Source: a virus. From it: a DNA stretch of 64,000 nucleotides. Of the stretch, positions 1 to 64,000 are shown piece after piece. The translations under genes were made by a program, and so were the position numbers. Under the pieces are notes generated by a model, which was not told the DNA's origin, did no database searches, and worked only from the letters and a program-made list of their open reading frames with translations. Where the stretch lies: positions 1 to 64,000 of the IMG/VR virus record IMGVR_UViG_3300020205_002210; one strand, 5' to 3'. The first letter of the stretch is position 1. Each line of letters begins with the position of its first letter.

Positions 1-141
1 AGCTGCTGTCTTAGGAGCTTCTGTCTTAGGAGCTGTTGTCTTAGGAGCTTCAGTTTTAGGAGCTGCTGTCTTAGGAGCTTCTGTCTTAGGAGCTGTTGTT
101 TTAGGAGCTGTTGTCTTAGGAGCTTCTTTCTTAGGTGATTC
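1..141 (-). repeat. 15-bp tandem repeat encoding APKT[E/T/A] pentapeptides
   Basis: On the minus strand a GCTCCTAAGACA-type unit plus one variable codon repeats every 15 bp, at least eight times, and continues past the window edge. It encodes Ala-Pro-Lys-Thr followed by Glu, Thr or Ala. Such Pro/Lys/Ala repeats form extended flexible linkers. Copies differ only by single bases, so copy number may vary by slippage. Confidence 0.85.
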
Positions 142-519
142 AACCTTCTTGGTTGGTTTACTAGCTTTGGCTTTTTTCTCAGCTTCTTTTTCTCTACGAA
201 TAACTCGTTTAGGTTTTGGTTTTCTACGTAAAGTCAGAGCCTTAATAATTTCTTGGTGTTGTCTTTGTTCTTCAGAATCACTCTCTTCTTTTATATTTTG
301 TTCTCTCTCATATTCCAATCTTCTCTCTTCATCAGAATCAACCATCAATTGATATATTGATCCAAGATACTGTGTATTGGACATACTGCCAGAGGTTTCA
401 CTCATGGCAGGCTCAATTTTGTTTGATTTAAATACTGAACTTAATTTCGATAATCCACGGCCGAGACCACCAGTAATTTTACCAGCTGTCTCTTTTAAAC
501 TTTTTGTTATTTCGGCCAT
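1..519 (-). CDS. Probable tape-measure / tail peptidase protein, N-terminal part (runs off left edge)
   Basis: The gene starts at the ATG at 519 and stays open to base 1, giving 173 codons. Residues 1-35 are basic and glycine-rich. A stretch near 50-95 (YLGSIYQLMVDSDEERRLEY, then RRHQ-like charged helix) is strongly helical, followed by a Lys/Arg-rich linker and APKT[E/T/A] pentapeptide repeats. It begins 3 nt after the stop of the frameshifted chaperone extension. In many tailed phages the gene just downstream of the frameshifting chaperone is the tape measure, which is the main argument for this call. Similar N-termini with Lys/Pro/Ala linkers occur in T4-like marine phages ahead of murein-peptidase domains. 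That part would lie outside the window, so function is inferred from position. A gp29-like role is possible; no catalytic motif is visible. Confidence 0.5.
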   Translation of the reverse strand, partial: MAEITKSLKETAGKITGGLGRGLSKLSSVFKSNKIEPAMSETSGSMSNTQYLGSIYQLMVDSDEERRLEYEREQNIKEESDSEEQRQHQEIIKALTLRRKPKPKRVIRREKEAEKKAKASKPTKKVESPKKEAPKTTAPKTTAPKTEAPKTAAPKTEAPKTTAPKTEAPKTAA

Positions 520-522
520 CTA

Positions 523-711
523 TTATTTTCTCATGCGTTCTTTTAATTTCTGATTCTCTTCTTCCAAATATTGAATTAGCATGGCGACATAGATATCTCG
601 TTCCCAAGGTATCATATTCTCAAGTTCAGTAAGACTATACTTATGGTGTTGCATCAAAGAAAAGTTAGTCTTAAAGTAATTTTTTAAATCATCATAACAA
701 AGTATTAAACG
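523..711 (-). CDS. gp51-like extension of the tail/baseplate assembly chaperone, read by -1 frameshift
   Basis: This reading frame is open from the end of the gp26-like gene to a TAA at 525-523. It encodes about 62 residues, including MQHHKYSLTELENMIPWERD and an acidic/basic coiled helix ending LKERMRK. The only in-frame ATG is at 654 (43 residues), and no good Shine-Dalgarno lies before it. The frame is reached from the upstream gene by a -1 slip on T TTT TTC at 717-711, giving a fusion of about 303 residues. The conserved 'ENMIPWERDIY' core argues for a real protein. Tail chaperone pairs made by frameshifting (lambda G/GT type) usually precede the tape measure, as here. Separate translation from ATG 654 is the alternative. 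Confidence 0.7.
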   Translation of the reverse strand, partial: RLILCYDDLKNYFKTNFSLMQHHKYSLTELENMIPWERDIYVAMLIQYLEEENQKLKERMRK

Positions 712-1433
712 AAAAAACTTTCGAGTCCCTCCACATCCAACTTATGTGGAAAACCACATTTTGAACATGTGATATCAACCGACTTTCTTAACTTTGGAAT
801 ACTATTGAAAAAGTTTTCCAATTTCTCAAATTGTTCTTGGCTTAATTGTTCGATAAATTCAACCAATTCTTGTGTTGTCTGTTCTTTTGCATAATGAAAC
901 TGTTCACCATCATATATGTGTTCTATAGACTGAGCCAACATGTTGAAGGTAACATCCGTGATGTTGTCAATATCAACCGAGTCTTTTATTAACTTGAATG
1001 GTGGATAACGCATCTTAATAACAATTTTGTCAGTCAATTGAATTTCAGGATCAATATGTTCCTGATATTCAGGCTTAATTTCCATCAAATTAATCTTTAC
1101 TTCCATAACATTGCCGCATGTCTTACCATCTTCGACTTCATTATTGCAACGATATTTTGTTTCTGAAATTTCACCAACAGACTTTGCTCTCAGATGAATA
1201 AAGTAATACTCAACATCAACTATCGAAAGTTCATCGATATCAAAATCTTTGGATAGTGTACACACATCCAAGATTTCTCGTACATTGTGTTGTATGCTGT
1301 GTGCATCACCAGATTCCATCGCCATCAAAAGAGCTTTCTGCTCCTTTACTAGAAACGGTCTGTATTTTATCTTCTTCTTAGAAAGCGGTAATTCCAGTTC
1401 ATAAGTTGGCACTTCAAGTTTTGGTAAAGCCAT
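705..1433 (-). CDS. 26: gp26-type baseplate hub / tail assembly chaperone
   Basis: 242 residues, close to T4 gp26 (208) and resembling the T4 baseplate protein family. It begins MALPKLEVPTYELELPLSKK and has an acidic helical body. Four cysteines (C96, C106, C223, C226) form a probable zinc ribbon: YRC..TC in the middle and CSKCG near the C-terminus. T4 gp26 and gp51 act in hub assembly, and in T4 gene 51 lies directly downstream of 26. Here the gp51-like frame follows in the -1 frame. The gene ends GLESFFV-stop, with a slippery heptamer 3 nt before the stop codon. It follows the tube-like gene by 9 nt, with a GGAG-type ribosome site just before its ATG. Confidence 0.7.
   Translation of the reverse strand: MALPKLEVPTYELELPLSKKKIKYRPFLVKEQKALLMAMESGDAHSIQHNVREILDVCTLSKDFDIDELSIVDVEYYFIHLRAKSVGEISETKYRCNNEVEDGKTCGNVMEVKINLMEIKPEYQEHIDPEIQLTDKIVIKMRYPPFKLIKDSVDIDNITDVTFNMLAQSIEHIYDGEQFHYAKEQTTQELVEFIEQLSQEQFEKLENFFNSIPKLRKSVDITCSKCGFPHKLDVEGLESFFV
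711..717 (-). promoter_or_regulatory. Putative -1 ribosomal frameshift site (T TTT TTC) with upstream SD-like stimulator
   Basis: Read on the minus strand, the last codons of the gp26-like gene are AGT TTT TTC GTT TAA. This contains a canonical X XXY YYZ heptamer, T TTT TTC, placed so that a -1 slip continues into the gp51-like frame. GGAGGG at 732-727 lies 9 nt upstream of the heptamer. An internal Shine-Dalgarno about 10 nt upstream is the known stimulator of dnaX frameshifting. The zero-frame stop follows one codon later. Confidence 0.7.
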
Positions 1434-1442
1434 AATATCTCC

Positions 1443-2117
1443 TTAATTATTTTCAATTTTAACGGTCGACTCCAGTGATTGTGCAATTGAGTTGAAACCT
1501 ATTCCGATGCCGCCAGATGCGCCGCCACCAAGTCCACCTACACTTGTGGCCACCGAGTTCAAACCAGCATCGATCAGTTCCATACCTAATGCTTGCAACG
1601 AATTGTTTTTCCAATAAGTATACGCAAAAGTTACCGACAGTTTATGGTAACCATCTGCGTTCCAATCTAAGTCCAGTTGGTTCATGGAAATAGGGAATGC
1701 ATCATATAAATTCACAGAATACGACAGTTTGTTTCCAACATCATATTGGTTGACTGTGATCGTTGTTGCATAATTTTCTTTATATCTCATATTGTAATTA
1801 AACATTGGATTAATATAGTTTAACCATGCATCAAAAAACACTTTTGATTCCATGTTGTCATCAATTATAAAAGTCAAATCTATGTCAGCATATGTAGTGA
1901 GATATGGATGTTTCTCAACTGGTCCATAAGTTTTTTGTTCAGTTGTTGCAAATGTTCTACCTGGAAGTTGTGCGTTTTCACATCTGTATGTAAGAGCTCT
2001 TGCTGTTGAGATGTACGGAATCAATGTCACTGGTATAGGAATGTTTACATCAAATCTATTTGGTCTGGCCAAATCACCTGAAAAACTTGATTTAAAATCA
2101 CTGATTGATCTAGGCAT
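1443..2117 (-). CDS. Tail-tube-like protein (gp19/gp54 family)
   Basis: 224 residues. The N-terminus (SDFKSSFSGDLARPNRFDV) and the body 'LTYRCENAQLPGRTFATTEQ...GPVEKHPY' are typical of the T4-like tail-tube fold: N-terminal hairpin, then a beta-barrel, with a late 'PISMNQLDLDW' strand. T4 gp19 is 163 residues and gp54 320, so length does not settle which it is. The main tube gene normally follows sheath gp18, which here starts at 63217 with its downstream region outside the window. This copy, sitting with the chaperone and gp4, is therefore more likely a baseplate tube initiator (gp54-like) or a tube paralog. The C-terminal tail is Gly/Ser-rich. Confidence 0.6.
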   Translation of the reverse strand: MPRSISDFKSSFSGDLARPNRFDVNIPIPVTLIPYISTARALTYRCENAQLPGRTFATTEQKTYGPVEKHPYLTTYADIDLTFIIDDNMESKVFFDAWLNYINPMFNYNMRYKENYATTITVNQYDVGNKLSYSVNLYDAFPISMNQLDLDWNADGYHKLSVTFAYTYWKNNSLQALGMELIDAGLNSVATSVGGLGGGASGGIGIGFNSIAQSLESTVKIENN

Positions 2118-2735
2118 TTAATTGTTCCTTATTTCTTCTAGTGAATCTTTCCAGACTTCTTTTGGTTGTGCTTTTTTGAACTGGTGTACTGGCAAATATG
2201 TTGCAACATCCCATTCTTCTGGTTCAACAGCAAGAATCCTGGATTTTATGTGACTGTACAGGTACTTCTTCAGGCAAGGTCTAAACTCTTTTAGTCTAGA
2301 TGACGCATCCAACATAGGATAAGTCACCCTGACTCGTTTAATTTCATCCTCGTCATTATATAAAGCAAAACTCAACAACTTCTTTAGGAAGATTACACGG
2401 TATCTAAGTGGTAAGTAATGTATGTTTAAACCAATGAATCCATCAGATTGCCGTTTTAGTGGTATCACCAAAGGGAATCTATCATAGTAAGGCAAGTCAT
2501 CTTTGGTTTTAGGATCATACACAAAGTAATACATACCACCCATCAAGAATTTTTGTCTATCGGCCGGTCTTGTCCATCTTTCCTTTTCTTTTGTGATAGG
2601 AACAGACAATCGACCTGGATTTCTCAGGCCTGCAATTTTTTGCATCAACCATTTCAAAGACTGGCTGCTCATCGTTGGATGTTCAGCTGCGATCTTCTGT
2701 TCGGTCAGTGTGGTTAGTATGGATTTTGTTATCAT
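2118..2735 (-). CDS. Conserved T4-like virion protein, possibly DNA end protector (gp2-like)
   Basis: 205 residues. The central signature is YYFVYDPKTKDDLPYYDRFP, then LVIPL and 'GLNIHYLPLRYR', a pattern I associate with a conserved protein beside gp4 in aquatic T4-like phages. In T4, gene 2 (DNA end protector) neighbours gene 4, so that role is possible. T4 gp2 is longer (274 residues), and I cannot confirm homology by reading. The N-terminus contains a basic helix (SLKWLMQKIAGLRNPGR) that could bind DNA or a partner. The gene starts 11 nt after gp4 and abuts the tube-like gene, so it belongs to the same leftward operon. Confidence 0.4.
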   Translation of the reverse strand: MITKSILTTLTEQKIAAEHPTMSSQSLKWLMQKIAGLRNPGRLSVPITKEKERWTRPADRQKFLMGGMYYFVYDPKTKDDLPYYDRFPLVIPLKRQSDGFIGLNIHYLPLRYRVIFLKKLLSFALYNDEDEIKRVRVTYPMLDASSRLKEFRPCLKKYLYSHIKSRILAVEPEEWDVATYLPVHQFKKAQPKEVWKDSLEEIRNN

Positions 2736-2746
2736 TGGATATTTAG

Positions 2747-3181
2747 TTACAGTCCAAGGTCATCTTCTGTAATAATCTGGAAGGCCCAGCCCCTATCTTG
2801 ACAATATTCATTAGCTGCTTTCCATTTAGCACTGTTAACACCCCATGTAGTGACTTCATTTATGTACTGTTTAGTGACACGCTTTTGTTTTTTAGGTTCC
2901 TGTGTCTGTTTTTTAGGTTTAACCTCAATCATCAATGTCTTTAGTTTACCCTCTTTGGTGCGTACTTTGACTAAGAAATCTGGATAATAACGATGAAACT
3001 TATTATCCACTGGAGATTTGTAAGGAACTATCAACTCTTCTGATGCCCACGATATGATATTTGGATTTTTATCGAGCCAGTGCATCACTCTACACTCCCA
3101 ACTCGAGCGATATATGATATTTTTGTGGTCACCCATGTATTTTTGTGGGTTTGTTGGTTTAAATGTGCCGGAATATGCCAT
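2747..3181 (-). CDS. 4: gp4-type head completion protein (nuclease fold)
   Basis: 144 residues, matching T4 gp4 (about 150). The sequence has a PD-(D/E)xK nuclease arrangement resembling TnsA: E29 in 'RSSWECRV', P67-D68 in 'YYPDFLVKV', and E86-x-K88 in 'MIEVKPKK'. T4 gp4 acts in head completion before tail joining. It is the first gene of the leftward operon. The start codon at 3181 faces the divergent promoter region, and the nearest rightward gene begins 131 nt away. The family assignment is firm; whether the nuclease is active is not known. Confidence 0.85.
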   Translation of the reverse strand: MAYSGTFKPTNPQKYMGDHKNIIYRSSWECRVMHWLDKNPNIISWASEELIVPYKSPVDNKFHRYYPDFLVKVRTKEGKLKTLMIEVKPKKQTQEPKKQKRVTKQYINEVTTWGVNSAKWKAANEYCQDRGWAFQIITEDDLGL

Positions 3182-3312
3182 AGTTCATAAATAATTGTGT
3201 ATATACCAATCCGACGCCGGTGTGGAACGTCAGTTATGAATATATATGCGATTTCTTTTTGTGGATATGATACATAAATAGATTTTATACACACTCTTTT
3301 CTAAGAAAAACA
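3182..3312. promoter_or_regulatory. Divergent intergenic region between leftward and rightward structural operons
   Basis: 131 nt separate gp4 (minus) from the tube-cap gene (plus). Two CATAAATA motifs on the plus strand (3186-3193 and 3273-3280) match the T4 late promoter core. No clear counterpart was found facing left, so the leftward promoter is not identified. A GACG...CGTC inverted repeat lies near 3212-3230. Confidence 0.6.
3273..3280 (+). promoter_or_regulatory. Late promoter core CATAAATA upstream of baseplate operon
   Basis: CATAAATAG lies 33 nt before the ATG at 3313. T4 late promoters have TATAAATA as the only conserved element, recognised by gp55 with clamp-dependent activation. 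The NATAAATA form recurs before gene clusters in this window. Confidence 0.65.
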
Positions 3313-4311
3313 ATGGCACTCATCACAATACCAACATCTATAGGTGGTTTAAACATTCCCGCAGGAATATTTGGCGGACCTTTGGGGTCACTATATCGAA
3401 AAGGTGGACTGGAATATGTACAATATCCGAGAGATTTGGGTAGTGCAACAAAGTCACACTCGATTTTGTTTACGATAGAAGAGATACAAGAAACAAAATT
3501 TCAGGACGTTTTAAATAAGATTGAATCTTTGTTCAAATCCAAGTCTGATCCAATTCCTGAAGGTGCAGCCACAGTTGATGAACAAAATGCAATAAATGAG
3601 GCCTTGGCTGACCAACGAGCTGGCACCACAGATAGAAGCTTTGTACAGAGTGCTGGTGATATGCTGAACTCCGGTTTAAATTCTCTTGGTGAATCCGTAA
3701 AAGAATTTAATAGTAGAAAAGGTGTACCAGTAGGTTATATTGCGCTCTATATGCCGGAAAATTTTAACATCACATCAAATATGTCATATGATGACACTAC
3801 AACAATAGCCTCGGCAGCTGGTGCATTACCATTAATTGGTAGTGTAGTTAGTAAAGTAACTGACAAACTTCAGAATAATGACGCTGCTAAACTTGCTTTA
3901 AACAGAGCCGGTTATGTTTTTAATCCACAAAAACAAATGTTGTTTCAGGGTATTGAGTTTAGAGAATTCAATCTATCTTTCACTTTCACACCATATTCAC
4001 AAAGGGAAGCGGAAGATGTTAAGAAAATTATCAAAATGTTTAGGATGTGGTCGGCACCAAAAACATCTTCGGCTGGAGCTGGTATGTTCTTTGTTCCGCC
4101 TGCGTTATTTGGTGTGGAATTTCAGTTTCAAGGTAAACTAAATCCAAATTTACCAAAGTTAGAAAGATGTGTTGTAGAATCGGTTGATGTTAATTATGCA
4201 CCAAACGGATGGGCTGCACACAGTGATGGTGCACCGATACAAACGACTATGGCAATTCAATTGAAGGAAATCGTACTGATTGACCGTGCAAAAGTGAATG
4301 CTGGATACTAA
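3313..4311 (+). CDS. Baseplate tail-tube cap / initiator (gp48/gp54-like)
   Basis: 332 residues, between T4 gp54 (320) and gp48 (364). The N-terminus is Gly/Pro-rich (GGLNIPAGIFGGPLGSLYRK). The second half has tube-like strands (GIEFREFNLSFTFTPYSQRE, then 'VDVNYAPNGWAAHSDGAPIQTTMAIQLKEI'), the usual end of tube-fold proteins. In T4, gp48 and gp54 cap the baseplate and nucleate the tube. An Ala/Ser-rich, partly disordered insert lies at about 85-140. It is the first gene of a rightward operon under a late promoter and is followed directly by gp53. Choosing between gp48 and gp54 is not possible by eye. Confidence 0.75.
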   Translation: MALITIPTSIGGLNIPAGIFGGPLGSLYRKGGLEYVQYPRDLGSATKSHSILFTIEEIQETKFQDVLNKIESLFKSKSDPIPEGAATVDEQNAINEALADQRAGTTDRSFVQSAGDMLNSGLNSLGESVKEFNSRKGVPVGYIALYMPENFNITSNMSYDDTTTIASAAGALPLIGSVVSKVTDKLQNNDAAKLALNRAGYVFNPQKQMLFQGIEFREFNLSFTFTPYSQREAEDVKKIIKMFRMWSAPKTSSAGAGMFFVPPALFGVEFQFQGKLNPNLPKLERCVVESVDVNYAPNGWAAHSDGAPIQTTMAIQLKEIVLIDRAKVNAGY

Positions 4312-4312
4312 A

Positions 4313-4933
4313 ATGCAATACTTTAATTCTTTACCTAAAGTTCAATATACCAATAAAAATGGTGTATCTACAGTGTACACCAACTTATTGGCTAGAGCAA
4401 GCATAATTCCAAGTCTGTTGAACAATACATTAAATTTTTATGATTATGACATACAAGACGGTGACACACCGGAAATTGTAGCATACAAATATTATGGTGA
4501 TTCTTATAGATATTGGGTGGTACTATATGTGAATCAAATAAATGATGCACAATGGGATTGGCCATTAAATGATAGAAATTTTCGTGAGTATATGAATGAA
4601 AAATATGCCGGTAATACCGCGGAGAATGTTCACCATTATGAAAAGACTATTACACAAACAAATAGAACATCTGGTACAGACTACGATATAAAAACCACAA
4701 CAAATAGCTTTTCGATTACAGAAGAAGAATACACCGAACTGCAAAATGCAGGTGGAATAGAAACAAATACATATGTTCTGCCAACCGGTTCAGTTGATGT
4801 TACAATAGAATCAAGAATAGTTACAAATTATACATATGAGCTTGAACTGAATGAAGCTAAAAGAAGTATAAAATTGTTAAACAAAGCATTTATTGACCAA
4901 TTTGAAAAAGATTTTATGGATTTAATGAAATAA
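4313..4933 (+). CDS. 53: Baseplate wedge protein gp53
   Basis: About 206 residues, against 196 for T4 gp53. The LysM-like core is clear: IQDGDTPEIVAYKYYGDSYR followed by YWVVLYVNQINDAQWDWPL, then 'FREYMNEKYAG'. gp53 joins baseplate wedges around the hub. I chose the ATG at 4313 (MQYFNSLPKV), just after the upstream stop, because relatives begin with a short M-x-YF segment. An in-frame ATG at 4298 would overlap the previous gene by 14 nt. The C-terminus is an acidic/basic helix (LLNKAFIDQFEKDFMDLMK), as in T4 gp53. Confidence 0.85.
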   Translation: MQYFNSLPKVQYTNKNGVSTVYTNLLARASIIPSLLNNTLNFYDYDIQDGDTPEIVAYKYYGDSYRYWVVLYVNQINDAQWDWPLNDRNFREYMNEKYAGNTAENVHHYEKTITQTNRTSGTDYDIKTTTNSFSITEEEYTELQNAGGIETNTYVLPTGSVDVTIESRIVTNYTYELELNEAKRSIKLLNKAFIDQFEKDFMDLMK

Positions 4934-4934
4934 T

Positions 4935-6296
4935 ATGGAAGATACAGATGCACCAAATGGTGGTTTTTATTATCCACAAGATTTTAGTTTAGAAGCTGTA
5001 GACATAACTACAGATTCCGGAAATGTATATAAATTAAAATATCTTGTTGTTGAATTGTCTTTCTTTGAAGACATATACGCTTTTGCGTGTTCGGGCAATG
5101 TGGTGTTGCGTGATGCTGTTGGTTTAATTGAAAAACTTAAATTGGATGGTTCCGAAATAATTGAAATTACTTATGGTAAATCAAGCTCACAAAAAAAATC
5201 TGAAAAGAATTCTAGAAAATATAGACTGTATAAGATTGGTAACAGAAAGCCGTTAGGCAATAAAACAACAGAATTTTTCACAATGTATTTCTGTTCAGAA
5301 GAATTGTTTTTATCTGAACAAATAAAAATATCCAAATCTTTTAAGGGCCAAACGATATCTAAAATTGTTGATAGTATATTATTAGATACTAACAACGGTC
5401 TAAAAGTAAACAAATCAAAAATACAAAAAATTGAAAATACTTATGGTGTTTATGATTTCGTTATACCAAAATTAAAACCATTTGAAGCTATTAGTTGGTT
5501 ATCTACATATGCTAGGCCAGAACGCCGAAGCGGTGCAGATTCAGGTGCAGACATGTTGTTTTATGAAACTAATGATGGATTTTATTTCCAGTCATTACAA
5601 TCTATGTTTACTGCGGCACCATATGCAACTTACAAATACCAACCATCCGATTTAGATTTCAAAAATAGTTACGAGAATAATTTTAATATTATAGACTATG
5701 AATTTATCAAAACTTATGACACACTTGATGCAACAGCTTCTGGTATATACGCAAACAGATTGATAAGTATTGATCCTTTGTTGAGAAAAAAAACTATTAC
5801 CGATTTCAATAAAGACAAATTGACTGGTTACTCAAACTCTGGATCACCAAGTAATAGGTTTGGTAAAAAATTAACAGATATGTATGATAGTTCGTTAAAA
5901 CTTGCGTTTAGTAATTCCAATCAAATTAACAGGCCATATATAAAGCAAGGCGAAAGTCAAGTCGGAAAAGATATTTTTATAGAAACTTCTGTGCCAAATA
6001 GGTCAGCACAAATTGCTTTGTCTAACTACACAGTGATGAAAGCAATAATACCTGGTGATAGTACCATAACAGCAGGAAGAACTGTTAATATTTTACTTTA
6101 CTCATTACAATTTGGTGGCGATGCAGAGAATGCAACCCGAGCGCTCGATACATATTTTTCTGGCATATATTTGGTGACAGCTGTTCGACACATCATACAA
6201 ACACAAGGTGTATATCAAACAGTTTTGGAATTGGCAAAAGAAAGTTTGAAATCTAGTTATGATACACAGGGAAATTCAGGAAGATTAAATGAATAA
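4935..6296 (+). CDS. Baseplate hub protein (gp27-like)
   Basis: 453 residues, against 391 for T4 gp27. The body follows the hub plan. An N-terminal domain is followed by a KISKSFKGQTISKIVDSILL motif with a 'PFEAISWLS' helix, as in gp27/gpD-type hub proteins. Then comes 'DGFYFQSLQSM', and a late beta-domain (PGDSTITAGRTVNILLYSLQ) of the tube-like fold ends the protein. The hub trimer holds the gp5 spike and adapts three-fold to six-fold symmetry. Gene order fits: the spike OB domain starts inside its last codons (8-nt overlap). The family is clear; the gp27 name rests on order and fold pattern. Confidence 0.7.
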   Translation: MEDTDAPNGGFYYPQDFSLEAVDITTDSGNVYKLKYLVVELSFFEDIYAFACSGNVVLRDAVGLIEKLKLDGSEIIEITYGKSSSQKKSEKNSRKYRLYKIGNRKPLGNKTTEFFTMYFCSEELFLSEQIKISKSFKGQTISKIVDSILLDTNNGLKVNKSKIQKIENTYGVYDFVIPKLKPFEAISWLSTYARPERRSGADSGADMLFYETNDGFYFQSLQSMFTAAPYATYKYQPSDLDFKNSYENNFNIIDYEFIKTYDTLDATASGIYANRLISIDPLLRKKTITDFNKDKLTGYSNSGSPSNRFGKKLTDMYDSSLKLAFSNSNQINRPYIKQGESQVGKDIFIETSVPNRSAQIALSNYTVMKAIIPGDSTITAGRTVNILLYSLQFGGDAENATRALDTYFSGIYLVTAVRHIIQTQGVYQTVLELAKESLKSSYDTQGNSGRLNE

Positions 6297-6582
6297 TTTT
6301 ATTGGTAAAGATGGATTTATTTGGTGGGTTGGCGTTGTTGAAGACAGAGCAGACACACTGGCTTTAGGTAGGTGTAAGGTCCGCATATTCGGTTGGCATA
6401 CAGACAATGTTATGGATTTACCGACTGGTGATTTACCTTGGGCTCTACCAATATATCCAATAAATAATTCAAAATCGTTTTCAGCACCAAGAATTGGTGA
6501 CTGGATAGTTGGTTTCTTTATGGATGGAGAATCCGCACAAGCACCTGTTATGATGGGTGTTCTACCTGGAATACAAGCATAA
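6289..6582 (+). CDS. Spike OB-fold domain protein (gp5 N-terminal half, separate gene)
   Basis: 97 residues, all one OB-fold. 'WWVGVVEDRADTLALGRCKV' is followed by 'RIFGWHTDN', 'LPWALPIYP' and 'PRIGDWIVGFFMDGESAQAPV' with a final VMMGVLPG. This is the gp5/VgrG N-terminal domain signature (V-E-DR-DP-x-LGR-x-x-VR-x-x-G). T4 gp5 continues into a lysozyme domain and a beta-helix. Here the gene stops after the OB-fold, and the needle is a separate gene 0.8 kb downstream. The stop overlaps the next gene's ATG (TAATG). Confidence 0.85.
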   Translation: MNNFIGKDGFIWWVGVVEDRADTLALGRCKVRIFGWHTDNVMDLPTGDLPWALPIYPINNSKSFSAPRIGDWIVGFFMDGESAQAPVMMGVLPGIQA

Positions 6583-7382
6583 TGGCAACACATAGTTTAC
6601 CTCGGACTAGTAATCAAAATCTGAGACCATTATTTACTAATGATGGTCCAACATCTGGCAATCCAACAATACCAGCATTAGCTCGAGGCGTTCTTGCAGA
6701 CACGATGATTGCGTTTTCAAATAAAAACCTATCTCATGTTTGTGATTTTGTTGATGAGATGCGTAAAAATGTTGAATTGAAAAAGTTTCTTAAAGCTGTT
6801 GCGGATAAATTAAGAGAAGGTATACGTAAAATTATGGCGGCTTTAGGAGTAAGTGATCTTTCTGGTATGCTCGCTAAATATGTGGATCAACTGAAAACAG
6901 CAACCAGATGGTTGAAGCGTGTGCAAAAAGAAATATTGCAACCAATTTTAGATTTTCAAAAATATGTACTAGCTTATATCACAAACATACGTGCAATAAT
7001 TCAATGGATTCTTGGACTACCTGCAAAATTTTTGGCTGTATTAAAAGACTGTTTGAGTAGATTACTAATATTAGTAAAAAATGTGTTTAGTGATTTTTTT
7101 GAAGTGTTGTTTGATGGTGTTGATACGGGTTTAGGTGATGCGATTAGTGCAGCTAAAGAATTTGCTGAAGAAGCTTACCGAACTGTTAATCTGACTGCAC
7201 AAATTGCGGTTGGCGCTGTTACTATTGTTAGTGCAGTTACAGTTGGTCTTTTAAATCCTGTAAGTGAAGCTGAGTTAATAGACGCAAACAGAACAATTGA
7301 TACATATGCAAGTACACTACCAACCGCAGAAAGTGTTGCTGCATCTACAGCACCAGAAGATCAAAAGAAATCGGCACCTTAA
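6582..7382 (+). CDS. Helical hydrophobic protein inserted between the two spike genes
   Basis: 266 residues with no family I can name. Residues 50-115 are charged helices, 116-178 a long amphipathic/hydrophobic helical stretch (ILQPILDFQKYVLAYITNIR onward), and 204-224 a membrane-like segment (AQIAVGAVTIVSAVTVGLL). The C-terminus is a Thr/Ala/Ser-rich tail. Its place between the OB-fold and needle genes, with overlapping or near-contiguous starts, suggests a hub or central tail protein. The hydrophobic helices could act on the host membrane after contraction, but that is inference. T4 gp28 and tape-measure fragments are other possibilities. Confidence 0.6.
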   Translation: MATHSLPRTSNQNLRPLFTNDGPTSGNPTIPALARGVLADTMIAFSNKNLSHVCDFVDEMRKNVELKKFLKAVADKLREGIRKIMAALGVSDLSGMLAKYVDQLKTATRWLKRVQKEILQPILDFQKYVLAYITNIRAIIQWILGLPAKFLAVLKDCLSRLLILVKNVFSDFFEVLFDGVDTGLGDAISAAKEFAEEAYRTVNLTAQIAVGAVTIVSAVTVGLLNPVSEAELIDANRTIDTYASTLPTAESVAASTAPEDQKKSAP

Positions 7383-7385
7383 AAT

Positions 7386-8252
7386 ATGAGTGATATAAAA
7401 TTACCCCCAGCAGGTCAACAATGGACAGAACCGGAGTCTGCGGCCAATACAGATTATCAGCCAACTTATCCATACAATAGTGTGACACAAACGGAATCGG
7501 GTCATACATTTGAGATGGATGACACACCGACACGCGAACGCATACGATTGAACCATCGATCCGGAACATTTATTGAAATGCATCCGGATGGCGATGAAGT
7601 GCATAAAGTTTATGGTGATGGTTACGAAATCATTGTAAAAAACAAAAATGTAAGAATTGTAGGAACCTGTAATCTATCTATAGAGGGTAACTACAATATT
7701 GATGTAAAAGGTGACATGAATGTACAGGTTGGTGGTGATTACACATCTCTTGTAAAAGGTAGAACAAATATGCGTTCACGCGGAGACCTTTCCATTTCGG
7801 GTGATGATGATGTTTCAATTAGTGCAAATGAAAATTTTGGAGGTGCTTTACGATTATCTGCATGTGACCACTTTCATTTAGCTTCAGATTTGGTAGTTTC
7901 AGGTTCAATTAGTGCAGATATTATAACTTCTAAAACAAGGGTGGATGCTCTGGTGGGTATGTCTGCTGGGTATGCAGGTTTTGTGTCGAGTACAGGAGGT
8001 TTATCCTTAGGTATTCCTTCTCCGGCCACACCTATCGCAGTTCCTGGTTGCATTAATACTGTTGGTACAATTACATCGTTGGCCGCAGTGAATGCACCAC
8101 TGGCCAACTTCGGATTGGCAAAAATTGGTATTATGGATGCAGTTTTAATGACAGATGTTATAAATTCAGCAGTTTTTAATGGCCACATACATCAATCTAC
8201 GGGTCCTTATTCACCAACCACACCTTCACTAATTCAATTTTTGAGTTTATAA
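7386..8252 (+). CDS. Cell-puncturing needle (gp5 C-terminal beta-helix, separate gene)
   Basis: 288 residues. An N-terminal linker (1-45) leads into 'RERIRLNHRSGTFIEMHPDG' and regular short strands, IVGTCNLSIEGNYNIDVKGD and MNVQVGGDYTSLVKGRTNMR, the repeat pattern of the intertwined gp5/VgrG beta-helix. A second half with longer strands ends in 'FNGHIHQSTGPYSPTTPS'. H267-x-H269 near the tip matches the HxH iron-binding tip of P2 gpV-type spikes. No lysozyme domain is present here or in the OB-fold gene. The needle would pierce the outer membrane; any wall-degrading enzyme must be elsewhere. Confidence 0.85.
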   Translation: MSDIKLPPAGQQWTEPESAANTDYQPTYPYNSVTQTESGHTFEMDDTPTRERIRLNHRSGTFIEMHPDGDEVHKVYGDGYEIIVKNKNVRIVGTCNLSIEGNYNIDVKGDMNVQVGGDYTSLVKGRTNMRSRGDLSISGDDDVSISANENFGGALRLSACDHFHLASDLVVSGSISADIITSKTRVDALVGMSAGYAGFVSSTGGLSLGIPSPATPIAVPGCINTVGTITSLAAVNAPLANFGLAKIGIMDAVLMTDVINSAVFNGHIHQSTGPYSPTTPSLIQFLSL

Positions 8253-8253
8253 T

Positions 8254-9057
8254 ATGACAACTGTAAATAATGCTTCCGGAATTTATGCATCTTTGGGTTA
8301 CAACTTTGATGATCCCAATGATGCTATAACCACACTTTCAGCCGACACGCAAGCCCACTTGAATACTATGCCGGCCTTTATCACCACATGGCAGGCACAA
8401 GACATTGCTAACAATGATGTTGGTGGTTATTATCAGAATCCGATGCAGACTAGTGCAATGTTGGTGAGAACAGCAGCAATAGAGTTATTTACTTTAGCGA
8501 ATGGTGTGATAAATTTAGCAAATGTGGCTAATACTTCATGGGCACTATCAAATACCGCAAATTCATTCCTAGCACATACTAATAGAATTTCGGGTGTAAC
8601 AGCATTTGCAGGTGACAATACAGTACCACATTTAGATATGGCTATGAGTGCTGGTAAAACTGCACTGTATATTACAAATCAAACTGATGGCATAATTGAC
8701 ACCTCTCCAATTTTAGGAAGTTTCACCAGCCTTTTTATTAAACCACAATTGGATGCAAATACACAAACATTGATACAAATCATATCAAATTTGAATATAG
8801 CGAACACAATCTCAAACACACAACCATACACATCGAATCTGGCCGGCTCGCTTGCACAGAACGTAAATTCTTTTATGGCTCAAATCAATACTTTTATGAC
8901 TTATAGACAAACTAGTGATGTATCATACTATCAAAACTTGACGGCATTCATTGAAAAGTACAATCAAACGAAGAAGTTCAATAGTATGGGTCAGTCGGAG
9001 AACTATCTTGTGATGAATTACATCGGTACCGACAAACTAAAGACTAGAATCTCATAA
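8254..9057 (+). CDS. Unrecognised structural protein next to the spike
   Basis: 267 residues, mostly helical, Asn/Thr/Ala-rich, with no membrane segment or enzyme motif that I can see. It begins MTTVNNASGIYASLGYNFDD and ends with a basic-aromatic tail (NYIGTDKLKTRIS). It starts one base after the needle gene, so it is co-transcribed with hub genes, and the next gene is gp25 after a 97-nt gap with its own promoter. The position suggests a baseplate hub or spike-associated protein, but homology is not evident to me. Confidence 0.55.
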   Translation: MTTVNNASGIYASLGYNFDDPNDAITTLSADTQAHLNTMPAFITTWQAQDIANNDVGGYYQNPMQTSAMLVRTAAIELFTLANGVINLANVANTSWALSNTANSFLAHTNRISGVTAFAGDNTVPHLDMAMSAGKTALYITNQTDGIIDTSPILGSFTSLFIKPQLDANTQTLIQIISNLNIANTISNTQPYTSNLAGSLAQNVNSFMAQINTFMTYRQTSDVSYYQNLTAFIEKYNQTKKFNSMGQSENYLVMNYIGTDKLKTRIS

Positions 9058-9154
9058 TTGCCGAAATTTTCGAAATTTTCGTTCCGGCCTAAGAATTTTT
9101 TGCGAGAGCTTCAAAAGTTCAATAAAGCGCTTTACTCCTACACATAAATAAAAG
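9058..9154. other. Intergenic region with inverted repeats before gp25
   Basis: This 97-nt gap contains CGAAATTTTCGAAATTTTCG, two overlapping CGAAA-T-TTTCG inverted repeats, at about 9063-9082, and a perfect 12-bp palindrome TAAAGCGCTTTA at 9123-9134. No U-tract follows either, so a standard intrinsic terminator is not evident. The palindrome sits 8 nt upstream of the late promoter core. Confidence 0.5.
9143..9150 (+). promoter_or_regulatory. Late promoter core CATAAATA before gp25
   Basis: CATAAATAAAAG ends only 4 nt before the gp25 ATG at 9155. A transcript starting at the usual distance would have little or no leader, so it would serve gp25 as a leaderless mRNA or mainly serve gp6 and downstream genes. 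Confidence 0.5.
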
Positions 9155-9547
9155 ATGGCAACATTACAAAAGATTTATTCGGACATAGATTTCACACTCG
9201 CAAAGAGACCTGCGGTGGGTGATATTGCTTTGAGTTATGATTCCCAAGCAATTATACGTTCAATAAGAAATATATTACTCACAAAGAGGTATGAAAAGTT
9301 GTTCGATCCACAGTTTGGGTCAAATATAGACGCTTTGTTGTTTGAAAACATATCTAGCATTACAGCTTCTGCTTTAGAAAAAGAAATTTCTTTTGCACTG
9401 ACGAATTATGAACCTAGGGTGAGTATTCAAAGTGTTGTTGTTTCGTCTTTTCCAGAAAAAAATGGTTACAGTGTGACTTTAACTTTTTACCTGATAAATG
9501 CAACGCAACCAACTACAGTAACAGTCTTTTTAGAGAGAAACAGATAA
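9155..9547 (+). CDS. 25: Baseplate wedge protein gp25
   Basis: 130 residues (T4 gp25 is 132). It has the GPW/gp25 family pattern: YSDIDFTLAKRP, DSQAIIRSIRNILLTKRYEK, 'LFDPQFGSNIDALLFE' and the conserved 'NYEPRV' (EPR motif of the core bundle). gp25 starts sheath polymerisation and ties gp6 into the inner baseplate ring. It is followed one base later by gp6, the same order as the interacting partners. Confidence 0.93.
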   Translation: MATLQKIYSDIDFTLAKRPAVGDIALSYDSQAIIRSIRNILLTKRYEKLFDPQFGSNIDALLFENISSITASALEKEISFALTNYEPRVSIQSVVVSSFPEKNGYSVTLTFYLINATQPTTVTVFLERNR

Positions 9548-9548
9548 A

Positions 9549-11627
9549 ATGGCAGGTGCTAATTCAAATTTCAACATAACCGAACTTGATTTTAATAATA
9601 TTAAAACCAGTTTGAAGAATTATATGAAGGACAATGGCGTTCTTCAAGACTATAATTATGAAGGCTCTGCAATATCCACACTGTTGGATGTTTTGGCGTA
9701 CAATACTCAATACAATGCTTACTATTTAAATATGGTGGCTAATGAGATGTTTTTGGACACCGCACTACAAAGAAATTCTGTGGTTTCACAAGCAAAACTG
9801 TTGAATTACATACCAAAATCTGCACTTGCACCATCTGCAAGCATCAATATAAGAGTAAATGGAGTTACAGATACATCTCTGACATTACCAAAATATACAA
9901 ACTTTTTATCTGAAGCCATCGATGGTGTGAATTATAATTTTGTTAACACAGACGCAACTACAGTGAATGTTGTAAACGGTGTTGCAAATTTTACAGACAT
10001 AACACTAAAAGAAGGTGCGGCCAGTAACTATTCTTATTTGGTTGATGGTGGAAACACTACACAAAAATTTAAATTACCTGAACTGAATGTAGATACAACC
10101 ACATTGTTGGTTTCTGTACAAGAATCAACTTCAAACAATTACACCAGAACATTCAACTCAGCAACAAATTATCTCACATTAAATAACTCTTCTGAAGTAT
10201 ATTTTCTACAAGAGGGTATGAATGGTTACTATGAAATATACTTTGGTAACAATATTATAGGTAAAAAATTAAATGACGGTAACATCGTAAGAGTTTCGTA
10301 CATTACAACCGGAGGAACAAACGCATCTGGTGCAAACAATTTCGTATTGATGGATACAATAAATGGTTATTCAAATACGGTTTTGACACCTATAACCTCT
10401 GCTTCTCAAGGTGCATTAAGAGAAACACTGGATTCTATTCGTTTCCAGGCACCAAAATCATATTCAGCACAAGGTCGTGCTGTTACTAAAGATGATTATG
10501 TTACCGCAATTCAACAGAATAATTTAGGTTATTCATTCGATGCGGTAAATGTTTGGGGTGGGCAAGAGAATGATCCTCCAGTTTACGGGCAAGTGTTTGT
10601 GAGTATGAAACCAACCGGTGCATACACAATGACACAAAACCAGAAAGTTAAATTAATCAAAGATGTTCTTAAACCAATATCTATGATGACAATAGAACCA
10701 ACTATTGTTGATCCAGACTATACATACATTCAAATAACTGCAAATGTGTTATATGATCCTAAAAAGACAACATCAACTGCAGCACAAATTAAATCTGCGG
10801 TAAGAACAACCATCAATAACTTTGCAAAAACAACTCTGAATACATTCAACTCAACATTTAAGTCTTCGGAGTTTAACAACAGAATTAATTTGGTAGATTC
10901 ATCTATCATAACAAATGAAATTTCTATACGCCTACAAAAGAAATTTTATCCAAATCTAAGTACACCAACAACATACAAACTATATTACGGCGCACCTTTG
11001 GCCAAAGGTATGTTTTTAAGTGGTATATTAAGTTCTCCAACCATTGTGTATAGAAATCCACTAAACTTGGCACAAACTATTGAAGGTTTGTACATTGAAG
11101 AAGTTCCTTCCTCAACAGGCGGCATTGAAAGTATCACTATCACTAATCCTGGTTACGGTTATCAGTATCCACCAACAATTGAAATATTAGGTGATGGTAC
11201 TGGTGCAACGGCAGAGGCAGTGATTACAACCAATGGTGTTATTAGGTCAATAAATGTATTAACTCCAGGTAAAAACTACACATCAGCTATCATCAAGATT
11301 ACAAATTCAAGCGGAGACACCACAGGTTCTCTTGCGGCTGCGACTGCATCACTTGAAGGTCGTTATGGTACACTAAGAACATACTTCAACGACACACTAA
11401 ATGTGAAAACTATTTTCAATAGTAATGTAGGTACAGTTGACTATAACTTGGGTGTAGTCACACTGAATGCACTCTCTCCAATAAATGTTGATAATGAATT
11501 AGGACAATTAACTCTGTCTGCTAATCCAACATCAACAATTGTGTCATCATCTTTCAACAGAATAATTACAGTTGATGAGTTTGATCCACAGGCTATCATT
11601 GTAAATGTAACTGCTAAAACAACATGA
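9549..11627 (+). CDS. 6: Baseplate wedge protein gp6
   Basis: 692 residues (T4 gp6 is 660). The N-terminus matches gp6: 'ITELDFNNIKTSLKNYM', 'YEGSAISTLLDVLAYNTQYN' and 'NMVANEMFLDTALQRNSVVS'. gp6 dimers form the inner ring that switches on contraction. Residues about 524-590 are an inserted glycine-rich module (SITITNPGYGYQYPPTIEIL, then GDGTGATAEAV) that recurs in the gp7-like, gp8 and DUF4815-type proteins of this window. The gene overlaps the next one by 4 nt (ATGA). Confidence 0.9.
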   Translation: MAGANSNFNITELDFNNIKTSLKNYMKDNGVLQDYNYEGSAISTLLDVLAYNTQYNAYYLNMVANEMFLDTALQRNSVVSQAKLLNYIPKSALAPSASINIRVNGVTDTSLTLPKYTNFLSEAIDGVNYNFVNTDATTVNVVNGVANFTDITLKEGAASNYSYLVDGGNTTQKFKLPELNVDTTTLLVSVQESTSNNYTRTFNSATNYLTLNNSSEVYFLQEGMNGYYEIYFGNNIIGKKLNDGNIVRVSYITTGGTNASGANNFVLMDTINGYSNTVLTPITSASQGALRETLDSIRFQAPKSYSAQGRAVTKDDYVTAIQQNNLGYSFDAVNVWGGQENDPPVYGQVFVSMKPTGAYTMTQNQKVKLIKDVLKPISMMTIEPTIVDPDYTYIQITANVLYDPKKTTSTAAQIKSAVRTTINNFAKTTLNTFNSTFKSSEFNNRINLVDSSIITNEISIRLQKKFYPNLSTPTTYKLYYGAPLAKGMFLSGILSSPTIVYRNPLNLAQTIEGLYIEEVPSSTGGIESITITNPGYGYQYPPTIEILGDGTGATAEAVITTNGVIRSINVLTPGKNYTSAIIKITNSSGDTTGSLAAATASLEGRYGTLRTYFNDTLNVKTIFNSNVGTVDYNLGVVTLNALSPINVDNELGQLTLSANPTSTIVSSSFNRIITVDEFDPQAIIVNVTAKTT

Positions 11628-14600
11628 TAGAAACCGGACACTTAACCTCCGCACTGGTGCAGAATCAGTTACCGGAACACATTCGGGATAATCCGGAGTA
11701 CAGTAATTTCCATGAGTTCCTACAAGCATATTACCAATGGATGGAACAAACAGGTAAGGTTTCGGATAGGTCACAAAATTTATTAAATTATAAAGACATT
11801 GATTCTACAACGAATGAATTTCTGGACTATTTTACAAACGAATTTCTGCCATTTTTTCCAAAAGATACTCTATTAAGTAAACAGGAATCTATTAAAGTTG
11901 CAAGACAATTGTACCAAACAAAGGGTACACCAGCATCTTATGAGTTTCTCTTTCGTATACTATTCAACTCCGAGTTTGAAGTTTTCAATACAAAAGATGC
12001 GGTGTTTAAGGCCTCAGCTGGAACATGGTACATTGCCAAAAGTTTAAAGTTAGCTTCAAGTAACAGAAAATTCTTAGATACACAAAATCTAAGAGTCTTT
12101 GGTGAAGAATCTAAATCAATCGCAACGATTGAAAGTTGTGTATTATCTGGCGAGAAAACCGAAATCTTCATTTCAAATATCGAAAGACTATTTGAGTCTG
12201 GTGAATTTGTTCGTATTGTTGACAGCAATAACCAAGATGTTTTATTTGACGGTGAAGTACTGAGAGCTAAAGTTGTTGGACAAATTAGTCAGATTAAAAT
12301 TGATACTGTTCGTAGAGGTTCACTATACCAACCAGGTGATCCTGTTGTTGTTTATGGTGGCATAGAAGATCCTGTAAATGGTATTGGCGCATCAGCTATT
12401 GTTCGTGATACAACCAAAGGATCAATACAGCGTATCAATGTTGTTGAGGGTGGTTTTGGTTATAGTTTAAAACCAAATACAACGATAAGTATATTGAATG
12501 CTAGTGGTGCTAAGGCCAATGTTGGTTCTCTGGCATATTTCCTACCTCCATCATACAGAATTGTCAGTGCCGGCCAAGGTTATAAAATAAATGATAGAAT
12601 AAATTATGATGATGCAGCATTCGCATATGTTTCTGGTGTAAGTGCTAATGGATCAATCACAAGTATAAAATATGTTCCTTCCGTAAATGCACAAGCGATT
12701 GTTGGACTCACTGGTGTTGTAGTATCTTCAAATGCTTTGGCATCAGGTGCTGTTATAACAACATCATCAGCTGTAGGTAATGCAAGGTCTAATGTGAGTT
12801 TTCTACCAACGGATGTTATTGGTTTTAAAAGTAATACTATACTAAGCAATGCTAATTTCTTTTTTGCCAATTTAGCCAGTGCAAATGCAAACACAAGACT
12901 CATTGAGGCTTTCTCTTTCAGAACACTTGAAACCGCACCAATCTTTAACATAGTTGTAGAGAATGGCGGCGGCGGATTAGCAACTATACCAGAGATTGAA
13001 GTCACATCAACATATTACACCGAAGATGTAAATAATCTGTATGAAGCTTCAAACTCAGACATTGCGCCGTTAGGTATATTAGCTCCAGTGCAGGTAATCC
13101 GAAGTGGTGGTGGATATGCAGCCAATGATAAGATTGTGTTTACTGGTGGATCTGGCACAGGTGCATTTGCAAATGTGACCTCGGTTGGTTCCAATGGTGC
13201 CATCACCGGTATAACCTATGTGTTTAATTCATTGGATCAGTTTGCAAAAACGCCACTAGGTGGTATGGGTTATAAGAATGAATATCTACCAACGGCAACT
13301 GTAGTTTCATCAAATGCTTCTGCATCTGGAGCAGTACTATCGGTACCAGGTATATTAGGAACCGGTGCAACATTCTCCTTGGTTGTTGATAGAGTTGGTT
13401 CTATCACAACAATCGAGGTTTTAAATTATGGTGAAGATTATGAAGCTAAACCACAAGTTTCGTTGCAAGTACAGGACATAGTAGTTTCAAATGTTGCAAT
13501 TCAAAACTTGCCAATTAAAGGTGAATACATCTATCAGGGTCCTACTATCAATCTGTCTTCATATACAGCTGTAGTTAATTCTGTTTCTCTTTTGGCACCT
13601 GATGCAAACACACAGTTATCATTATACAATCTTCAAGTGTTTAATTATAATGCAAATCCGAATCCAGATTTACAACTGAAAATTTTGGGTGACGATAGAA
13701 ACATCAACTTGAAGATGGCCAACACGGCTTTCCCACAATTCCAAAAATCGTATCGATATTTTGATTCATTGGGCAATCAAACAATTTTTACAAGAGACTA
13801 TAACAAACAAGGTTACATCTCTTATGGTGATGGTTCAGCCAAGGCAAATGCAACCTTCTTAAATGGTCTTGTGATTGGTGATGGTCAATATCTAACGACT
13901 CAGGGACAACCAAGTTCGTTTGACATTATGCAGGACAAAAGATTCAACAACTTCACATACTTGATTACTGTTGAGAAAGAAATTGCAAAGTATAAAGATG
14001 TTCTACTAGGACTATTGCACCCATTAGGCACAAATGTCTTAGGTCGTTATGGTTTAAAATCGAATAATAGTGTAGATTACCATACATATTCAGCACTAAA
14101 TGATGGAAGAAACTTATCTTATCACCTTGGCGGAGATGTTTCTAATGCTGTGAGCATTGTGACAACATTTACAAATAGAAGCAACAACATAATTAAATTC
14201 AACAATTTGTTGGGTGCAAACCTGGCGAACATATTCACTGCAAATGTGAGTTCGATTCAAATTTCCACAAAAAATGGTCCGAATGTTTACTCTGAGGTTG
14301 TTTCTGTTAGTACTGCTGCAAACACAATCACTCTTGCGAGTAATGTATGGTTGACATATTCAAATGTTGCCACAGTTACAGGCAATACTGGTTCCAATAC
14401 ACTAAATATTACATCGTTAACAGGTCTATATGACTTGATGAACAACGGACAATATACAGATGCAGATTATCCAATAAGAGATATTGTTTTTGTGGGTGAC
14501 TCGGTTCTAGTTGATAATAATACAAGCAAAATTGTTAACCAGATTGATTATGTGAATGGTAAAATATACTTAACAGCCAATTTATCATCAACTACAAATT

Positions 14601-14761
14601 CGTATCTACAAGTTATCAGAAACTTTATTGCAAACAGTTCAACATCATCAAGTCAAATTAAGGTATATGGATCGGTTGGTCTATCATATATACCAGAACT
14701 CATCACACAGTCCGGACAAACTTTAAAAACAGAAGACGGAAAACTAATCCTATTGGGGTAA
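11624..14761 (+). CDS. Large baseplate wedge protein (gp7 position)
   Basis: 1045 residues, very close to T4 gp7 (1032), and in the same order after gp6. The N-terminus is helical and conserved-looking (HIRDNPEYSNFHEFLQAYYQ, 'RQLYQTKGTPASYEFLFRIL'). The middle carries at least three G-G-G-Y...GDGTGA-type beta modules (about 269-310, 489-532, 579-615). The C-terminal part is beta-rich. gp7 bridges inner and outer baseplate in T4. I assign it by length and order; direct sequence kinship to T4 gp7 is not visible to me. Confidence 0.65.
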   Translation: MIETGHLTSALVQNQLPEHIRDNPEYSNFHEFLQAYYQWMEQTGKVSDRSQNLLNYKDIDSTTNEFLDYFTNEFLPFFPKDTLLSKQESIKVARQLYQTKGTPASYEFLFRILFNSEFEVFNTKDAVFKASAGTWYIAKSLKLASSNRKFLDTQNLRVFGEESKSIATIESCVLSGEKTEIFISNIERLFESGEFVRIVDSNNQDVLFDGEVLRAKVVGQISQIKIDTVRRGSLYQPGDPVVVYGGIEDPVNGIGASAIVRDTTKGSIQRINVVEGGFGYSLKPNTTISILNASGAKANVGSLAYFLPPSYRIVSAGQGYKINDRINYDDAAFAYVSGVSANGSITSIKYVPSVNAQAIVGLTGVVVSSNALASGAVITTSSAVGNARSNVSFLPTDVIGFKSNTILSNANFFFANLASANANTRLIEAFSFRTLETAPIFNIVVENGGGGLATIPEIEVTSTYYTEDVNNLYEASNSDIAPLGILAPVQVIRSGGGYAANDKIVFTGGSGTGAFANVTSVGSNGAITGITYVFNSLDQFAKTPLGGMGYKNEYLPTATVVSSNASASGAVLSVPGILGTGATFSLVVDRVGSITTIEVLNYGEDYEAKPQVSLQVQDIVVSNVAIQNLPIKGEYIYQGPTINLSSYTAVVNSVSLLAPDANTQLSLYNLQVFNYNANPNPDLQLKILGDDRNINLKMANTAFPQFQKSYRYFDSLGNQTIFTRDYNKQGYISYGDGSAKANATFLNGLVIGDGQYLTTQGQPSSFDIMQDKRFNNFTYLITVEKEIAKYKDVLLGLLHPLGTNVLGRYGLKSNNSVDYHTYSALNDGRNLSYHLGGDVSNAVSIVTTFTNRSNNIIKFNNLLGANLANIFTANVSSIQISTKNGPNVYSEVVSVSTAANTITLASNVWLTYSNVATVTGNTGSNTLNITSLTGLYDLMNNGQYTDADYPIRDIVFVGDSVLVDNNTSKIVNQIDYVNGKIYLTANLSSTTNSYLQVIRNFIANSSTSSSQIKVYGSVGLSYIPELITQSGQTLKTEDGKLILLG

Positions 14762-14764
14762 ACA

Positions 14765-15703
14765 ATGTCAACAGTAAAAATTTCGCAACTACCAAATCTA
14801 ATTAACTTAGATGCAAACACATCAAATACAATATTGATTGGTGTGAATGTTTCATCTTGTGTCACCTCACAATTTACCATACAAACCTTATCAGCAAGGC
14901 TCTATGCCAACAACACATTAAATGTTGGTAATATTATCTTTACTGACGGCACTTCCCAAAATACTTCTTCACTATCAGCTCGGGTGTATGCAAATGGTGC
15001 TTTCATTCAGTCTAATGCTGCATTCTTACAGGCAAATACCACATCAGGTGTTGCAAACTCAGCCGCATTGTATGCCAACGCAGCATTCTTACAAGCCAAT
15101 ACACCATCGTCAACAGCAAACTCAGCAGCACTCTATGCCAATAGTGCATTCATTAAAGCCAATACACCACCAGCAATTGCAAATTCAGCCGCACTATATG
15201 CGAATGCCGCTTTCATACAAGCTAATACACCACCAGCAATAGCAAACTCTGCGGCATTGTATGCCAATGGTTCATTTATACAGGCCAATGCAGCATTTAT
15301 TAAAGCAAACAATGCATTAGCAAATACAACAGGTCTGCTTGCTGGTAATCTAACTATCACCGGTACTACTACTGCACAAAAAGGTTTTGTATACGCAACA
15401 AAAGTATTTCCTGGCGCACAGACTGCTATAACCATCGATATAACAAATGATTCGGTGGTGAGAGCACAAACCGCAGCAGGTTTAACAGTAACAGTATCGA
15501 ATTTATTATCCGGTAAAGAAGTTTCTCTCTGGATAACAAACACATCAGGTAGTAATCAAACATTTACACACGGTTTACCAGCAATACAATCAACCGCCAA
15601 CGCAACAACATATGCTATTCCATCCACATCAACAATCTGTGCAAAATATATGTGTTTTGATGAAACATCTCAGAATAGTTTCGTATCCATTATACGCGCA
15701 TAA
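14765..15703 (+). CDS. Short tail fibre with ALYANAAFIQANTP repeats
   Basis: 312 residues. The N-terminus (VKISQLPNLINLDANTSNTI) resembles the start of many aquatic T4-like fibre proteins. Residues about 80-185 contain five imperfect copies of a 21-residue unit, NSAALYANAAFIQANTPPAI, predicted to form a trimeric coiled or beta-roll shaft. The C-terminal 120 residues are a beta-domain (TTTAQKGFVYATKVFPGAQT onward) ending in 'SFVSIIRA', possibly a receptor tip. It sits between the gp7-like gene and gp8, as if inserted into the wedge operon. Confidence 0.7.
   Translation: MSTVKISQLPNLINLDANTSNTILIGVNVSSCVTSQFTIQTLSARLYANNTLNVGNIIFTDGTSQNTSSLSARVYANGAFIQSNAAFLQANTTSGVANSAALYANAAFLQANTPSSTANSAALYANSAFIKANTPPAIANSAALYANAAFIQANTPPAIANSAALYANGSFIQANAAFIKANNALANTTGLLAGNLTITGTTTAQKGFVYATKVFPGAQTAITIDITNDSVVRAQTAAGLTVTVSNLLSGKEVSLWITNTSGSNQTFTHGLPAIQSTANATTYAIPSTSTICAKYMCFDETSQNSFVSIIRA
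15041..15303 (+). repeat. 63-bp tandem repeat in the short fibre gene
   Basis: About four to five degenerate copies of a 63-bp unit encode NSAALYANAAFIQANTPPAI-type segments. Synonymous third bases differ between copies, showing selection on the protein rather than recent DNA duplication, although the last copies are very similar. Confidence 0.75.
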
Positions 15704-15709
15704 TAAATA
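15702..15709 (+). promoter_or_regulatory. Possible late promoter core AATAAATA before gp8
   Basis: AATAAATA overlaps the stop codon of the short fibre gene and ends 4 nt before the gp8 ATG at 15714. The spacing would leave almost no leader for gp8, so this is weaker than the other cases. Confidence 0.35.
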
Positions 15710-15713
15710 AACC

Positions 15714-17081
15714 ATGGCAAATAAAAACATACTCACAAATAACGCAAAAGTCTCACAGATAGACTTGTTGTATTACGCACCAGTGGCCGTGGTGCCACCT
15801 GCAATTACAACACCTATCAATTCTTTCTATTGCTTTCTGTCTAAGCCAACACCTTGGGCAAACGATGCTGAACCAACAACACCCAGTGCCGATTTAAAAT
15901 CAATCAAACAAATCTACAAAAATATATTTGTTGCAAAGCAAATTAAAACAAGTGACATTTCTCCAATCATACAGCGCATTGACTGGACAGCAAATGAAAC
16001 TTATGATTATTTTCAAGATGACGTTGACATGACAGCAAAAGACGCTAATGGTTATTTGGTGAAACACTTCTATGTGAAGAACAAATACGACCAAATATTC
16101 AAATGTTTGTGGAATAACAAAGGTAATCCATCGACACGCGAACCATATTTTGAACCAGGAACATATTCAACAAACAGAATATTTCAAGGAGATGATGGTT
16201 ATAAATGGAAATTTATGTATACCATTGACACCGGATTAAAGTTGAAGTTTATGGACAGAGAATGGATTCCAGTACAGACTGGATCGAACACACCAAACCC
16301 ACTTATTACGACAGCTGGTGCAGGAAGTATTGATGTTATCAATGTAGAAAATGGTGGTAGTGGTTTCGACACCGTTAATGCTGTTGTGTATGTGACTATA
16401 ACAGGTGATGGCACCGGCGCATTGGCATCAGCTAATGTAAGTGCTAATGGTATTGTACAAGATATCATCGTCAACAGTCCAGGTGGCAATTACACATTTG
16501 CAAACGTATCTGTTACCTCCACAATTGGTGGTAATTGTGTAGTCTCAACTTCAACATCACCTGTTGGTGGCCACGGATTCGATCCAATATCAGAGTTGGG
16601 CTGTGGGCATGTTATGATGACAGCACAGTTTGATGGTGATGAAAACAATTTTGTACCGACCGATATTGATTATCATCAGGTTGGTATATTGGTCAACCCA
16701 ACAACAAGACAATACAATCCAAATCCAGCCAATGGAAGTATATACAGTGCAACCACAAATATTGTTGTTGCTCCCGGAACAGAAGGCTATGTACCGGACG
16801 AGTTTGTATATCAAGGATCGTTAAGTGATCCATCTTTTTATGCTACAGTTTTGAGTTTTAATACCGAGTCCAACCTAATTAGGTTGATAAATACAACGGG
16901 AACTCCGTCAAATAACAGTCCAATATTTGGACAAACATCCAAAACAACAAGAACACTATTGTCTTACAGTATACCAAACTTTGCAGTACACTCAGGTTAC
17001 ATGATCTATATTGAAAATCGTTCAGGTGTACAGAGAAGTGTTGATGGCATAGAACAATTCAGATTCGTATTAGGTTTCTAA
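15714..17081 (+). CDS. 8: Baseplate wedge protein gp8
   Basis: 455 residues (T4 gp8 is 334). The N-terminal part has the gp8 pattern: 'INSFYCFLSKPTPW', 'LKSIKQIYKNIFVAKQIKTS', 'IQRIDWTANETYDYFQDD' and 'FQGDDGYKWKFMYTIDTGLK'. The end, 'GYMIYIENRSGVQRSVDGIE' and 'QFRFVLGF', also fits gp8. The extra length is largely an insert at about 202-275 of the glycine-rich GDGTGA module also found in gp6. gp8 links gp7 and gp10 in the T4 wedge. Confidence 0.85.
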   Translation: MANKNILTNNAKVSQIDLLYYAPVAVVPPAITTPINSFYCFLSKPTPWANDAEPTTPSADLKSIKQIYKNIFVAKQIKTSDISPIIQRIDWTANETYDYFQDDVDMTAKDANGYLVKHFYVKNKYDQIFKCLWNNKGNPSTREPYFEPGTYSTNRIFQGDDGYKWKFMYTIDTGLKLKFMDREWIPVQTGSNTPNPLITTAGAGSIDVINVENGGSGFDTVNAVVYVTITGDGTGALASANVSANGIVQDIIVNSPGGNYTFANVSVTSTIGGNCVVSTSTSPVGGHGFDPISELGCGHVMMTAQFDGDENNFVPTDIDYHQVGILVNPTTRQYNPNPANGSIYSATTNIVVAPGTEGYVPDEFVYQGSLSDPSFYATVLSFNTESNLIRLINTTGTPSNNSPIFGQTSKTTRTLLSYSIPNFAVHSGYMIYIENRSGVQRSVDGIEQFRFVLGF

Positions 17082-17090
17082 GGAAAAAAA

Positions 17091-20000
17091 ATGGCTTTAA
17101 ATTTTAATGTTGATCCTTATTATGATGACTTTGATGGAGCAAAAAACTTCCATCGAGTGTTATTTAAACCTGGTGTTGCGGTACAAGCAAGAGAATTGAC
17201 TCAAGCACAAACGATTTTACAAAATCAAATCACCAGTTTTGCGGACAACATATTCAAACAGAATTCTCCAGTTTCTGGAGGTCAAGTTACAACCGATTTT
17301 AATGTATATTATGTTAAAATACAACCCACATTTAACAGTGTCAACATTGATGTTGAACAATTACAAAATAAATTATTGCGTAATGCTGATGGAACAGTTG
17401 TTGCAAGAGTACTCACAACAGCTGTAGCAACAGGTACAGCCGGCGAAGGTGATCCACCAACACTAATCGTTACTTATAAAACAGGTACACAATTTGCAGA
17501 TAATGATGTTATCTATGATTCAAATTCAAACTTAACCTGTCAGGCAATACCTAGTGCGGCTACAGGATCATCTTCTGTCGTTTCAATTTCACAAGGTGTT
17601 TTCTACATCTTGGGTAATTTTGTACAAGTTTCACCACAAACAATCATACTAGACAAGTATGATAACACACCATCGAAGCGTGTTGGTTTGGAAATTACCG
17701 AAACAGTTTTTGATTATGCAAATGATAACTCATTATTAGATCCAGCTGTAGGTGCATCCAACTATCAGGCACCAGGTGCAGATCGTTATGTAATTAGCTT
17801 ACAACTCTCTTCAAGACCACTCTATTTTGGTGACGATGACCTATTCATTGAATTGGTTCGTGTTGAAGATGGCAGTGTATACAAAATGGTTGACGGCTCT
17901 GTCTATGCAACTATCGATGACTACTTTGCAAAAAGAGATTATGAAACCAATGGTGATTATGTTGTTGAAGATTTCAGATTCACGCCAAAAACTTATGCTG
18001 GAGAACCCAATAAGTATTTGATGAATGTTGGCCGAGGTTTGGCTTATGTTCGTGGGCACCGTGTGGAAAATCCATCACCAATCAACATCATTTCCAACAG
18101 AGCAAGAACATCAGCAACACAAAATAATGAACCAGCTTTCATAGATTTTGGTAGTTACTTTTTGGTAAGTAATGTTGCCGGTTCAGGAACATCAACCTTC
18201 CCAGTCACAACAGCCAACACCGTGGATTTCCATTGTGTTAGTCAATCGAACATCAATACAGCAAATGCAACCACATACAACTCAACATTAGTTGCTACTG
18301 CTTACATTCGTGGATTACAATTTGATAGCAGCCCAACAAATGGACAATCAAACACATACATCTACAAAGCTCAAGTATATGATATTCAAAACAAATCAAT
18401 AACCGCCAACGTAGCCTCAGCAAACTCAATATCAGTAACACTACCAATGGTTAATGGGCAAACATCATCTGTTGATGGTGCGTATGTTGGTGTTGACATT
18501 GTAATTACCAGAGGTACAAATGCTGGTGAGTCTAGAACAATTGCAACATATAATGGAACAACCAGAGTAGCAACACTCAATCAATCTTGGAGCATAACAC
18601 CAGACACAACTTCTGTGTATGTTTTAAATTTTGATACGCCAGATATTGAAACTATGGCATTTGTAAATAAAACTTCATACCCAGCTACAGTAATTGCTAG
18701 TGCAAAAATTGATACCACAGGTAAAGTTGGTAATGTTGTAGCGGGTGATACAATATTTCAAAATCCTAATGTGCCAGAGATGATTTACCCAATCGGTAAT
18801 CCATATGTTTCTAGTATATCTTCACCATCGTATACAACACACCAAGAAATAACAGGTGTGAACTTTAATGTTTCTGGTAGTACCCTATCAGCATCATTAG
18901 CTTACACCGGAAGTTATGCAGGCGTCATCAAGCATTTAGGTAATGAAGGCACAACACTTTCATCCGATGTTGTCGAACAGTGTTACACAATCATCGTTAC
19001 AGATAAACAATCTAATGCAAGTGTACAAGATGGCCAGATTATTCCTTGGACAATAAATTCAAGAAGTGTTTCATTAAATAATGATGGTTCAGTTGCAACA
19101 TTTAGTACAGCAACTTCTGACCTGTCAGCCTTCACTGCGACAATTATTGCCAAAGTGTTTGTTACAGATGCAACTAATACAAGTCACATTTTAAGAATAA
19201 AGAACTTGGTGGTTGCAAACTCAAACACAGCAATCAGTAACACTTCAGGTACACAAGTTAACACCAACACATTTGTTGATGATTCTGCAACATCTACAGG
19301 TCAAGTCTATATCAGAGCTGCAGGTGTGTTAACACCTGGACAAACACAATCTTTGTATCTATCCGATGTTAAACGCATTGTTAAAATTATAGACACCAAA
19401 GCGTCAGGCACTGTGCCTACGGTTGCAATGTTAACCAATAGTTCGTATGATGTTACAAACAGATACACGTTTGACAACGGACAAAGAGATAGTTATTACG
19501 ATCATGCTTCTATCACTTTGCGACCTGGTGCAACGAAACCTATTGGCAATTTACTTGTGTTATTAGATTACTACAAACACACCGGCGGCGATGGTTACTT
19601 TAGTAAAATGTCATACATAGATAACTCAAGCTCACCTGAAGATTACAAAGAAATTCCTTCACACACAAGTAAATATGGTGCCACATATGAATTGAGAGAT
19701 TGTCTCGACTTTAGACCTGCTCGATTGAATGCACAGACCAACTTCGTGTTTCGTTATTCTAATCCAGGATCCACCAGAATGGGTGTATTGCAACCAGTAG
19801 ATTTGAGCACCTTTGTTTGTGACTATTCTTTCTATCTTGGTCGTAAAGATAAATTGGTTCTAACTAAAGATAAGTCATTACAAATTGTTGAAGGTTCACC
19901 ATCAATTAATCCTCTTGCACCAAATGAACCTGATGGTTCTTTAGTATTGGCAAACATAACACATAGTCCATATACTGGTTACCTACCAACAGAGTTGCCA

Positions 20001-23000
20001 ACAGGATTATCTGATTTGTCCGTTGAAGCTAAACAACACCGTCGTTACACAATGTCGGATATTTCTGATTTGGATACCAGAATTAATCGTATTGAATATT
20101 ATACAGCACTAAATTCATTAGAACAGAATGCAAATTCACTACAAATTTCAGATGTTTATGGATTAAATCGTTTTAAAAATGGTATTATGGTTGATGACTT
20201 TTCAAGTTTTGCGGCCGCAGATGGTGGAGTTACGGATTTTAGTGCGTCTATCAATCGTAGAACAAAACAATTGACAGCAAGACAAACTGTCAATAATTTC
20301 CCATTAAAAAATCTGGCATTAGCTTATAACATGGGTAAACCTGCAGCTAGTACACTTTCTGGATTGAATTACTCCATAACTTCAGATGGATACACCAACT
20401 ATTTCTCACTGCCTTATACTCCAACGAATATTATTTCTCAGAGATTGGCAAGTAGAACTGTTAACATCAATCCGTTTTCAGTAACAAATTCAAAAGGTAT
20501 ATTGTCATTGTCACCAAATGTGGACAATTGGGTTGACACATCATATTCACCATCATTATTGATCGTGGATCCCAACTTACATGTATATCAGAGTTCTTCT
20601 GAGGTAACTACTTTACTGACTGGTGATTGGCAAGCTGTTTCAGGAACAACCACTTTAATTGGCCAAACCAGCTCTAGTACATTTTCTCAAAATAGGGTGG
20701 GTCGCCGCACTTTAGAAAATCTTACTACAACTACAATCACATCAACGTATGAGAACATATCAAATCAGACTCAGAACAATCTATTAGGACACTATAGCAA
20801 AATAGATAATACTTATTCGTTGAACAACGGTTACCTTACTGATATAAGTATTTTGCCATGGATGAGACCACAAGAAATTGTTGTTAGGTCTACAGGATTA
20901 TTGTTTAAAACGGAAATACATAATTTCTTTGACACGGTTAATGTTGATAATTTTGTACATAAAACAAACATAATTGAACTGAGTAATAGTGTTGGTGTAT
21001 TCAACCAAGGTGATATTATTGGATATTACAGTTCAGGACAATTTATCGCAACAGGTATTGTTATTGGTGTATATGATTATCCAGATTCAAACAACCTAAG
21101 ACTATATGTTGCTGGTGATGGTACAACAACAACATACAATAATGGTATCACTCTACAAAATGGTTTCTTTGATGCCGCAGGTGCATATCAAACAAGTACT
21201 GGTCAAGGTACCTTAGTTAGTACAGAACACTTCGGTGGTCTGGTACAATCTGTTCAAAACTCAACAACAATAACCTTGTCTTCACTGGCATCATCTTCAA
21301 ATACAGCATATGTTGGTAGTACACTATACATTAATGCAGGCACTGGCCAAGGACAATCCGCGGTTGTTTCAGCATACAATGGAGTGTTAAAACGGGTAAC
21401 ATTGACAACAGCAATAAGTTGTGCTGCAACAGATATATATTCTATAGGAACATTTCAAAGCAATGAAGAAGGTAGTTTCTATGGTGTCTTTATTGTTCCT
21501 GCAAATACATTCCACACAGGCACTAGAGTATTCCGCACAGACAACCGTTTCAACAACAATGAAGAAACGGTAACAACATTTGCGGAAGGATCCTTCTATG
21601 CATCTGGACTACAAACGAATAAACAAAATATTGATTTTGGTTCATCACCATCTGGAGCTAAAGACACATTCACACAAACTCTGAAGAGAGATGTTGTCAC
21701 AACAACGAATACAACAGAAACAAGACTTTCTAGATTTTTTACATCTTTTGATCCTGTTGCACAAACATTCATCATAGACCAGACAAACTTTCCTAATGGT
21801 GCATTTATTTCGTCAGTTAAATTATTTTTTGCTACGAAGCCTACGACCGATGTTTCACCTGTAACAATTTCAATTGTTGGTACACTGAATGGTTATCCAA
21901 ATGGTACTACATTAGATAACTCTATTGTTACACTACCAGCAAATCAGATAAAGGTTTCAGCAACACCGCAACACCTAGACTCAACAACATATACAGAGTT
22001 TGTGTTTAGTTCACCAGTCTATATTCAAACCAACACTTTATATTCTATTATAGCTAAAAGTTCATCGAATGAATATACTCTGTACACTGCTGCAAACGGT
22101 GATGTTGCTTTACCTTCCTCAGTAAAAAATCTTGCAACAGATCCATATCCAAGTTCTATTACCAAGATTTCTGCTGCGCCATATGTTGGTTCACTATTCA
22201 TATCACAGAACTCACAGACATGGACGGTTGACCAAAATCAAAGTCTAATGTTCTCGATAGACCGTTGTAAGTTTGACATAACACAAACACCAACAGTGCG
22301 AATGGTTGTGCCTAAGAAATTACCAAAGAGAACTTTGGTTACCAATGGTATTGAATATTTCAAAAATGCAAACACAATGAGTGATGTTGTATCAACAATT
22401 TCAAATGATGATGTGTTGGTTGATGCATTCAATGTAACTACCACAGATTTTATCCCATCATCAACCAATGTAAATTATACATATGATGCAACACTCTTAA
22501 ATGGAACAAACACAACTGAAGTGAATATAAATCCTGGTAAATATGGAACAACAATGTTTGACCACATTTATTTAAATGACAATAAAGGTGAACGTGTGTT
22601 GGTTGCAAACTCACAAACTTCTTTCTCACTTTACGGTTTATTATATTCAACAGACGATGCGGTTAGTCCTGTCATTTCTGATGCAGGCACTTCATTGTTT
22701 GCGGTTAAATATGATATTAATAATTGTGTAATGTCGAACAATTTAATTTCAATTACTTCTGGTGGTTCTGGTTATAATGTTACAACAACTGTTGTTACCA
22801 TTTCTGCACCAACAGGCAAGAATGGTGAACAAGCTTATGCAACGGCCAATGTGGCAAATGGTGTCATTGATGCAATAACAATTACAACACCGGGTGCAGG
22901 TTACATTGAAACACCAACAATTACAATCGTTGATGCAAATACAACACCTGGCACAGGTGCAACCGCAACAATATCAGGCGAAACTTCAATTGGTGGTGGT

Positions 23001-23429
23001 CCTGCGGCCGCTAGATATATAACCAAGAAGGTTGTTCTTGATGGTGGTTTTGATTCTGGAGACTTAAATGTATTTCTATCAGCTTACAGACCAGTCGGCA
23101 CCGATATCAATGTCTATTACAAAATTTTGAGTAGAAACGACACTCAAGGTTTTGATGATAGTTACTGGCAGTTAATGACAAAAACAAATAGTTGTGATGC
23201 ATTATATTCACTGACAAGAAATGATGTATATGAATACACTTTTTCACCAGGAATTTCTGGTAGAGAAACGGGTCAAGTGTCTTATCTGTCCAATAATGGT
23301 CAGACATACTACAACTTCAGCCAGTTCGCAATTAAGATTGTATTGACAACAACGGACAACACACTTGTTCCATATCTGTCAGACATGAGATGTATTGCAT
23401 TGCCTTCAAATGGTGTTGTTGCTGCTTAA
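17091..23429 (+). CDS. Giant DUF4815-type virion protein (baseplate/fibre connector)
   Basis: 2112 residues, the largest gene in the window. The N-terminus (NVDPYYDDFDGAKNFHRVLF, then KPGVAVQARELTQAQTILQ) is the signature of the DUF4815 family found in aquatic T4-like phages right after gp8. Later parts include 'YYDHASITLRPG', 'ELRDCLDFRPAR' and long beta-rich regions. At about 1883-1965 sits a GYNVTTTVVTISAP...GAGYIETPTITIV module of the GDGTGA type. Position suggests it replaces T4 gp10/gp9/gp11 as the peripheral baseplate and fibre attachment protein. Its role is inferred from order; the family itself is uncharacterised. Confidence 0.75.
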   Translation: MALNFNVDPYYDDFDGAKNFHRVLFKPGVAVQARELTQAQTILQNQITSFADNIFKQNSPVSGGQVTTDFNVYYVKIQPTFNSVNIDVEQLQNKLLRNADGTVVARVLTTAVATGTAGEGDPPTLIVTYKTGTQFADNDVIYDSNSNLTCQAIPSAATGSSSVVSISQGVFYILGNFVQVSPQTIILDKYDNTPSKRVGLEITETVFDYANDNSLLDPAVGASNYQAPGADRYVISLQLSSRPLYFGDDDLFIELVRVEDGSVYKMVDGSVYATIDDYFAKRDYETNGDYVVEDFRFTPKTYAGEPNKYLMNVGRGLAYVRGHRVENPSPINIISNRARTSATQNNEPAFIDFGSYFLVSNVAGSGTSTFPVTTANTVDFHCVSQSNINTANATTYNSTLVATAYIRGLQFDSSPTNGQSNTYIYKAQVYDIQNKSITANVASANSISVTLPMVNGQTSSVDGAYVGVDIVITRGTNAGESRTIATYNGTTRVATLNQSWSITPDTTSVYVLNFDTPDIETMAFVNKTSYPATVIASAKIDTTGKVGNVVAGDTIFQNPNVPEMIYPIGNPYVSSISSPSYTTHQEITGVNFNVSGSTLSASLAYTGSYAGVIKHLGNEGTTLSSDVVEQCYTIIVTDKQSNASVQDGQIIPWTINSRSVSLNNDGSVATFSTATSDLSAFTATIIAKVFVTDATNTSHILRIKNLVVANSNTAISNTSGTQVNTNTFVDDSATSTGQVYIRAAGVLTPGQTQSLYLSDVKRIVKIIDTKASGTVPTVAMLTNSSYDVTNRYTFDNGQRDSYYDHASITLRPGATKPIGNLLVLLDYYKHTGGDGYFSKMSYIDNSSSPEDYKEIPSHTSKYGATYELRDCLDFRPARLNAQTNFVFRYSNPGSTRMGVLQPVDLSTFVCDYSFYLGRKDKLVLTKDKSLQIVEGSPSINPLAPNEPDGSLVLANITHSPYTGYLPTELPTGLSDLSVEAKQHRRYTMSDISDLDTRINRIEYYTALNSLEQNANSLQISDVYGLNRFKNGIMVDDFSSFAAADGGVTDFSASINRRTKQLTARQTVNNFPLKNLALAYNMGKPAASTLSGLNYSITSDGYTNYFSLPYTPTNIISQRLASRTVNINPFSVTNSKGILSLSPNVDNWVDTSYSPSLLIVDPNLHVYQSSSEVTTLLTGDWQAVSGTTTLIGQTSSSTFSQNRVGRRTLENLTTTTITSTYENISNQTQNNLLGHYSKIDNTYSLNNGYLTDISILPWMRPQEIVVRSTGLLFKTEIHNFFDTVNVDNFVHKTNIIELSNSVGVFNQGDIIGYYSSGQFIATGIVIGVYDYPDSNNLRLYVAGDGTTTTYNNGITLQNGFFDAAGAYQTSTGQGTLVSTEHFGGLVQSVQNSTTITLSSLASSSNTAYVGSTLYINAGTGQGQSAVVSAYNGVLKRVTLTTAISCAATDIYSIGTFQSNEEGSFYGVFIVPANTFHTGTRVFRTDNRFNNNEETVTTFAEGSFYASGLQTNKQNIDFGSSPSGAKDTFTQTLKRDVVTTTNTTETRLSRFFTSFDPVAQTFIIDQTNFPNGAFISSVKLFFATKPTTDVSPVTISIVGTLNGYPNGTTLDNSIVTLPANQIKVSATPQHLDSTTYTEFVFSSPVYIQTNTLYSIIAKSSSNEYTLYTAANGDVALPSSVKNLATDPYPSSITKISAAPYVGSLFISQNSQTWTVDQNQSLMFSIDRCKFDITQTPTVRMVVPKKLPKRTLVTNGIEYFKNANTMSDVVSTISNDDVLVDAFNVTTTDFIPSSTNVNYTYDATLLNGTNTTEVNINPGKYGTTMFDHIYLNDNKGERVLVANSQTSFSLYGLLYSTDDAVSPVISDAGTSLFAVKYDINNCVMSNNLISITSGGSGYNVTTTVVTISAPTGKNGEQAYATANVANGVIDAITITTPGAGYIETPTITIVDANTTPGTGATATISGETSIGGGPAAARYITKKVVLDGGFDSGDLNVFLSAYRPVGTDINVYYKILSRNDTQGFDDSYWQLMTKTNSCDALYSLTRNDVYEYTFSPGISGRETGQVSYLSNNGQTYYNFSQFAIKIVLTTTDNTLVPYLSDMRCIALPSNGVVAA

Positions 23430-23431
23430 TC

Positions 23432-23653
23432 ATGGAATATCTGAAGGTTCAAGGAACTAAATTGGTGAGGGATCCACGCAGTGGTGCCATCATCAACCAG
23501 GACAAAAGTGGATTGGAAGAATATCTTGCCAAACGCCGTGTCCTGGAGTCTCAAAAAGAAGAAATAAATAAGGTCAAATCCGAAATGAAAAGTGTGAAAG
23601 ACGATTTGATAGAAATTAAAAGTTTGTTACTAAAACTATTAGAAAAAGGTTAA
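23432..23653 (+). CDS. Small coiled-coil protein following the DUF4815-type gene
   Basis: 73 residues from the ATG at 23432 (MEYLKVQGTKLVRDPRSGAI). An upstream in-frame ATG at 23390 would overlap the previous gene by 40 nt and add an odd Cys-rich leader, so I rejected it. Residues 1-30 resemble a short conserved segment seen in T4-like phages (LVRD-x-x-x-GAI-IN). Residues 32-72 are a heptad-rich helix ending in LLLKLLEKG. It may be a small baseplate or assembly protein; no function is known to me. Confidence 0.75.
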   Translation: MEYLKVQGTKLVRDPRSGAIINQDKSGLEEYLAKRRVLESQKEEINKVKSEMKSVKDDLIEIKSLLLKLLEKG

Positions 23654-23654
23654 A

Positions 23655-26600
23655 ATGGCTAATACAGTTACCTCTTTAAGTTATGCCAACACATTTGGCC
23701 AATGGCTAAATTCAACTGGTGCATTGATATCAGAAAATAATATATTGGCAACAGGCAACTATGTTAAGGATTCAGGTACACTGTTCTTGTCCGAATCAAC
23801 ACAAAATGCATTACAGGCCAACGGCAATATAATTGCACAAAAACAATTGTTAGTTCAAGGTGTAGGTTCTTCTGCAACCATTCAAAACAATTTAACGGTA
23901 CAGGGACAGGGCCTTTTCACAAATACAGGACTCAGCATCAGTACAACAGCGAATGCAAATATTGGTGGAGTATTAACCGTACTAGGATCAGGATTTGGAC
24001 TAGAGGTTGCAAATGATGCTAGAGTTGCTGGCGACTTGGTTATTGGTGGTGATCTGGAATTAAATGTATTAGAAGCCAGACTTCGTGTTAACACAGCAAA
24101 CATTTCAATTACAGGAACGACATACACAAACAGAGTGACTGCAAACGGACACATTTCTTCCGACAGTTTAGTAGCTAACACAAACATTTTTACAAGTCGA
24201 GTTCAGGCCAATACATCGATAACAACAACATCGTTACAGGCAAATACGATTATAAATGCAGCTGCCATCTCGGCAACAACCGGCATTTTTTCAAACACAA
24301 TACAAGCTAATACAAGTGTTAACACTGCAACAGCTTCTATAATGAATACATTGTTTGCAAATGTTGTACAAGCAAATACATCTACGAATACATCAAATGC
24401 ATCGGTAACTGGTACAGTATATACAAAACATTTGATAGCAAATAACACAATCACCGGTTTTGATATTTATGCCAGCGGAAATGTTTATAGTAATAATAAT
24501 CTAACCGTAACAGATTCTATTGATGTTTTTGGTAATGCTCGTATTACAAATAATGTGTCTAGTAACCTTATTTCTGCAAACACGGCAAGTGTACAAGGTA
24601 ATCTTACAGTTTTTAATACTACAACCACAACACAATTGGTGGTGGTTGAGAATGTAATAACCTCTAAAATTTATTCGACAACTAGTTATTCTGAATTATT
24701 TGAAGCGAATACTAATATAATAACGCCAACTATAACCGTTGAAGGTATAACATACACTCAAGCATTGCAGGCAAATTCATCAACAAATACTTCTAATGCG
24801 AGTGTAACAAACACATTATATGTAAAAGATTTGGTCGCAAATACTTCTGCAATAATTCCGGCCGTGTTCACATCCGGCATAACAACCACAGATGTGTTGC
24901 AAGCAAATTCAACTATCAATAGTCCATTTTCTACTATATCATCACTTTCAACAACAGGTAGTTTACAGGCAAATACATCGACAAATACATCGAACGCTTC
25001 AATCGTAAATACAACCTACACAAAATATTTGGTAGCAAATACTAGTGTTACTACACCAACAATAACGGTATCGGGTGCAACGGTCACCAGCACATTGCAA
25101 GCTAATGTGTCAGCAAATACACAGACATTGCGTGTTTCAGAATTAATTGACGGTAATAATGCTACAGCATTTATTAATAATGTAATTGTTGGAAATCAAT
25201 TGTCTGTTACTGGTGATTTTGTTATTGATGGTACAACTGTTTATAATTCTGATAGATTTACAATCAATGCCGGATCTAATATACCAGATATAGGTTACTT
25301 TGAAGTGAATCGTGGTACTGGAAGTACAAACGCAGCAATTAGATGGAATGAACCACAAAAATATTTTGATATCATTGATGTTTCATCGAATAGTTATTCT
25401 AAAATATTAACATCTAATTTAATTAGTGGTTCGTTAACGTCAACAAGTTCTTCTACTGTTGCGTCTTCAGCTGCAGCAAATACACTGAACAACACAATTA
25501 CAGCAGCAAATAATTTTCTACAGGCTGCTGTTGTTTCTTCAGGTTCATATGCAAATGCAGCATTCATTGCCGCAAATACAGCAGATACGAAAGCTGTTAA
25601 CTCTGGACTATATGCAAATGCAGCATTCTTACATGCTAATGCGGCTTTCATTTCAGCAAACAATGTTGCGCCACAAATTGAACCTGCATTTCGCCATGCT
25701 AATGCTGCGTTTGCAAAAGCAAATAGTGTTATTGCAAGTGTTACTGGTACATCAGGTTCAGTGACAGCTAGTGATGCAGGTGTTACACTTAGAAGTAACA
25801 ACGGCATAACTATTAATTCAACAAGTGCAAACACCTTAACAATTAGTACCGCGCAAGACATAAGAACAACTGCGACACCAACATTTGCTGGATTAACACT
25901 CACAACACCACTTGGTATTAGTCAAGGTGGTACTGGTGTAACATCAACGTCAGCAATTTTAAATGCAATACTGCCATCTGGTGCAACATCAGGTTATGTA
26001 TTGACAACAGGTGGTGCAGGTAATTATTATTGGGCTGCGGGTGGTACAGGTGGCGGCGGAGGTGCAACACCAGGTACCACAATAACATCTACAAGATTAA
26101 CATATTCTGGTGATAGTTCGAATACTAGATTCACAACACCAACTTTCAACAACTCAACACAACTGAGAGCATACATCAACGGTGTTCGTCAGTTGGAATC
26201 TGAGTACCATGCAAACACAGGCAATTCAAGAATCGTATTCTCAACAGCACCAGCTGTAGGAGATTCGATACTACTTGAAGTTGATGGTTATGCTGTGTAT
26301 GAATACTTTGCAAACAATATTGCTTATACAACAAATGAAAACTTAGGTGCAGCAAATACAATACAAAGTGCAATCGACACATTAACAACAAGCGCAGCAT
26401 TCGAAAGTGGTGCAACATTTGTGGGTAATGTTACTGGTCTGACAATGAATATTGCAGCTAGTAATACCTCATTTGCAACCACAGCATTTGTTAAAAATGT
26501 TTTAGGTAGCACGGCTACATATGCAATCAGTACAACCGGAAATGCTGGCACAGTAACCAATGGCGTTTACACTTCCGAATCATATGCAAATCCAGCGTTT

Positions 26601-27887
26601 ATAACCTCACTTGCAAATACCAAAATTACTGGAGTAATAACAGCTGGTCAACTGGCTAGTACAGCAGTTAGTGCATCGTCTGTTGGTTCAGCCAACCAGG
26701 TATCAAGATTTACTGTTGATGCACAGGGTCGATTGACTTCAGCAAATAGTGTTGCGATTTCAATTCCAATATCTCAAATATCTAACTTCCCAACACTAGT
26801 ATCATCAGCTACAACAGACACAACCAGTGCAACCAATATCACTTCTGGTACACTACCAGATGCAAGACTATCTTCGACTGGTGTAGTCGCTTCATCTTAT
26901 GGTGGTGCAAATAAAGTTGGCACATTTACAGTAGATGCAAAAGGCAGAATTACTGCTGCTGCGGATACACAAATCACAATCCAAAAATCTCAAGTATCCG
27001 ATTTTCCAACATTAGCTACATCAGCTACAACTGATACAAGTAATGCGACTAATATTTCATCTGGTACCTTGGCTGAAGCCAGATTGCCTGCGACATTTGC
27101 AAAACTCAGCGGTGCAGCATTCACGGGTGAGACCACTGTAACCGATGGTACTGGTAAAATTAGATTACTACCGAGTGGTGATATCTATGCATATAGAACC
27201 ACAGGAAGTGCAGGTACAGGTGTTCTATATTTAAATAGTACAGGAACAAGATATCTACTTAATGATGGAAATAATTACACACTCAACGGACAAGATTTGT
27301 TAATTAATGGTTCAAAAGCCGTAACGCAAAATACTGGTGGAACTATTATAGGAACTTATAACTTCCGATCAGCACTGTCTGTTGGAACAAATGGACAATC
27401 AGGAACATTGGTTGCATATGGTTCAGGCGCTATAGGCGACAGTGCTTCTATGTCTTTCCATAGACCAGGTACTTATGGAATTAACATGGGACTAGATACT
27501 ACAGACAATGCATTCAGATTAGGTGGATGGTCAAACGGTACCAATGTTTATAGATGGACTTCTGATGGTTCAGGCAACTTTGTTGCAAGTGGTAACGTTA
27601 CTGCTTACTCTGATGAGAGATTGAAAACAAACATCAAAACAATTGAAAATGCTTTAGACACCGTATCTAAAATGCGTGGTGTAACTTATGAAAGAATTGA
27701 CTCTGGCATCAAAGGTGTTGGTGTTATTGCACAAGAAATGAAAGAGGTTCTACCAGAAGTAGTTATGGAAGCGTTGAGTGATGATGAATATATGTCCGTT
27801 TCATATGGCAACATTGTTGGTGTTTTGATTGAAGCAATTAAAGAACTTAAAGCCGAGATTGAAGAATTAAAAGGACAGAATAAATGA
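23655..27887 (+). CDS. Long tail fibre with C-terminal self-cleaving S74 chaperone
   Basis: 1410 residues. The first 500 residues repeat a QANTSTNTSNASVTNT-x-YTKxL pattern. Then come a fibre hinge domain (SVTGDFVIDGTTVYNSDRFT), YANAAF-type repeats, and a TTPLGISQGGTGVTSTSAIL segment with G-R-I-T/'VDAQGRLTSANS' repeats. The last 92 residues are the intramolecular chaperone Peptidase_S74: AYSDERLKTNIKTIENALD with the Ser1319/Lys1324 dyad at the same spacing as in endosialidase (Ser-x4-Lys), then 'GVIAQEMKEVLPEVV'. Cleavage before Ser1319 would release the chaperone after trimer folding. This is probably a main long fibre. Confidence 0.88.
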   Translation: MANTVTSLSYANTFGQWLNSTGALISENNILATGNYVKDSGTLFLSESTQNALQANGNIIAQKQLLVQGVGSSATIQNNLTVQGQGLFTNTGLSISTTANANIGGVLTVLGSGFGLEVANDARVAGDLVIGGDLELNVLEARLRVNTANISITGTTYTNRVTANGHISSDSLVANTNIFTSRVQANTSITTTSLQANTIINAAAISATTGIFSNTIQANTSVNTATASIMNTLFANVVQANTSTNTSNASVTGTVYTKHLIANNTITGFDIYASGNVYSNNNLTVTDSIDVFGNARITNNVSSNLISANTASVQGNLTVFNTTTTTQLVVVENVITSKIYSTTSYSELFEANTNIITPTITVEGITYTQALQANSSTNTSNASVTNTLYVKDLVANTSAIIPAVFTSGITTTDVLQANSTINSPFSTISSLSTTGSLQANTSTNTSNASIVNTTYTKYLVANTSVTTPTITVSGATVTSTLQANVSANTQTLRVSELIDGNNATAFINNVIVGNQLSVTGDFVIDGTTVYNSDRFTINAGSNIPDIGYFEVNRGTGSTNAAIRWNEPQKYFDIIDVSSNSYSKILTSNLISGSLTSTSSSTVASSAAANTLNNTITAANNFLQAAVVSSGSYANAAFIAANTADTKAVNSGLYANAAFLHANAAFISANNVAPQIEPAFRHANAAFAKANSVIASVTGTSGSVTASDAGVTLRSNNGITINSTSANTLTISTAQDIRTTATPTFAGLTLTTPLGISQGGTGVTSTSAILNAILPSGATSGYVLTTGGAGNYYWAAGGTGGGGGATPGTTITSTRLTYSGDSSNTRFTTPTFNNSTQLRAYINGVRQLESEYHANTGNSRIVFSTAPAVGDSILLEVDGYAVYEYFANNIAYTTNENLGAANTIQSAIDTLTTSAAFESGATFVGNVTGLTMNIAASNTSFATTAFVKNVLGSTATYAISTTGNAGTVTNGVYTSESYANPAFITSLANTKITGVITAGQLASTAVSASSVGSANQVSRFTVDAQGRLTSANSVAISIPISQISNFPTLVSSATTDTTSATNITSGTLPDARLSSTGVVASSYGGANKVGTFTVDAKGRITAAADTQITIQKSQVSDFPTLATSATTDTSNATNISSGTLAEARLPATFAKLSGAAFTGETTVTDGTGKIRLLPSGDIYAYRTTGSAGTGVLYLNSTGTRYLLNDGNNYTLNGQDLLINGSKAVTQNTGGTIIGTYNFRSALSVGTNGQSGTLVAYGSGAIGDSASMSFHRPGTYGINMGLDTTDNAFRLGGWSNGTNVYRWTSDGSGNFVASGNVTAYSDERLKTNIKTIENALDTVSKMRGVTYERIDSGIKGVGVIAQEMKEVLPEVVMEALSDDEYMSVSYGNIVGVLIEAIKELKAEIEELKGQNK

Positions 27888-28852
27888 CAACAAAGATCAC
27901 GCCATCGGTACTGGCAAACACAGCAGTAAGTGCCGGATCCTATGGTAGTGCGACTGAAATGTCGGTCGTTACAATCGATGCACAAGGTAGAATCACTGCC
28001 GCTTCTGCGGCTGCAGCCAGTTTAAACACTTCACAAATTACAAGTGGTACATTAGCTGACGCAAGACTTCCAGATAAAGTAACAGCAACATCGGCAGGTT
28101 CAGCCACGCAAGTATCAAGGTTTACTGTTGATGCCAAGGGTAGAATCACCTCAGCAAACAGTGTTGCGATTGCAATTCCAAAATCACAAATAACAGACTT
28201 CCCAACACTAGTAACATCAGCTACAACAGACACAACCATTGCAAGTAACATCACTTCTGGAACATTACCAGATGCAAGACTGTCTGCAACTGGTGTGTCC
28301 GCGGCTTCTTATGGTAGAGTTGATTATGCGATTAGTCTGACTGTTGATGCCAAAGGTAGACTCACATCAGCAAACAGTGGACCTATTGCAATAACCTCTG
28401 CCGCAGTCTCTGGATTGTCACCCTCTGCCACCACAGATACAACAAATGCGGATAATATATCTACAGGTACATTGGCTGCAGGTCGTTTACCTGCGTCTGG
28501 TGTAGTTGCACAATCTTATGGTGGACAAGCTAGTGTTCCTAGGTTTACAATTGATGCTGCAGGAAGAATAACTAGAGCAAACAATATTGCAATTGGTATT
28601 TCAGCCGGCGCTGTTACAGGATTATCTGGAGTGGCAACATCTGGTTCTTATGTTGATCTGTCAAACAAACCAACCATACTCAGTAGAGTAGAAACATTGG
28701 AAGCAGTGTATCCTGTCGGCACAATTTACATGAATTATTCAAATAGTGAAACACCAAACACATTATTGGCCGTTGGAACATGGCAAGCTGTTTCAAATAG
28801 TAACTTTACACCAAGTATTTCTCCACTATATGTGTGGAAACGAATTTCCTAA
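27884..28852 (+). CDS. Tail fibre with VDAKGRITSA repeats and collar-type tip
   Basis: 322 residues, overlapping the previous stop by 4 nt (ATGA). Four repeats of the form 'G-x-A-x-x-V-x-x-F-TVDAKGRITSANS' alternate with 'ITSGTLPDARL', which also appear in the last third of the preceding fibre. The C-terminus (VYPVGTIYMNYSNSETPNTL, then 'LAVGTWQAV' and YVWKRIS) is the short receptor-contact domain seen at the end of many phage fibres. No chaperone tail is present. It could be a distal segment of the same fibre or a short fibre. Confidence 0.75.
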   Translation: MTTKITPSVLANTAVSAGSYGSATEMSVVTIDAQGRITAASAAAASLNTSQITSGTLADARLPDKVTATSAGSATQVSRFTVDAKGRITSANSVAIAIPKSQITDFPTLVTSATTDTTIASNITSGTLPDARLSATGVSAASYGRVDYAISLTVDAKGRLTSANSGPIAITSAAVSGLSPSATTDTTNADNISTGTLAAGRLPASGVVAQSYGGQASVPRFTIDAAGRITRANNIAIGISAGAVTGLSGVATSGSYVDLSNKPTILSRVETLEAVYPVGTIYMNYSNSETPNTLLAVGTWQAVSNSNFTPSISPLYVWKRIS

Positions 28853-28855
28853 TGT

Positions 28856-28863
28856 GATAAATA
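28856..28863 (+). promoter_or_regulatory. Late promoter core GATAAATA with hairpin over the ribosome site
   Basis: GATAAATACCTCC is followed by AAAA and GGGG, ending 7 nt before the ATG at 28884. The 5' end of the transcript can fold CTCC (28865-28868) onto GGGG (28873-28876) with an AAAA loop, covering the Shine-Dalgarno. The same design occurs at 56505. Confidence 0.65.
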
Positions 28864-28883
28864 CCTCCAAAAGGGGTTAACAA

Positions 28884-29225
28884 ATGCCAGCAGGTTATCA
28901 AGAACTATTTCTAGAGCAAGGCTCAAACTTTAACACATCGGTAGCCTTAGATCAGGCCGATGGAACACCGTTCTCTTTAACTGGCGCACAGATTAAAGCT
29001 GTTATGAAGAAGAGTTATTATTCTAGCAGCACTACGGCTCAGTTTGTCATCACTGTCAATGATCCAACAGAAGGTATACTTCTTTTATCTTTACCATATG
29101 CGAATACCGCAAACATTGCTGCAGGACGATATGTTTATGATGTTGTTATTAAAGATTCATCAAACACAGTGTCTAGAGTTTTGGAGGGAATTGTTAATGT
29201 TTTACCTCAAGTTACTGTATTTTAA
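28884..29225 (+). CDS. Small beta-sandwich virion protein
   Basis: 113 residues. An N-terminal 'LFLEQGSNFNTSVALDQADG' strand pair, then 'LTGAQIKAVMKKSY', 'NDPTEGILLLSLP' and 'AGRYVYDVVIKDSSNTVSRV' give the plan of the small BppU-N-like/Ig-like phage domains that sit at the top of fibre regions. A strong GGGG ribosome site precedes the ATG. It leads a cluster of small fibre proteins (28884-32952). A baseplate or fibre attachment role is likely but not proven. Confidence 0.65.
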   Translation: MPAGYQELFLEQGSNFNTSVALDQADGTPFSLTGAQIKAVMKKSYYSSSTTAQFVITVNDPTEGILLLSLPYANTANIAAGRYVYDVVIKDSSNTVSRVLEGIVNVLPQVTVF

Positions 29226-29234
29226 AGGAATAAC

Positions 29235-29768
29235 ATGCCAACAGTAACAGTTACACAACCAGCAACCATTAAGGTTCGCGTTGAGGGTCAAAAAACAAGA
29301 GTACAAACACTGACGTATGGTACCAAAACAATGAGAAGTCTAACCGACCTATCATTGGAAGGCGCGAATACGGGTGATGTAATTATTTACAACTCACAAA
29401 CAAAAACTTTTGCTGCAAAAGGTTTGGGTACAGACACGCCTGTACGCGGTAGTTTAATACCAACACAGTCCAGAACATTTGACTTAGGTAGTAGAACACA
29501 AAAATTTCGAAGTCTGTTTTTGAGTGGTAATACAATTGACTTGGATGGTACAGTTATTAAATCTGAAGCCACAACAGGTGCAATTTCTTTTGCAGCTGCA
29601 CCGACTGCTACCAATCCAAATCCTATTGCGATTGTTGTGTCGCCAGTAGGTGGTTTTGTTCCTGTTCAAACTGCAAACGGTGTAATTTCAGATGCAGCAA
29701 TTCAAAATGCTGTGGCTAACTCAATAACTTATCTGGCGTTCACAGGCGCTGATGCAGGCTTCTTTTAA
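29235..29768 (+). CDS. Small tail-fibre/structural protein
   Basis: 177 residues. It starts MPTVTVTQPATIKVRVEGQK, followed by 'LSLEGANTGDVIIYNSQTKT', 'PVRGSLIPTQSRTFDLGSRT' and 'QKFRSLFLSGNTIDL', a fibre hinge pattern common in aquatic T4-like phages. The C-terminus (YLAFTGADAGFF) resembles the DGGxF ends of the next genes. Its stop overlaps the next ATG by one base (TAATG). It has no enzyme motif and is probably a fibre or a fibre adaptor. Confidence 0.65.
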   Translation: MPTVTVTQPATIKVRVEGQKTRVQTLTYGTKTMRSLTDLSLEGANTGDVIIYNSQTKTFAAKGLGTDTPVRGSLIPTQSRTFDLGSRTQKFRSLFLSGNTIDLDGTVIKSEATTGAISFAAAPTATNPNPIAIVVSPVGGFVPVQTANGVISDAAIQNAVANSITYLAFTGADAGFF

Positions 29769-29962
29769 TGGCAAATACAACCATACAGATCCTAAGATCG
29801 TATGCAAATACTCAACCTTCAACATTAGCTGATGGTGAGTTGGCTTATTCTTTTCTCTCAAACACTCTTTTTATTGGCGATCAAAGTAATAATGTTATAG
29901 GTATTGGTGGTCCCGATTTCGTGGCCAATGCAATTAGCATAATTGACGGTGGCAGTTTTTAA
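29768..29962 (+). CDS. Minimal Mtd-N-like fibre protein
   Basis: 64 residues: 'IQILRSYANTQPSTLADGEL', 'AYSFLSNTLFIGDQ' and the C-terminus 'SIIDGGSF'. This is the Mtd N-terminal-type fold (I-x-x-x-R-S...P-x-L-x-x-GELAYS...LFIG) without any shaft or tip. It is a short relative of the 591-residue fibre that follows, sharing both its N-terminal domain and the DGGxF end. It may be an adaptor or a deletion derivative of a fibre. Confidence 0.65.
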   Translation: MANTTIQILRSYANTQPSTLADGELAYSFLSNTLFIGDQSNNVIGIGGPDFVANAISIIDGGSF

Positions 29963-29968
29963 TAAATA
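29961..29968 (+). promoter_or_regulatory. Late promoter core AATAAATA before the 591-residue fibre
   Basis: AATAAATAGAAG overlaps the previous stop and lies 38 nt before the ATG at 30007, with an AAGGA ribosome site in between. The spacing is normal for a T4-type late leader. Confidence 0.55.
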
Positions 29969-30006
29969 GAAGATAGTATTCAACCAAAATAACAAGGACA
30001 ATAATA

Positions 30007-31782
30007 ATGGCAAATACCTCAATTCTGATTAAACGTTCCACTACGACAGGAACACCAGCGAGTTTGGCTGCCGGTGAGTTTGCGTATTCTTATCAATCTA
30101 ATACATTGTTCCTTGGCTCACCAGCCGGTACAGGTGTAGTTAATGTTGGTGGACAATATTACACTTCACAGGTAGACAATGCAACATCTGCATCAACGGG
30201 TGGCACACTTGTTCGCCGTGATGCAAACGGTAACGCTGCGTTCGGTTACATCACAGCAACTAACATTGCCGGCTCAGTTTCTGGTAATGCAAATTCTGCA
30301 ACACAATTCCAGACAGATAGATTTATTAATATATCTGGTGGCGACATTACGGCAACAGCACAGTTATTTAACGGCACTGCAAATGCAACATTGAGTGCAT
30401 CTCTTAGTGCTGTGGCTGGACTTACTGCTGGTGTATACGGTGGTTCTACAACGGTACCTATCGTTACTGTTGCTGCAAACGGTCGAATCATGTCGATTGC
30501 CAATTCGGCAGCTATCTCAACATCTTTAGGTATTGCTGGTGACACCGGTACAGATACTGTTTCACTTGCTACAGACACACTGACATTCACTGGCGGTGTA
30601 GGTATTACATCAACAGTAACAGACAACACTGTAACTTTAGATGTTGACAATACTGTTGTTCGTTCAAACACTGCAAGCTTGAACCAGATCATTGACGGCA
30701 ATGTTCAGATTAGCGGTAACTTGAGTGTTTTAGGTACACAAACAGTTATCAACACAAGCGTATTAGAAGTTAAAGACCCATTAATCTATTTGGGTGGAAA
30801 CAATTATGTATCAGACATTGTTGATATTGGTTTTGTTGGTAACTATAATTCAGGTGCAGCGAACCTTCGCTCTGGTTTAATTCGCCATGCTGGCACAAAA
30901 GAATTCTACGCATTTGATAGTTACACCGGTAGCCTTGACAGCAATAGTATAGATGTTACAAGTGGTGGATTCAATACGGCCAATCTTGTACTCAATGTCG
31001 CTAAAGCAAATGTTATTGGTAATTATGTTAGAACATCAAGTGTTACAGCTCCAACTGGTAACCTAAGTGTTGGACCAGCTGCAAATGCAACAGTCTTCTA
31101 TTCGACAGGTAATGTTACTGTTCCAGGAAAAATTACTGCTAACGGCATAGACTTACAAGAATACATTGCAGGTGCTTACAATGTGGGTAATGCTGCAGTT
31201 ACATCAACCTCAACACTAACTTCTGGTGCAATCGTTATTGGTGCTGGTGGTAACAATGTAACTACACTATCAAACTCGACTTATACACTAACTGGTACTC
31301 TAGGTGCAGCCAAAACAATCACTTCACTTACTGTTGATGCATATGGCAGAGTGACAGCAGCGACTGCTGCCGATATTTCTGGACTAACAGTTGCTCAAGG
31401 TGGTACAGGTGCGGCAACATTCAGTAACGGTGGTCTACTGGTTGGTTCTGGTACAGGCGCAATTGGCGTACTTGCAAACTCAACCTACACACTAACAGGT
31501 ACTCTCGGCGCAGCCAAAACAATCACATCGTTGACTGTTGATGCTTACGGCCGTGTAACTGCTGCAACTGCCGGTGATATATCCGGTCTAACTGTTGCAC
31601 AAGGCGGTACAGGTGCTTCTACATTTACCTCAAAGGGTATCGTATACGGTGATGGCACAAACGCAATGGCAGTTACTGCTGCAGCAGGCACTTCAGATCA
31701 AACATTCTCTAATCAAATACTCACTGTCACAAATGCTGGTGTACCGGTATGGACAACCACTCTGGACGGAGGACAATTTTAA
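30007..31782 (+). CDS. Tail fibre with Mtd-N-like head and QGGTGA repeats
   Basis: 591 residues. Residues 1-50 are the Mtd-N-like domain (ILIKRSTTTGTPASLAAGEF, then AYSYQSNTLFLGS). The middle has a hinge domain (VQISGNLSVLGTQTVINTSV, then 'GLIRHAGTKEFYAFDS'). The last 200 residues carry two near-identical 60-residue repeats (STYTLTGTLGAAKTITSLTV, 'DAYGRVTAATA', 'ISGLTVAQGGTGA'). The protein ends TTLDGGQF. QGGTGA repeats are common in phage fibre shafts. It has no chaperone tail and no recognised receptor domain. Confidence 0.75.
   Translation: MANTSILIKRSTTTGTPASLAAGEFAYSYQSNTLFLGSPAGTGVVNVGGQYYTSQVDNATSASTGGTLVRRDANGNAAFGYITATNIAGSVSGNANSATQFQTDRFINISGGDITATAQLFNGTANATLSASLSAVAGLTAGVYGGSTTVPIVTVAANGRIMSIANSAAISTSLGIAGDTGTDTVSLATDTLTFTGGVGITSTVTDNTVTLDVDNTVVRSNTASLNQIIDGNVQISGNLSVLGTQTVINTSVLEVKDPLIYLGGNNYVSDIVDIGFVGNYNSGAANLRSGLIRHAGTKEFYAFDSYTGSLDSNSIDVTSGGFNTANLVLNVAKANVIGNYVRTSSVTAPTGNLSVGPAANATVFYSTGNVTVPGKITANGIDLQEYIAGAYNVGNAAVTSTSTLTSGAIVIGAGGNNVTTLSNSTYTLTGTLGAAKTITSLTVDAYGRVTAATAADISGLTVAQGGTGAATFSNGGLLVGSGTGAIGVLANSTYTLTGTLGAAKTITSLTVDAYGRVTAATAGDISGLTVAQGGTGASTFTSKGIVYGDGTNAMAVTAAAGTSDQTFSNQILTVTNAGVPVWTTTLDGGQF
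31255..31620 (+). repeat. Tandem duplication of about 180 bp inside the 591-residue fibre gene
   Basis: Two consecutive copies encode the same STYTLTGTLGAAKTITSLTV...GLTVAQGGTGA block with mostly synonymous differences. It is probably a source of shaft-length variation. Confidence 0.7.
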
Positions 31783-31826
31783 GTTGACTATATAATGTAT
31801 TATGTTTTTTATGATAGGAGTTTGAA

Positions 31827-32516
31827 ATGGGAAATGACAAGTATATAAATTATTACATTGAGACATTGACGGCCACCATGACCGATTGTGTGATTCGAAA
31901 TGTCTCAATGCAAGCTAATGCAAAAATTACCGATGAGGTTGTTAAGGAACAGATTGAGAAGATTGATGTTTTGACAAAATCAAATGATGAGTTAAAACAA
32001 GTTATTGAAGAGTTAAAACAAAATATTAATAAAGCTGATAATGAAACAATCCAAAACTTAAAAGTTAAGGTTGCGGAAAGTGAATTGAATGTATCCAATT
32101 TAACCAATCAACTCACAGAGCTTAACAACAAATATAGAGACTATGATAGTGTAAGGAATCAGGCAACGCATGTCGATACCTTTAAGTCAGAATTGATTAG
32201 AGCCAGAGAAGAAACGAATAAAACTCGCGGAGAACTGGAAGTAAAAATCAATTCTTTGATAAGTGAGAATAATGGTAAAATTGAAGCATTAAATGGTCAA
32301 CATGAAAAGAATATTAGTTTACTGATACAAAAGCATGAAACTGAAAAGAGTGTATTCAACTCAAAGGTTGAAGAACTTGTTTCAAAAATTGAATACTTAC
32401 AACTACCTCCTGCCAAAAGAAAAAAAATTGATGAGCTAAATAAAGAAGCAACACCAACCGTACTCACGGATTTGGTCGGTGTTGATGGCGTAATCAAAGA
32501 TGGTGGAACGTTCTAA
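31827..32516 (+). CDS. Coiled-coil protein with DGGTF C-terminus
   Basis: 229 residues, almost wholly coiled coil: KSNDELKQVIEELKQNINKA, 'ESELNVSNLTNQLTELNNKY' and 'KHETEKSVFNSKVEELVSKI'. The head (1-35) is 'DKYINYYIETLTATMTDCVI', and the tail (KDGGTF) matches the C-terminal pattern of the two neighbouring fibre genes. A GGAG ribosome site lies 8 nt before the ATG. No match to T4 whisker (wac) is evident. It may be a fibre rod or an assembly scaffold. Confidence 0.65.
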   Translation: MGNDKYINYYIETLTATMTDCVIRNVSMQANAKITDEVVKEQIEKIDVLTKSNDELKQVIEELKQNINKADNETIQNLKVKVAESELNVSNLTNQLTELNNKYRDYDSVRNQATHVDTFKSELIRAREETNKTRGELEVKINSLISENNGKIEALNGQHEKNISLLIQKHETEKSVFNSKVEELVSKIEYLQLPPAKRKKIDELNKEATPTVLTDLVGVDGVIKDGGTF

Positions 32517-32520
32517 GTAA

Positions 32521-32952
32521 ATGTCAAACACAGCAATCCAGTTAAAAAAATCAGGCATAACAGGAAACACACCAAGTTCTTTATCGTTTGGTGAGGTTGC
32601 ACTTAACTATGCCGATGGAAAGCTGTTTTATAAAAATGGACTTGGTGGTACATCATTCATCACCAACCAATTTTCTTTTGATACAATCAATGCTAACAAC
32701 AGTTTGGTGTTGGCATCTGGTTATTCAGACACACTTTCGTTGGTTGCTGGTAATAATATTACCATCAGCACCAATACGACAACAAAAACAATCACATTCA
32801 ATGCAACCTCAGGTGGCGATGTTGCGCCAGCATTTGAAAAGGCTAATGCGGCTTATATTCATGCCAATGCGGCTTTTGCAAAGGCAAACACGGGTACAAC
32901 ATTATTGGATGTAGACTCTCAGATTGTTGCTTTCACTATCGCATTTAGTTGA
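32521..32952 (+). CDS. Short Mtd-N-like fibre with YANAAF-type end
   Basis: 143 residues. The Mtd-N-like part is 'IQLKKSGITGNTPSSLSFGE' and 'VALNYADGKLFYKNG'. A beta-segment (LSLVAGNNITISTNTTTKTI) and two YANAAF-like repeats (FEKANAAYIHANAAFAKANT) follow. It ends in a hydrophobic strand, 'QIVAFTIAFS'. It resembles the fibre piece of the cassettes downstream and is followed by a beta-sandwich protein at 32984, as in those cassettes. Confidence 0.7.
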   Translation: MSNTAIQLKKSGITGNTPSSLSFGEVALNYADGKLFYKNGLGGTSFITNQFSFDTINANNSLVLASGYSDTLSLVAGNNITISTNTTTKTITFNATSGGDVAPAFEKANAAYIHANAAFAKANTGTTLLDVDSQIVAFTIAFS

Positions 32953-32955
32953 CAC

Positions 32956-32963
32956 GATAAATA
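32956..32963 (+). promoter_or_regulatory. Late promoter core GATAAATA before the first beta-sandwich gene
   Basis: GATAAATATACAATATCAGG precedes the ATG at 32984 by 20 nt, with CAGGA as ribosome site. It would drive the first large cassette. Confidence 0.6.
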
Positions 32964-32983
32964 TACAATATCAGGAAATTTAA

Positions 32984-33310
32984 ATGGCAAATGTTTTTAA
33001 AAATCAACTTCAAGCTGCGGTAGGCACATCACCCGTAACAATATATACGGCAGGTGCCGGTGTTTCCACGACTGTCATTGGTATGACTATCGCAAACATA
33101 TTGAATGTACCTATAACAGCAAATGTTATTGTAACTTCTTCATCTTCAGATTACTATATGGTTAAGATGGCAACTATCGATCCGGGAAGTTCACTAATCA
33201 CAATTGGTGGTGAACAAAAGCTTGTTCTGGAAGCCACAGATTCACTTAAAGTATCTACAAGCAACGCATCGGCAGCTGATGTAATTCTAAGTCTGTTGGA
33301 AATAACGTAA
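32984..33310 (+). CDS. Beta-sandwich fibre-connector protein, family member 1
   Basis: 108 residues: 'VTIYTAGAGVSTTVIGMTIA', 'NVPITANVIVTSSSSDYYMV', 'ATIDPGSSLITIGGEQKLVL' and a closing 'VILSLLEIT'. The plan (hydrophobic strands, a P-G/A-x-S turn, then L-x-x-x-D-x-L and a final strand) is shared with the proteins at 37431, 39894 and 42035 and with two domains at the end of the 43841 protein. Small proteins of this type occur repeatedly in aquatic phage fibre regions. A connector between fibre and adhesin is my inference. Confidence 0.65.
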   Translation: MANVFKNQLQAAVGTSPVTIYTAGAGVSTTVIGMTIANILNVPITANVIVTSSSSDYYMVKMATIDPGSSLITIGGEQKLVLEATDSLKVSTSNASAADVILSLLEIT

Positions 33311-33311
33311 C

Positions 33312-36300
33312 ATGAAGTTCTCCTATATCGGCAACCAGGAAAACAAAGATGTAAGAATAGCGGGTTCGTATGCGAACTCTGCATTCTCACACGCTAATGC
33401 TGCTTTCCTTGCGGCCAACACTAGTGGTGGTGGTTCAGTAAGTGTTGGAACAATAGCAATAACTGTTGACAACTTTACATCAAACGGTAATACGACCACA
33501 TACACATTAAGTACAACACCAACAGCTGAGCAATATGTAACAGTTGGTGTTGATGGTTTAACTCAATTTCGTAATACATACAACACTTCCGGCAACATAA
33601 TAACATTTGATTCCGTATTCGAAAACGGAGCAAACATAGAAGTCACAACAATAACATCAGCTATTGCTGTAGAGACTTCTGCGAATACAACAAATGCGGC
33701 CTTTGCAGTTGCAAATAGTGCTGCACAATATGCTAATGCGGCTTTCGTACAAGCCAATGCTGCATTTGCAGTTGCTAATTCTGGTTCAGGTGCAGCATCA
33801 GCTGGGTTATATGCTAATGCGGCTTTCATTCAAGCGAACACAGCCATAGATAATGCTGCTAGTGCAAGTCTATATGCTAATGCTGCGTTCTTAGCAGCCA
33901 ATAATGCTGTTGATACTTGGGTTAGAGATGCTGCTAATGCTGCCAGTTCTTATGCAAACTCAGCGTATACACAGGCAAACACTGCAACTACAAATGCAGC
34001 AACAGCAGATAATAAAGCTGTAACATCTGGTTCATATGCTAATGCATCATTCTTACATGCCAATGCTGCCTTTGCTGTTGCTAATTCTGGTTCAGGTGCA
34101 GCGTCAGCTGGATCATACGCTAATGCGGCTTTCATACAAGCCAATAGTGCATATGAATTGGCAAATGCTGTTGCAGGTGGAGGCACACTACTAATTCAAA
34201 CTGACAATTTTACTGCAAACGGAAACACAACTACCTTTGGGTTAAGTGTAGTACCTGTTTCTGAAGCCTATGTAACAGTTGGTTTAAATGGTCTAACTCA
34301 ATTTCGTAATACATATACTATCACCGGTAATATAATAACCTTCGATTCCGTATTTGAAAACGGATCAAACCTGGAAATTACCACAATCTCTGGTGCTGGC
34401 ATTACAGTGTTGGCGTCAGCAAATAATACTAATGCTGCTTTCTTGCAAGCAAATGCGGCCTTCCTTGCGGCTAATAATGCAATAGATACATGGGTTAGAG
34501 GTGCTGCCAATTCAGCTGGTCAATACGCAAACTCAGCTTACACTCAGGCAAATACAGCAACTACTAATGCATCAACAGCCGATGGTAAGGCAGTAACTGC
34601 TGGTTCATATGCTAATGCGGCCTTCTTACAAGCAAACACAGCAACCAATGATGCAGCTAGTGCAAGTTTGTATGCCAATGCTGCGTTCTTAGCAGCCAAT
34701 AATGCTGTTGATACTTGGGTTAGAGATGCTGCTAATGCAGCCGGTTCATATGCCAATTCAGCATATACACAGGCAAACACCGCAACCACTAATGCATCAA
34801 TAGCTGATGGTAAAGCGGTAACATCCGGTGTGTATGCAAATTCGGCTTTCTTACATGCCAATGCTGCCTTTGCTATTGCAAATTCTGGTTCAGGCGCAGC
34901 TTCGGCTGGCACTTATGCGAATGCGGCTTTTATACAAGCCAACAGTTCATATGAATTGGCGAATACTATTGCGAGTGGTGGAACATTATATATTAATGTA
35001 GACAACTTTACATCAAACGGCAATACGACCACATATACTTTAGGTGTGACACCGGTAACCGAATCACATGTAACGGTTGGTGTTGATGGTCTTGTTCAAT
35101 TTCGCAACACATATTCAGTTGTTGGCAACATAATAACATTTGATTCCGTATTTGAAAACGGAGCAAATCTAGAAATTACGACATTATCTGGTACTGGTAT
35201 CACAGTATTAAATTCTGCAAATAATACCAATGCTGCTTTCCTGCAATCTAACGCCGCATTTATACACGCCAACGCGGCCTTCGCTGTTGCCAATTCTGGT
35301 TCAGGCGCAGCGTCAGCTGGTTCATATGCTAATGCGGCTTTCATACAAGCCAATACAGCAATATCAAATGCTGCTAGTGCAAGTCTATATGCTAATGCGG
35401 CTTTCATACAAGCCAATGCGGCCTTCACCGCAGCTAACAATGCAGTAGATACATGGGTTCGTGATGCTGCTAATGCAGCCAGTTCTTATGCAAATTCAGC
35501 TTATACACAGGCCAATACAGCAACAACGAATGCTGCTACAGCTGACAACAAAGCAGTTACATCTGGTTCATATGCTAATGCTGCCTTTTCCCAAGCAAAC
35601 ACTGCAACTACAAATGCAGCTACAGCAGATGATAAGGCAGTTACGGTTGGTTCATATGCTAACTCCGCATTCACTAGAGCCAACAACTCTTTAAACATTA
35701 CCACCGGTGGTACAGTTACTGGTGATATTGTTGTTACTGGTAACTTAACAATTCAAGGTCAACAGACCTATGCAAACACACAAACAGTATTAATTGCAGA
35801 TAATATTATTACTCTTAATGCCGCTATAGATCAAGCTTCGGCGCCGGCGTTTAATGCTGGTATTGAAGTTGACCGAGGTTCTTCTGCAAACACATCTTTA
35901 CTTTGGAACGAATCAACGGACAAATGGGTTGCGACCAATGACGGTACAAATTATTTTAATCTTGCTTCTGATGCTGCCGAATCTTATGCCAACTCCGCAT
36001 ACACTCAAGCGAATACAGCTACGACTAATGCTGCAACAGCTGATGGTAAAGCAGTAACATCTGGTTTGTATGCCAATGCAGCTTTCATTCAAGCAAACAC
36101 AGCCATAGATAATGCTGCTAGTGCAAGTCTATATGCAAATGCAGCATTTTTAAAAGCAAATAATGCTACTGATACATGGGTAAGAGATGCAGCCAATGCT
36201 GCTAGTTCTTACGCAAACTCTGCTTATAGTCAAGCGAATACGGCTACGACAAATGCGGCTACAGCTGACAACAAAGCTGTAACATCTGGAACATATGCTA

Positions 36301-37421
36301 ACTCGGCTTTCTTACATGCTAATGCGGCTTTTGCGGCCGCGAATGCCACTGGAGGTAGTGGAACATTATTAATACAAACCGACAACTTCACATCAAACGG
36401 TAATACAACAACCTACACTTTAGGTATAACACCGGCATCTGAAGCTCATGTAACGGTTGGTGTTGATGGTTTAACACAATTTCGTAATACATATAATATT
36501 GTTGGTAATATAATAACTTTTGATTCCGTGTTTGAGAACGGAGCAAATTTAGAAATTACCACATTGTCTGGTGCTGGCATTACAGTATTGGAATCTGCAA
36601 ACAATACCAACGCAGCATTTATACATGCTAATGCTGCCTTTGCAGTTGCCAATTCTGGTTCAGGTGCAGCATCAGCTGGGTTATATGCCAATGCTGCATT
36701 CTTGCAAGCGAATACGGCAACCACCAATGCTGCTGGAGCAAGTTTGTATGCCAATGCTGCATTCATACAAGCTAATGCAGCATTCACAGCAGCCAATAAT
36801 GCTGTTGATACTTGGGTAAGAGATGCTGCTAATGCTGCCAGTTCTTACGCTAACTCCGCTTTTCTTGCTGCAAATACAGCCGACTCAAAAGCAGTAACAG
36901 CTGGTTCATATGCTAACTCATCATACACACAAGCCAATACCGCTACAACCAATGCATCAATAGCCGATGGTAAGGCAGTAACTGCTGGTTCATATGCTAA
37001 TGCAGCATTTTTGCAAGCCAATGCGGCCTTCACTGCTGCTAATAATTCTACAGACACTTGGGTCCGAGGTGCTGCTAATGCAGCCAGTTCTTACGCGAAC
37101 TCTGCATATACTCAGGCCAATACTGCTACAATAAATGCATTAGCTGCATCCACTTATGCTAACTCGGCATACGCTAAGGCCAACTCAATTTCTTCCGGGA
37201 TTACATTTACAGCCAACTCTGGTGTTCCTGTTTATGCAAATGTTGGTGACCAGTGGTGGTCAACCACCGATGATATACTCTATGAATATATAAATGATGG
37301 TACTTCAAATGTTTGGGTTGATATGTCATCTTCTGCCATAACAAGTACATCTGTTGCTTCATCTTCATCTTCAATAAATAATGCAAGGACTATCATTAAT
37401 GCATATGTCTTTGGATCTTAA
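33312..37421 (+). CDS. Very long YANAAF-repeat tail fibre (cassette A)
   Basis: 1369 residues, dominated by 'YANAAFIQANTA', 'AASSYANSAYTQANTATTNA' and 'AANNAVDTWVRDAANAASSY' repeats predicted to form a trimeric coiled shaft. Four copies of a beta-domain of about 70 residues (VDNFTSNGNTTTYTL, then 'VGVDGLTQFRNTY', 'GNIITFDSVFENGANLEITT') interrupt the shaft at about 48-118, 290-363, 555-630 and 1013-1090. A further domain of about 90 residues at 797-883 (DIVVTGNLTIQGQQTYANTQ onward) is nearly identical to one in the 43841 fibre. The C-terminus is Ser-rich and ends NAYVFGS. Confidence 0.85.
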   Translation: MKFSYIGNQENKDVRIAGSYANSAFSHANAAFLAANTSGGGSVSVGTIAITVDNFTSNGNTTTYTLSTTPTAEQYVTVGVDGLTQFRNTYNTSGNIITFDSVFENGANIEVTTITSAIAVETSANTTNAAFAVANSAAQYANAAFVQANAAFAVANSGSGAASAGLYANAAFIQANTAIDNAASASLYANAAFLAANNAVDTWVRDAANAASSYANSAYTQANTATTNAATADNKAVTSGSYANASFLHANAAFAVANSGSGAASAGSYANAAFIQANSAYELANAVAGGGTLLIQTDNFTANGNTTTFGLSVVPVSEAYVTVGLNGLTQFRNTYTITGNIITFDSVFENGSNLEITTISGAGITVLASANNTNAAFLQANAAFLAANNAIDTWVRGAANSAGQYANSAYTQANTATTNASTADGKAVTAGSYANAAFLQANTATNDAASASLYANAAFLAANNAVDTWVRDAANAAGSYANSAYTQANTATTNASIADGKAVTSGVYANSAFLHANAAFAIANSGSGAASAGTYANAAFIQANSSYELANTIASGGTLYINVDNFTSNGNTTTYTLGVTPVTESHVTVGVDGLVQFRNTYSVVGNIITFDSVFENGANLEITTLSGTGITVLNSANNTNAAFLQSNAAFIHANAAFAVANSGSGAASAGSYANAAFIQANTAISNAASASLYANAAFIQANAAFTAANNAVDTWVRDAANAASSYANSAYTQANTATTNAATADNKAVTSGSYANAAFSQANTATTNAATADDKAVTVGSYANSAFTRANNSLNITTGGTVTGDIVVTGNLTIQGQQTYANTQTVLIADNIITLNAAIDQASAPAFNAGIEVDRGSSANTSLLWNESTDKWVATNDGTNYFNLASDAAESYANSAYTQANTATTNAATADGKAVTSGLYANAAFIQANTAIDNAASASLYANAAFLKANNATDTWVRDAANAASSYANSAYSQANTATTNAATADNKAVTSGTYANSAFLHANAAFAAANATGGSGTLLIQTDNFTSNGNTTTYTLGITPASEAHVTVGVDGLTQFRNTYNIVGNIITFDSVFENGANLEITTLSGAGITVLESANNTNAAFIHANAAFAVANSGSGAASAGLYANAAFLQANTATTNAAGASLYANAAFIQANAAFTAANNAVDTWVRDAANAASSYANSAFLAANTADSKAVTAGSYANSSYTQANTATTNASIADGKAVTAGSYANAAFLQANAAFTAANNSTDTWVRGAANAASSYANSAYTQANTATINALAASTYANSAYAKANSISSGITFTANSGVPVYANVGDQWWSTTDDILYEYINDGTSNVWVDMSSSAITSTSVASSSSSINNARTIINAYVFGS
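33455..36590 (+). repeat. Four dispersed copies of a 210-bp fibre domain
   Basis: Copies begin near 33455, 34180, 34976 and 36350. Each contains GACAA(C/T)TT(T/C)AC...AA(C/T)GG and, about 100 nt later, ATTTCG(T/C)AA(T/C)AC(A)CAT. They are separated by 0.7-1.4 kb of Ala/Asn-rich repeats, so unequal recombination could change fibre length in whole-domain steps. Confidence 0.7.
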
Positions 37422-37430
37422 GGAATAAAC

Positions 37431-37787
37431 ATGGCATTAAATCTAGCCAATACAATAACAATAACGGCCAAAACGGCACTGGTTAATGTTACAACTGTTT
37501 CCGCAAATGTACTAAGTAACGCAACAAGTAGTGGACAGATTCACAAAATTAACACTATCATGTTTAATAATTATGGTGTTACGAATATCACTGCAAATCT
37601 TACAATTAATCGCAGCGCTGTTGGTGATTTTTATGTTGCTAGACTCATAACAGTTCCAGCTAGTTCTATTTTAACTGTTATTGCCAAAGACAATGCAATT
37701 TATTTGGAAGAAGGTGACACACTACAAGCACATGGTTCTGCAAATTCATCAATGCATTTGATCGTTGGTCACGAACTACTGAGTTAA
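37431..37787 (+). CDS. Beta-sandwich fibre-connector protein, family member 2
   Basis: 118 residues: 'TTVSANVLSNATSSGQIHKI', 'NTIMFNNYGVTNITANLTIN', 'ARLITVPASSILTVIAKDNA', 'IYLEEGDTLQAHGSANSSMH' and 'LIVGHELLS'. The same plan with identical spacing of 'KINTI', 'VPA-x-S', 'YLEEG' and 'S/G-E' is seen at 39894 and 42035. It lies between the 1369-residue fibre and a glycine-rich adhesin, each boundary being under 12 nt. It is probably expressed in fixed ratio with the adhesin. Confidence 0.7.
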   Translation: MALNLANTITITAKTALVNVTTVSANVLSNATSSGQIHKINTIMFNNYGVTNITANLTINRSAVGDFYVARLITVPASSILTVIAKDNAIYLEEGDTLQAHGSANSSMHLIVGHELLS

Positions 37788-37788
37788 C

Positions 37789-38820
37789 ATGAGAACAAGA
37801 TCAAATTATGGTGTAACCGGTTCAGCAGTAACACTTTCCGCAGCAAGCACCGGTGGTTTTTTTGGTTCGGAAGATTTGCGTTTAGGTAGATTGAATAGTG
37901 TTTGGCCAGAAATATTTATTCCTGTTGTGTCGGCGGTAGAGTATCTTGTAGTAGCTGGCGGCGGCGGCGGCGGTGGATGGATAGGCGGCGGAGGCGGGGC
38001 GGGTGGATTTAAAACCGCAACAGGATTTTCAGTAAGTGCTGGAACACCTATAACTATCACGGTTGGTGCCGGCGGCGGCGCGGGCACCGGAGCTCCCGGC
38101 GGACAAGGTAACCCTGGTATAGTGGGAAGCAATTCAGTATTTTCATCTATCACTAGCTTGGGTGGAGGATATGGAGCTTCTGCGATTGGTTCATCCGGTG
38201 GTACCGGTGGCTCAGGCGGCGGCGGGGCCGATTCTGGTAGTTCATCCGTTGCCGGCGGCGGCGGATTAGGAACAGCTGGCCAAGGTAATAACGGCGGCGG
38301 CGGAATCGATGGCTCTGGCGGCGCGGCTGGTGGCGGCGGGGGAGCCGGCGCAGCAGGCTCGATTGCTGTCGCTGCTACTTATCCTTCAGGTGCTAATGGT
38401 GGTATAGGTTTACAATCTTCAATATCAGGAACATCAACATATTATGCCGGCGGCGGAGGAGGAGGTACTTTTTCTGGACCAAGCACTACCGCCGGCAACG
38501 GTGGATCAGGTGGCGGTGGTGGAGGGAGTAGCCGTACAGGTTCATCTGGCGGCACAGGAGGTATCAACGGCGGCCAAAATGGTGGAATTGGTGTAGTTGC
38601 TGGTGCTGGTGGAATTAATTCTGGTGGTGGCGGTGGCGGCGGTAACGGCGCGGGTTCTTTTGTTACTGATAATGGAGGCGCCGGCGGTTCCGGTATAGTA
38701 ATATTGCGTTATCTTGATGCATATGCAGCAGCCACATCAACCACAGGTTCACCAACAATCACAACCGCTGGTGGTTATAGGATATATAAGTTTACTAGTT
38801 CTGGTTCGATAACCTTTTAA
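37789..38820 (+). CDS. Glycine-rich receptor-binding adhesin (cassette A)
   Basis: 343 residues. Residues 1-40 hold the WP plug (GGFFGSEDLRLGRLNSVWP). 'AVEYLVVAGGGGGGGW' then opens a polyglycine-II-like domain with many GGGG loops. The end 'GSGIVILRYLD', 'TAGGYRIYKFTSSGSITF' is shared with two other adhesins here. Glycine-rich adhesins (Salmonella phage S16 gp38 type) carry specificity in loops between glycine motifs. Local GC is much higher than the surroundings because of GGC/GGT codons. It is probably the tip of the preceding fibre. Confidence 0.8.
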   Translation: MRTRSNYGVTGSAVTLSAASTGGFFGSEDLRLGRLNSVWPEIFIPVVSAVEYLVVAGGGGGGGWIGGGGGAGGFKTATGFSVSAGTPITITVGAGGGAGTGAPGGQGNPGIVGSNSVFSSITSLGGGYGASAIGSSGGTGGSGGGGADSGSSSVAGGGGLGTAGQGNNGGGGIDGSGGAAGGGGGAGAAGSIAVAATYPSGANGGIGLQSSISGTSTYYAGGGGGGTFSGPSTTAGNGGSGGGGGGSSRTGSSGGTGGINGGQNGGIGVVAGAGGINSGGGGGGGNGAGSFVTDNGGAGGSGIVILRYLDAYAAATSTTGSPTITTAGGYRIYKFTSSGSITF

Positions 38821-38829
38821 GAAAAATAG

Positions 38830-39882
38830 ATGGCTTTTCCAACAACACCAACAAACGGACAAACAGCTTCTGTCAATGGTATTACATACCAATACAGTAC
38901 AACAAAGACTGCGTGGACTGTTGTACCAAATACATTGTTGGTACAAGCTAATGCGGCTTTTATACAAGCAAATGCAGCCTTCACACAGGCTAATACTGCA
39001 ACAAATAATGCTGCTGGAGCAAGCCTTTATGCCAATGCTGCATTCTTGGCAGCCAATAATTCGACAGATACCTGGGTAAGAGGTGCTGCTAATGCTGCCA
39101 GTTCTTATGCTAACTCTGCTTATACGCAGGCAAATACAGCAACCACTAATGCATCGGTGGCCGATGATAAAGCGGTATCTTCTGGAGTTTATGCCAACGC
39201 TGCTTTTATACAAGCTAATACAGGTACAACTAATGCTGCTGGTGCAAGTCTATATGCAAACGCAGCCTTCTTACAAGCCAATACGGCAACCAATAACGCT
39301 GCTGGAGCAAGTTTATATGCTAATGCTTCCTTTCTGCAAGCCAATACTGCTGCGACAAATGCAATAAGTGCTGGGCTATATGCTAATGCAGCATTCTTAG
39401 CAGCTAACAATGCAGTAGATACATGGGTTCGTGATGCTGCTAATGCAGCCAGTTCGTATGCGAACTCAGCATACACGCAGGCAAATACAGCAACAACGAA
39501 TGCTGCTACAGCTGACGGCAAAGCAGTAACATCTGGTTCATATGCAAACTCTGCATTCTTACATGCTAATGCTGCCTTTGAGGCAGCCAACACAGGTGGT
39601 GGTACACCAGTTAGTGTAACGACCAACAAGTTTACTGCGAATGGTTCAACAAGTACATTTAATTTAACTGTAACACCAGATAATGAAAATCTAGTTACTG
39701 CCGTTGTTGATGGTATTGTTCAACTTAGAGATACATATATACTATCAGGCAGCACCATTCAATTCGATTCAACAATTTATGCCAACGCAAATGTTGAAAT
39801 AACCACAATTAGTGGTGGTGGTGGAGGAGGCGGAGGTGCATCTTTTGGTCTAGGTTTAATAACATCTTTAATATTCAGATAA
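38830..39882 (+). CDS. YANAAF-repeat tail fibre (cassette B)
   Basis: 350 residues. The N-terminus (FPTTPTNGQTASVNGITYQY, then 'STTKTAWTVV') is a small beta-domain common at the start of phage fibre proteins. Residues 40-250 are YANAAFLQANTATNNAAGAS-type repeats. A beta-domain (TTNKFTANGSTSTFNLTVTP onward) like those in cassette A follows. A Gly8 run and the hydrophobic end LGLITSLIFR close the protein. It is followed 11 nt later by its beta-sandwich partner. Confidence 0.8.
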   Translation: MAFPTTPTNGQTASVNGITYQYSTTKTAWTVVPNTLLVQANAAFIQANAAFTQANTATNNAAGASLYANAAFLAANNSTDTWVRGAANAASSYANSAYTQANTATTNASVADDKAVSSGVYANAAFIQANTGTTNAAGASLYANAAFLQANTATNNAAGASLYANASFLQANTAATNAISAGLYANAAFLAANNAVDTWVRDAANAASSYANSAYTQANTATTNAATADGKAVTSGSYANSAFLHANAAFEAANTGGGTPVSVTTNKFTANGSTSTFNLTVTPDNENLVTAVVDGIVQLRDTYILSGSTIQFDSTIYANANVEITTISGGGGGGGGASFGLGLITSLIFR

Positions 39883-39893
39883 ACGGATAAAAA

Positions 39894-40250
39894 ATGGCAA
39901 ATCCAAATTTATACACTGCAACAACGATAACTGCTAATACATTGACTGCAGCATTAACGACAACATCAACCACACAAATATTGGCCGGTTCTGCAAATCA
40001 GGTTAGAAAAATAAATACGATTATCATTGCAAACATTAACGGTGTTAACTCTGCTAGTTGCAACGTAAGTTATTTTGATGGTACTAATGATCGTGCATTT
40101 GCCAGCCAAGTTTCTATTCCAGCAGGCGCATCTGTGGTTTTAATTGATAGAAACAGTGGTTTCTATATCACAGAAGGCCAAGAAATTAGGGGTGGAGCAA
40201 GTTTAAATAGTTATTTGACTGCGCTTGTAAGTTATGAAACACTTGGTTAA
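39894..40250 (+). CDS. Beta-sandwich fibre-connector protein, family member 3
   Basis: 118 residues, the same length as the member at 37431. Conserved positions include 'TTSTTQILAGSANQVRKINT', 'SCNVSYFDGTNDRAFASQVS', 'IPAGASVVLIDRNSGFYITE' and 'LVSYETLG'. It sits between the cassette B fibre and a seven-bladed propeller adhesin, so this partner type is not restricted to glycine-rich adhesins. Confidence 0.7.
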   Translation: MANPNLYTATTITANTLTAALTTTSTTQILAGSANQVRKINTIIIANINGVNSASCNVSYFDGTNDRAFASQVSIPAGASVVLIDRNSGFYITEGQEIRGGASLNSYLTALVSYETLG

Positions 40251-40259
40251 AGGTAAAAA

Positions 40260-41411
40260 ATGCCTAGAATAAATGGCGGAATTATTGGTAAATCAAATAG
40301 ACCCGAATTTTATAAATCTGGAGGCATCTGGACATTATCGGATGTTGAGTTATCAAGACGCATTGGACAGTGGCCGTTAGCTATTGGTAATATTTCTATT
40401 GGTGTAGCGCAAGGCACATCACCATATATACAAATATATCCATGGACCACCGGTACAGGATTTGGCGCTAAGTATGCGGATCCAGCTACATTACCCACTG
40501 GTGTTGGGAATGGAATAGATTTCAGTCCTAGTGGATCAGATGTTGGTGTTGCTCATACTACTACACCTTTTGTCTCTATATATCCATGGAGTAGTATTGG
40601 ATTTGGTACCAAGTATGCTAACCCAGTTACATTGCCGTCGAGCGCTGGCCAAGGAATAAATTTCAGTCCTAGTGGATCGGATGTTGGTGTTGCTCATACT
40701 ACTACACCTTTTGTGGCTATATATCCGTGGACCACTGGTACAGGATTTGGTACCAAGTATGCTAACCCATCTACATTGCCCGCCAGTCACGGCCAAGGAA
40801 TAAATTTCAGTCCTAGTGGAACAGATGTTGGTGTTGCACATCAGAGTTCACCTTATGTCTCCATATATCCATGGACCACTGGTACAGGATTTGGTACCAA
40901 GTATGCTAACCCAGCTACATTGCCGCCGAACAATGGCAATGCCGTGAATTTCAGTCCTAGTGGAACAGATGTAGGTATTGCCAATTCAACCACGACACCT
41001 TATGTCGGCATATATCCATGGACCACTGGTACAGGATTTGGTACGAGGTATGCTAACCCAGGTACATCACCTGGTGATAGCGTAAATGGAATTAATTTCA
41101 GTCCTAGTGGATTAGATGTGGCTTTGGCCGGCGCCGCAAGCCCATATTTATTTTTATATCCATGGACCACCGGTACAGGATTTGGTACCAAGTATGCTAA
41201 CCCAGCTACACTACCCTCCGGAGCAACCGGATACGATGTATCTTTCAGTCCTTATGGAAATGATATTGCATATGTAAATGGAACAGTAACACCAAGTATA
41301 TCCGTATATCCATGGATTTCGGGTACAGGATTTGGCACCAAGTATGCTAATCCGAACATTGCCACTTCTAGCACAGTGAACTCGGTGTCTTTTGCTGCGC
41401 TTGCAGCTTAA
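40260..41411 (+). CDS. Seven-bladed beta-propeller adhesin (cassette B)
   Basis: 383 residues. Residues 21-39 are the WP plug (GGIWTLSDVELSRRIGQWP). Then come exactly seven repeats of about 45 residues with consensus FSPSGSDVGVAHTTTPFVSI, 'YPWTTGTGFGTKYANPATLP'. The first repeat lacks the FSPSG strand and a last 'SVSFAALAA' strand could close the ring with it, as in WD40 folds. The D-V-G/S-I-Y-P-W pattern resembles WD40 blades. Propellers often bind sugars or proteins, so a host receptor tip is likely. A terminal Ala-rich tail ends the gene. Confidence 0.8.
   Translation: MPRINGGIIGKSNRPEFYKSGGIWTLSDVELSRRIGQWPLAIGNISIGVAQGTSPYIQIYPWTTGTGFGAKYADPATLPTGVGNGIDFSPSGSDVGVAHTTTPFVSIYPWSSIGFGTKYANPVTLPSSAGQGINFSPSGSDVGVAHTTTPFVAIYPWTTGTGFGTKYANPSTLPASHGQGINFSPSGTDVGVAHQSSPYVSIYPWTTGTGFGTKYANPATLPPNNGNAVNFSPSGTDVGIANSTTTPYVGIYPWTTGTGFGTRYANPGTSPGDSVNGINFSPSGLDVALAGAASPYLFLYPWTTGTGFGTKYANPATLPSGATGYDVSFSPYGNDIAYVNGTVTPSISVYPWISGTGFGTKYANPNIATSSTVNSVSFAALAA
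40500..41370 (+). repeat. Propeller-blade repeats (about 135-145 bp)
   Basis: Blades share near-identical DNA blocks: ATTTCAGTCCTAGTGGA and CCATGGACCACTGGTACAGG with TTTGGTACCAAGTATGCTAA. Conserved frame positions alternate with variable loops, mostly in 'GVAHTTTPF' and 'LPSSAGQGIN'. High DNA identity suggests recent blade duplication. Confidence 0.75.
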
Positions 41412-41432
41412 TTATTTAAAAAGGAAAATAAA

Positions 41433-41807
41433 ATGAGTTTTTATACTATTACGGAACAGAAAAAATTTGAAGCAATCGCAGATGCGGTTGTTGGTCGAGA
41501 AGAAGAAATTTTTAGTTACGATATAAATATCACTAACTATGAAACAATGTTGATAACACTACCAGAAGGAGAATGGCCGCAACATCTCGTTCAGTATCAG
41601 AGATCAACACTGGATCAGGTACCCGATGAATACGATCAAACAGTTTCAGACTACCAATACAGAGATAGGATCAAGAGTCTTTTAAAAACCGAAAGACTTG
41701 AAAGAAGTAAATCTTTCAAGGTTTATGAAGCACTTCTATCTCAACTTCCAGAAAACCAGAAAGAATCTTTAATTGCTGCTGCTGTACAAAAAAGATTGTC
41801 ACAGTAA
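41433..41807 (+). CDS. Small helical protein after propeller adhesin (possible assembly protein)
   Basis: 124 residues, helical, acidic/basic mixed: 'EQKKFEAIADAVVGREEEIF', 'LPEGEWPQHLVQYQRSTLDQ' and 'ERSKSFKVYEALLSQLPENQ'. There is no signal peptide or enzyme motif. The ribosome site AAAAAGGA precedes the ATG by 10 nt. It follows the cassette B adhesin as other small proteins follow cassettes C and D, which suggests a fibre assembly or chaperone role by position only. Confidence 0.6.
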   Translation: MSFYTITEQKKFEAIADAVVGREEEIFSYDINITNYETMLITLPEGEWPQHLVQYQRSTLDQVPDEYDQTVSDYQYRDRIKSLLKTERLERSKSFKVYEALLSQLPENQKESLIAAAVQKRLSQ

Positions 41808-41841
41808 TTTTGATTGACATTCTTAAAAAGAACCACATAAA

Positions 41842-42033
41842 ATGCCGACAAAGCTTTCGCCTTCAAACTTAGATGAAACCCAAAACTTTTCAGCTTTGGT
41901 TCCTTCGGTATTCCAAGCAGCAAACGCAGCCTTCTTACAAGCAAACGCAGCCTTCCTACAAGCTAACACAGGTGGTGGCGGTGGAACCAGTTCAGCTGCA
42001 GCGGCAGGTTACTCATTAATATTCGGGGGATAA
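41842..42033 (+). CDS. Minimal YANAAF fibre (cassette C)
   Basis: 63 residues. The N-terminal anchor (KLSPSNLDETQNFSALVPSV) matches the fibres at 43841 and 50830 (LDSSKDFSAFVPSAF). Two 'AAFLQAN' repeats, a Gly5 linker and a 'GYSLIFGG' end like the 'SLIFR' of cassette B follow. This is the shortest possible version of the fibre: anchor, two repeats and tail. It is followed at once by a beta-sandwich partner. It may be functional or an internally deleted fibre. Confidence 0.65.
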   Translation: MPTKLSPSNLDETQNFSALVPSVFQAANAAFLQANAAFLQANTGGGGGTSSAAAAGYSLIFGG

Positions 42034-42034
42034 C

Positions 42035-42406
42035 ATGGCAGCACCAAATTTAATCGGCGCAACAACAATCAATGGTAAAACAACCGGTGCAAACCTAACG
42101 AGCACAGCTGCAACTACAGTGTTGAATAATCCAGCAAGTTCAGGTAAGTGTTTGAAAGTGAACACAGTCAATGCTTGTAACTATGGTGCAGCAGTAGCAA
42201 ATGTAACAATAGGTTATTATACTGGTGCAAATGTGGGTGGAGTACAATTTCAAATTGCGGGAAATATTAGTGTACCTGGAAATAGTACATTAAATGTGAT
42301 TGATAAATCTAGTCAATATTATCTAGAAGAAGGTACTAGTTTAGGAGCCACTGTAGGCACAGCCAATACAATCATTGTAACTTGCAGTTATGAGGATATA
42401 AGTTAA
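42035..42406 (+). CDS. Beta-sandwich fibre-connector protein, family member 4
   Basis: 123 residues: 'STAATTVLNNPASSGKCLKV', 'NTVNACNYGAAVANVTIGYY', 'VPGNSTLNVIDKSSQYYLEE' and 'IIVTCSYEDIS'. The spacing of conserved positions matches the members at 37431 and 39894. Two cysteines are not conserved in the family. It is directly linked to the minimal fibre (one base) and the second glycine-rich adhesin (one base). Confidence 0.7.
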   Translation: MAAPNLIGATTINGKTTGANLTSTAATTVLNNPASSGKCLKVNTVNACNYGAAVANVTIGYYTGANVGGVQFQIAGNISVPGNSTLNVIDKSSQYYLEEGTSLGATVGTANTIIVTCSYEDIS

Positions 42407-42407
42407 C

Positions 42408-43397
42408 ATGGTGAAGAGATATCAAAGTGGATTAATATCTGCTAACAATTCACCAACTAATATTTCACAAACATCTGGTTTTTTTAATATTAGTCAGCAA
42501 ATGCAAGCCAAACAAGAGGGATTATGGCCACAAGCAAATAACAAAATAGACTCTTCTAGTGGCACAATTTTTACATCCACTCGACAGGTGGTATCTGGTC
42601 AAGTAATACAATATAAATATCATGCTTTTTTATCCTCTTCCACTTTTGTGACAACCGGTAATGGCGTAGTTGATATATTAGTTGTCGGCGCCGGCGGCGG
42701 TGGTGGCGGAGGTGGCGCCACGAACCAAGGTGGTGATGGCGGTTCCGGCGCCGGCGTTGTAGTAATATCTAATCGATCTATTGCATCAAATACATATACA
42801 ATTACTATTGGCGGCGGCGGATCAGGCGGAGCTCTTAGTGCGTCCGCTGGTGCAAATGGTTCAAATGGTACATTTAGTTCTGTAAGTGGAATTGTTGGAG
42901 CTAACTCAGCTGGCGGATTATTTGGCCGTGGTGGCGGCAATGGTGCGGCTTATCGAGCAGGAAATGGCGCCGGCGGCACCTGGACTGGTACCGCATCAGC
43001 AACTGCGGGTCTAACACCAGGTATTGGATTGGGAGTAGATTTTTTTAACCTAGTTGATTTGGGTGAAAACACACCGGTAAGAAATTTTAGATTTGACACG
43101 GCAAACGGACTCATATACTTTGCAAGCGGCGGCACTAGTACATGGGCATCGACCACCAGCTCCGGTGGATCACCCGGAAGTGCCCGGGGGAATGCTGCGC
43201 TTGGCGGCGGCGCAGGCTGGGTAGTGACACAAACCTTTGGTGATACCGGATTGAATGCAACGAATGATGTACGACTTCTCCGTCAAGCTGCACCAAATAT
43301 GGGTGGCGGTGGAGCTTCTGGATTTCGTGCTAGCGGATCCGCTAGCGATGGAAGTACTGGAGGTAGCGGGTTAGTTGTCATAAGATACAGAATATAA
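42408..43397 (+). CDS. Glycine-rich receptor-binding adhesin (cassette C)
   Basis: 329 residues. The WP plug is 'SGFFNISQQMQAKQEGLWP' at residues 23-41. 'GVVDILVVGAGGGGGGGGAT' opens the glycine-rich part, which has GGGGG loops, and 'GSGLVVIRYRI' ends it. The final TSSGSITF segment of the other adhesins is missing, so the protein stops earlier in the fold. Many GGCGCC/GCCGGC stretches give locally high GC. It is predicted to bind the receptor at the fibre tip. Confidence 0.78.
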   Translation: MVKRYQSGLISANNSPTNISQTSGFFNISQQMQAKQEGLWPQANNKIDSSSGTIFTSTRQVVSGQVIQYKYHAFLSSSTFVTTGNGVVDILVVGAGGGGGGGGATNQGGDGGSGAGVVVISNRSIASNTYTITIGGGGSGGALSASAGANGSNGTFSSVSGIVGANSAGGLFGRGGGNGAAYRAGNGAGGTWTGTASATAGLTPGIGLGVDFFNLVDLGENTPVRNFRFDTANGLIYFASGGTSTWASTTSSGGSPGSARGNAALGGGAGWVVTQTFGDTGLNATNDVRLLRQAAPNMGGGGASGFRASGSASDGSTGGSGLVVIRYRI

Positions 43398-43431
43398 TTT
43401 ATTTTCAATAACATTTTAAAGGAGAAATATC

Positions 43432-43794
43432 ATGTCACATTTTGCACAAATTGATGAAAACAATATAGTAACTAGAGTACTAGTAATCGAACAAGATGTT
43501 GTCGATACTGGTCTATTTGGAGAACCTAATACTTGGGTTCAAACAAGTTACAACACTTCGGGTGGCATACACCGTTTAGGTGGCACACCACTACGGAAGA
43601 ATTATGCAGGCATAGGTTACACTTATGACTCTGAAAGAGATGCATTTATTCCACCAAAACCATATGCAAGCTGGATTTTGGTTGAAGATACATGCCAATG
43701 GCAAGCACCAGTGCCAATGAATGACGATGGTAAATTTTACCAATGGAATGAAGATACATTGTCTTGGGATGAAATCGTCACTCCAACAGAATAA
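43432..43794 (+). CDS. Conserved small protein of T4-like aquatic phages (possible fibre assembly)
   Basis: 120 residues. It starts MSHFAQIDENNIVTRVLVIE, with 'WVQTSYNTSGGIHRL', 'LRKNYAGIGYTYDSERDAFI', 'PPKPYASWILVEDTCQWQAP' and 'YQWNEDTLSWDEI'. This is a common pattern in aquatic T4-like phages, usually close to fibre genes; its role is not established. The final W-x-E-x-T-x-x-W segment is echoed in the 71-residue protein at 50606. A GGAGAA ribosome site precedes the ATG. Fibre folding is a reasonable guess. Confidence 0.75.
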   Translation: MSHFAQIDENNIVTRVLVIEQDVVDTGLFGEPNTWVQTSYNTSGGIHRLGGTPLRKNYAGIGYTYDSERDAFIPPKPYASWILVEDTCQWQAPVPMNDDGKFYQWNEDTLSWDEIVTPTE

Positions 43795-43800
43795 TAAATA
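43793..43800 (+). promoter_or_regulatory. Late promoter core AATAAATA before cassette D
   Basis: AATAAATACTAG follows the stop of the small conserved protein and lies 40 nt before the ATG at 43841. It would start the transcript for cassette D. Confidence 0.55.
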
Positions 43801-43840
43801 CTAGCTTGGGTTCAATAACTTTCTAAAAGAATAAAAAGAC

Positions 43841-46702
43841 ATGTCAACAAATCTTAAACCGGGCAGATTAGATTCTAGTAAAGACTTTTCCGCATTTGTT
43901 CCTTCGGCATTTCAGGCAGCAAATTTAGCATTCTTACAGGCTAATGCTGCATTTACCGTTGCAAATTCCGGTTCAGGTGCGGCTTCATCTGGGTTATATG
44001 CGAATGCGGCTTTTTTACAAGCCAACTCTGCATTCACTAGAGCAAACAACTCGTTAAATATTACTACTGGCGGTACAGTTGCTGGCGATGTTATTATTAC
44101 TGGTAATTTAACTATTCAAGGTGAGCGCACCTACGCAAATACACAAACGGTGTTGATTGCAGATAACATCATTACTGTCAATGCCGCTATAGATCAAGCT
44201 TCTGCACCAGTTTTTAATGCTGGTATTGAAGTTGATCGTGGTTCTTCCGCCAATACAGCTCTGCTTTGGAATGAATCTACTGACAAGTGGACTGTAACGA
44301 ATGATGGCACAAATTATTTTAACCTTGCTTCAGATGCGGCTGAATCATATGCCAACGCAGCATTCTTACAAGCAAATACCGGTGTAACCAATGCGGCAAC
44401 AGCTGACAGCAAAGCAGTAACATCCGGTTCATATGCTAATGCTGCTTTCTTGCAAGCAAACACTGCTGCAACAAATGCAACAAGTGCTGGCTTATATGCC
44501 AACGCTGCGTTCTTGGCAGCCAATAATTCTACAGACACTTGGGTAAGAGGTGCTGCTAACGCAGCCAGTTCTTATGCAAACTCTGCTTATACCCAAGCAA
44601 ATACAGCAACTACTAATGCAGCAACAGCTGATTCTAAAGCAGTAACAGCTGGTTCATATGCAAATTCAGCCTTTGCCGCGGCTAATAGTAGTAATGGCAC
44701 AGTAACTTCAGTGACAGCTGGAACAGGTTTAACCGCAGGTCCTTTTATTACGGCTGGTAATACTCTCATAGTTAATGGGGTTGCTAGCTCTTACCTATCT
44801 GTGTCCGCTCTATCTGACACTCAAGCAATAGCAGTTTATCGTGGCGCATCTGGTTACCTACAAGCCGTTACTCTTAATGTCAGCGGTACAACAATCACAT
44901 CAGGCACTGTACTGACTCTCAATTCCACTAGCACAGTTCACACATCTGTCACTGCACTATCTGCTACTCAGGCTATAGTAACTTATTATGGTGTGAACCA
45001 GTACTTGCAAACCGCTACTCTTAATGTCAGCGGTACAACAATCACAGCAGGCACTATACTGACTGTTAATGCAGTTAGCAGCCAGCACAGCAAAGTTACA
45101 AAATTAACCGCTACTCAGGCGCTGGTGGTTTTTCAAGGCCAATCTCCTTCGGATTACCTAAACACCTGTACACTAAACATCAGTGGAACAACGGTTACAG
45201 CAGGTGCCGTATTGACTGTTAATGCAGTTAGCAGCGCCGAGACCTCACTCACTACACTATCAGCTACTCAGGCGTTAGTAACATACACAGGCGCGTCTGA
45301 ATACCTACAAACCTGTACCCTAAACATCAGTGGAACAACGGTTACAGCAGGCGCCGTGTTGAATATTACATCAGCCGCAACCTACTACGGAGCAGTCACG
45401 GCCTTATCCGCTACTCAGGCTGTGGTATCGTATCGTGGAACATCTAATTATGTAGAAGCTCGTACACTAAACATCAGTGGAACAACGGTTACAGCAGGCG
45501 CAATTCTGGTTGTTAGTGCAGTTGTTAGCGGCTGGCGAGCAATTACAAAAATAACCTCCAGTCAGGCGTTGTTGGCTTATCAGAATTCGGACTTATCTGG
45601 TCGCTTACAAACCGTTATTCTCGATATCAGCGGAACTACAGTCACAGCAGGCAACATTGTTACGGCCAGTGCTGGGAGTGCTTCATACATATCAATCACC
45701 ACACTTACCACCACTCAAGCATTAGTAGTATACTACGGAACAGATGGGTATCTTACAACCGCAACACTACAGTTATCCACCACAATCACAACCAGTGGCA
45801 CAGTTACACTAGCTAATACAGCAGTAACTGCGGGTAGTTACACAAACACCAGTCTGACTGTTGATGCTCAAGGTCGTATTACAGCTGCAGCTAATGGTTC
45901 TGGTAGTGATGCTGCCAGTTCATATGCTAACTCTGCATTCACCGCTGCAAACACTGCTGCAACAAATGCAACAAGTGCTGGCTCATACGCAAATGCAGCA
46001 TTCACCAAGGCTAATACAGGTGGTGGTTCTGGTCTGTTCAACTCTGCAATCAATGTATCAACTGGTTATGCAGTCACAAGTGCTTTGGCAAATGCTGTAG
46101 TGTTTACTGCAAATGCAACAGTTCATTCTATCTATATAACAAACATTGGTGCAGATGTTAATGCTGCAGTAACTATTACTGGTGACTTTACACCAGCAGG
46201 TTCTTCTGCAAATGTTTCATTGTTTAGAAATATTCCAATACCATCTCGTTCTTCTGTAGAGATGTTAAAGAAGCCACAAGTTGTCAGAACAAATGACATT
46301 ATCAAAATGCAATCGTTCTTCAATAGTGTTGCTGCTTCTTCTAATGTACACGCAACTATTGTGTATGAAACTACTGCACTATCTACATTTGATAGATCAG
46401 CTGCATTGGCTGGCACAGGTTACTCCACACTCTATACAGCAACAGGTAGTCCTGCGGTTATTGAGAGTATCAAAGTTGTTAACCAAGATACTGCATTTGG
46501 CAACCACGCAATCAGTATTATCTGGACAAACTCAGGCAACACTATACAAGGTTACATGGCCAAAGAAATTATTTTACCTGCAAACTCTACAATCGAGTTG
46601 TGTGAGGCACCAAAATATCTGTCAACTGGAGATAAACTAGATATCTTTTCATCATTCGCCAACGTAGTATCGGTGTTCGTATCCGCTAAACGCACTTCAT
46701 AA
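43841..46702 (+). CDS. Fibre fused to seven-bladed propeller and two beta-sandwich domains (cassette D)
   Basis: 953 residues. The anchor 'LDSSKDFSAFVPSAF' leads into YANAAF repeats and a hinge domain (VIITGNLTIQGERTYANTQT onward) nearly identical to one in the cassette A fibre. Residues about 303-650 hold seven repeats of about 50 residues, 'TVTAGAVLTVNAVSS', 'LSATQALVTYTG', 'YLQTCTLNISGT', a likely seven-bladed propeller. After further YANAAF units, residues about 726-953 carry two tandem domains of the 118-residue beta-sandwich family ('VFTANATVHSIYITNI' and 'YTATGSPAVIESIKVV'). In other cassettes the sandwich is a separate gene; here it is fused. Confidence 0.78.
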   Translation: MSTNLKPGRLDSSKDFSAFVPSAFQAANLAFLQANAAFTVANSGSGAASSGLYANAAFLQANSAFTRANNSLNITTGGTVAGDVIITGNLTIQGERTYANTQTVLIADNIITVNAAIDQASAPVFNAGIEVDRGSSANTALLWNESTDKWTVTNDGTNYFNLASDAAESYANAAFLQANTGVTNAATADSKAVTSGSYANAAFLQANTAATNATSAGLYANAAFLAANNSTDTWVRGAANAASSYANSAYTQANTATTNAATADSKAVTAGSYANSAFAAANSSNGTVTSVTAGTGLTAGPFITAGNTLIVNGVASSYLSVSALSDTQAIAVYRGASGYLQAVTLNVSGTTITSGTVLTLNSTSTVHTSVTALSATQAIVTYYGVNQYLQTATLNVSGTTITAGTILTVNAVSSQHSKVTKLTATQALVVFQGQSPSDYLNTCTLNISGTTVTAGAVLTVNAVSSAETSLTTLSATQALVTYTGASEYLQTCTLNISGTTVTAGAVLNITSAATYYGAVTALSATQAVVSYRGTSNYVEARTLNISGTTVTAGAILVVSAVVSGWRAITKITSSQALLAYQNSDLSGRLQTVILDISGTTVTAGNIVTASAGSASYISITTLTTTQALVVYYGTDGYLTTATLQLSTTITTSGTVTLANTAVTAGSYTNTSLTVDAQGRITAAANGSGSDAASSYANSAFTAANTAATNATSAGSYANAAFTKANTGGGSGLFNSAINVSTGYAVTSALANAVVFTANATVHSIYITNIGADVNAAVTITGDFTPAGSSANVSLFRNIPIPSRSSVEMLKKPQVVRTNDIIKMQSFFNSVAASSNVHATIVYETTALSTFDRSAALAGTGYSTLYTATGSPAVIESIKVVNQDTAFGNHAISIIWTNSGNTIQGYMAKEIILPANSTIELCEAPKYLSTGDKLDIFSSFANVVSVFVSAKRTS
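44750..45790 (+). repeat. Seven-fold propeller repeats in the cassette D fibre
   Basis: About 145-bp units sharing 'ATCAGTGGAACAACGGTTACAGCAGG'-like blocks encode TLNISGTTVTAGAVL and 'LSATQALVTY'. Neighbouring copies three to five are the most alike at DNA level, suggesting recent duplication. Confidence 0.7.
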
Positions 46703-46712
46703 GAGAAACACT

Positions 46713-47972
46713 ATGGCAATTAGTGGAATATTGACAAGTCGGAATCATTATAACCAGAGGGTTAGTGGTTTGTGGCCGACAATTTCTACATCTCTTTTTA
46801 TTGTAACACCAGCATCGGCAAGTATCAATGAGAGTTCATCATTAACCTTTAATGTTACTGGAGGAAATATTACCAATGGAACATATTACTGGTCAATTAA
46901 TAATGTAACTACTGCGGCCGGTGATTTTTCAGCCAGTTCAGGTTCATTTACAATTACAAACAATGCTGGTTCATTTACAGTAACTGCGGCCGCTGATGCA
47001 ACAACTGAAGGTAGTGAAACATTTACAGTATCAGTACGAACCGGTAGTGTTAGTGGTACTGTAGTTGCCACAAGTAGTTCGGTAACGATTAATGATACTA
47101 GTTTGACACCTGCTTCAACCAACCAATCGGCCATTTTTGGTAGCAGCACCTATGATGGTGTGAATTTTACCAATTTAGTTTCAAACACTGGAGTCGTTCA
47201 GAATAATGTTGCGGGTGTTGGTACTAATAGGGCTGGTTATGCCGGTTCAAATTACGGTACAGATAAGGCAATTTTTGCGTTTGGTGAATCTACAAATGAA
47301 AGAAAATTAATTTCAAACACCGGCGTTGTAGCATCAGCTGTTTCGGGTATAGGAACGATTCGTTACTACCTCGCGGCCGCTCCATTTGGCGGCGACAAAG
47401 CTATATTTGGTTATGGCATTGGGCCCGGTTCCGTTAGAGTATCATTAACCAACCTAGTATCAAACACTGGCGTTGTTGCTAGTGACGTAAGCGGAGTAGG
47501 AACAATTAGAGGCCAGCTAGCTGCAACAAAATATGGCACAGATAAAGCTATATTTGGATATGGTACTGGGGCTAGCAACTATTCACTAACCAACCTAGTA
47601 TCAAACACTGGCGTTGTTGCTTCTGATACTGCTGGTGTTGGTACTGTTAGATACTGGCTTGCAGCTGTAACCTATGGCACAGATAAAGCTATGTTTGGTT
47701 ATGGACTAGGTGCAGCTAATTATTCACTAACCAACCTAATATCAAATACAGGTGTGGTATCTACTGACACTACGGGTGTTGGTACTGCTAGATGGGGATT
47801 AGGAGGCGCAGGTTATAGTACAGATAAAGGCATATTTGCTTATGGTGCGGCGTCTGCTGGTGTGCCGTTATCAATGAAGAATCTGGTTTCAAACACTGGC
47901 GTTGTTGCTCTTGATGCAGCGGGTGTAGGTACTGCCAAGTCGGTCATTACCGCGGCTTCTTTCGGTTCATAA
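46713..47972 (+). CDS. Calx-beta plus six-bladed propeller adhesin (cassette D)
   Basis: 419 residues. The WP plug is 'SGILTSRNHYNQRVSGLWP' at residues 4-22. Residues 30-130 form a Calx-beta-like domain ('VTPASASINESSSLTFNVTG', then 'GSETFTVSV'). Six repeats of about 46 residues follow: 'TDKAIFGYG', 'SLTNLVSNTGVVASDTAGVG' and 'T-x-R-x-x-LAA-x-x-YG'. It ends AASFGS, like its relative at 49633. It is probably a receptor tip. Confidence 0.75.
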   Translation: MAISGILTSRNHYNQRVSGLWPTISTSLFIVTPASASINESSSLTFNVTGGNITNGTYYWSINNVTTAAGDFSASSGSFTITNNAGSFTVTAAADATTEGSETFTVSVRTGSVSGTVVATSSSVTINDTSLTPASTNQSAIFGSSTYDGVNFTNLVSNTGVVQNNVAGVGTNRAGYAGSNYGTDKAIFAFGESTNERKLISNTGVVASAVSGIGTIRYYLAAAPFGGDKAIFGYGIGPGSVRVSLTNLVSNTGVVASDVSGVGTIRGQLAATKYGTDKAIFGYGTGASNYSLTNLVSNTGVVASDTAGVGTVRYWLAAVTYGTDKAMFGYGLGAANYSLTNLISNTGVVSTDTTGVGTARWGLGGAGYSTDKGIFAYGAASAGVPLSMKNLVSNTGVVALDAAGVGTAKSVITAASFGS

Positions 47973-48024
47973 CAATTAACCAACCTAAATATTTTTTTAC
48001 AACAACCTTTTTTATGGATAAATT

Positions 48025-48630
48025 ATGGCATCAAATCTAAACTCTGAATTCAACTATCGTTATCAAGTTATTGGTAGCACACCGTGGGAAAAAATTAAAA
48101 CTCTACAAGGATTCTTAGTCGGTAGAAAACGCGCAGCAGTGCTTGAAGAATGTGCTGAACTTAAATATCAAGCTAAACTAGAAGAGTTGGATCACCTAAG
48201 ATCAATACCGGCAGCAAAGCACCTGATTCTAAATTTGCGTGCTGAAATTTTGGAATTAGAATCACACTTAGATGACCAAAAACATGCATTCGAACTTAAT
48301 CGTAAAGAGATTAAAATATTGGAAAAGTTAATGTCAGAACTTTATATGGAAGTTGAACCAACAAGACTTAAACATGAAGACGGTACACTTTATACAGACG
48401 ATGAGATGTTTGAGGAAAATGCTAACTATGAATTTACAGTAACTGTTGGTCGTGAGATTCAGGCAGAAATTATTGCCAATGGTAGACCAAGTCCTGCTAA
48501 ATTATTAAATGCAATGAGTAATCCGCAAACATTAGAGTCACTTAAATTAGTTGGGCTTATTCCAAAAGAAGCAGCCTTATTGATGCAAAATGATGTTGTT
48601 GGATTAATTGGTAACGATACAACCGAGTAA
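48025..48630 (+). CDS. Helical coiled-coil protein of fibre region (possible assembly protein)
   Basis: 201 residues. The first part, 'NSEFNYRYQVIGSTPWEKIK' and 'TLQGFLVGRKRAAVLEE', is helical. A heptad-rich section (LNLRAEILELESHLDDQKHA) follows. The C-terminus, 'AEIIANGRPSPAKLLNAMSN' and 'LESLKLVGLIPKEAALLMQN', looks like an ordered helical cap. I know of similar proteins in T4-like cyanophages without assigned function. Its place after the cassette D adhesin matches the position of the other small accessory proteins. Confidence 0.65.
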   Translation: MASNLNSEFNYRYQVIGSTPWEKIKTLQGFLVGRKRAAVLEECAELKYQAKLEELDHLRSIPAAKHLILNLRAEILELESHLDDQKHAFELNRKEIKILEKLMSELYMEVEPTRLKHEDGTLYTDDEMFEENANYEFTVTVGREIQAEIIANGRPSPAKLLNAMSNPQTLESLKLVGLIPKEAALLMQNDVVGLIGNDTTE

Positions 48631-48637
48631 AACAAAA

Positions 48638-49621
48638 ATGGGTATTTTAGACGATATTTTTTCGTTGCGTAGTATGAATGACCTGAGAGCAGATGGGTTG
48701 TGGCCGACTAGTGTTACTCCGCCTCCAGCACCACCATCATCAGTAGAATATCTTGTAGTTGCTGGAGGCGGAGCAGGTTCTAAGTCAAATGCAGGCGGCG
48801 GCGCAGGCGGGTATAGAACTGCTAGCGGATTTGCTGTTTCTTCAGGTAGTGCATTGACAGTGACCGTAGGTGCCGGTGGCGCAGCATCGACTACTGCTGG
48901 TCAGGGTGCAGTTAATAACGCTTTGTACGGTACTCCTTCGGTATTTTCTTCAATTACATCGAATGCTGGCGGGGGTGGTTTAGCTACTGACGAGTATGGA
49001 TATGGGTATGTGGATCCACCGAGTCTTCAGTCAGTAGCCACCGGTTCGGGCGGTGGATCAGCTGGCAACACTCGTAGATTCGGTGCAAATGGTACAGCCG
49101 GCCAAGGCAATGCTGGTGGAAGATCATCCGAAAATAACGGCTTTGGTTCCTATGGCGGGGGCGGGGGCGGTGCCGGAGCTGTTGGTGGTGGTGCAATTCA
49201 AGGTGCAAGCGGATCAACAATTACCCCTGGTGCCGGAGGCGCCGGTGGTGTAGGCCTATCCTCTAGTATAAGTGGCACAGCAACATATTATGCTGGTGGC
49301 GGCGGCGGCGCGTCTTCCGCAGGGGTACGTGGTGTAGGTGGCACTGGCGGTGGCGGCAGTGGTGAACAAACAAATACTTATGGATCTAGTTACGGCGGTC
49401 CAGGTGTATTTTATTCTCCTGTAGCGGGTACAACTAATACAGGCGGCGGAGGCGGCGGCGGTCATACAGTTGATGGTCAAGCTGGCGGGTCCGGTATAGT
49501 AATTATTCGTTATGCAGATACATCCGCAGCAGCAACATCAACTACAGGTTCACCAACAGTCACGGTAGCAGGTGGTTATAGAGTGTATAAATTTACATCT
49601 TCTGGTTCAATAACATTCTAA
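48638..49621 (+). CDS. Glycine-rich receptor-binding adhesin 3
   Basis: 327 residues from the ATG at 48638. An earlier in-frame ATG at 48608 overlaps the previous gene and was rejected. The WP plug (DDIFSLRSMNDLRADGLWP) covers residues 5-23. 'SVEYLVVAGGGAGSKSNAGG' opens the glycine-rich domain, and it ends 'GSGIVIIRYAD', 'VAGGYRVYKFTSSGSITF', nearly the same as the adhesin at 37789. No separate fibre or sandwich gene precedes it, so it may use the cassette D fibre. Confidence 0.78.
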   Translation: MGILDDIFSLRSMNDLRADGLWPTSVTPPPAPPSSVEYLVVAGGGAGSKSNAGGGAGGYRTASGFAVSSGSALTVTVGAGGAASTTAGQGAVNNALYGTPSVFSSITSNAGGGGLATDEYGYGYVDPPSLQSVATGSGGGSAGNTRRFGANGTAGQGNAGGRSSENNGFGSYGGGGGGAGAVGGGAIQGASGSTITPGAGGAGGVGLSSSISGTATYYAGGGGGASSAGVRGVGGTGGGGSGEQTNTYGSSYGGPGVFYSPVAGTTNTGGGGGGGHTVDGQAGGSGIVIIRYADTSAAATSTTGSPTVTVAGGYRVYKFTSSGSITF

Positions 49622-49632
49622 AATAATAAAAA

Positions 49633-50577
49633 ATGGCAGATACAAATATTACAGGGCCACTTTGGGGTTACGAGTATCGAAGCAGAAGACTTGCTGGCTT
49701 GTGGCCGACTAGTGTTTATGTGGCTGCAGTTGCAAATATTAGGGCTATATTTGGTTTTGGATTTAGTACTGTTAAGGTATCAATAACCAACCTAGTATCA
49801 AACACTGGTGTAGTTGCTACAGACACTGCTGGTGTTGGTACTGTTAAATCGCAGTTAGCAGCTGCTGGTTATGGTACAGATAAAGCTATCTTTGGATATG
49901 GACTTAATGCAGGTGATTCCGATATATCAATAACCAACCTAGTATCAAACACTGGTGTAGTTGCTACCGATACTGCTGGTGTTGGTACTGCTAGAAGTAA
50001 TTTAGCTGCTGCTGGGTATGGCACAGATAAGGCTATATTTGGATATGGAAGTGGTCCAACTGCTATAACCAACAAAGTATCAAACACTGGTGTAGTTGCA
50101 ACTAATACCACTGGTGTTGGTACTGAGAGGTTTCATCTGGCAGCAGCTGGGTATGGCACCGATAAAGCAATATTTGGATATGGAGCTGCAGCAGGATTTG
50201 TATTAGTATCATTAACAAACCTAGTATCAAATACTGGAGTGGTAGCAACTGACACCACTGGTGTTGGTACTGTTAGGCGACTTCTAGCAGCCGCAGGATA
50301 TGGTACCGATAAAGCTATATTTGGTTATGGCCTCGGTCCAGTATCAATGACCAACCTAGTATCAAATACTGGAGTGGTAGCAACTGACACCACTGGTGTT
50401 GGTACTGCTAGATCCTCATTGGCAGCTGCTGGTTATAGCACAGATAAGGCTATATTTGGATATGGAGGAGACGCATCAATGACCAACCTAGTATCAAACA
50501 CTGGTGTAGTTGCTACAGACACTGCTGGTGTTGGTACTGCTAGAAGTAATTTAGCTGCTGCGTCCTACGGTTCATAA
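49633..50577 (+). CDS. Six-bladed propeller adhesin
   Basis: 314 residues. The WP plug is 'TGPLWGYEYRSRRLAGLWP' at residues 7-25. The rest is six repeats, 'TDKAIFGYGLGPVSMTNLVS', 'NTGVVATDTTGVGTARSSLA' and 'AAGY'. It is a shorter version of the 46713 adhesin without its Calx-beta domain, and both end in A-A-S-x-G-S. The blades share very similar DNA. Loop positions between FGYG and TNLVS vary most, as expected for binding sites. Confidence 0.75.
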   Translation: MADTNITGPLWGYEYRSRRLAGLWPTSVYVAAVANIRAIFGFGFSTVKVSITNLVSNTGVVATDTAGVGTVKSQLAAAGYGTDKAIFGYGLNAGDSDISITNLVSNTGVVATDTAGVGTARSNLAAAGYGTDKAIFGYGSGPTAITNKVSNTGVVATNTTGVGTERFHLAAAGYGTDKAIFGYGAAAGFVLVSLTNLVSNTGVVATDTTGVGTVRRLLAAAGYGTDKAIFGYGLGPVSMTNLVSNTGVVATDTTGVGTARSSLAAAGYSTDKAIFGYGGDASMTNLVSNTGVVATDTAGVGTARSNLAAASYGS

Positions 50578-50605
50578 CAATAAACTAAAATAACAAAGGT
50601 AAAAA

Positions 50606-50821
50606 ATGATAGACTTAGAAAACATGCCTGAACCAACAGCAGAAGAAATTGCTCAAGCAAGAGAAAACGCATTTAATGCTGAACGGCCTGCATCATGGGT
50701 TTGGAATGAAGAAGCAGTATCATATGTTGCACCGATAGCAATACCAACTGATGGTTATCCATACTTGTGGGATGAAGCTACAACTAATTGGGTACCATTC
50801 CCAGATTTTCCTAGAGATTAA
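50606..50821 (+). CDS. Small acidic protein after propeller adhesin
   Basis: 71 residues: 'IDLENMPEPTAEEIAQAREN', 'AFNAERPASWVWNEEAVSYV' and 'GYPYLWDEATTNWVPFPDFP'. W-(D/N)-E-x-T-x-x-W near the end recalls the C-terminus of the 43432 protein and the end of some fibre-assembly proteins. It has an AAAGG ribosome site. A chaperone role for the neighbouring adhesin is a guess from place and motif. Confidence 0.6.
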   Translation: MIDLENMPEPTAEEIAQARENAFNAERPASWVWNEEAVSYVAPIAIPTDGYPYLWDEATTNWVPFPDFPRD

Positions 50822-50829
50822 AATTCACA

Positions 50830-51567
50830 ATGGCAACAAAAGTACCACCGTTAGCGTTAGATTCGACTAAAGACTTTTCTGCATTAGTCCCTGCGGCGTT
50901 TGCTGCAGCAAATGCGGCCTATGCTCAATCGAATTCAACTGTCACATTAGTCTCTGAAGTTTTCAATAAGGCCAATACAGCTGCTGATGGTGGTTCAAAT
51001 GCAAACGCAGCATTTCTGCAAGCCAATGTTGCAATATCTAATGCTGCTGGTGCAAGTCTGTATGCAAATGCGGCTTTCTTACATGCAAACGCAGCATTCT
51101 TACAAGCTAACACCGGTGGTGCAGATCAATTAGCAAGAGACACGGCAAATGCAGCTTTCATTCAAGCCAATGCAGCATTCATTCAAGCAAATACAGGTGG
51201 TGCAAGTACCGATCAAGTGGCAAGAAATACTGCAAATGCGGCCTTCTTACGAGCCAATACAGATTTCATTTCACTTAGTATGCCAGGTACCATCACCTCG
51301 CCGGTGACTGGAAATGCAAGATATTATCCAACCGATACAATTGTTATAAATACAGTATATGCAAATCTAAGTGAAGCTCCCACAGGTAATTTTACTTTCA
51401 TCATTAAAAAGAATGGTACCAGTATAGGTAACACATTTATATTTTCAAGTGCCGTGATGACACCGAATGCGGTTAATGTTTCATTGACTACAAGTGATTA
51501 TCTGACACTGGATGTTACAGGTGTTAATGGTTCAAACTTAAATGTTAAATTAAAATACAGTTATTAA
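50830..51567 (+). CDS. Short YANAAF fibre with beta-rich tip (cassette E)
   Basis: 245 residues. The anchor 'LALDSTKDFSALVPAAFAAA' matches those at 41842 and 43841. Then come AAFLQAN-type repeats with 'RDTANAAFIQANAAFIQANT' and a C-terminal 100-residue beta-domain ('ISLSMPGTITSPVTGNARYY', 'GNFTFIIKKNGTSIGNTFIF', 'LNVKLKYSY'), which has a carbohydrate-binding-like strand pattern. It is probably a fibre carrying its own tip. The genes after it do not follow the sandwich-adhesin order. Confidence 0.7.
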   Translation: MATKVPPLALDSTKDFSALVPAAFAAANAAYAQSNSTVTLVSEVFNKANTAADGGSNANAAFLQANVAISNAAGASLYANAAFLHANAAFLQANTGGADQLARDTANAAFIQANAAFIQANTGGASTDQVARNTANAAFLRANTDFISLSMPGTITSPVTGNARYYPTDTIVINTVYANLSEAPTGNFTFIIKKNGTSIGNTFIFSSAVMTPNAVNVSLTTSDYLTLDVTGVNGSNLNVKLKYSY

Positions 51568-51580
51568 GGTAATAACAAAA

Positions 51581-51880
51581 ATGAATAAAGAGTTTTTTCA
51601 AACTAAATTTGGTACTAAAGGACATGTATACAAATTCATAGGTACAATTCCAGATGAAATTGTTGATGAAACGCAAAAAAATAGATATGTAACCATACAA
51701 TTTGTAACTGATGTTAATAATTTTCAGTTGGCCACCAATGCGATTTTTATGCCAAATTATGGAAATATAATTTTTGTTTATGGTGATGTTAAATATGAAT
51801 CGGATTTATTTCAATTCATTACCAATTTAACTCCTGATGTGGTTGAACCTGTAGTCGAAGAAACACCCTCTGAAGGATAA
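51581..51880 (+). CDS. Small unrecognised protein of fibre region
   Basis: 99 residues. 'NKEFFQTKFGTKGHVYKFIG', 'NRYVTIQFVTDVNNFQLATN' and 'YGDVKYESDLFQFITNLTPD', then an acidic tail VVEPVVEETPSEG. The start follows an AAGGTAATAAC leader. It is soluble, with no known domain that I can name. Context suggests a structural or assembly role linked to the next two unknown genes. Confidence 0.55.
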   Translation: MNKEFFQTKFGTKGHVYKFIGTIPDEIVDETQKNRYVTIQFVTDVNNFQLATNAIFMPNYGNIIFVYGDVKYESDLFQFITNLTPDVVEPVVEETPSEG

Positions 51881-51883
51881 AAA

Positions 51884-52708
51884 ATGTTGATAAGATATAG
51901 AGTAAATAGTGCATGTACAATAGATAACTTTAAGACTGATATTAATAATATCATAGTTGGTAATATTATAACAGTTAACGATCTAAGTGCTGGCGCAGAT
52001 AAAGCAAACAGTATTATGTACGGCACTTACCCAGCGGGTACATATGCAAGAGCAAATAATACAACATTCACATACAGCAAAGATCATAACACTGAAGCTA
52101 AAACACATTATTTTAGATTAAATTTTACTGCAACAGGAATAGATCAATTGACACTTGCGGAAAGTTATACAAGTGGAACAGATACGCTGTTGAATTCTGC
52201 TACTTTTTCCACATCAATATTATTTAATAATCCATATACTACTATTAATCCAGTTGGTTTTGATATTATTGTTTCTGATAAATTATTTAATATTGTTCCA
52301 TCAGGCCAAATGGAAAAAGTTGGTGTATATGACATTGGTCATAATGCTGTATCTAGAGCATATGCTAATACGATGTTAATGGTAACAGGTGATATGGGTG
52401 ATTATGGCAATCCAAAAGCAGGACTTTATACATATATTCCATACACATATTTCTTTGATACTTTAAGTTATGCGAGCGACATGACGGGACAACCTGCAAA
52501 TGCTGTATCTACTATGAGAAAAACTACCGGCAACTCTGTTGCTGTTATTTTTGAATCGGCGTTTACCACGGGTGTGACTGGTGCACCGTCATTAATGTAT
52601 GGAACTTTCAGAATACCAGCATTCACATTTGAAGGTCAACAAATTTATAGAGATGCTTCAAATAATTATAGACTCACTTTCAACGACATTTCTTTTTTGG
52701 TGGATTAA
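51884..52708 (+). CDS. Unrecognised beta-rich virion protein
   Basis: 274 residues with many Tyr, Asn and Thr: 'TYARANNTTFTYSKDHNTEA', 'FNNPYTTINPVGFDIIVSDK', 'PKAGLYTYIPYTYFFDTLSY' and 'GTFRIPAFTFEGQQIYRDAS'. A beta-structured fibre tip or baseplate protein is plausible. The N-terminus (LIRYRVNSACTIDNFKTDIN) is not a signal peptide. It is co-directional and tightly spaced (3-nt gaps) with its neighbours. Confidence 0.55.
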   Translation: MLIRYRVNSACTIDNFKTDINNIIVGNIITVNDLSAGADKANSIMYGTYPAGTYARANNTTFTYSKDHNTEAKTHYFRLNFTATGIDQLTLAESYTSGTDTLLNSATFSTSILFNNPYTTINPVGFDIIVSDKLFNIVPSGQMEKVGVYDIGHNAVSRAYANTMLMVTGDMGDYGNPKAGLYTYIPYTYFFDTLSYASDMTGQPANAVSTMRKTTGNSVAVIFESAFTTGVTGAPSLMYGTFRIPAFTFEGQQIYRDASNNYRLTFNDISFLVD

Positions 52709-52711
52709 AAC

Positions 52712-54148
52712 ATGATAGTTACATTTAAAACAACTCCAACAGGTGTAGGCACACTTGACACCGGATATGTAAATTTTTTACGATGCGTTACTGCAATTCT
52801 AACAGCAAACGCAGGCACAACATCTTTAACAGTCAATCCATATACCGCAAACAACACTATTAATACCGGATCAAACTGTATTGTTAGTATTGATAGTAAT
52901 CAAGAGGGTGGTGGTTGGTTAACTAGTTCAGTCCATCATGTTCCATCTAGTGCAAACAATGTGGCAGCTTCAATTCAATCAATAGTATCCACTGCTGCAC
53001 TTACTTATAAAGCAGATTTTTATAAGGCATCAGGTAAAGCAAGTCAACCGTACTACAAATTGTGTTTTCACTCATATAATGATTATAATTCAACCGGTGA
53101 CTGGGGATTTACAGAGGCTGCCGGCACAACACTTCGGCAGACAAGATCTCTAATGAACGTCAATCAAGGTGCAAATATGTTAATCACCTACGGTTCTTCA
53201 ACGACAACGAATTGGACCGACACCACTTTTCCTCCGGCCACAGGAGCAATCAGTACTAAGTGGAACGGTACAAGCCAAACAACATCTTACACGATGAATG
53301 GAGACATGTTTAGCGCACAGCAAAACAACGGACCAGGTTTGGTTTATACAGATACCAGTGTTCAATATACGATGGCTGTTGGTGCCGATTATTGTTTGAT
53401 TTGGGAAAGTAAAGTCGGTGATACATATGCCGGCAGTTATTTCGGGACCACTACTATTGGCAATGGCACCACATACTGGAATAATGCTCGTTATGGAAGT
53501 ATGTATTATATGGGAACAAGAGAAACCCAGCCATGGGAAGACACTCGGATTGATAATCCACCATGGGTTGCGTGGAACATAACAACAAATAATTTTGGCG
53601 CCGGCACAATTAATAATCCATGGGCACCAGATGGTGTCTGTGCCTATATGGCTACTATGAATTCAGCGGGTGCCGTTGCGGCACCGGTGCGTAGATATAC
53701 ACAGAACGCTCGGACAACACCATACTTCAATGGTTCTAACCATAGTTTGACTTCAACCACCAGCTCTGGTGCGGGTAATGTGGACGGTGCCACCAGAACC
53801 GGTATAGATTGTCCTATTTTTACACTTAAAAACTGGGGCAGCCTAACCGCGGCTCAGGCGCTTACATATGGGTGGAATACTAATACCGACAATTTTACAT
53901 ATTTACCTCAAGTTGATCCTACATCGGGCACTTTAGTTCCTGGTGCATATCCCATAGATATCAAAAGTTCAAATAGCTCACAATGGAATGCAGGAGGAAA
54001 ATGCAAAAGCATTTATAAGAGTCTTGGTATGCCATTTGCAACTATGAAAAGTTATTGGCAAGCTCAAAATCAAAATTTTAAAATTGACGGTGTAAATTAT
54101 TTACCTATCGTTATAGCTGAAGACATGTGGTTGATTAGAGTCGTTTAA
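52712..54148 (+). CDS. Unrecognised Trp/Tyr-rich virion protein
   Basis: 478 residues with a strikingly aromatic middle: 'GVGADYC'-like 'VGADYCLIWESKVGDTYAGS', 'GNGTTYWNNARYGSMYYMGT', 'TRETQPWEDTRIDNPPWVAW'. The N-terminus has beta-hairpin features. Cys are few. It could be a receptor-binding or sugar-binding protein, since aromatic patches bind glycans. I see no catalytic triad or lyase motif. It precedes the largest glycine-rich adhesin by 12 nt, so it may form the fibre base for it. Confidence 0.55.
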   Translation: MIVTFKTTPTGVGTLDTGYVNFLRCVTAILTANAGTTSLTVNPYTANNTINTGSNCIVSIDSNQEGGGWLTSSVHHVPSSANNVAASIQSIVSTAALTYKADFYKASGKASQPYYKLCFHSYNDYNSTGDWGFTEAAGTTLRQTRSLMNVNQGANMLITYGSSTTTNWTDTTFPPATGAISTKWNGTSQTTSYTMNGDMFSAQQNNGPGLVYTDTSVQYTMAVGADYCLIWESKVGDTYAGSYFGTTTIGNGTTYWNNARYGSMYYMGTRETQPWEDTRIDNPPWVAWNITTNNFGAGTINNPWAPDGVCAYMATMNSAGAVAAPVRRYTQNARTTPYFNGSNHSLTSTTSSGAGNVDGATRTGIDCPIFTLKNWGSLTAAQALTYGWNTNTDNFTYLPQVDPTSGTLVPGAYPIDIKSSNSSQWNAGGKCKSIYKSLGMPFATMKSYWQAQNQNFKIDGVNYLPIVIAEDMWLIRVV

Positions 54149-54160
54149 TAATATCTGAGT

Positions 54161-56482
54161 ATGGCAATTAATTTAGAATACTTAGTAATTGCAGGTGGCG
54201 GTGGTGGCGGCGCAACTAACTCCAATAACGGCGGTGGTGGTGGCGGCGCAGGCGGACTATTAACTGGTAATACTGCGCCGGTTTCAGGCGTTTCATATAC
54301 CGTAACAGTTGGTGGAGGAGGCACCGGTGCCACTCAAAGCGTAGTTGGTGTGTCTGGTGCAAATTCATCTATAAGCGGCACATCAGTTAGCATAACTTCA
54401 ATTGGTGGCGGCAGAGGCGGCACCATAAGCACCGCCGGCACCGCTGCAGGAGCAAATGGTGGTTCTGGCGGCGGCGCAGACGGTGAAGGCGGCGCCAATG
54501 TTGGTTTAGGAACTGCGGGACAAGGTAATAACGGCGGCCAAGGCGGACTCGGCACAGGCGGAAATCAAGGTGCAGGCGGTGGCGGTGGCGCCGGTGCAGT
54601 AGGTGCCAATCGATCTTCTGGATCTCCTGGAGCAGGCGGTGGCGGTGTTTCTAGTAGTATAAGCGGTACTGCGGTAGCATATGCTGGCGGTGGCGGTGGT
54701 GGCGTAAGTAATTCAGGTGCAACAACCGGTGCGGCTGGTGGTTCGGGTGGCGGCGGCAAAGGTGGCAATGTTAACGATATCGCATCAGTAGTATCAGGAA
54801 CTACTAACACAGGCGGCGGTGGCGGTGGCGCAGGACATAACTATCCTACAAATACTAACTACGGTGGCGCAGGTGGTAGTGGAGTTGTTATAGTTAGATA
54901 TCTAACTTCCACTGCAACAGGTACAGGTGGAACAATAACCACATCTGGATCATACACAGTACACACCTTTACATCTAGTGGAATACTCACAATAACCGAA
55001 ACACCAGCTACAGCAAACGTTGAGTATTTGGTAGTTGCAGGCGGTGGCGGTAACTATGGCGCCGGCGGCGGCGGTGCTGGTGGTCTATTAACTGCCAACA
55101 ATTTCTCGGTAAATTCTGGGGCATCTATTACTGTGACAGTTGGTGCCGGTGGTGCGGCGACAAGTAATGGCATTGCGTCAGCGTTTGGCACAGTATCTAC
55201 TTATGGTGGCGGCGGTGCCGGTTATGGGCCCAGCGGTGGCGGAGGTGCCGGTGGCGGCAATGGTGGTTCAGGTGGAGGATCATCATATTATGGAAATGCC
55301 GGCGGCAAGGGTGTGTATCCAGGATCCAGTTATGTAAGCGCGACCAGACAAGGATATGACGGCGGTATTGGATATAATGCTGGTGGCAGTACATATAACG
55401 GCGGCGGTGGTGGTGGCGCAGGCGCAGCTGGTAGTAATGGTGCTGTCGGCGGCAGTGTTGGTGGCAATGGAGGTATAGGTGTAGAAAGCTCTATATCCGG
55501 TACAGCCACATACTATGCTGGTGGCGGTGGCGGCGCTGGTGCAACTACTAATGGCACTGGTGGACTTGGCGGCGGTGCTAATGCTAATGGTGGTCCGGCG
55601 CCGAATAATGTAACGCCTGGACTCAGTGGAACAGTTAATACCGGCGGTGGTGCAGGCGGCGCCAATGCTGCTGGCGGCGGTGCAGGTGGATCAGGTATTG
55701 TTATAGTTCGTTATTTAACTAGTGCTGGAACAGGTACAGGTGGAACAATAACCACATCCGGAGCATACACAATACACACCTTTACAAGTAGTGGAACATT
55801 TTCATTAACTGCGGCCGCGGTATCAGCAGCTAATACAACACTTACAGTAACACCAGTTCTTTCAAGCAACACTGCAAATGGACTTTCTATTATTGGTCAA
55901 TCCGTGGTATGTTCTGATGGTACCTGGACAGGTTACACACCAATAGTTTTTACTTATCAATGGAAACGAGAAACAGTTAACATATCAGGTCAAACAAGTA
56001 ATAATTACACACTAACATTAAATGATGCTAATCAAAATTTAATTTGTGCTGTAACGGCTACAAATAATGTTTCAAGTTCCACAGCAAATAGTAATTCATA
56101 TTTCGTTATAGTCAGTGGTGTATCAATTATTAAAAATCAAAAATACATTGTACCGTCACAAAATCTGGAAACATTTGCAACAGCCAATGATACACCTTTG
56201 ACGGAATCACAGTTTCTTTCAATTAATGCTGCATCATCTATAGTAAGAGACTACATTGTACCAACACAAAACTTAGAAACTTTTGCAACAGCCAATGATA
56301 CACCACTACCTGAAGCAAGTTTTGTCACACTTCAAAATTCAGCGAATGTAATCTATAAGACAAACCAATCAATTACTCAAAATCTAGTTGTCTTTACAAC
56401 ACATTCTTATACGGATAACATACCTATCGTAGTGGGTGGTACCACAGTGGTTGGTGCAACAAACCAACAATATTGGCACTAA
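54161..56482 (+). CDS. Double glycine-rich adhesin with Ig-like domain
   Basis: 773 residues. It starts directly with 'MAINLEYLVIAGGGGGGATN' and lacks the WP plug. Two glycine-rich units (about 4-280 and 286-550) each open with LEYLV/VEYLVV and end 'TTSGSYTVHTFTSSG'. Then comes an Ig-like domain ('GQSVVCSDGTWTGYTPIVFT', 'YQWKRETVNISGQTSNNYTL') and a tandem 38-residue repeat with 'QNLETFATANDTPLTESQFL'. The C-terminus, 'NIPIVVGGTTVVGATNQQYWH', is new. It probably arose by duplicating one adhesin domain within a gene. Confidence 0.78.
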   Translation: MAINLEYLVIAGGGGGGATNSNNGGGGGGAGGLLTGNTAPVSGVSYTVTVGGGGTGATQSVVGVSGANSSISGTSVSITSIGGGRGGTISTAGTAAGANGGSGGGADGEGGANVGLGTAGQGNNGGQGGLGTGGNQGAGGGGGAGAVGANRSSGSPGAGGGGVSSSISGTAVAYAGGGGGGVSNSGATTGAAGGSGGGGKGGNVNDIASVVSGTTNTGGGGGGAGHNYPTNTNYGGAGGSGVVIVRYLTSTATGTGGTITTSGSYTVHTFTSSGILTITETPATANVEYLVVAGGGGNYGAGGGGAGGLLTANNFSVNSGASITVTVGAGGAATSNGIASAFGTVSTYGGGGAGYGPSGGGGAGGGNGGSGGGSSYYGNAGGKGVYPGSSYVSATRQGYDGGIGYNAGGSTYNGGGGGGAGAAGSNGAVGGSVGGNGGIGVESSISGTATYYAGGGGGAGATTNGTGGLGGGANANGGPAPNNVTPGLSGTVNTGGGAGGANAAGGGAGGSGIVIVRYLTSAGTGTGGTITTSGAYTIHTFTSSGTFSLTAAAVSAANTTLTVTPVLSSNTANGLSIIGQSVVCSDGTWTGYTPIVFTYQWKRETVNISGQTSNNYTLTLNDANQNLICAVTATNNVSSSTANSNSYFVIVSGVSIIKNQKYIVPSQNLETFATANDTPLTESQFLSINAASSIVRDYIVPTQNLETFATANDTPLPEASFVTLQNSANVIYKTNQSITQNLVVFTTHSYTDNIPIVVGGTTVVGATNQQYWH

Positions 56483-56504
56483 TATAGATTGCGTTCCGGA
56501 GAAA

Positions 56505-56512
56505 GATAAATA
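56505..56512 (+). promoter_or_regulatory. Late promoter core GATAAATA with CCCC-ATATA-GGGG hairpin before neck genes
   Basis: GATAAATACCCCATATAGGGGG lies 19 nt before the ATG at 56532. CCCC at 56513-56516 can pair with GGGG at 56522-56525 through an ATATA loop, and the GGGGG is also the ribosome-binding site for gp13. The arrangement parallels that at 28856. Confidence 0.7.
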
Positions 56513-56531
56513 CCCCATATAGGGGGACACA

Positions 56532-57308
56532 ATGGCAGAACCAATCACATCCAGAACAGCTTTCAAAGAGTATTGCCTAAGAAGGCTGGGATTCCCAGTC
56601 ATTGAAATAAATGTTGATGACGATCAAGTAGAAGACAGAATTGATGATGCTTTACAATATTGGCAAGATTATCACTTTGACGGTTTACAAAAAGTCTATT
56701 ACATCAAAAAAATTGATGCAACCGATATTGCAAACAAGTATTTAAATTTAACAGAAGCCAGAGACTCTTCAAATAATGTATTGCAGATTGCTGGTATAAC
56801 CCGCATCTTTCCTATCTCCGATTCGTTATCTTCTGTTAACATGTTCGACTTGAGATACCAACTCAGATTAAATGAACTGTATGACTTCACCTCAGCGTCC
56901 TACATAAACTATACACTGACGCAACAACACTTGCGTTCACTGGAACTTATGTTTGTAGGTGAAGTTCCAATTCGTTTCCAGAGACATATGCAACGACTAT
57001 ATATTGATTGGGCTTGGGGAAAATCACAAGCACCACTTGGTACAACAGTCATAGCAGAATGTTATGCTGCAATTGATCCTGATGTATACAATATGGTATG
57101 GAATGACCGTTGGTTAAAAGAATATGCAACGGCACTTATCAAACGATCTTGGGGAAATAACCTTAAAAAGTTTGAAGGTATACAGTTACCTGGCGGCGTC
57201 AAACTCAATGGTGATAAGATTTACACCGAAGCTAAAGATGAGATTGATGCCTTACATGCAGAAATTGGTGACAAATATGGTGCACCACTAGAAATGTTTA
57301 TTAATTAA
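56532..57308 (+). CDS. 13: Neck protein gp13
   Basis: 258 residues (T4 gp13 is 309). The N-terminus is 'SRTAFKEYCLRRLGFPVIEI' with 'DQVEDRIDDALQYWQDYHFD', the neck gp13 pattern. The middle, 'LRLNELYDFTSASYINYTLT' and 'RFQRHMQRLYIDWAWGKSQA', and the end, 'WGNNLKKFEGIQLPGGVKLN', are all conserved in T4-like phages. gp13 completes the head-tail connector with gp14 and allows tail attachment. It starts the neck-terminase operon under the late promoter at 56505. Confidence 0.93.
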   Translation: MAEPITSRTAFKEYCLRRLGFPVIEINVDDDQVEDRIDDALQYWQDYHFDGLQKVYYIKKIDATDIANKYLNLTEARDSSNNVLQIAGITRIFPISDSLSSVNMFDLRYQLRLNELYDFTSASYINYTLTQQHLRSLELMFVGEVPIRFQRHMQRLYIDWAWGKSQAPLGTTVIAECYAAIDPDVYNMVWNDRWLKEYATALIKRSWGNNLKKFEGIQLPGGVKLNGDKIYTEAKDEIDALHAEIGDKYGAPLEMFIN

Positions 57309-57309
57309 T

Positions 57310-58191
57310 ATGGCAACCAATGTATACTTTAACAACTACAATTCGTATTCTGAACAACGAGTAGTTGAAGATTTGATCGTAGAATCCATTAAGATAATGG
57401 GTTTTGACGCATACTATCTTCCGATTGAGAATGAGGAAGATAGGGACATTCTTTATGGTGAAGACCCAATTAAGAAATTTAGTTCTGCGTTCCCTATCGA
57501 ATTCTATCTTTCCAATTCATTAGAGTATACAGGCGAAAGAGAATTCTTCTCAAAATTTGGGCTTGAGATTAAAAACAATGTCAACATCATATTGTCTAAG
57601 AGGTCATTCTCTCAAAGAGTACCACAAGATAAATTGTCTCGACCTAGAGAAGGTGATTTAATTTATGTGCCGTTCTTAAATGGTACAGGTGAATTGTTCG
57701 AGATTAAATTTACAAATCAAACCAAAGATTTCTTTATGTTAGGCCGTAAGATTCCATATTTCTATGAATTGGAACTAGAGAAGTTTAAATACTCACAAGA
57801 AGTTATTGATACTGGTGTTGAAGACATTGATGATGTAATGATACAATCAAGTTACACAATAGAATTGAACACAGGCGCAGGCACAGGAACATTTGAAGCA
57901 AGAGAGATTGTATTTCAATCGACTGACGGAACTCAGCCTAACTCAAGTGTTGTTGCTATTGTTCAAGAATGGAACACAGTAAATAATGTACTGAAAGTAA
58001 CAAATGTTGCTGGTGAGTTTATGGACAATGTGGTGATTATTGGTGCAACAAGTAATGCAAGACACTATTTGTCATCATATGATCCACTCAAAGACAGTAC
58101 CAGAAACGAAACTTATGATAACCTTTATTTGTTCAATGAAGCAAATAACATTATAGATTTCACAGAAGATAATCCGTTTGGAAAAATATAA
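57310..58191 (+). CDS. 14: Neck protein gp14
   Basis: 293 residues (T4 gp14 is 256). 'VYFNNYNSYSEQRVVEDLIV', 'GFDAYYLPIENEEDRDILYG', 'IEFYLSNSLEYTGEREFFSK' and the late 'RPREGDLIYVPF'-type segment (KLSRPREGDLIYVPFLNGTG) are typical. A beta-domain at about 185-260 ('GAGTGTFEAREIVFQSTDG') looks like an insert. gp14 sits under gp13 on the portal in T4. Its last base is shared with the start of gp15 (TAATG). Confidence 0.92.
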   Translation: MATNVYFNNYNSYSEQRVVEDLIVESIKIMGFDAYYLPIENEEDRDILYGEDPIKKFSSAFPIEFYLSNSLEYTGEREFFSKFGLEIKNNVNIILSKRSFSQRVPQDKLSRPREGDLIYVPFLNGTGELFEIKFTNQTKDFFMLGRKIPYFYELELEKFKYSQEVIDTGVEDIDDVMIQSSYTIELNTGAGTGTFEAREIVFQSTDGTQPNSSVVAIVQEWNTVNNVLKVTNVAGEFMDNVVIIGATSNARHYLSSYDPLKDSTRNETYDNLYLFNEANNIIDFTEDNPFGKI

Positions 58192-59207
58192 TGTCATCAT
58201 ATAACCGCGTCATAAGAAAATTGGTTGTTGGATTTGGCAACCTATTTGATAACATCACATTGTATAGATTCGACACAGACAATGAGGAAACTGAAAGATT
58301 TATTGTACCGATTGCATATGCATCCAAAGAACGATATGTTATGCGTTTGGAAGATGATGCAAACTTAGATAAGAAAGTACAGATAACTCTACCAAGAATG
58401 TCTTTTGAAATGGCAGGGTTATCTTATGATTCTTCTAGAAAACAAAATACAAACATAAAGAATTTTACCGGAACAGTGCCTGCTGCAATTATATCACAAT
58501 ATAATCCTGTGCCATACAATTTTGATTTTAATTTGTACATATATGTCAGAAACATTGAAGATGGTACACAGATCATCGAACACATTTTACCATACTTTAC
58601 ACCAGACTACACAGTAAAATTAAATTTGATTCCAGAAATGGGCATAGTTAAAGAAGTTCCTGTTATTCTGAATAGCACATCACACGAAATACTTTATGAA
58701 GGTGCTAGAGAAAATGATACCAGAATGATTGTCTGGACATTAAACTTTACAGTCAAAGGTTTCATATTTGGTAAAATGTCTGAGACTGGTGTTATTAACA
58801 GAGCATTTGTTTCTGTTTACAATCAGGTATCAAGAGATGAAACAATCGAGTTCTATATGAACTTGGACTCTGGTTATGGAACATACAAGGTTGGTGAAAA
58901 GGTATATCAAGGATACACCGCAGAAGATGCATCAGCCACTGGCATCGTTGTTCAATTTACAGAAAACATATTACGACTAAAAGACTTAACAGGAGACTTT
59001 GTGTCAGACAAACCCATATATGGTATAAATACCTCAGCAAACTATAAATTCACTTCTTATAACTTGAACCCACTGAAGTTTGTTGAAGTTGACGCAGTTG
59101 GCAGAGTCACTACAGATATTGATAACTTGTCAGTTGATAAGGAAGAGGCTAAGGCTGACAACACATTGAATACTGTTTTGACAATTAACAAAGCCGCAAA
59201 CCAATAA
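58191..59207 (+). CDS. 15: Tail terminator / sheath stabiliser gp15
   Basis: 338 residues (T4 gp15 is 272). The core 'NRVIRKLVVGFGNLFDNITL', 'RFIVPIAYASKERYVMRLED', 'VQITLPRMSFEMAGLSYDSS' and 'IKNFTGTVPAAIISQYNPVP' is the gp15 family pattern. gp15 ends tail polymerisation and caps tube and sheath before head joining. Extra length lies in a C-terminal insert, 'SGYGTYKVGEKVYQGYTAED', similar to the beta-insert in gp14. It stands in the T4 order 13-14-15. Confidence 0.9.
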   Translation: MSSYNRVIRKLVVGFGNLFDNITLYRFDTDNEETERFIVPIAYASKERYVMRLEDDANLDKKVQITLPRMSFEMAGLSYDSSRKQNTNIKNFTGTVPAAIISQYNPVPYNFDFNLYIYVRNIEDGTQIIEHILPYFTPDYTVKLNLIPEMGIVKEVPVILNSTSHEILYEGARENDTRMIVWTLNFTVKGFIFGKMSETGVINRAFVSVYNQVSRDETIEFYMNLDSGYGTYKVGEKVYQGYTAEDASATGIVVQFTENILRLKDLTGDFVSDKPIYGINTSANYKFTSYNLNPLKFVEVDAVGRVTTDIDNLSVDKEEAKADNTLNTVLTINKAANQ

Positions 59208-59222
59208 ACAAGAGAGAACTAA

Positions 59223-61034
59223 ATGGCTAAACAAATTATTAATATTGGTATTAGAGCAAATGATGGTAAAGGTGATTCATTAAGAACCGCCTTTATAAAA
59301 ACAAACTCTAACATTGGTGAGTTGTTTGCAAATGTCGCTAGTAACGCAAACACATCAAACATTTATTTTGACACCAATTTAACATTAGCACAAGGTGCTT
59401 TTGACAGAGCGAACTCAGTATTCTTGGGTGATATTAATTTCCAAGATAATTTGATGTACAGTAATTCAATTGTTGAAATTGGTAACGATCAACACCAACA
59501 TAAAGCTTGGGGTTTATTGTACGGTCAAATAACAGAACAAGCCAATAACACATATGGCAATGGTGTTGCATACGATTCAGCAAATAATATATTAGTTGCA
59601 ACAACAACACAAAATGAAGTTAATGGATTACCACAATCGACAGTTATTAAATACGATCCATTTGGCAACATATACTGGAGAAAATCAGTACCTACAATGA
59701 ATGTTAATAATGTATTGTTGGCCAGTTACGGTGAAGCGGTAACAGTTGATGCAAACAATAATGTGTATCTGCTAACAAACATACCAGAAAACTTCTCAAC
59801 CTTAGTTACAAAATTCAATTATACTGGACAAAATGTTTACAGCACATTGGTTTCAGATGCAGAAGGTTCGACAGATATTACCGTTGATGATGAAGAGTTT
59901 CCATATTTTGTAGGTCAACACAATCTGTTAACAGGTTTAGATATTACTGGTGAATTATATTTCACAAGTTTTAGCGCACAGTCAATGAATGCTCATGTGG
60001 TAGTAGCACTGCCAAACAATCGTGGTGTGTTGGTTGGTTCTGATGGTGGCAAAATACATAAATTCGATACTGAAGGTGTTTATATTTTTTCAAACAACGT
60101 AAACACCGATGGTAGAAAAATTATTGGTTTAGCGTATGACAATTCAAACAATTTTTATGCAGCATCAAACACAGTAATTTATAAATTTAGAGCCAACAAT
60201 CAATTAATTTGGGAAAGACAAATTACTGGTGTGAGTTCACCAAACATAAATTTTATTAAATACGACAACAACTTCCTATATGTCAATGGCGTAACAACCG
60301 ATCCAAACAACCAGCGCGCATTTATAAATTACAAAATTGATGCAAACGGTTCTTTAATTTGGGCAAATGCACTTGAGGTACCTAGTGCCAATCAAACCAT
60401 CAGACTTGGACATAGACAGTTGGATGTTCGCGGAGACTTTTTAGTTGGAATTGGATATGCAAGACCCAACAACAGCACTAAAGATATAAGTGTAACATAT
60501 CAACTACCAACTAGTGGTGCTTTAGCTGGAACATATTTTGGTGCATCCGGAAGTCGATGGAACGGTTTCACATATGTTACTGTACCAGAAGCAAACACAA
60601 CAATAAGTACCACAGTTGGTACTGGCAATACAACAGTAACGATTGCAGAAAATACTGATTATGCATATACGATGAATCTTGTTAGATATGGCAATCCAAG
60701 TCCAGAAAATGAAGAAGACCTTTATAATTTTAGTCAGAAATGGGACTTCAATGGATTAGGAACAATAGTATTTCCATCTTCGGGTCAGACTACTGGTATG
60801 GACTTGAATGGTAAAACAATTGCAAATGTTGGAGTCATTAATTTTGCTGATGGTACCAGTTCAAATACTTTTGGTAACATTGCAGCAAGTCCTCCAGCAA
60901 CAGCTAGAGGTGTGACAGGAGATAGAAGGGGTAACATAAGAGCGAACAGCACATACTTATATTACTGTTCAAATAATTATGATGGTACAGCTAATGTTTG
61001 GAAGAGAATTGCTTGGAGCAATGACACTTGGTAA
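59223..61034 (+). CDS. Propeller-type fibre protein between gp15 and gp16
   Basis: 603 residues. The N-terminus (INIGIRANDGKGDSLRTAFI, then 'KTNSNIGELFANV') is a short domain I associate with fibre and structural proteins of aquatic T4-like phages. Next come two YANAAF-like segments ('AQGAFDRANSVF') and repeats such as 'NTYGNGVAYDSANNILVATT', 'TVIKYDPFGNIYWRKSVP' and 'EAVTVDANNNVYLLTN', a beta-propeller pattern of the SBBP/PQQ kind. T4 has no gene here. The C-terminus, 'PPATARGVTGDRRGNIRANS' and 'YLYYCSNNYDGTANVWKRIA', resembles fibre tips. It may be a neck or collar fibre. Confidence 0.65.
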   Translation: MAKQIINIGIRANDGKGDSLRTAFIKTNSNIGELFANVASNANTSNIYFDTNLTLAQGAFDRANSVFLGDINFQDNLMYSNSIVEIGNDQHQHKAWGLLYGQITEQANNTYGNGVAYDSANNILVATTTQNEVNGLPQSTVIKYDPFGNIYWRKSVPTMNVNNVLLASYGEAVTVDANNNVYLLTNIPENFSTLVTKFNYTGQNVYSTLVSDAEGSTDITVDDEEFPYFVGQHNLLTGLDITGELYFTSFSAQSMNAHVVVALPNNRGVLVGSDGGKIHKFDTEGVYIFSNNVNTDGRKIIGLAYDNSNNFYAASNTVIYKFRANNQLIWERQITGVSSPNINFIKYDNNFLYVNGVTTDPNNQRAFINYKIDANGSLIWANALEVPSANQTIRLGHRQLDVRGDFLVGIGYARPNNSTKDISVTYQLPTSGALAGTYFGASGSRWNGFTYVTVPEANTTISTTVGTGNTTVTIAENTDYAYTMNLVRYGNPSPENEEDLYNFSQKWDFNGLGTIVFPSSGQTTGMDLNGKTIANVGVINFADGTSSNTFGNIAASPPATARGVTGDRRGNIRANSTYLYYCSNNYDGTANVWKRIAWSNDTW

Positions 61035-61048
61035 AAATGGAAAATAAA

Positions 61049-61462
61049 ATGAATAATTTTGATAAAAATATGGAAAACATTTTTGATGTGGTGTCTGTAA
61101 AAGAGACTGAAAAATCTTTGGATGTTAAATTAAAAACCACGGATGAACCTGATCTGAAGGCTGATCTTGCAGATGCTTATAGGCAATCTAAAGACAATTT
61201 GCAAGATATGATAGACCAAGGCAAAGAAGCCATGGAAGATATATTACAGATTGCAAGGGCAGGACAACACCCAAGAGCTTTTGAGGTGTATGGTACATTG
61301 TTAAAAAATACAGTTGAAGCCAATGATCGCTTATTGAAAATGCAAAAAGAAATGCGAGACATGGATGGCAAAAGAGGTGACGGCAATACCAAAATAGATA
61401 AAGCTATTTTTGTTGGTTCTACCGCAGAGTTGAATAAACTCTTAAAAGGTAAACAAGAATGA
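61049..61462 (+). CDS. 16: Small terminase subunit gp16
   Basis: 137 residues from the ATG at 61049 (MNNFDKNMENIFDV); T4 gp16 is 164. In-frame ATGs at 61028 and 61037 are possible, but GGA before 61049 gives the better ribosome site, and relatives begin with an N-F-D-K-like segment. Conserved features are the helix 'YRQSKDNLQDMIDQGKEAME', 'HPRAFEVYGTLLKNTVEAND' and 'AIFVGSTAELNKLL', as in T4 gp16. It forms the ring that helps gp17 cut and package DNA. It overlaps gp17 by 4 nt (ATGA). Confidence 0.9.
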   Translation: MNNFDKNMENIFDVVSVKETEKSLDVKLKTTDEPDLKADLADAYRQSKDNLQDMIDQGKEAMEDILQIARAGQHPRAFEVYGTLLKNTVEANDRLLKMQKEMRDMDGKRGDGNTKIDKAIFVGSTAELNKLLKGKQE

Positions 61463-63150
61463 ATCCCGATTTAAAATTCGGTGAGGCGTATAGAGATAAT
61501 CCGTTACTTAAAAAAGCAGGCGTTCAGGTAGAATACACACAAGAACAAATTGATGAATACATTAAGTGTTCTAAAGACCCCATATATTTTGCAAAAAAAT
61601 ATGTAAAGATTGTCAACGTTGATGAAGGTCTTATTAATTTTAGTATGTGGCCGTTTCAAGAGGAGATGTTGCATTTATTTGCAAACAACAGGTTTGTTAT
61701 AACCAAATGTCCTCGCCAAGTTGGTAAGACAACCACCACGATTGCTTATATGTTGTGGGCAACCATATTCACTGATACACAGAACTGTGCAGTCCTGGCC
61801 AATAAAGGTTCTTTAGCCAGAGACATTCTTTCTAAGTACCAGTTAGCATATGAGAACCTACCAATGTGGTTGCAACAAGGTGTGGTTACTTGGAATAAAG
61901 GTAATGTTGAACTAGAAAATGGATCAAAGATCATTGCTGCATCAACATCAAGTTCTGCTATCCGAGGAGGTTCTTTCAACATCGTATTCTTGGATGAATT
62001 TGCATTCGTTCCAAACAATATCGCAGAAGAATTCTTTAACTCTGTATATCCTGTAATATCATCCGGAAAAAAGACAAAAATTATAATTGTTTCTACACCA
62101 AATGGTATGAATCTATTCTACAAATTGTGGATGGATTCAATCAACAAGAAAAACAATTATATAAATTTCGAAATTCATTGGTCAATGGTACCTGGTCGTG
62201 ATGAAAGGTGGAAAGAAGAAACTATTCGAAACACATCTGAACGACAATTCAAACAAGAGTTTGAGACAGAGTTCTTAGGATCCAGTAACACACTAATTTC
62301 TGGTTACAAATTGCAACAGTTGGTATTTAATGATCCAATTGCAAATCACGATCTATTAAAAATATATGAACATCCAATAAAAGAAGGTATAGATGAATCA
62401 AAAACAGATCACCTATATTGCATGTGTGTGGATGTTTCTGAAGGTAAGAACTTAGACAGTTCAGCTTTCTCTGTAATTGATATATCACAAACACCATATA
62501 AACAAGTTGCAACATATAAGAGTTCATCGATTACGCCGATGCTTTTCCCAACTGTCATATATAATACAGCAAGATATTATAATGATGCATATGTTTTGGT
62601 TGAGATTAACAACAACCCACAAGTAGCAGACTCGTTGCATGTGGATTTTGAATATGAAAACTTGTGGAAAATATTTACAGGCAACAAGAAACCACAACAA
62701 TTGTCAGCAGGCTTTGCCCGTGGCATTCAAATGGGTTTAAAAATGTCACCTCAAGTTAAAGCGATTGGGTGTTCAAACCTAAAAACTTTGATTGAAGGTG
62801 ACAAATTAGTAATTAATGATTTTGATACATACTCCGAACTGACAACTTTTGTACACCAAAAGAACTCGTTTAGTGCGGAAGATGGTGCAAACGATGACAT
62901 GGTTATGTCTCTGGTGATTTTTTCGTGGCTTTCGACACAACAATACTTTAAAGAGATTGTTAACCACGACATTAGAAAACAGATTCAGTTAGAAAATATG
63001 AATCAAATAGATGATGATGTTCTACCCGCTCCTATTATTGAAGATGGTTTAGAACATGATTTCCAAATTATAGATGGTGATTTGTGGGAAGTAGCGGACG
63101 GCAATGAAATTTATTCAAAATTCATACGAAATAGGCTGGAAAGGTTATAA
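61459..63150 (+). CDS. 17: Large terminase subunit gp17 (packaging ATPase and nuclease)
   Basis: 563 residues (T4 gp17 is 610). The ATPase has Walker A 'CPRQVGKTTT' (84-93), Walker B 'NIVFLDEFAF' with D179-E180, and a coupling motif STPNG at 212-216. The nuclease domain has the three acidic residues of the RNase H-like fold: D325 ('CVDVSEGK'), E382 ('VLVEINNN') and D479/D480 ('GANDDMVM'). All match T4 gp17 (Walker A, DE, then D401, E458, D542). It drives headful packaging from concatemers. Every catalytic residue looks intact. Confidence 0.95.
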   Translation: MNPDLKFGEAYRDNPLLKKAGVQVEYTQEQIDEYIKCSKDPIYFAKKYVKIVNVDEGLINFSMWPFQEEMLHLFANNRFVITKCPRQVGKTTTTIAYMLWATIFTDTQNCAVLANKGSLARDILSKYQLAYENLPMWLQQGVVTWNKGNVELENGSKIIAASTSSSAIRGGSFNIVFLDEFAFVPNNIAEEFFNSVYPVISSGKKTKIIIVSTPNGMNLFYKLWMDSINKKNNYINFEIHWSMVPGRDERWKEETIRNTSERQFKQEFETEFLGSSNTLISGYKLQQLVFNDPIANHDLLKIYEHPIKEGIDESKTDHLYCMCVDVSEGKNLDSSAFSVIDISQTPYKQVATYKSSSITPMLFPTVIYNTARYYNDAYVLVEINNNPQVADSLHVDFEYENLWKIFTGNKKPQQLSAGFARGIQMGLKMSPQVKAIGCSNLKTLIEGDKLVINDFDTYSELTTFVHQKNSFSAEDGANDDMVMSLVIFSWLSTQQYFKEIVNHDIRKQIQLENMNQIDDDVLPAPIIEDGLEHDFQIIDGDLWEVADGNEIYSKFIRNRLERL

Positions 63151-63161
63151 ATCCGGCCTTT

Positions 63162-63169
63162 CATAAATA
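63162..63169 (+). promoter_or_regulatory. Late promoter core CATAAATA before the sheath gene
   Basis: CATAAATACAC lies 48 nt before the ATG at 63217. AAATAC (63165-63170) and GTATTT (63178-63183) can pair, but this stem overlaps the promoter core and is less convincing. AAGGAG ending 7 nt before the ATG is a strong ribosome site, fitting high sheath production. Confidence 0.65.
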
Positions 63170-63216
63170 CACTTATGGTATTTTGCCAAGAGAACAAATA
63201 ATTCAAGGAGAATAAA

Positions 63217-64000
63217 ATGGCATTTCAAATCTCTCCAGGCGTAAATGTATCTGAAGTTGATGCAACGACTGTTGTACCTTCAGTGCAACAAACTGCTGGT
63301 GCATTTGCTGGAACATTTCAATGGGGTCCAGCGGATAAAGTAAGACAAATAGATAGTGAATTAACTCTCGTTAGTACATTCGGTAAACCAGATGCAGCTT
63401 CTGCAACAGATTTTTTTACTGCTGCAAACTTTCTATCATATGGTAATAATCTGAACATCGTTAGATCGGTCGGAAATCTTGCAAACAATGCAACCGATGG
63501 CAGCGGTGGTACGATTCAAATTAAGAATGAAGATGTTTACGAAACTACATATCTACTCACCAACAATAGCAATAGCTATGGTCCATTTGTGGGAAGATAT
63601 CCAGGACTCTTGGGTAATTCTTTAACTGTTCATGTTTGTGCAAATACAAGCACATTTAGTTCATGGAGTTACAGAAGTTATTTTACATCAGCACCAGGTA
63701 CATCAGAATTTGCCAGTTCAGTAGGCGGCAGCAATGACGAAATGCACATTGTTGTGGTTGATGCAGATGGTCTATTTACTGGATCAGCAGGTGCGATACT
63801 TGAAACTTACGGTTTTGTTTCGGCTGCTTCTGATGCAACAATTAATGGCGTAACAAACTACTACAAACAAGTCATACTTAACAACTCCAAGTATGTGTAC
63901 GCAATGAGTCCAATTGATTATGGTACAACAAATGCAACTTGGGACCGGGCTGCGGCCGGCAGAAGTTTTGCAAGACCAGCCACAAACATTGCAACCAATT
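63217..64000 (+). CDS. 18: Tail sheath gp18, N-terminal part (runs off right edge)
   Basis: The first 261 codons are open to the edge. MAFQISPGVNVSEVDATTVV, then 'AGAFAGTFQWGPADKV', 'VSTFGKPDAASATDFFTAAN' and 'FLSYGNNLNIVRSVGN', is the gp18 sheath pattern. The sheath contracts to drive the tube into the cell. T4 gp18 is 659 residues, so roughly a third is visible. Later residues, about 125-200, contain a less conserved, surface-type domain. The gene follows gp17 as in T4, with its own promoter and strong ribosome site. Confidence 0.93.
   Translation, partial: MAFQISPGVNVSEVDATTVVPSVQQTAGAFAGTFQWGPADKVRQIDSELTLVSTFGKPDAASATDFFTAANFLSYGNNLNIVRSVGNLANNATDGSGGTIQIKNEDVYETTYLLTNNSNSYGPFVGRYPGLLGNSLTVHVCANTSTFSSWSYRSYFTSAPGTSEFASSVGGSNDEMHIVVVDADGLFTGSAGAILETYGFVSAASDATINGVTNYYKQVILNNSKYVYAMSPIDYGTTNATWDRAAAGRSFARPATNIATN

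Follow-up and report, generated by a model that had tools for sequence, protein, structure and literature searches.

Organization of the adhesin array

The window, which denotes the whole 64 kb stretch of DNA that was analysed, was part of a 121,249-bp IMG/VR record from an uncultured aquatic T4-like virus. The adhesin array was flanked by a gp6-type baseplate wedge, a Gp10_C-containing protein and gp13, and the neighbouring gene at 27884 matched Gp10_C. The region between the baseplate wedge genes and gp13 is the host recognition cluster in related phages (PMC7029224), and the proteins of the array are probably virion adhesins.

Six adhesins on the plus strand, denoted by their positions, were proposed by the first-pass annotation to share an N-terminal segment of 19 residues with a spacing of exactly 13 residues before Trp-Pro (W-P). 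All six segments, referred to here as plugs, were found in the translations. The plug of 37789 (GGFFGSEDLRLGRLNSVWP, residues 22–40) was located at 37852–37908, that of 40260 (GGIWTLSDVELSRRIGQWP, residues 21–39) at 40320–40376 and that of 42408 (SGFFNISQQMQAKQEGLWP, residues 23–41) at 42474–42530. The plug of 46713 (SGILTSRNHYNQRVSGLWP, residues 4–22) occupied 46722–46778, that of 48638 (DDIFSLRSMNDLRADGLWP) 48650–48706, and that of 49633 (TGPLWGYEYRSRRLAGLWP, residues 7–25) 49651–49707. The ORF of 48638 opened at TTG 48608, and ATG 48638 was its likely start. The first anchor of the plug was non-aromatic in 46713 (SGIL) and 49633 (TGPL). A regular expression matched the plug of 37789; those of 42408, 46713, 48638 and 49633 were matched by the regular expression and a window-free profile, and that of 40260 by both and was also modelled with AlphaFold. 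The adhesin at 54161, which begins MAINLEYLVIAGGGG, had no plug, as the annotation had stated. A further element, designated element A, preceded the plug in 40260 (40272–40301, NGGIIGKSNR) and 42408 (42414–42443, KRYQSGLISA) and was missing from 46713.

The folds behind the plugs differed. The tip domain Gly_rich_2 (PF21722) was found above the gathering cut-off in 37789, 42408 and 48638, and also in the plug-less 54161; it was not matched by 40260, 46713 or 49633. A seven-bladed propeller was predicted for 40260, and 49633 had a repeat, propeller-like tip. Hence, the earlier description of different folds held for the glycine-rich and seven-bladed tips, and the Calx-beta and six-bladed labels of 46713 and 49633 found no confirmation in Pfam or NCBIfam.

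Long YANAAFLQANTA-repeat proteins, which are likely fibre shafts, were encoded at 33312–37421, 38830–39882, 43841–46702 and 50830–51567, and 33312 additionally repeated a domain of the type DNFTSNGNTTTYTL...ITFDSVFENGANIEVTTI. A 120-residue protein of unknown function (phrog_7759) was encoded at 43432–43794; in other phages, proteins of this type also lay ahead of plug adhesins (e.g., L221:5928, L226, L249 and L259).

Form and distribution of the plug family

According to the relatives recovered by tip-anchored searches, the general form of the plug was G-[VI]-W-[ST]-L-x9-G-x-W-P. Hundreds of relatives were present in IMG/VR, N-terminal in phage proteins; the tips behind them were glycine-rich, LamG-like, FN3-like or of several propeller-like types. 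Element A lay upstream of a linker and the plug and had the form M-x(2-4)-[RK]-[YW]-x-G-G-h-I-x-x-x, with the core Y-x-G-G-h-I. The conservation of G-V-W-S/T-L and W-P in loci L223–L342 was partly forced by the search pattern; the conservation of element A was independent because this element was not in the pattern. The description of the segment as 19 residues without gaps was correct in that the spacing was 13 in all six adhesins, and incomplete in that most relatives had element A upstream, a few had another spacing and some adhesins after a sandwich gene (described below) had element A and no plug. In loci chosen without regard to the plug, 97 of 100 plugs had a spacing of 13, and shuffles were flat. 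A strict rule of 13 residues was rejected, since this spacing was dominant rather than universal: the subclass MPNYQGVWSLSTQYQNxxGWP had a spacing of 11, and the helix was missing from the variant SGIWTLGNWP.

The plug DNA pattern had at least 131 sites in at least 120 stretches of IMG/VR, and among the matches listed 120 of 131 sites were N-terminal in an ORF; the loci partly overlapped and came from a single viral collection. In 257 Gb of prokaryote genomes, which served as a control, the same pattern had 69 sites, and the rule used for IMG/VR classed eight of them as N-terminal. All clear relatives from this control (L348, L389, L400 and L410) lay on MAG contigs. Two of these contigs (L348 and L400) were binned as Candidatus Woesearchaeota and carried typical phage plug proteins; they are probably misbinned phage DNA. 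When long class-specific N-termini were used as queries against 50,697 phage records, the sole clear carrier was DSL-LC04, which is metagenome-assembled (PMC10611076). A tblastn search of the phage records with the window plug N-terminus and the 49633 repeat fragment returned nothing relevant. A weak match in HTVC033P was rejected as a plug, since it lay inside an annotated gene and was not N-terminal; HTVC033P did have a sandwich gene and element A genes. No model in Pfam, PHROG, NCBIfam or PDB covered the plug.

Additional plug copies were observed about 290–315 residues into some proteins, between two glycine-rich domains (L230, L243, L255, L302, L331 and L338). These internal copies read ELNKASGVWSLQSQ...WP, and one such protein may hold two tips.

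Statistical support for the window segments

The window and 85 related loci together comprised 2,732 ORFs, in which the regular expression had 12 matches, whereas composition shuffles gave a mean of 0.5 and a maximum of 2. With the window-free profile, the five best-scoring of 153 ORFs were 42408 (1.5e-11), 40260 (4.7e-10), 48638 (5.6e-4), 46713 (0.015) and 49633 (0.025); 37789 was not recovered (1.6). Only 42408 and 40260 stayed significant with the iterated profile. A matrix built from the six 19-residue segments reached at least 13 bits in 166 of 4,137 other ORFs versus 1.3 in shuffles; this result reflects coherence rather than frequency because many of the loci had been fetched via the plug pattern. 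Across the complete record, exactly these six places were marked by the family profile, which includes the window plugs. Spacing, W-P and position are the basis for counting 37789 as a member, and 46713 and 49633 were tentatively included on the same features, their profile support being weak. The family is large and uncatalogued, and the window segments lie at its divergent edge.

Structural models

The AlphaFold model of 40260 was a complete seven-bladed propeller (pTM 0.86, pLDDT about 90), for which Foldseek returned WD40 and lactonase propellers. Residues 1–40, including the plug, lay outside the propeller with pLDDT values of 43–62; in this model the plug was separate from the tip fold. 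A helix of nine residues (26–34) with aromatics at its flanks was predicted both in this model and in that of a sandwich–plug fusion. The annotation had asked whether models dock the plug on the beta-sandwich protein. No confident docking was obtained: the fusion, modelled as a single chain with a plug depth of 13 sequences, had no resolved contact and low confidence in the plug. Closure of the propeller by the plug was considered and rejected, given that the model propeller was complete without it and that YPW propellers occur behind other N-termini.

Exchange of tips behind the plug

L001 was the nearest relative of the window, and 48638 and L001:6432 shared a stretch with 92.7% DNA identity over 2.1 kb. 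The homology stopped 6 nt past the Trp-Pro codons, at position 48712 (boundary 48707–48712, plus strand), and the tip fold then changed. Beyond this point, the window had a glycine-rich tip, and L001 had a tip related to that of 46713; the same plug thus bore different tips. Moreover, among 225 plug genes, 22 of the 113 gene pairs whose plugs were at least 85% identical had tips without BLAST similarity. The YPW propeller tip was found behind the plug and also behind many N-termini unrelated to it. The idea of a common piece for swapping tips was therefore borne out by natural exchange at the plug boundary, and the expectation that the plug would predict adhesin-type genes agreed with the N-terminal pattern sites, the gene order and the tip swaps.

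The sandwich gene as candidate partner

Three stand-alone genes on the plus strand encoded small predicted beta-sandwich proteins, and each directly preceded a plug adhesin: sandwich gene 1 (37431–37787, 118 residues) lay upstream of 37789, sandwich gene 2 (39894–40250, 118 residues) upstream of 40260 and sandwich gene 3 (42035–42406, 123 residues) upstream of 42408. The product of gene 2 was modelled by AlphaFold as a jelly roll with pLDDT about 90. Two sandwich-like domains were also found on the plus strand at 46061–46687 (residues 741–843 and 850–949; 1.5e-6 and 3.8e-9), at the C-terminus of 43841, a long YANAAF-repeat protein and presumed shaft directly upstream of the plug adhesin 46713. 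This fusion suggests that the sandwich is placed at the fibre end. A more distant sandwich relative (32984–33310, E 3.9e-19), the PHROG matches of which were of unknown function, preceded a shaft-like protein rather than a plug adhesin.

A profile of the three window sandwiches found 101 relatives in loci fetched via the plug pattern. In these loci, a sandwich lay directly upstream of 34 of 110 plug genes, and the gene after a sandwich had a plug in 48 of 97 cases and element A in most others. The gene order was then assessed without this bias, in loci fetched by the sandwich alone and with non-redundant next genes. The plug was present in 64 of 118 next genes versus 0 of 122 preceding genes, 77 of 909 other plus-strand ORFs and 0 of 444 minus-strand ORFs (Fisher 1e-25). 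Some genes after a sandwich had element A without a plug. The recurrent orders were S-C, S-C-C and S-a-B-C, where S is the sandwich, C is element A with plug, a is element A only and B is plug only. The adhesins 48638 and 49633 had no sandwich directly upstream, and many plug genes elsewhere followed another adhesin; hence, one sandwich would need to serve several plugs, or another socket exists.

No family in PDB, Pfam, PHROGs or NCBIfam matched the sandwich, and no T4gp10-like docking domain was matched in it. In Foldseek searches of PDB, the sandwich was nearest to phage cement (KHP40 cement protein, 4dmi) and nucleoplasmin-like oligomers, and in BFVD to virion proteins of cyanophages and to a tail-fibre-like protein of P-SSM2.

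Proposed function and alternatives

The segment is likely a modular N-terminal docking element, or Trp plug, of tailed-phage receptor-binding proteins with exchangeable tips. Two hydrophobic or aromatic anchors, usually the W of G-h-W and the W of W-P, would cap a short helix of fixed length and attach the adhesin at its receiving site, on either the tail or a fibre; the tryptophans may fill pockets there. The C-terminal tip, of any fold, would bind the host, and tips could be exchanged at the plug end by recombination because the plug is constant. The receiving site would most likely be the upstream jelly-roll sandwich protein, itself at the end of the fibre shaft, and element A would provide a second contact. 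Gene order and fusion make the sandwich the best socket candidate, and the plug is probably seated there by its tryptophans. The link to the beta-sandwich protein suggested by the annotation was supported by the one-sided gene order only.

The plug may instead dock elsewhere, on the baseplate, collar or head fibre, with the sandwich being merely a linked structural protein. This possibility is unlikely in view of the strong one-sided gene order and of the sandwich domains that end fibre-like proteins; it would account for the finding that a sandwich directly precedes just 34 of 110 plug genes, for the lack of docking in the model and for the capsid-decorating jelly rolls close to the sandwich in Foldseek. 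An oligomerisation element was also considered, in which the helix and tryptophans of three chains pack together and attachment occurs via element A or other parts. The short helix flanked by aromatics is consistent with such packing, as are some B-only proteins without element A and some proteins without a plug. However, pure trimerisation needs no placement after one upstream gene (64/118 versus 0/122), and the tips have different folds and probably different oligomeric states, so that this role is rather improbable. It is very improbable, and already disfavoured, that the segment belongs to the start of the tip fold (e.g., as a propeller closure) or is a removed leader peptide: its N-terminal position and low model confidence would fit, but the model propeller is complete without it, homologous propellers lack it and unrelated folds stand behind near-identical plugs. 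Chance resemblance of six unrelated segments is scarcely credible, and already disfavoured for 42408, 40260 and 48638: the weak scores of 46713 and 49633 and the absence of 37789 in the independent profiles would fit, but the exact spacing with W-P recurs in six adjacent adhesins, shuffles yield about 0.5 match in 2,732 ORFs and the plug is retained among close relatives that differ in the tip.

Comparison with known docking systems

The docking element proposed here resembles several known systems. In phage S16, gp38 sits at the end of the gp37 fibre through N-terminal helices, the conserved tryptophans of which enter hydrophobic pockets (PMC6851490). Like gp38 of S16 and T2-like phages, the plug proteins would be separate adhesins, some with a glycine-rich tip, and their predicted helix flanked by aromatics may correspond to the tryptophan-bearing helices of gp38. 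However, gp38 has three helices in one chain and a single tip type that sits on gp37, whereas the plug proteins have one predicted helix per chain, many tip folds and an upstream jelly-roll gene. The plug also differs by its fixed x13-W-P spacing and by having no sequence match in PDB. The polyglycine-sandwich tip of S16-type gp38 was not a common feature, with just three of the six adhesins carrying the glycine-rich PF21722. The S16-type gene directly follows the long-tail-fibre gene 37, and its product caps gp37. Plug genes were found directly after a stand-alone sandwich gene or, for 46713, after the gene of a fibre-like protein with terminal sandwich domains; among the shaft-like proteins scanned, none matched a gp37 profile.

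In K1-5/SP6, G7C and Klebsiella phages, a short constant N-terminal peptide joins variable receptor-binding proteins to an adaptor (PMC6872550). The constant N-terminal peptide and several receptor-binding proteins per phage are shared features (PMC6872550), and the constant N-terminus with non-homologous C-termini that is typical of docking-peptide proteins was found here. In contrast, those peptides differ from one phage group to the next, and the adaptor to which they dock has a T4gp10-like domain; the plug is shared by many uncultured phages, and a jelly-roll gene is linked to it. The Pam3 gp24 tail fibre also uses N-terminal helices to dock a glycine-rich tip to the baseplate (PMC9608196), but its long helical bundle and TNF-like domain are unlike the plug, the profile of which matches no PDB chain.

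The plug looks like a standard for exchanging host-recognition parts, since hundreds of uncultured phages have this connector, usually in genes located after one particular small gene. A wider connector standard for adhesins of uncultured aquatic phages, with one Trp plug and one jelly-roll socket family across phage lineages and with tips and whole plug–tip genes traded by unrelated phages, has slightly less than an even chance of being correct. If it is, the recurrent orders (sandwich, A-only, B-only and A+B) would imply that the N-terminus also encodes the position in the virion. Because their tips have no sequence in common, receptor-binding genes are difficult to recognise in uncultured phages; a constant signature at the N-terminus, together with the linked sandwich gene, would locate them across viromes. 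The signature would also mark the exact border between plug and tip, so that tip repertoires and exchange could be counted. The concept of the constant docking peptide, drawn from a few groups of cultured phages, would then also cover a large aquatic population that is uncultured.

Homing-endonuclease-like genes (GIY-YIG and/or NUMOD3) were observed directly after a sandwich or directly before a plug adhesin, at L283:2470–3057 (minus strand), L536:3629–4192, L538:4378–4938 and L287:3853–4395. Such genes could help drive tip exchange. The endonuclease ORF of L283 started with a copy of the first codons of the plug gene (MPSYSG), as if inserted at the plug.
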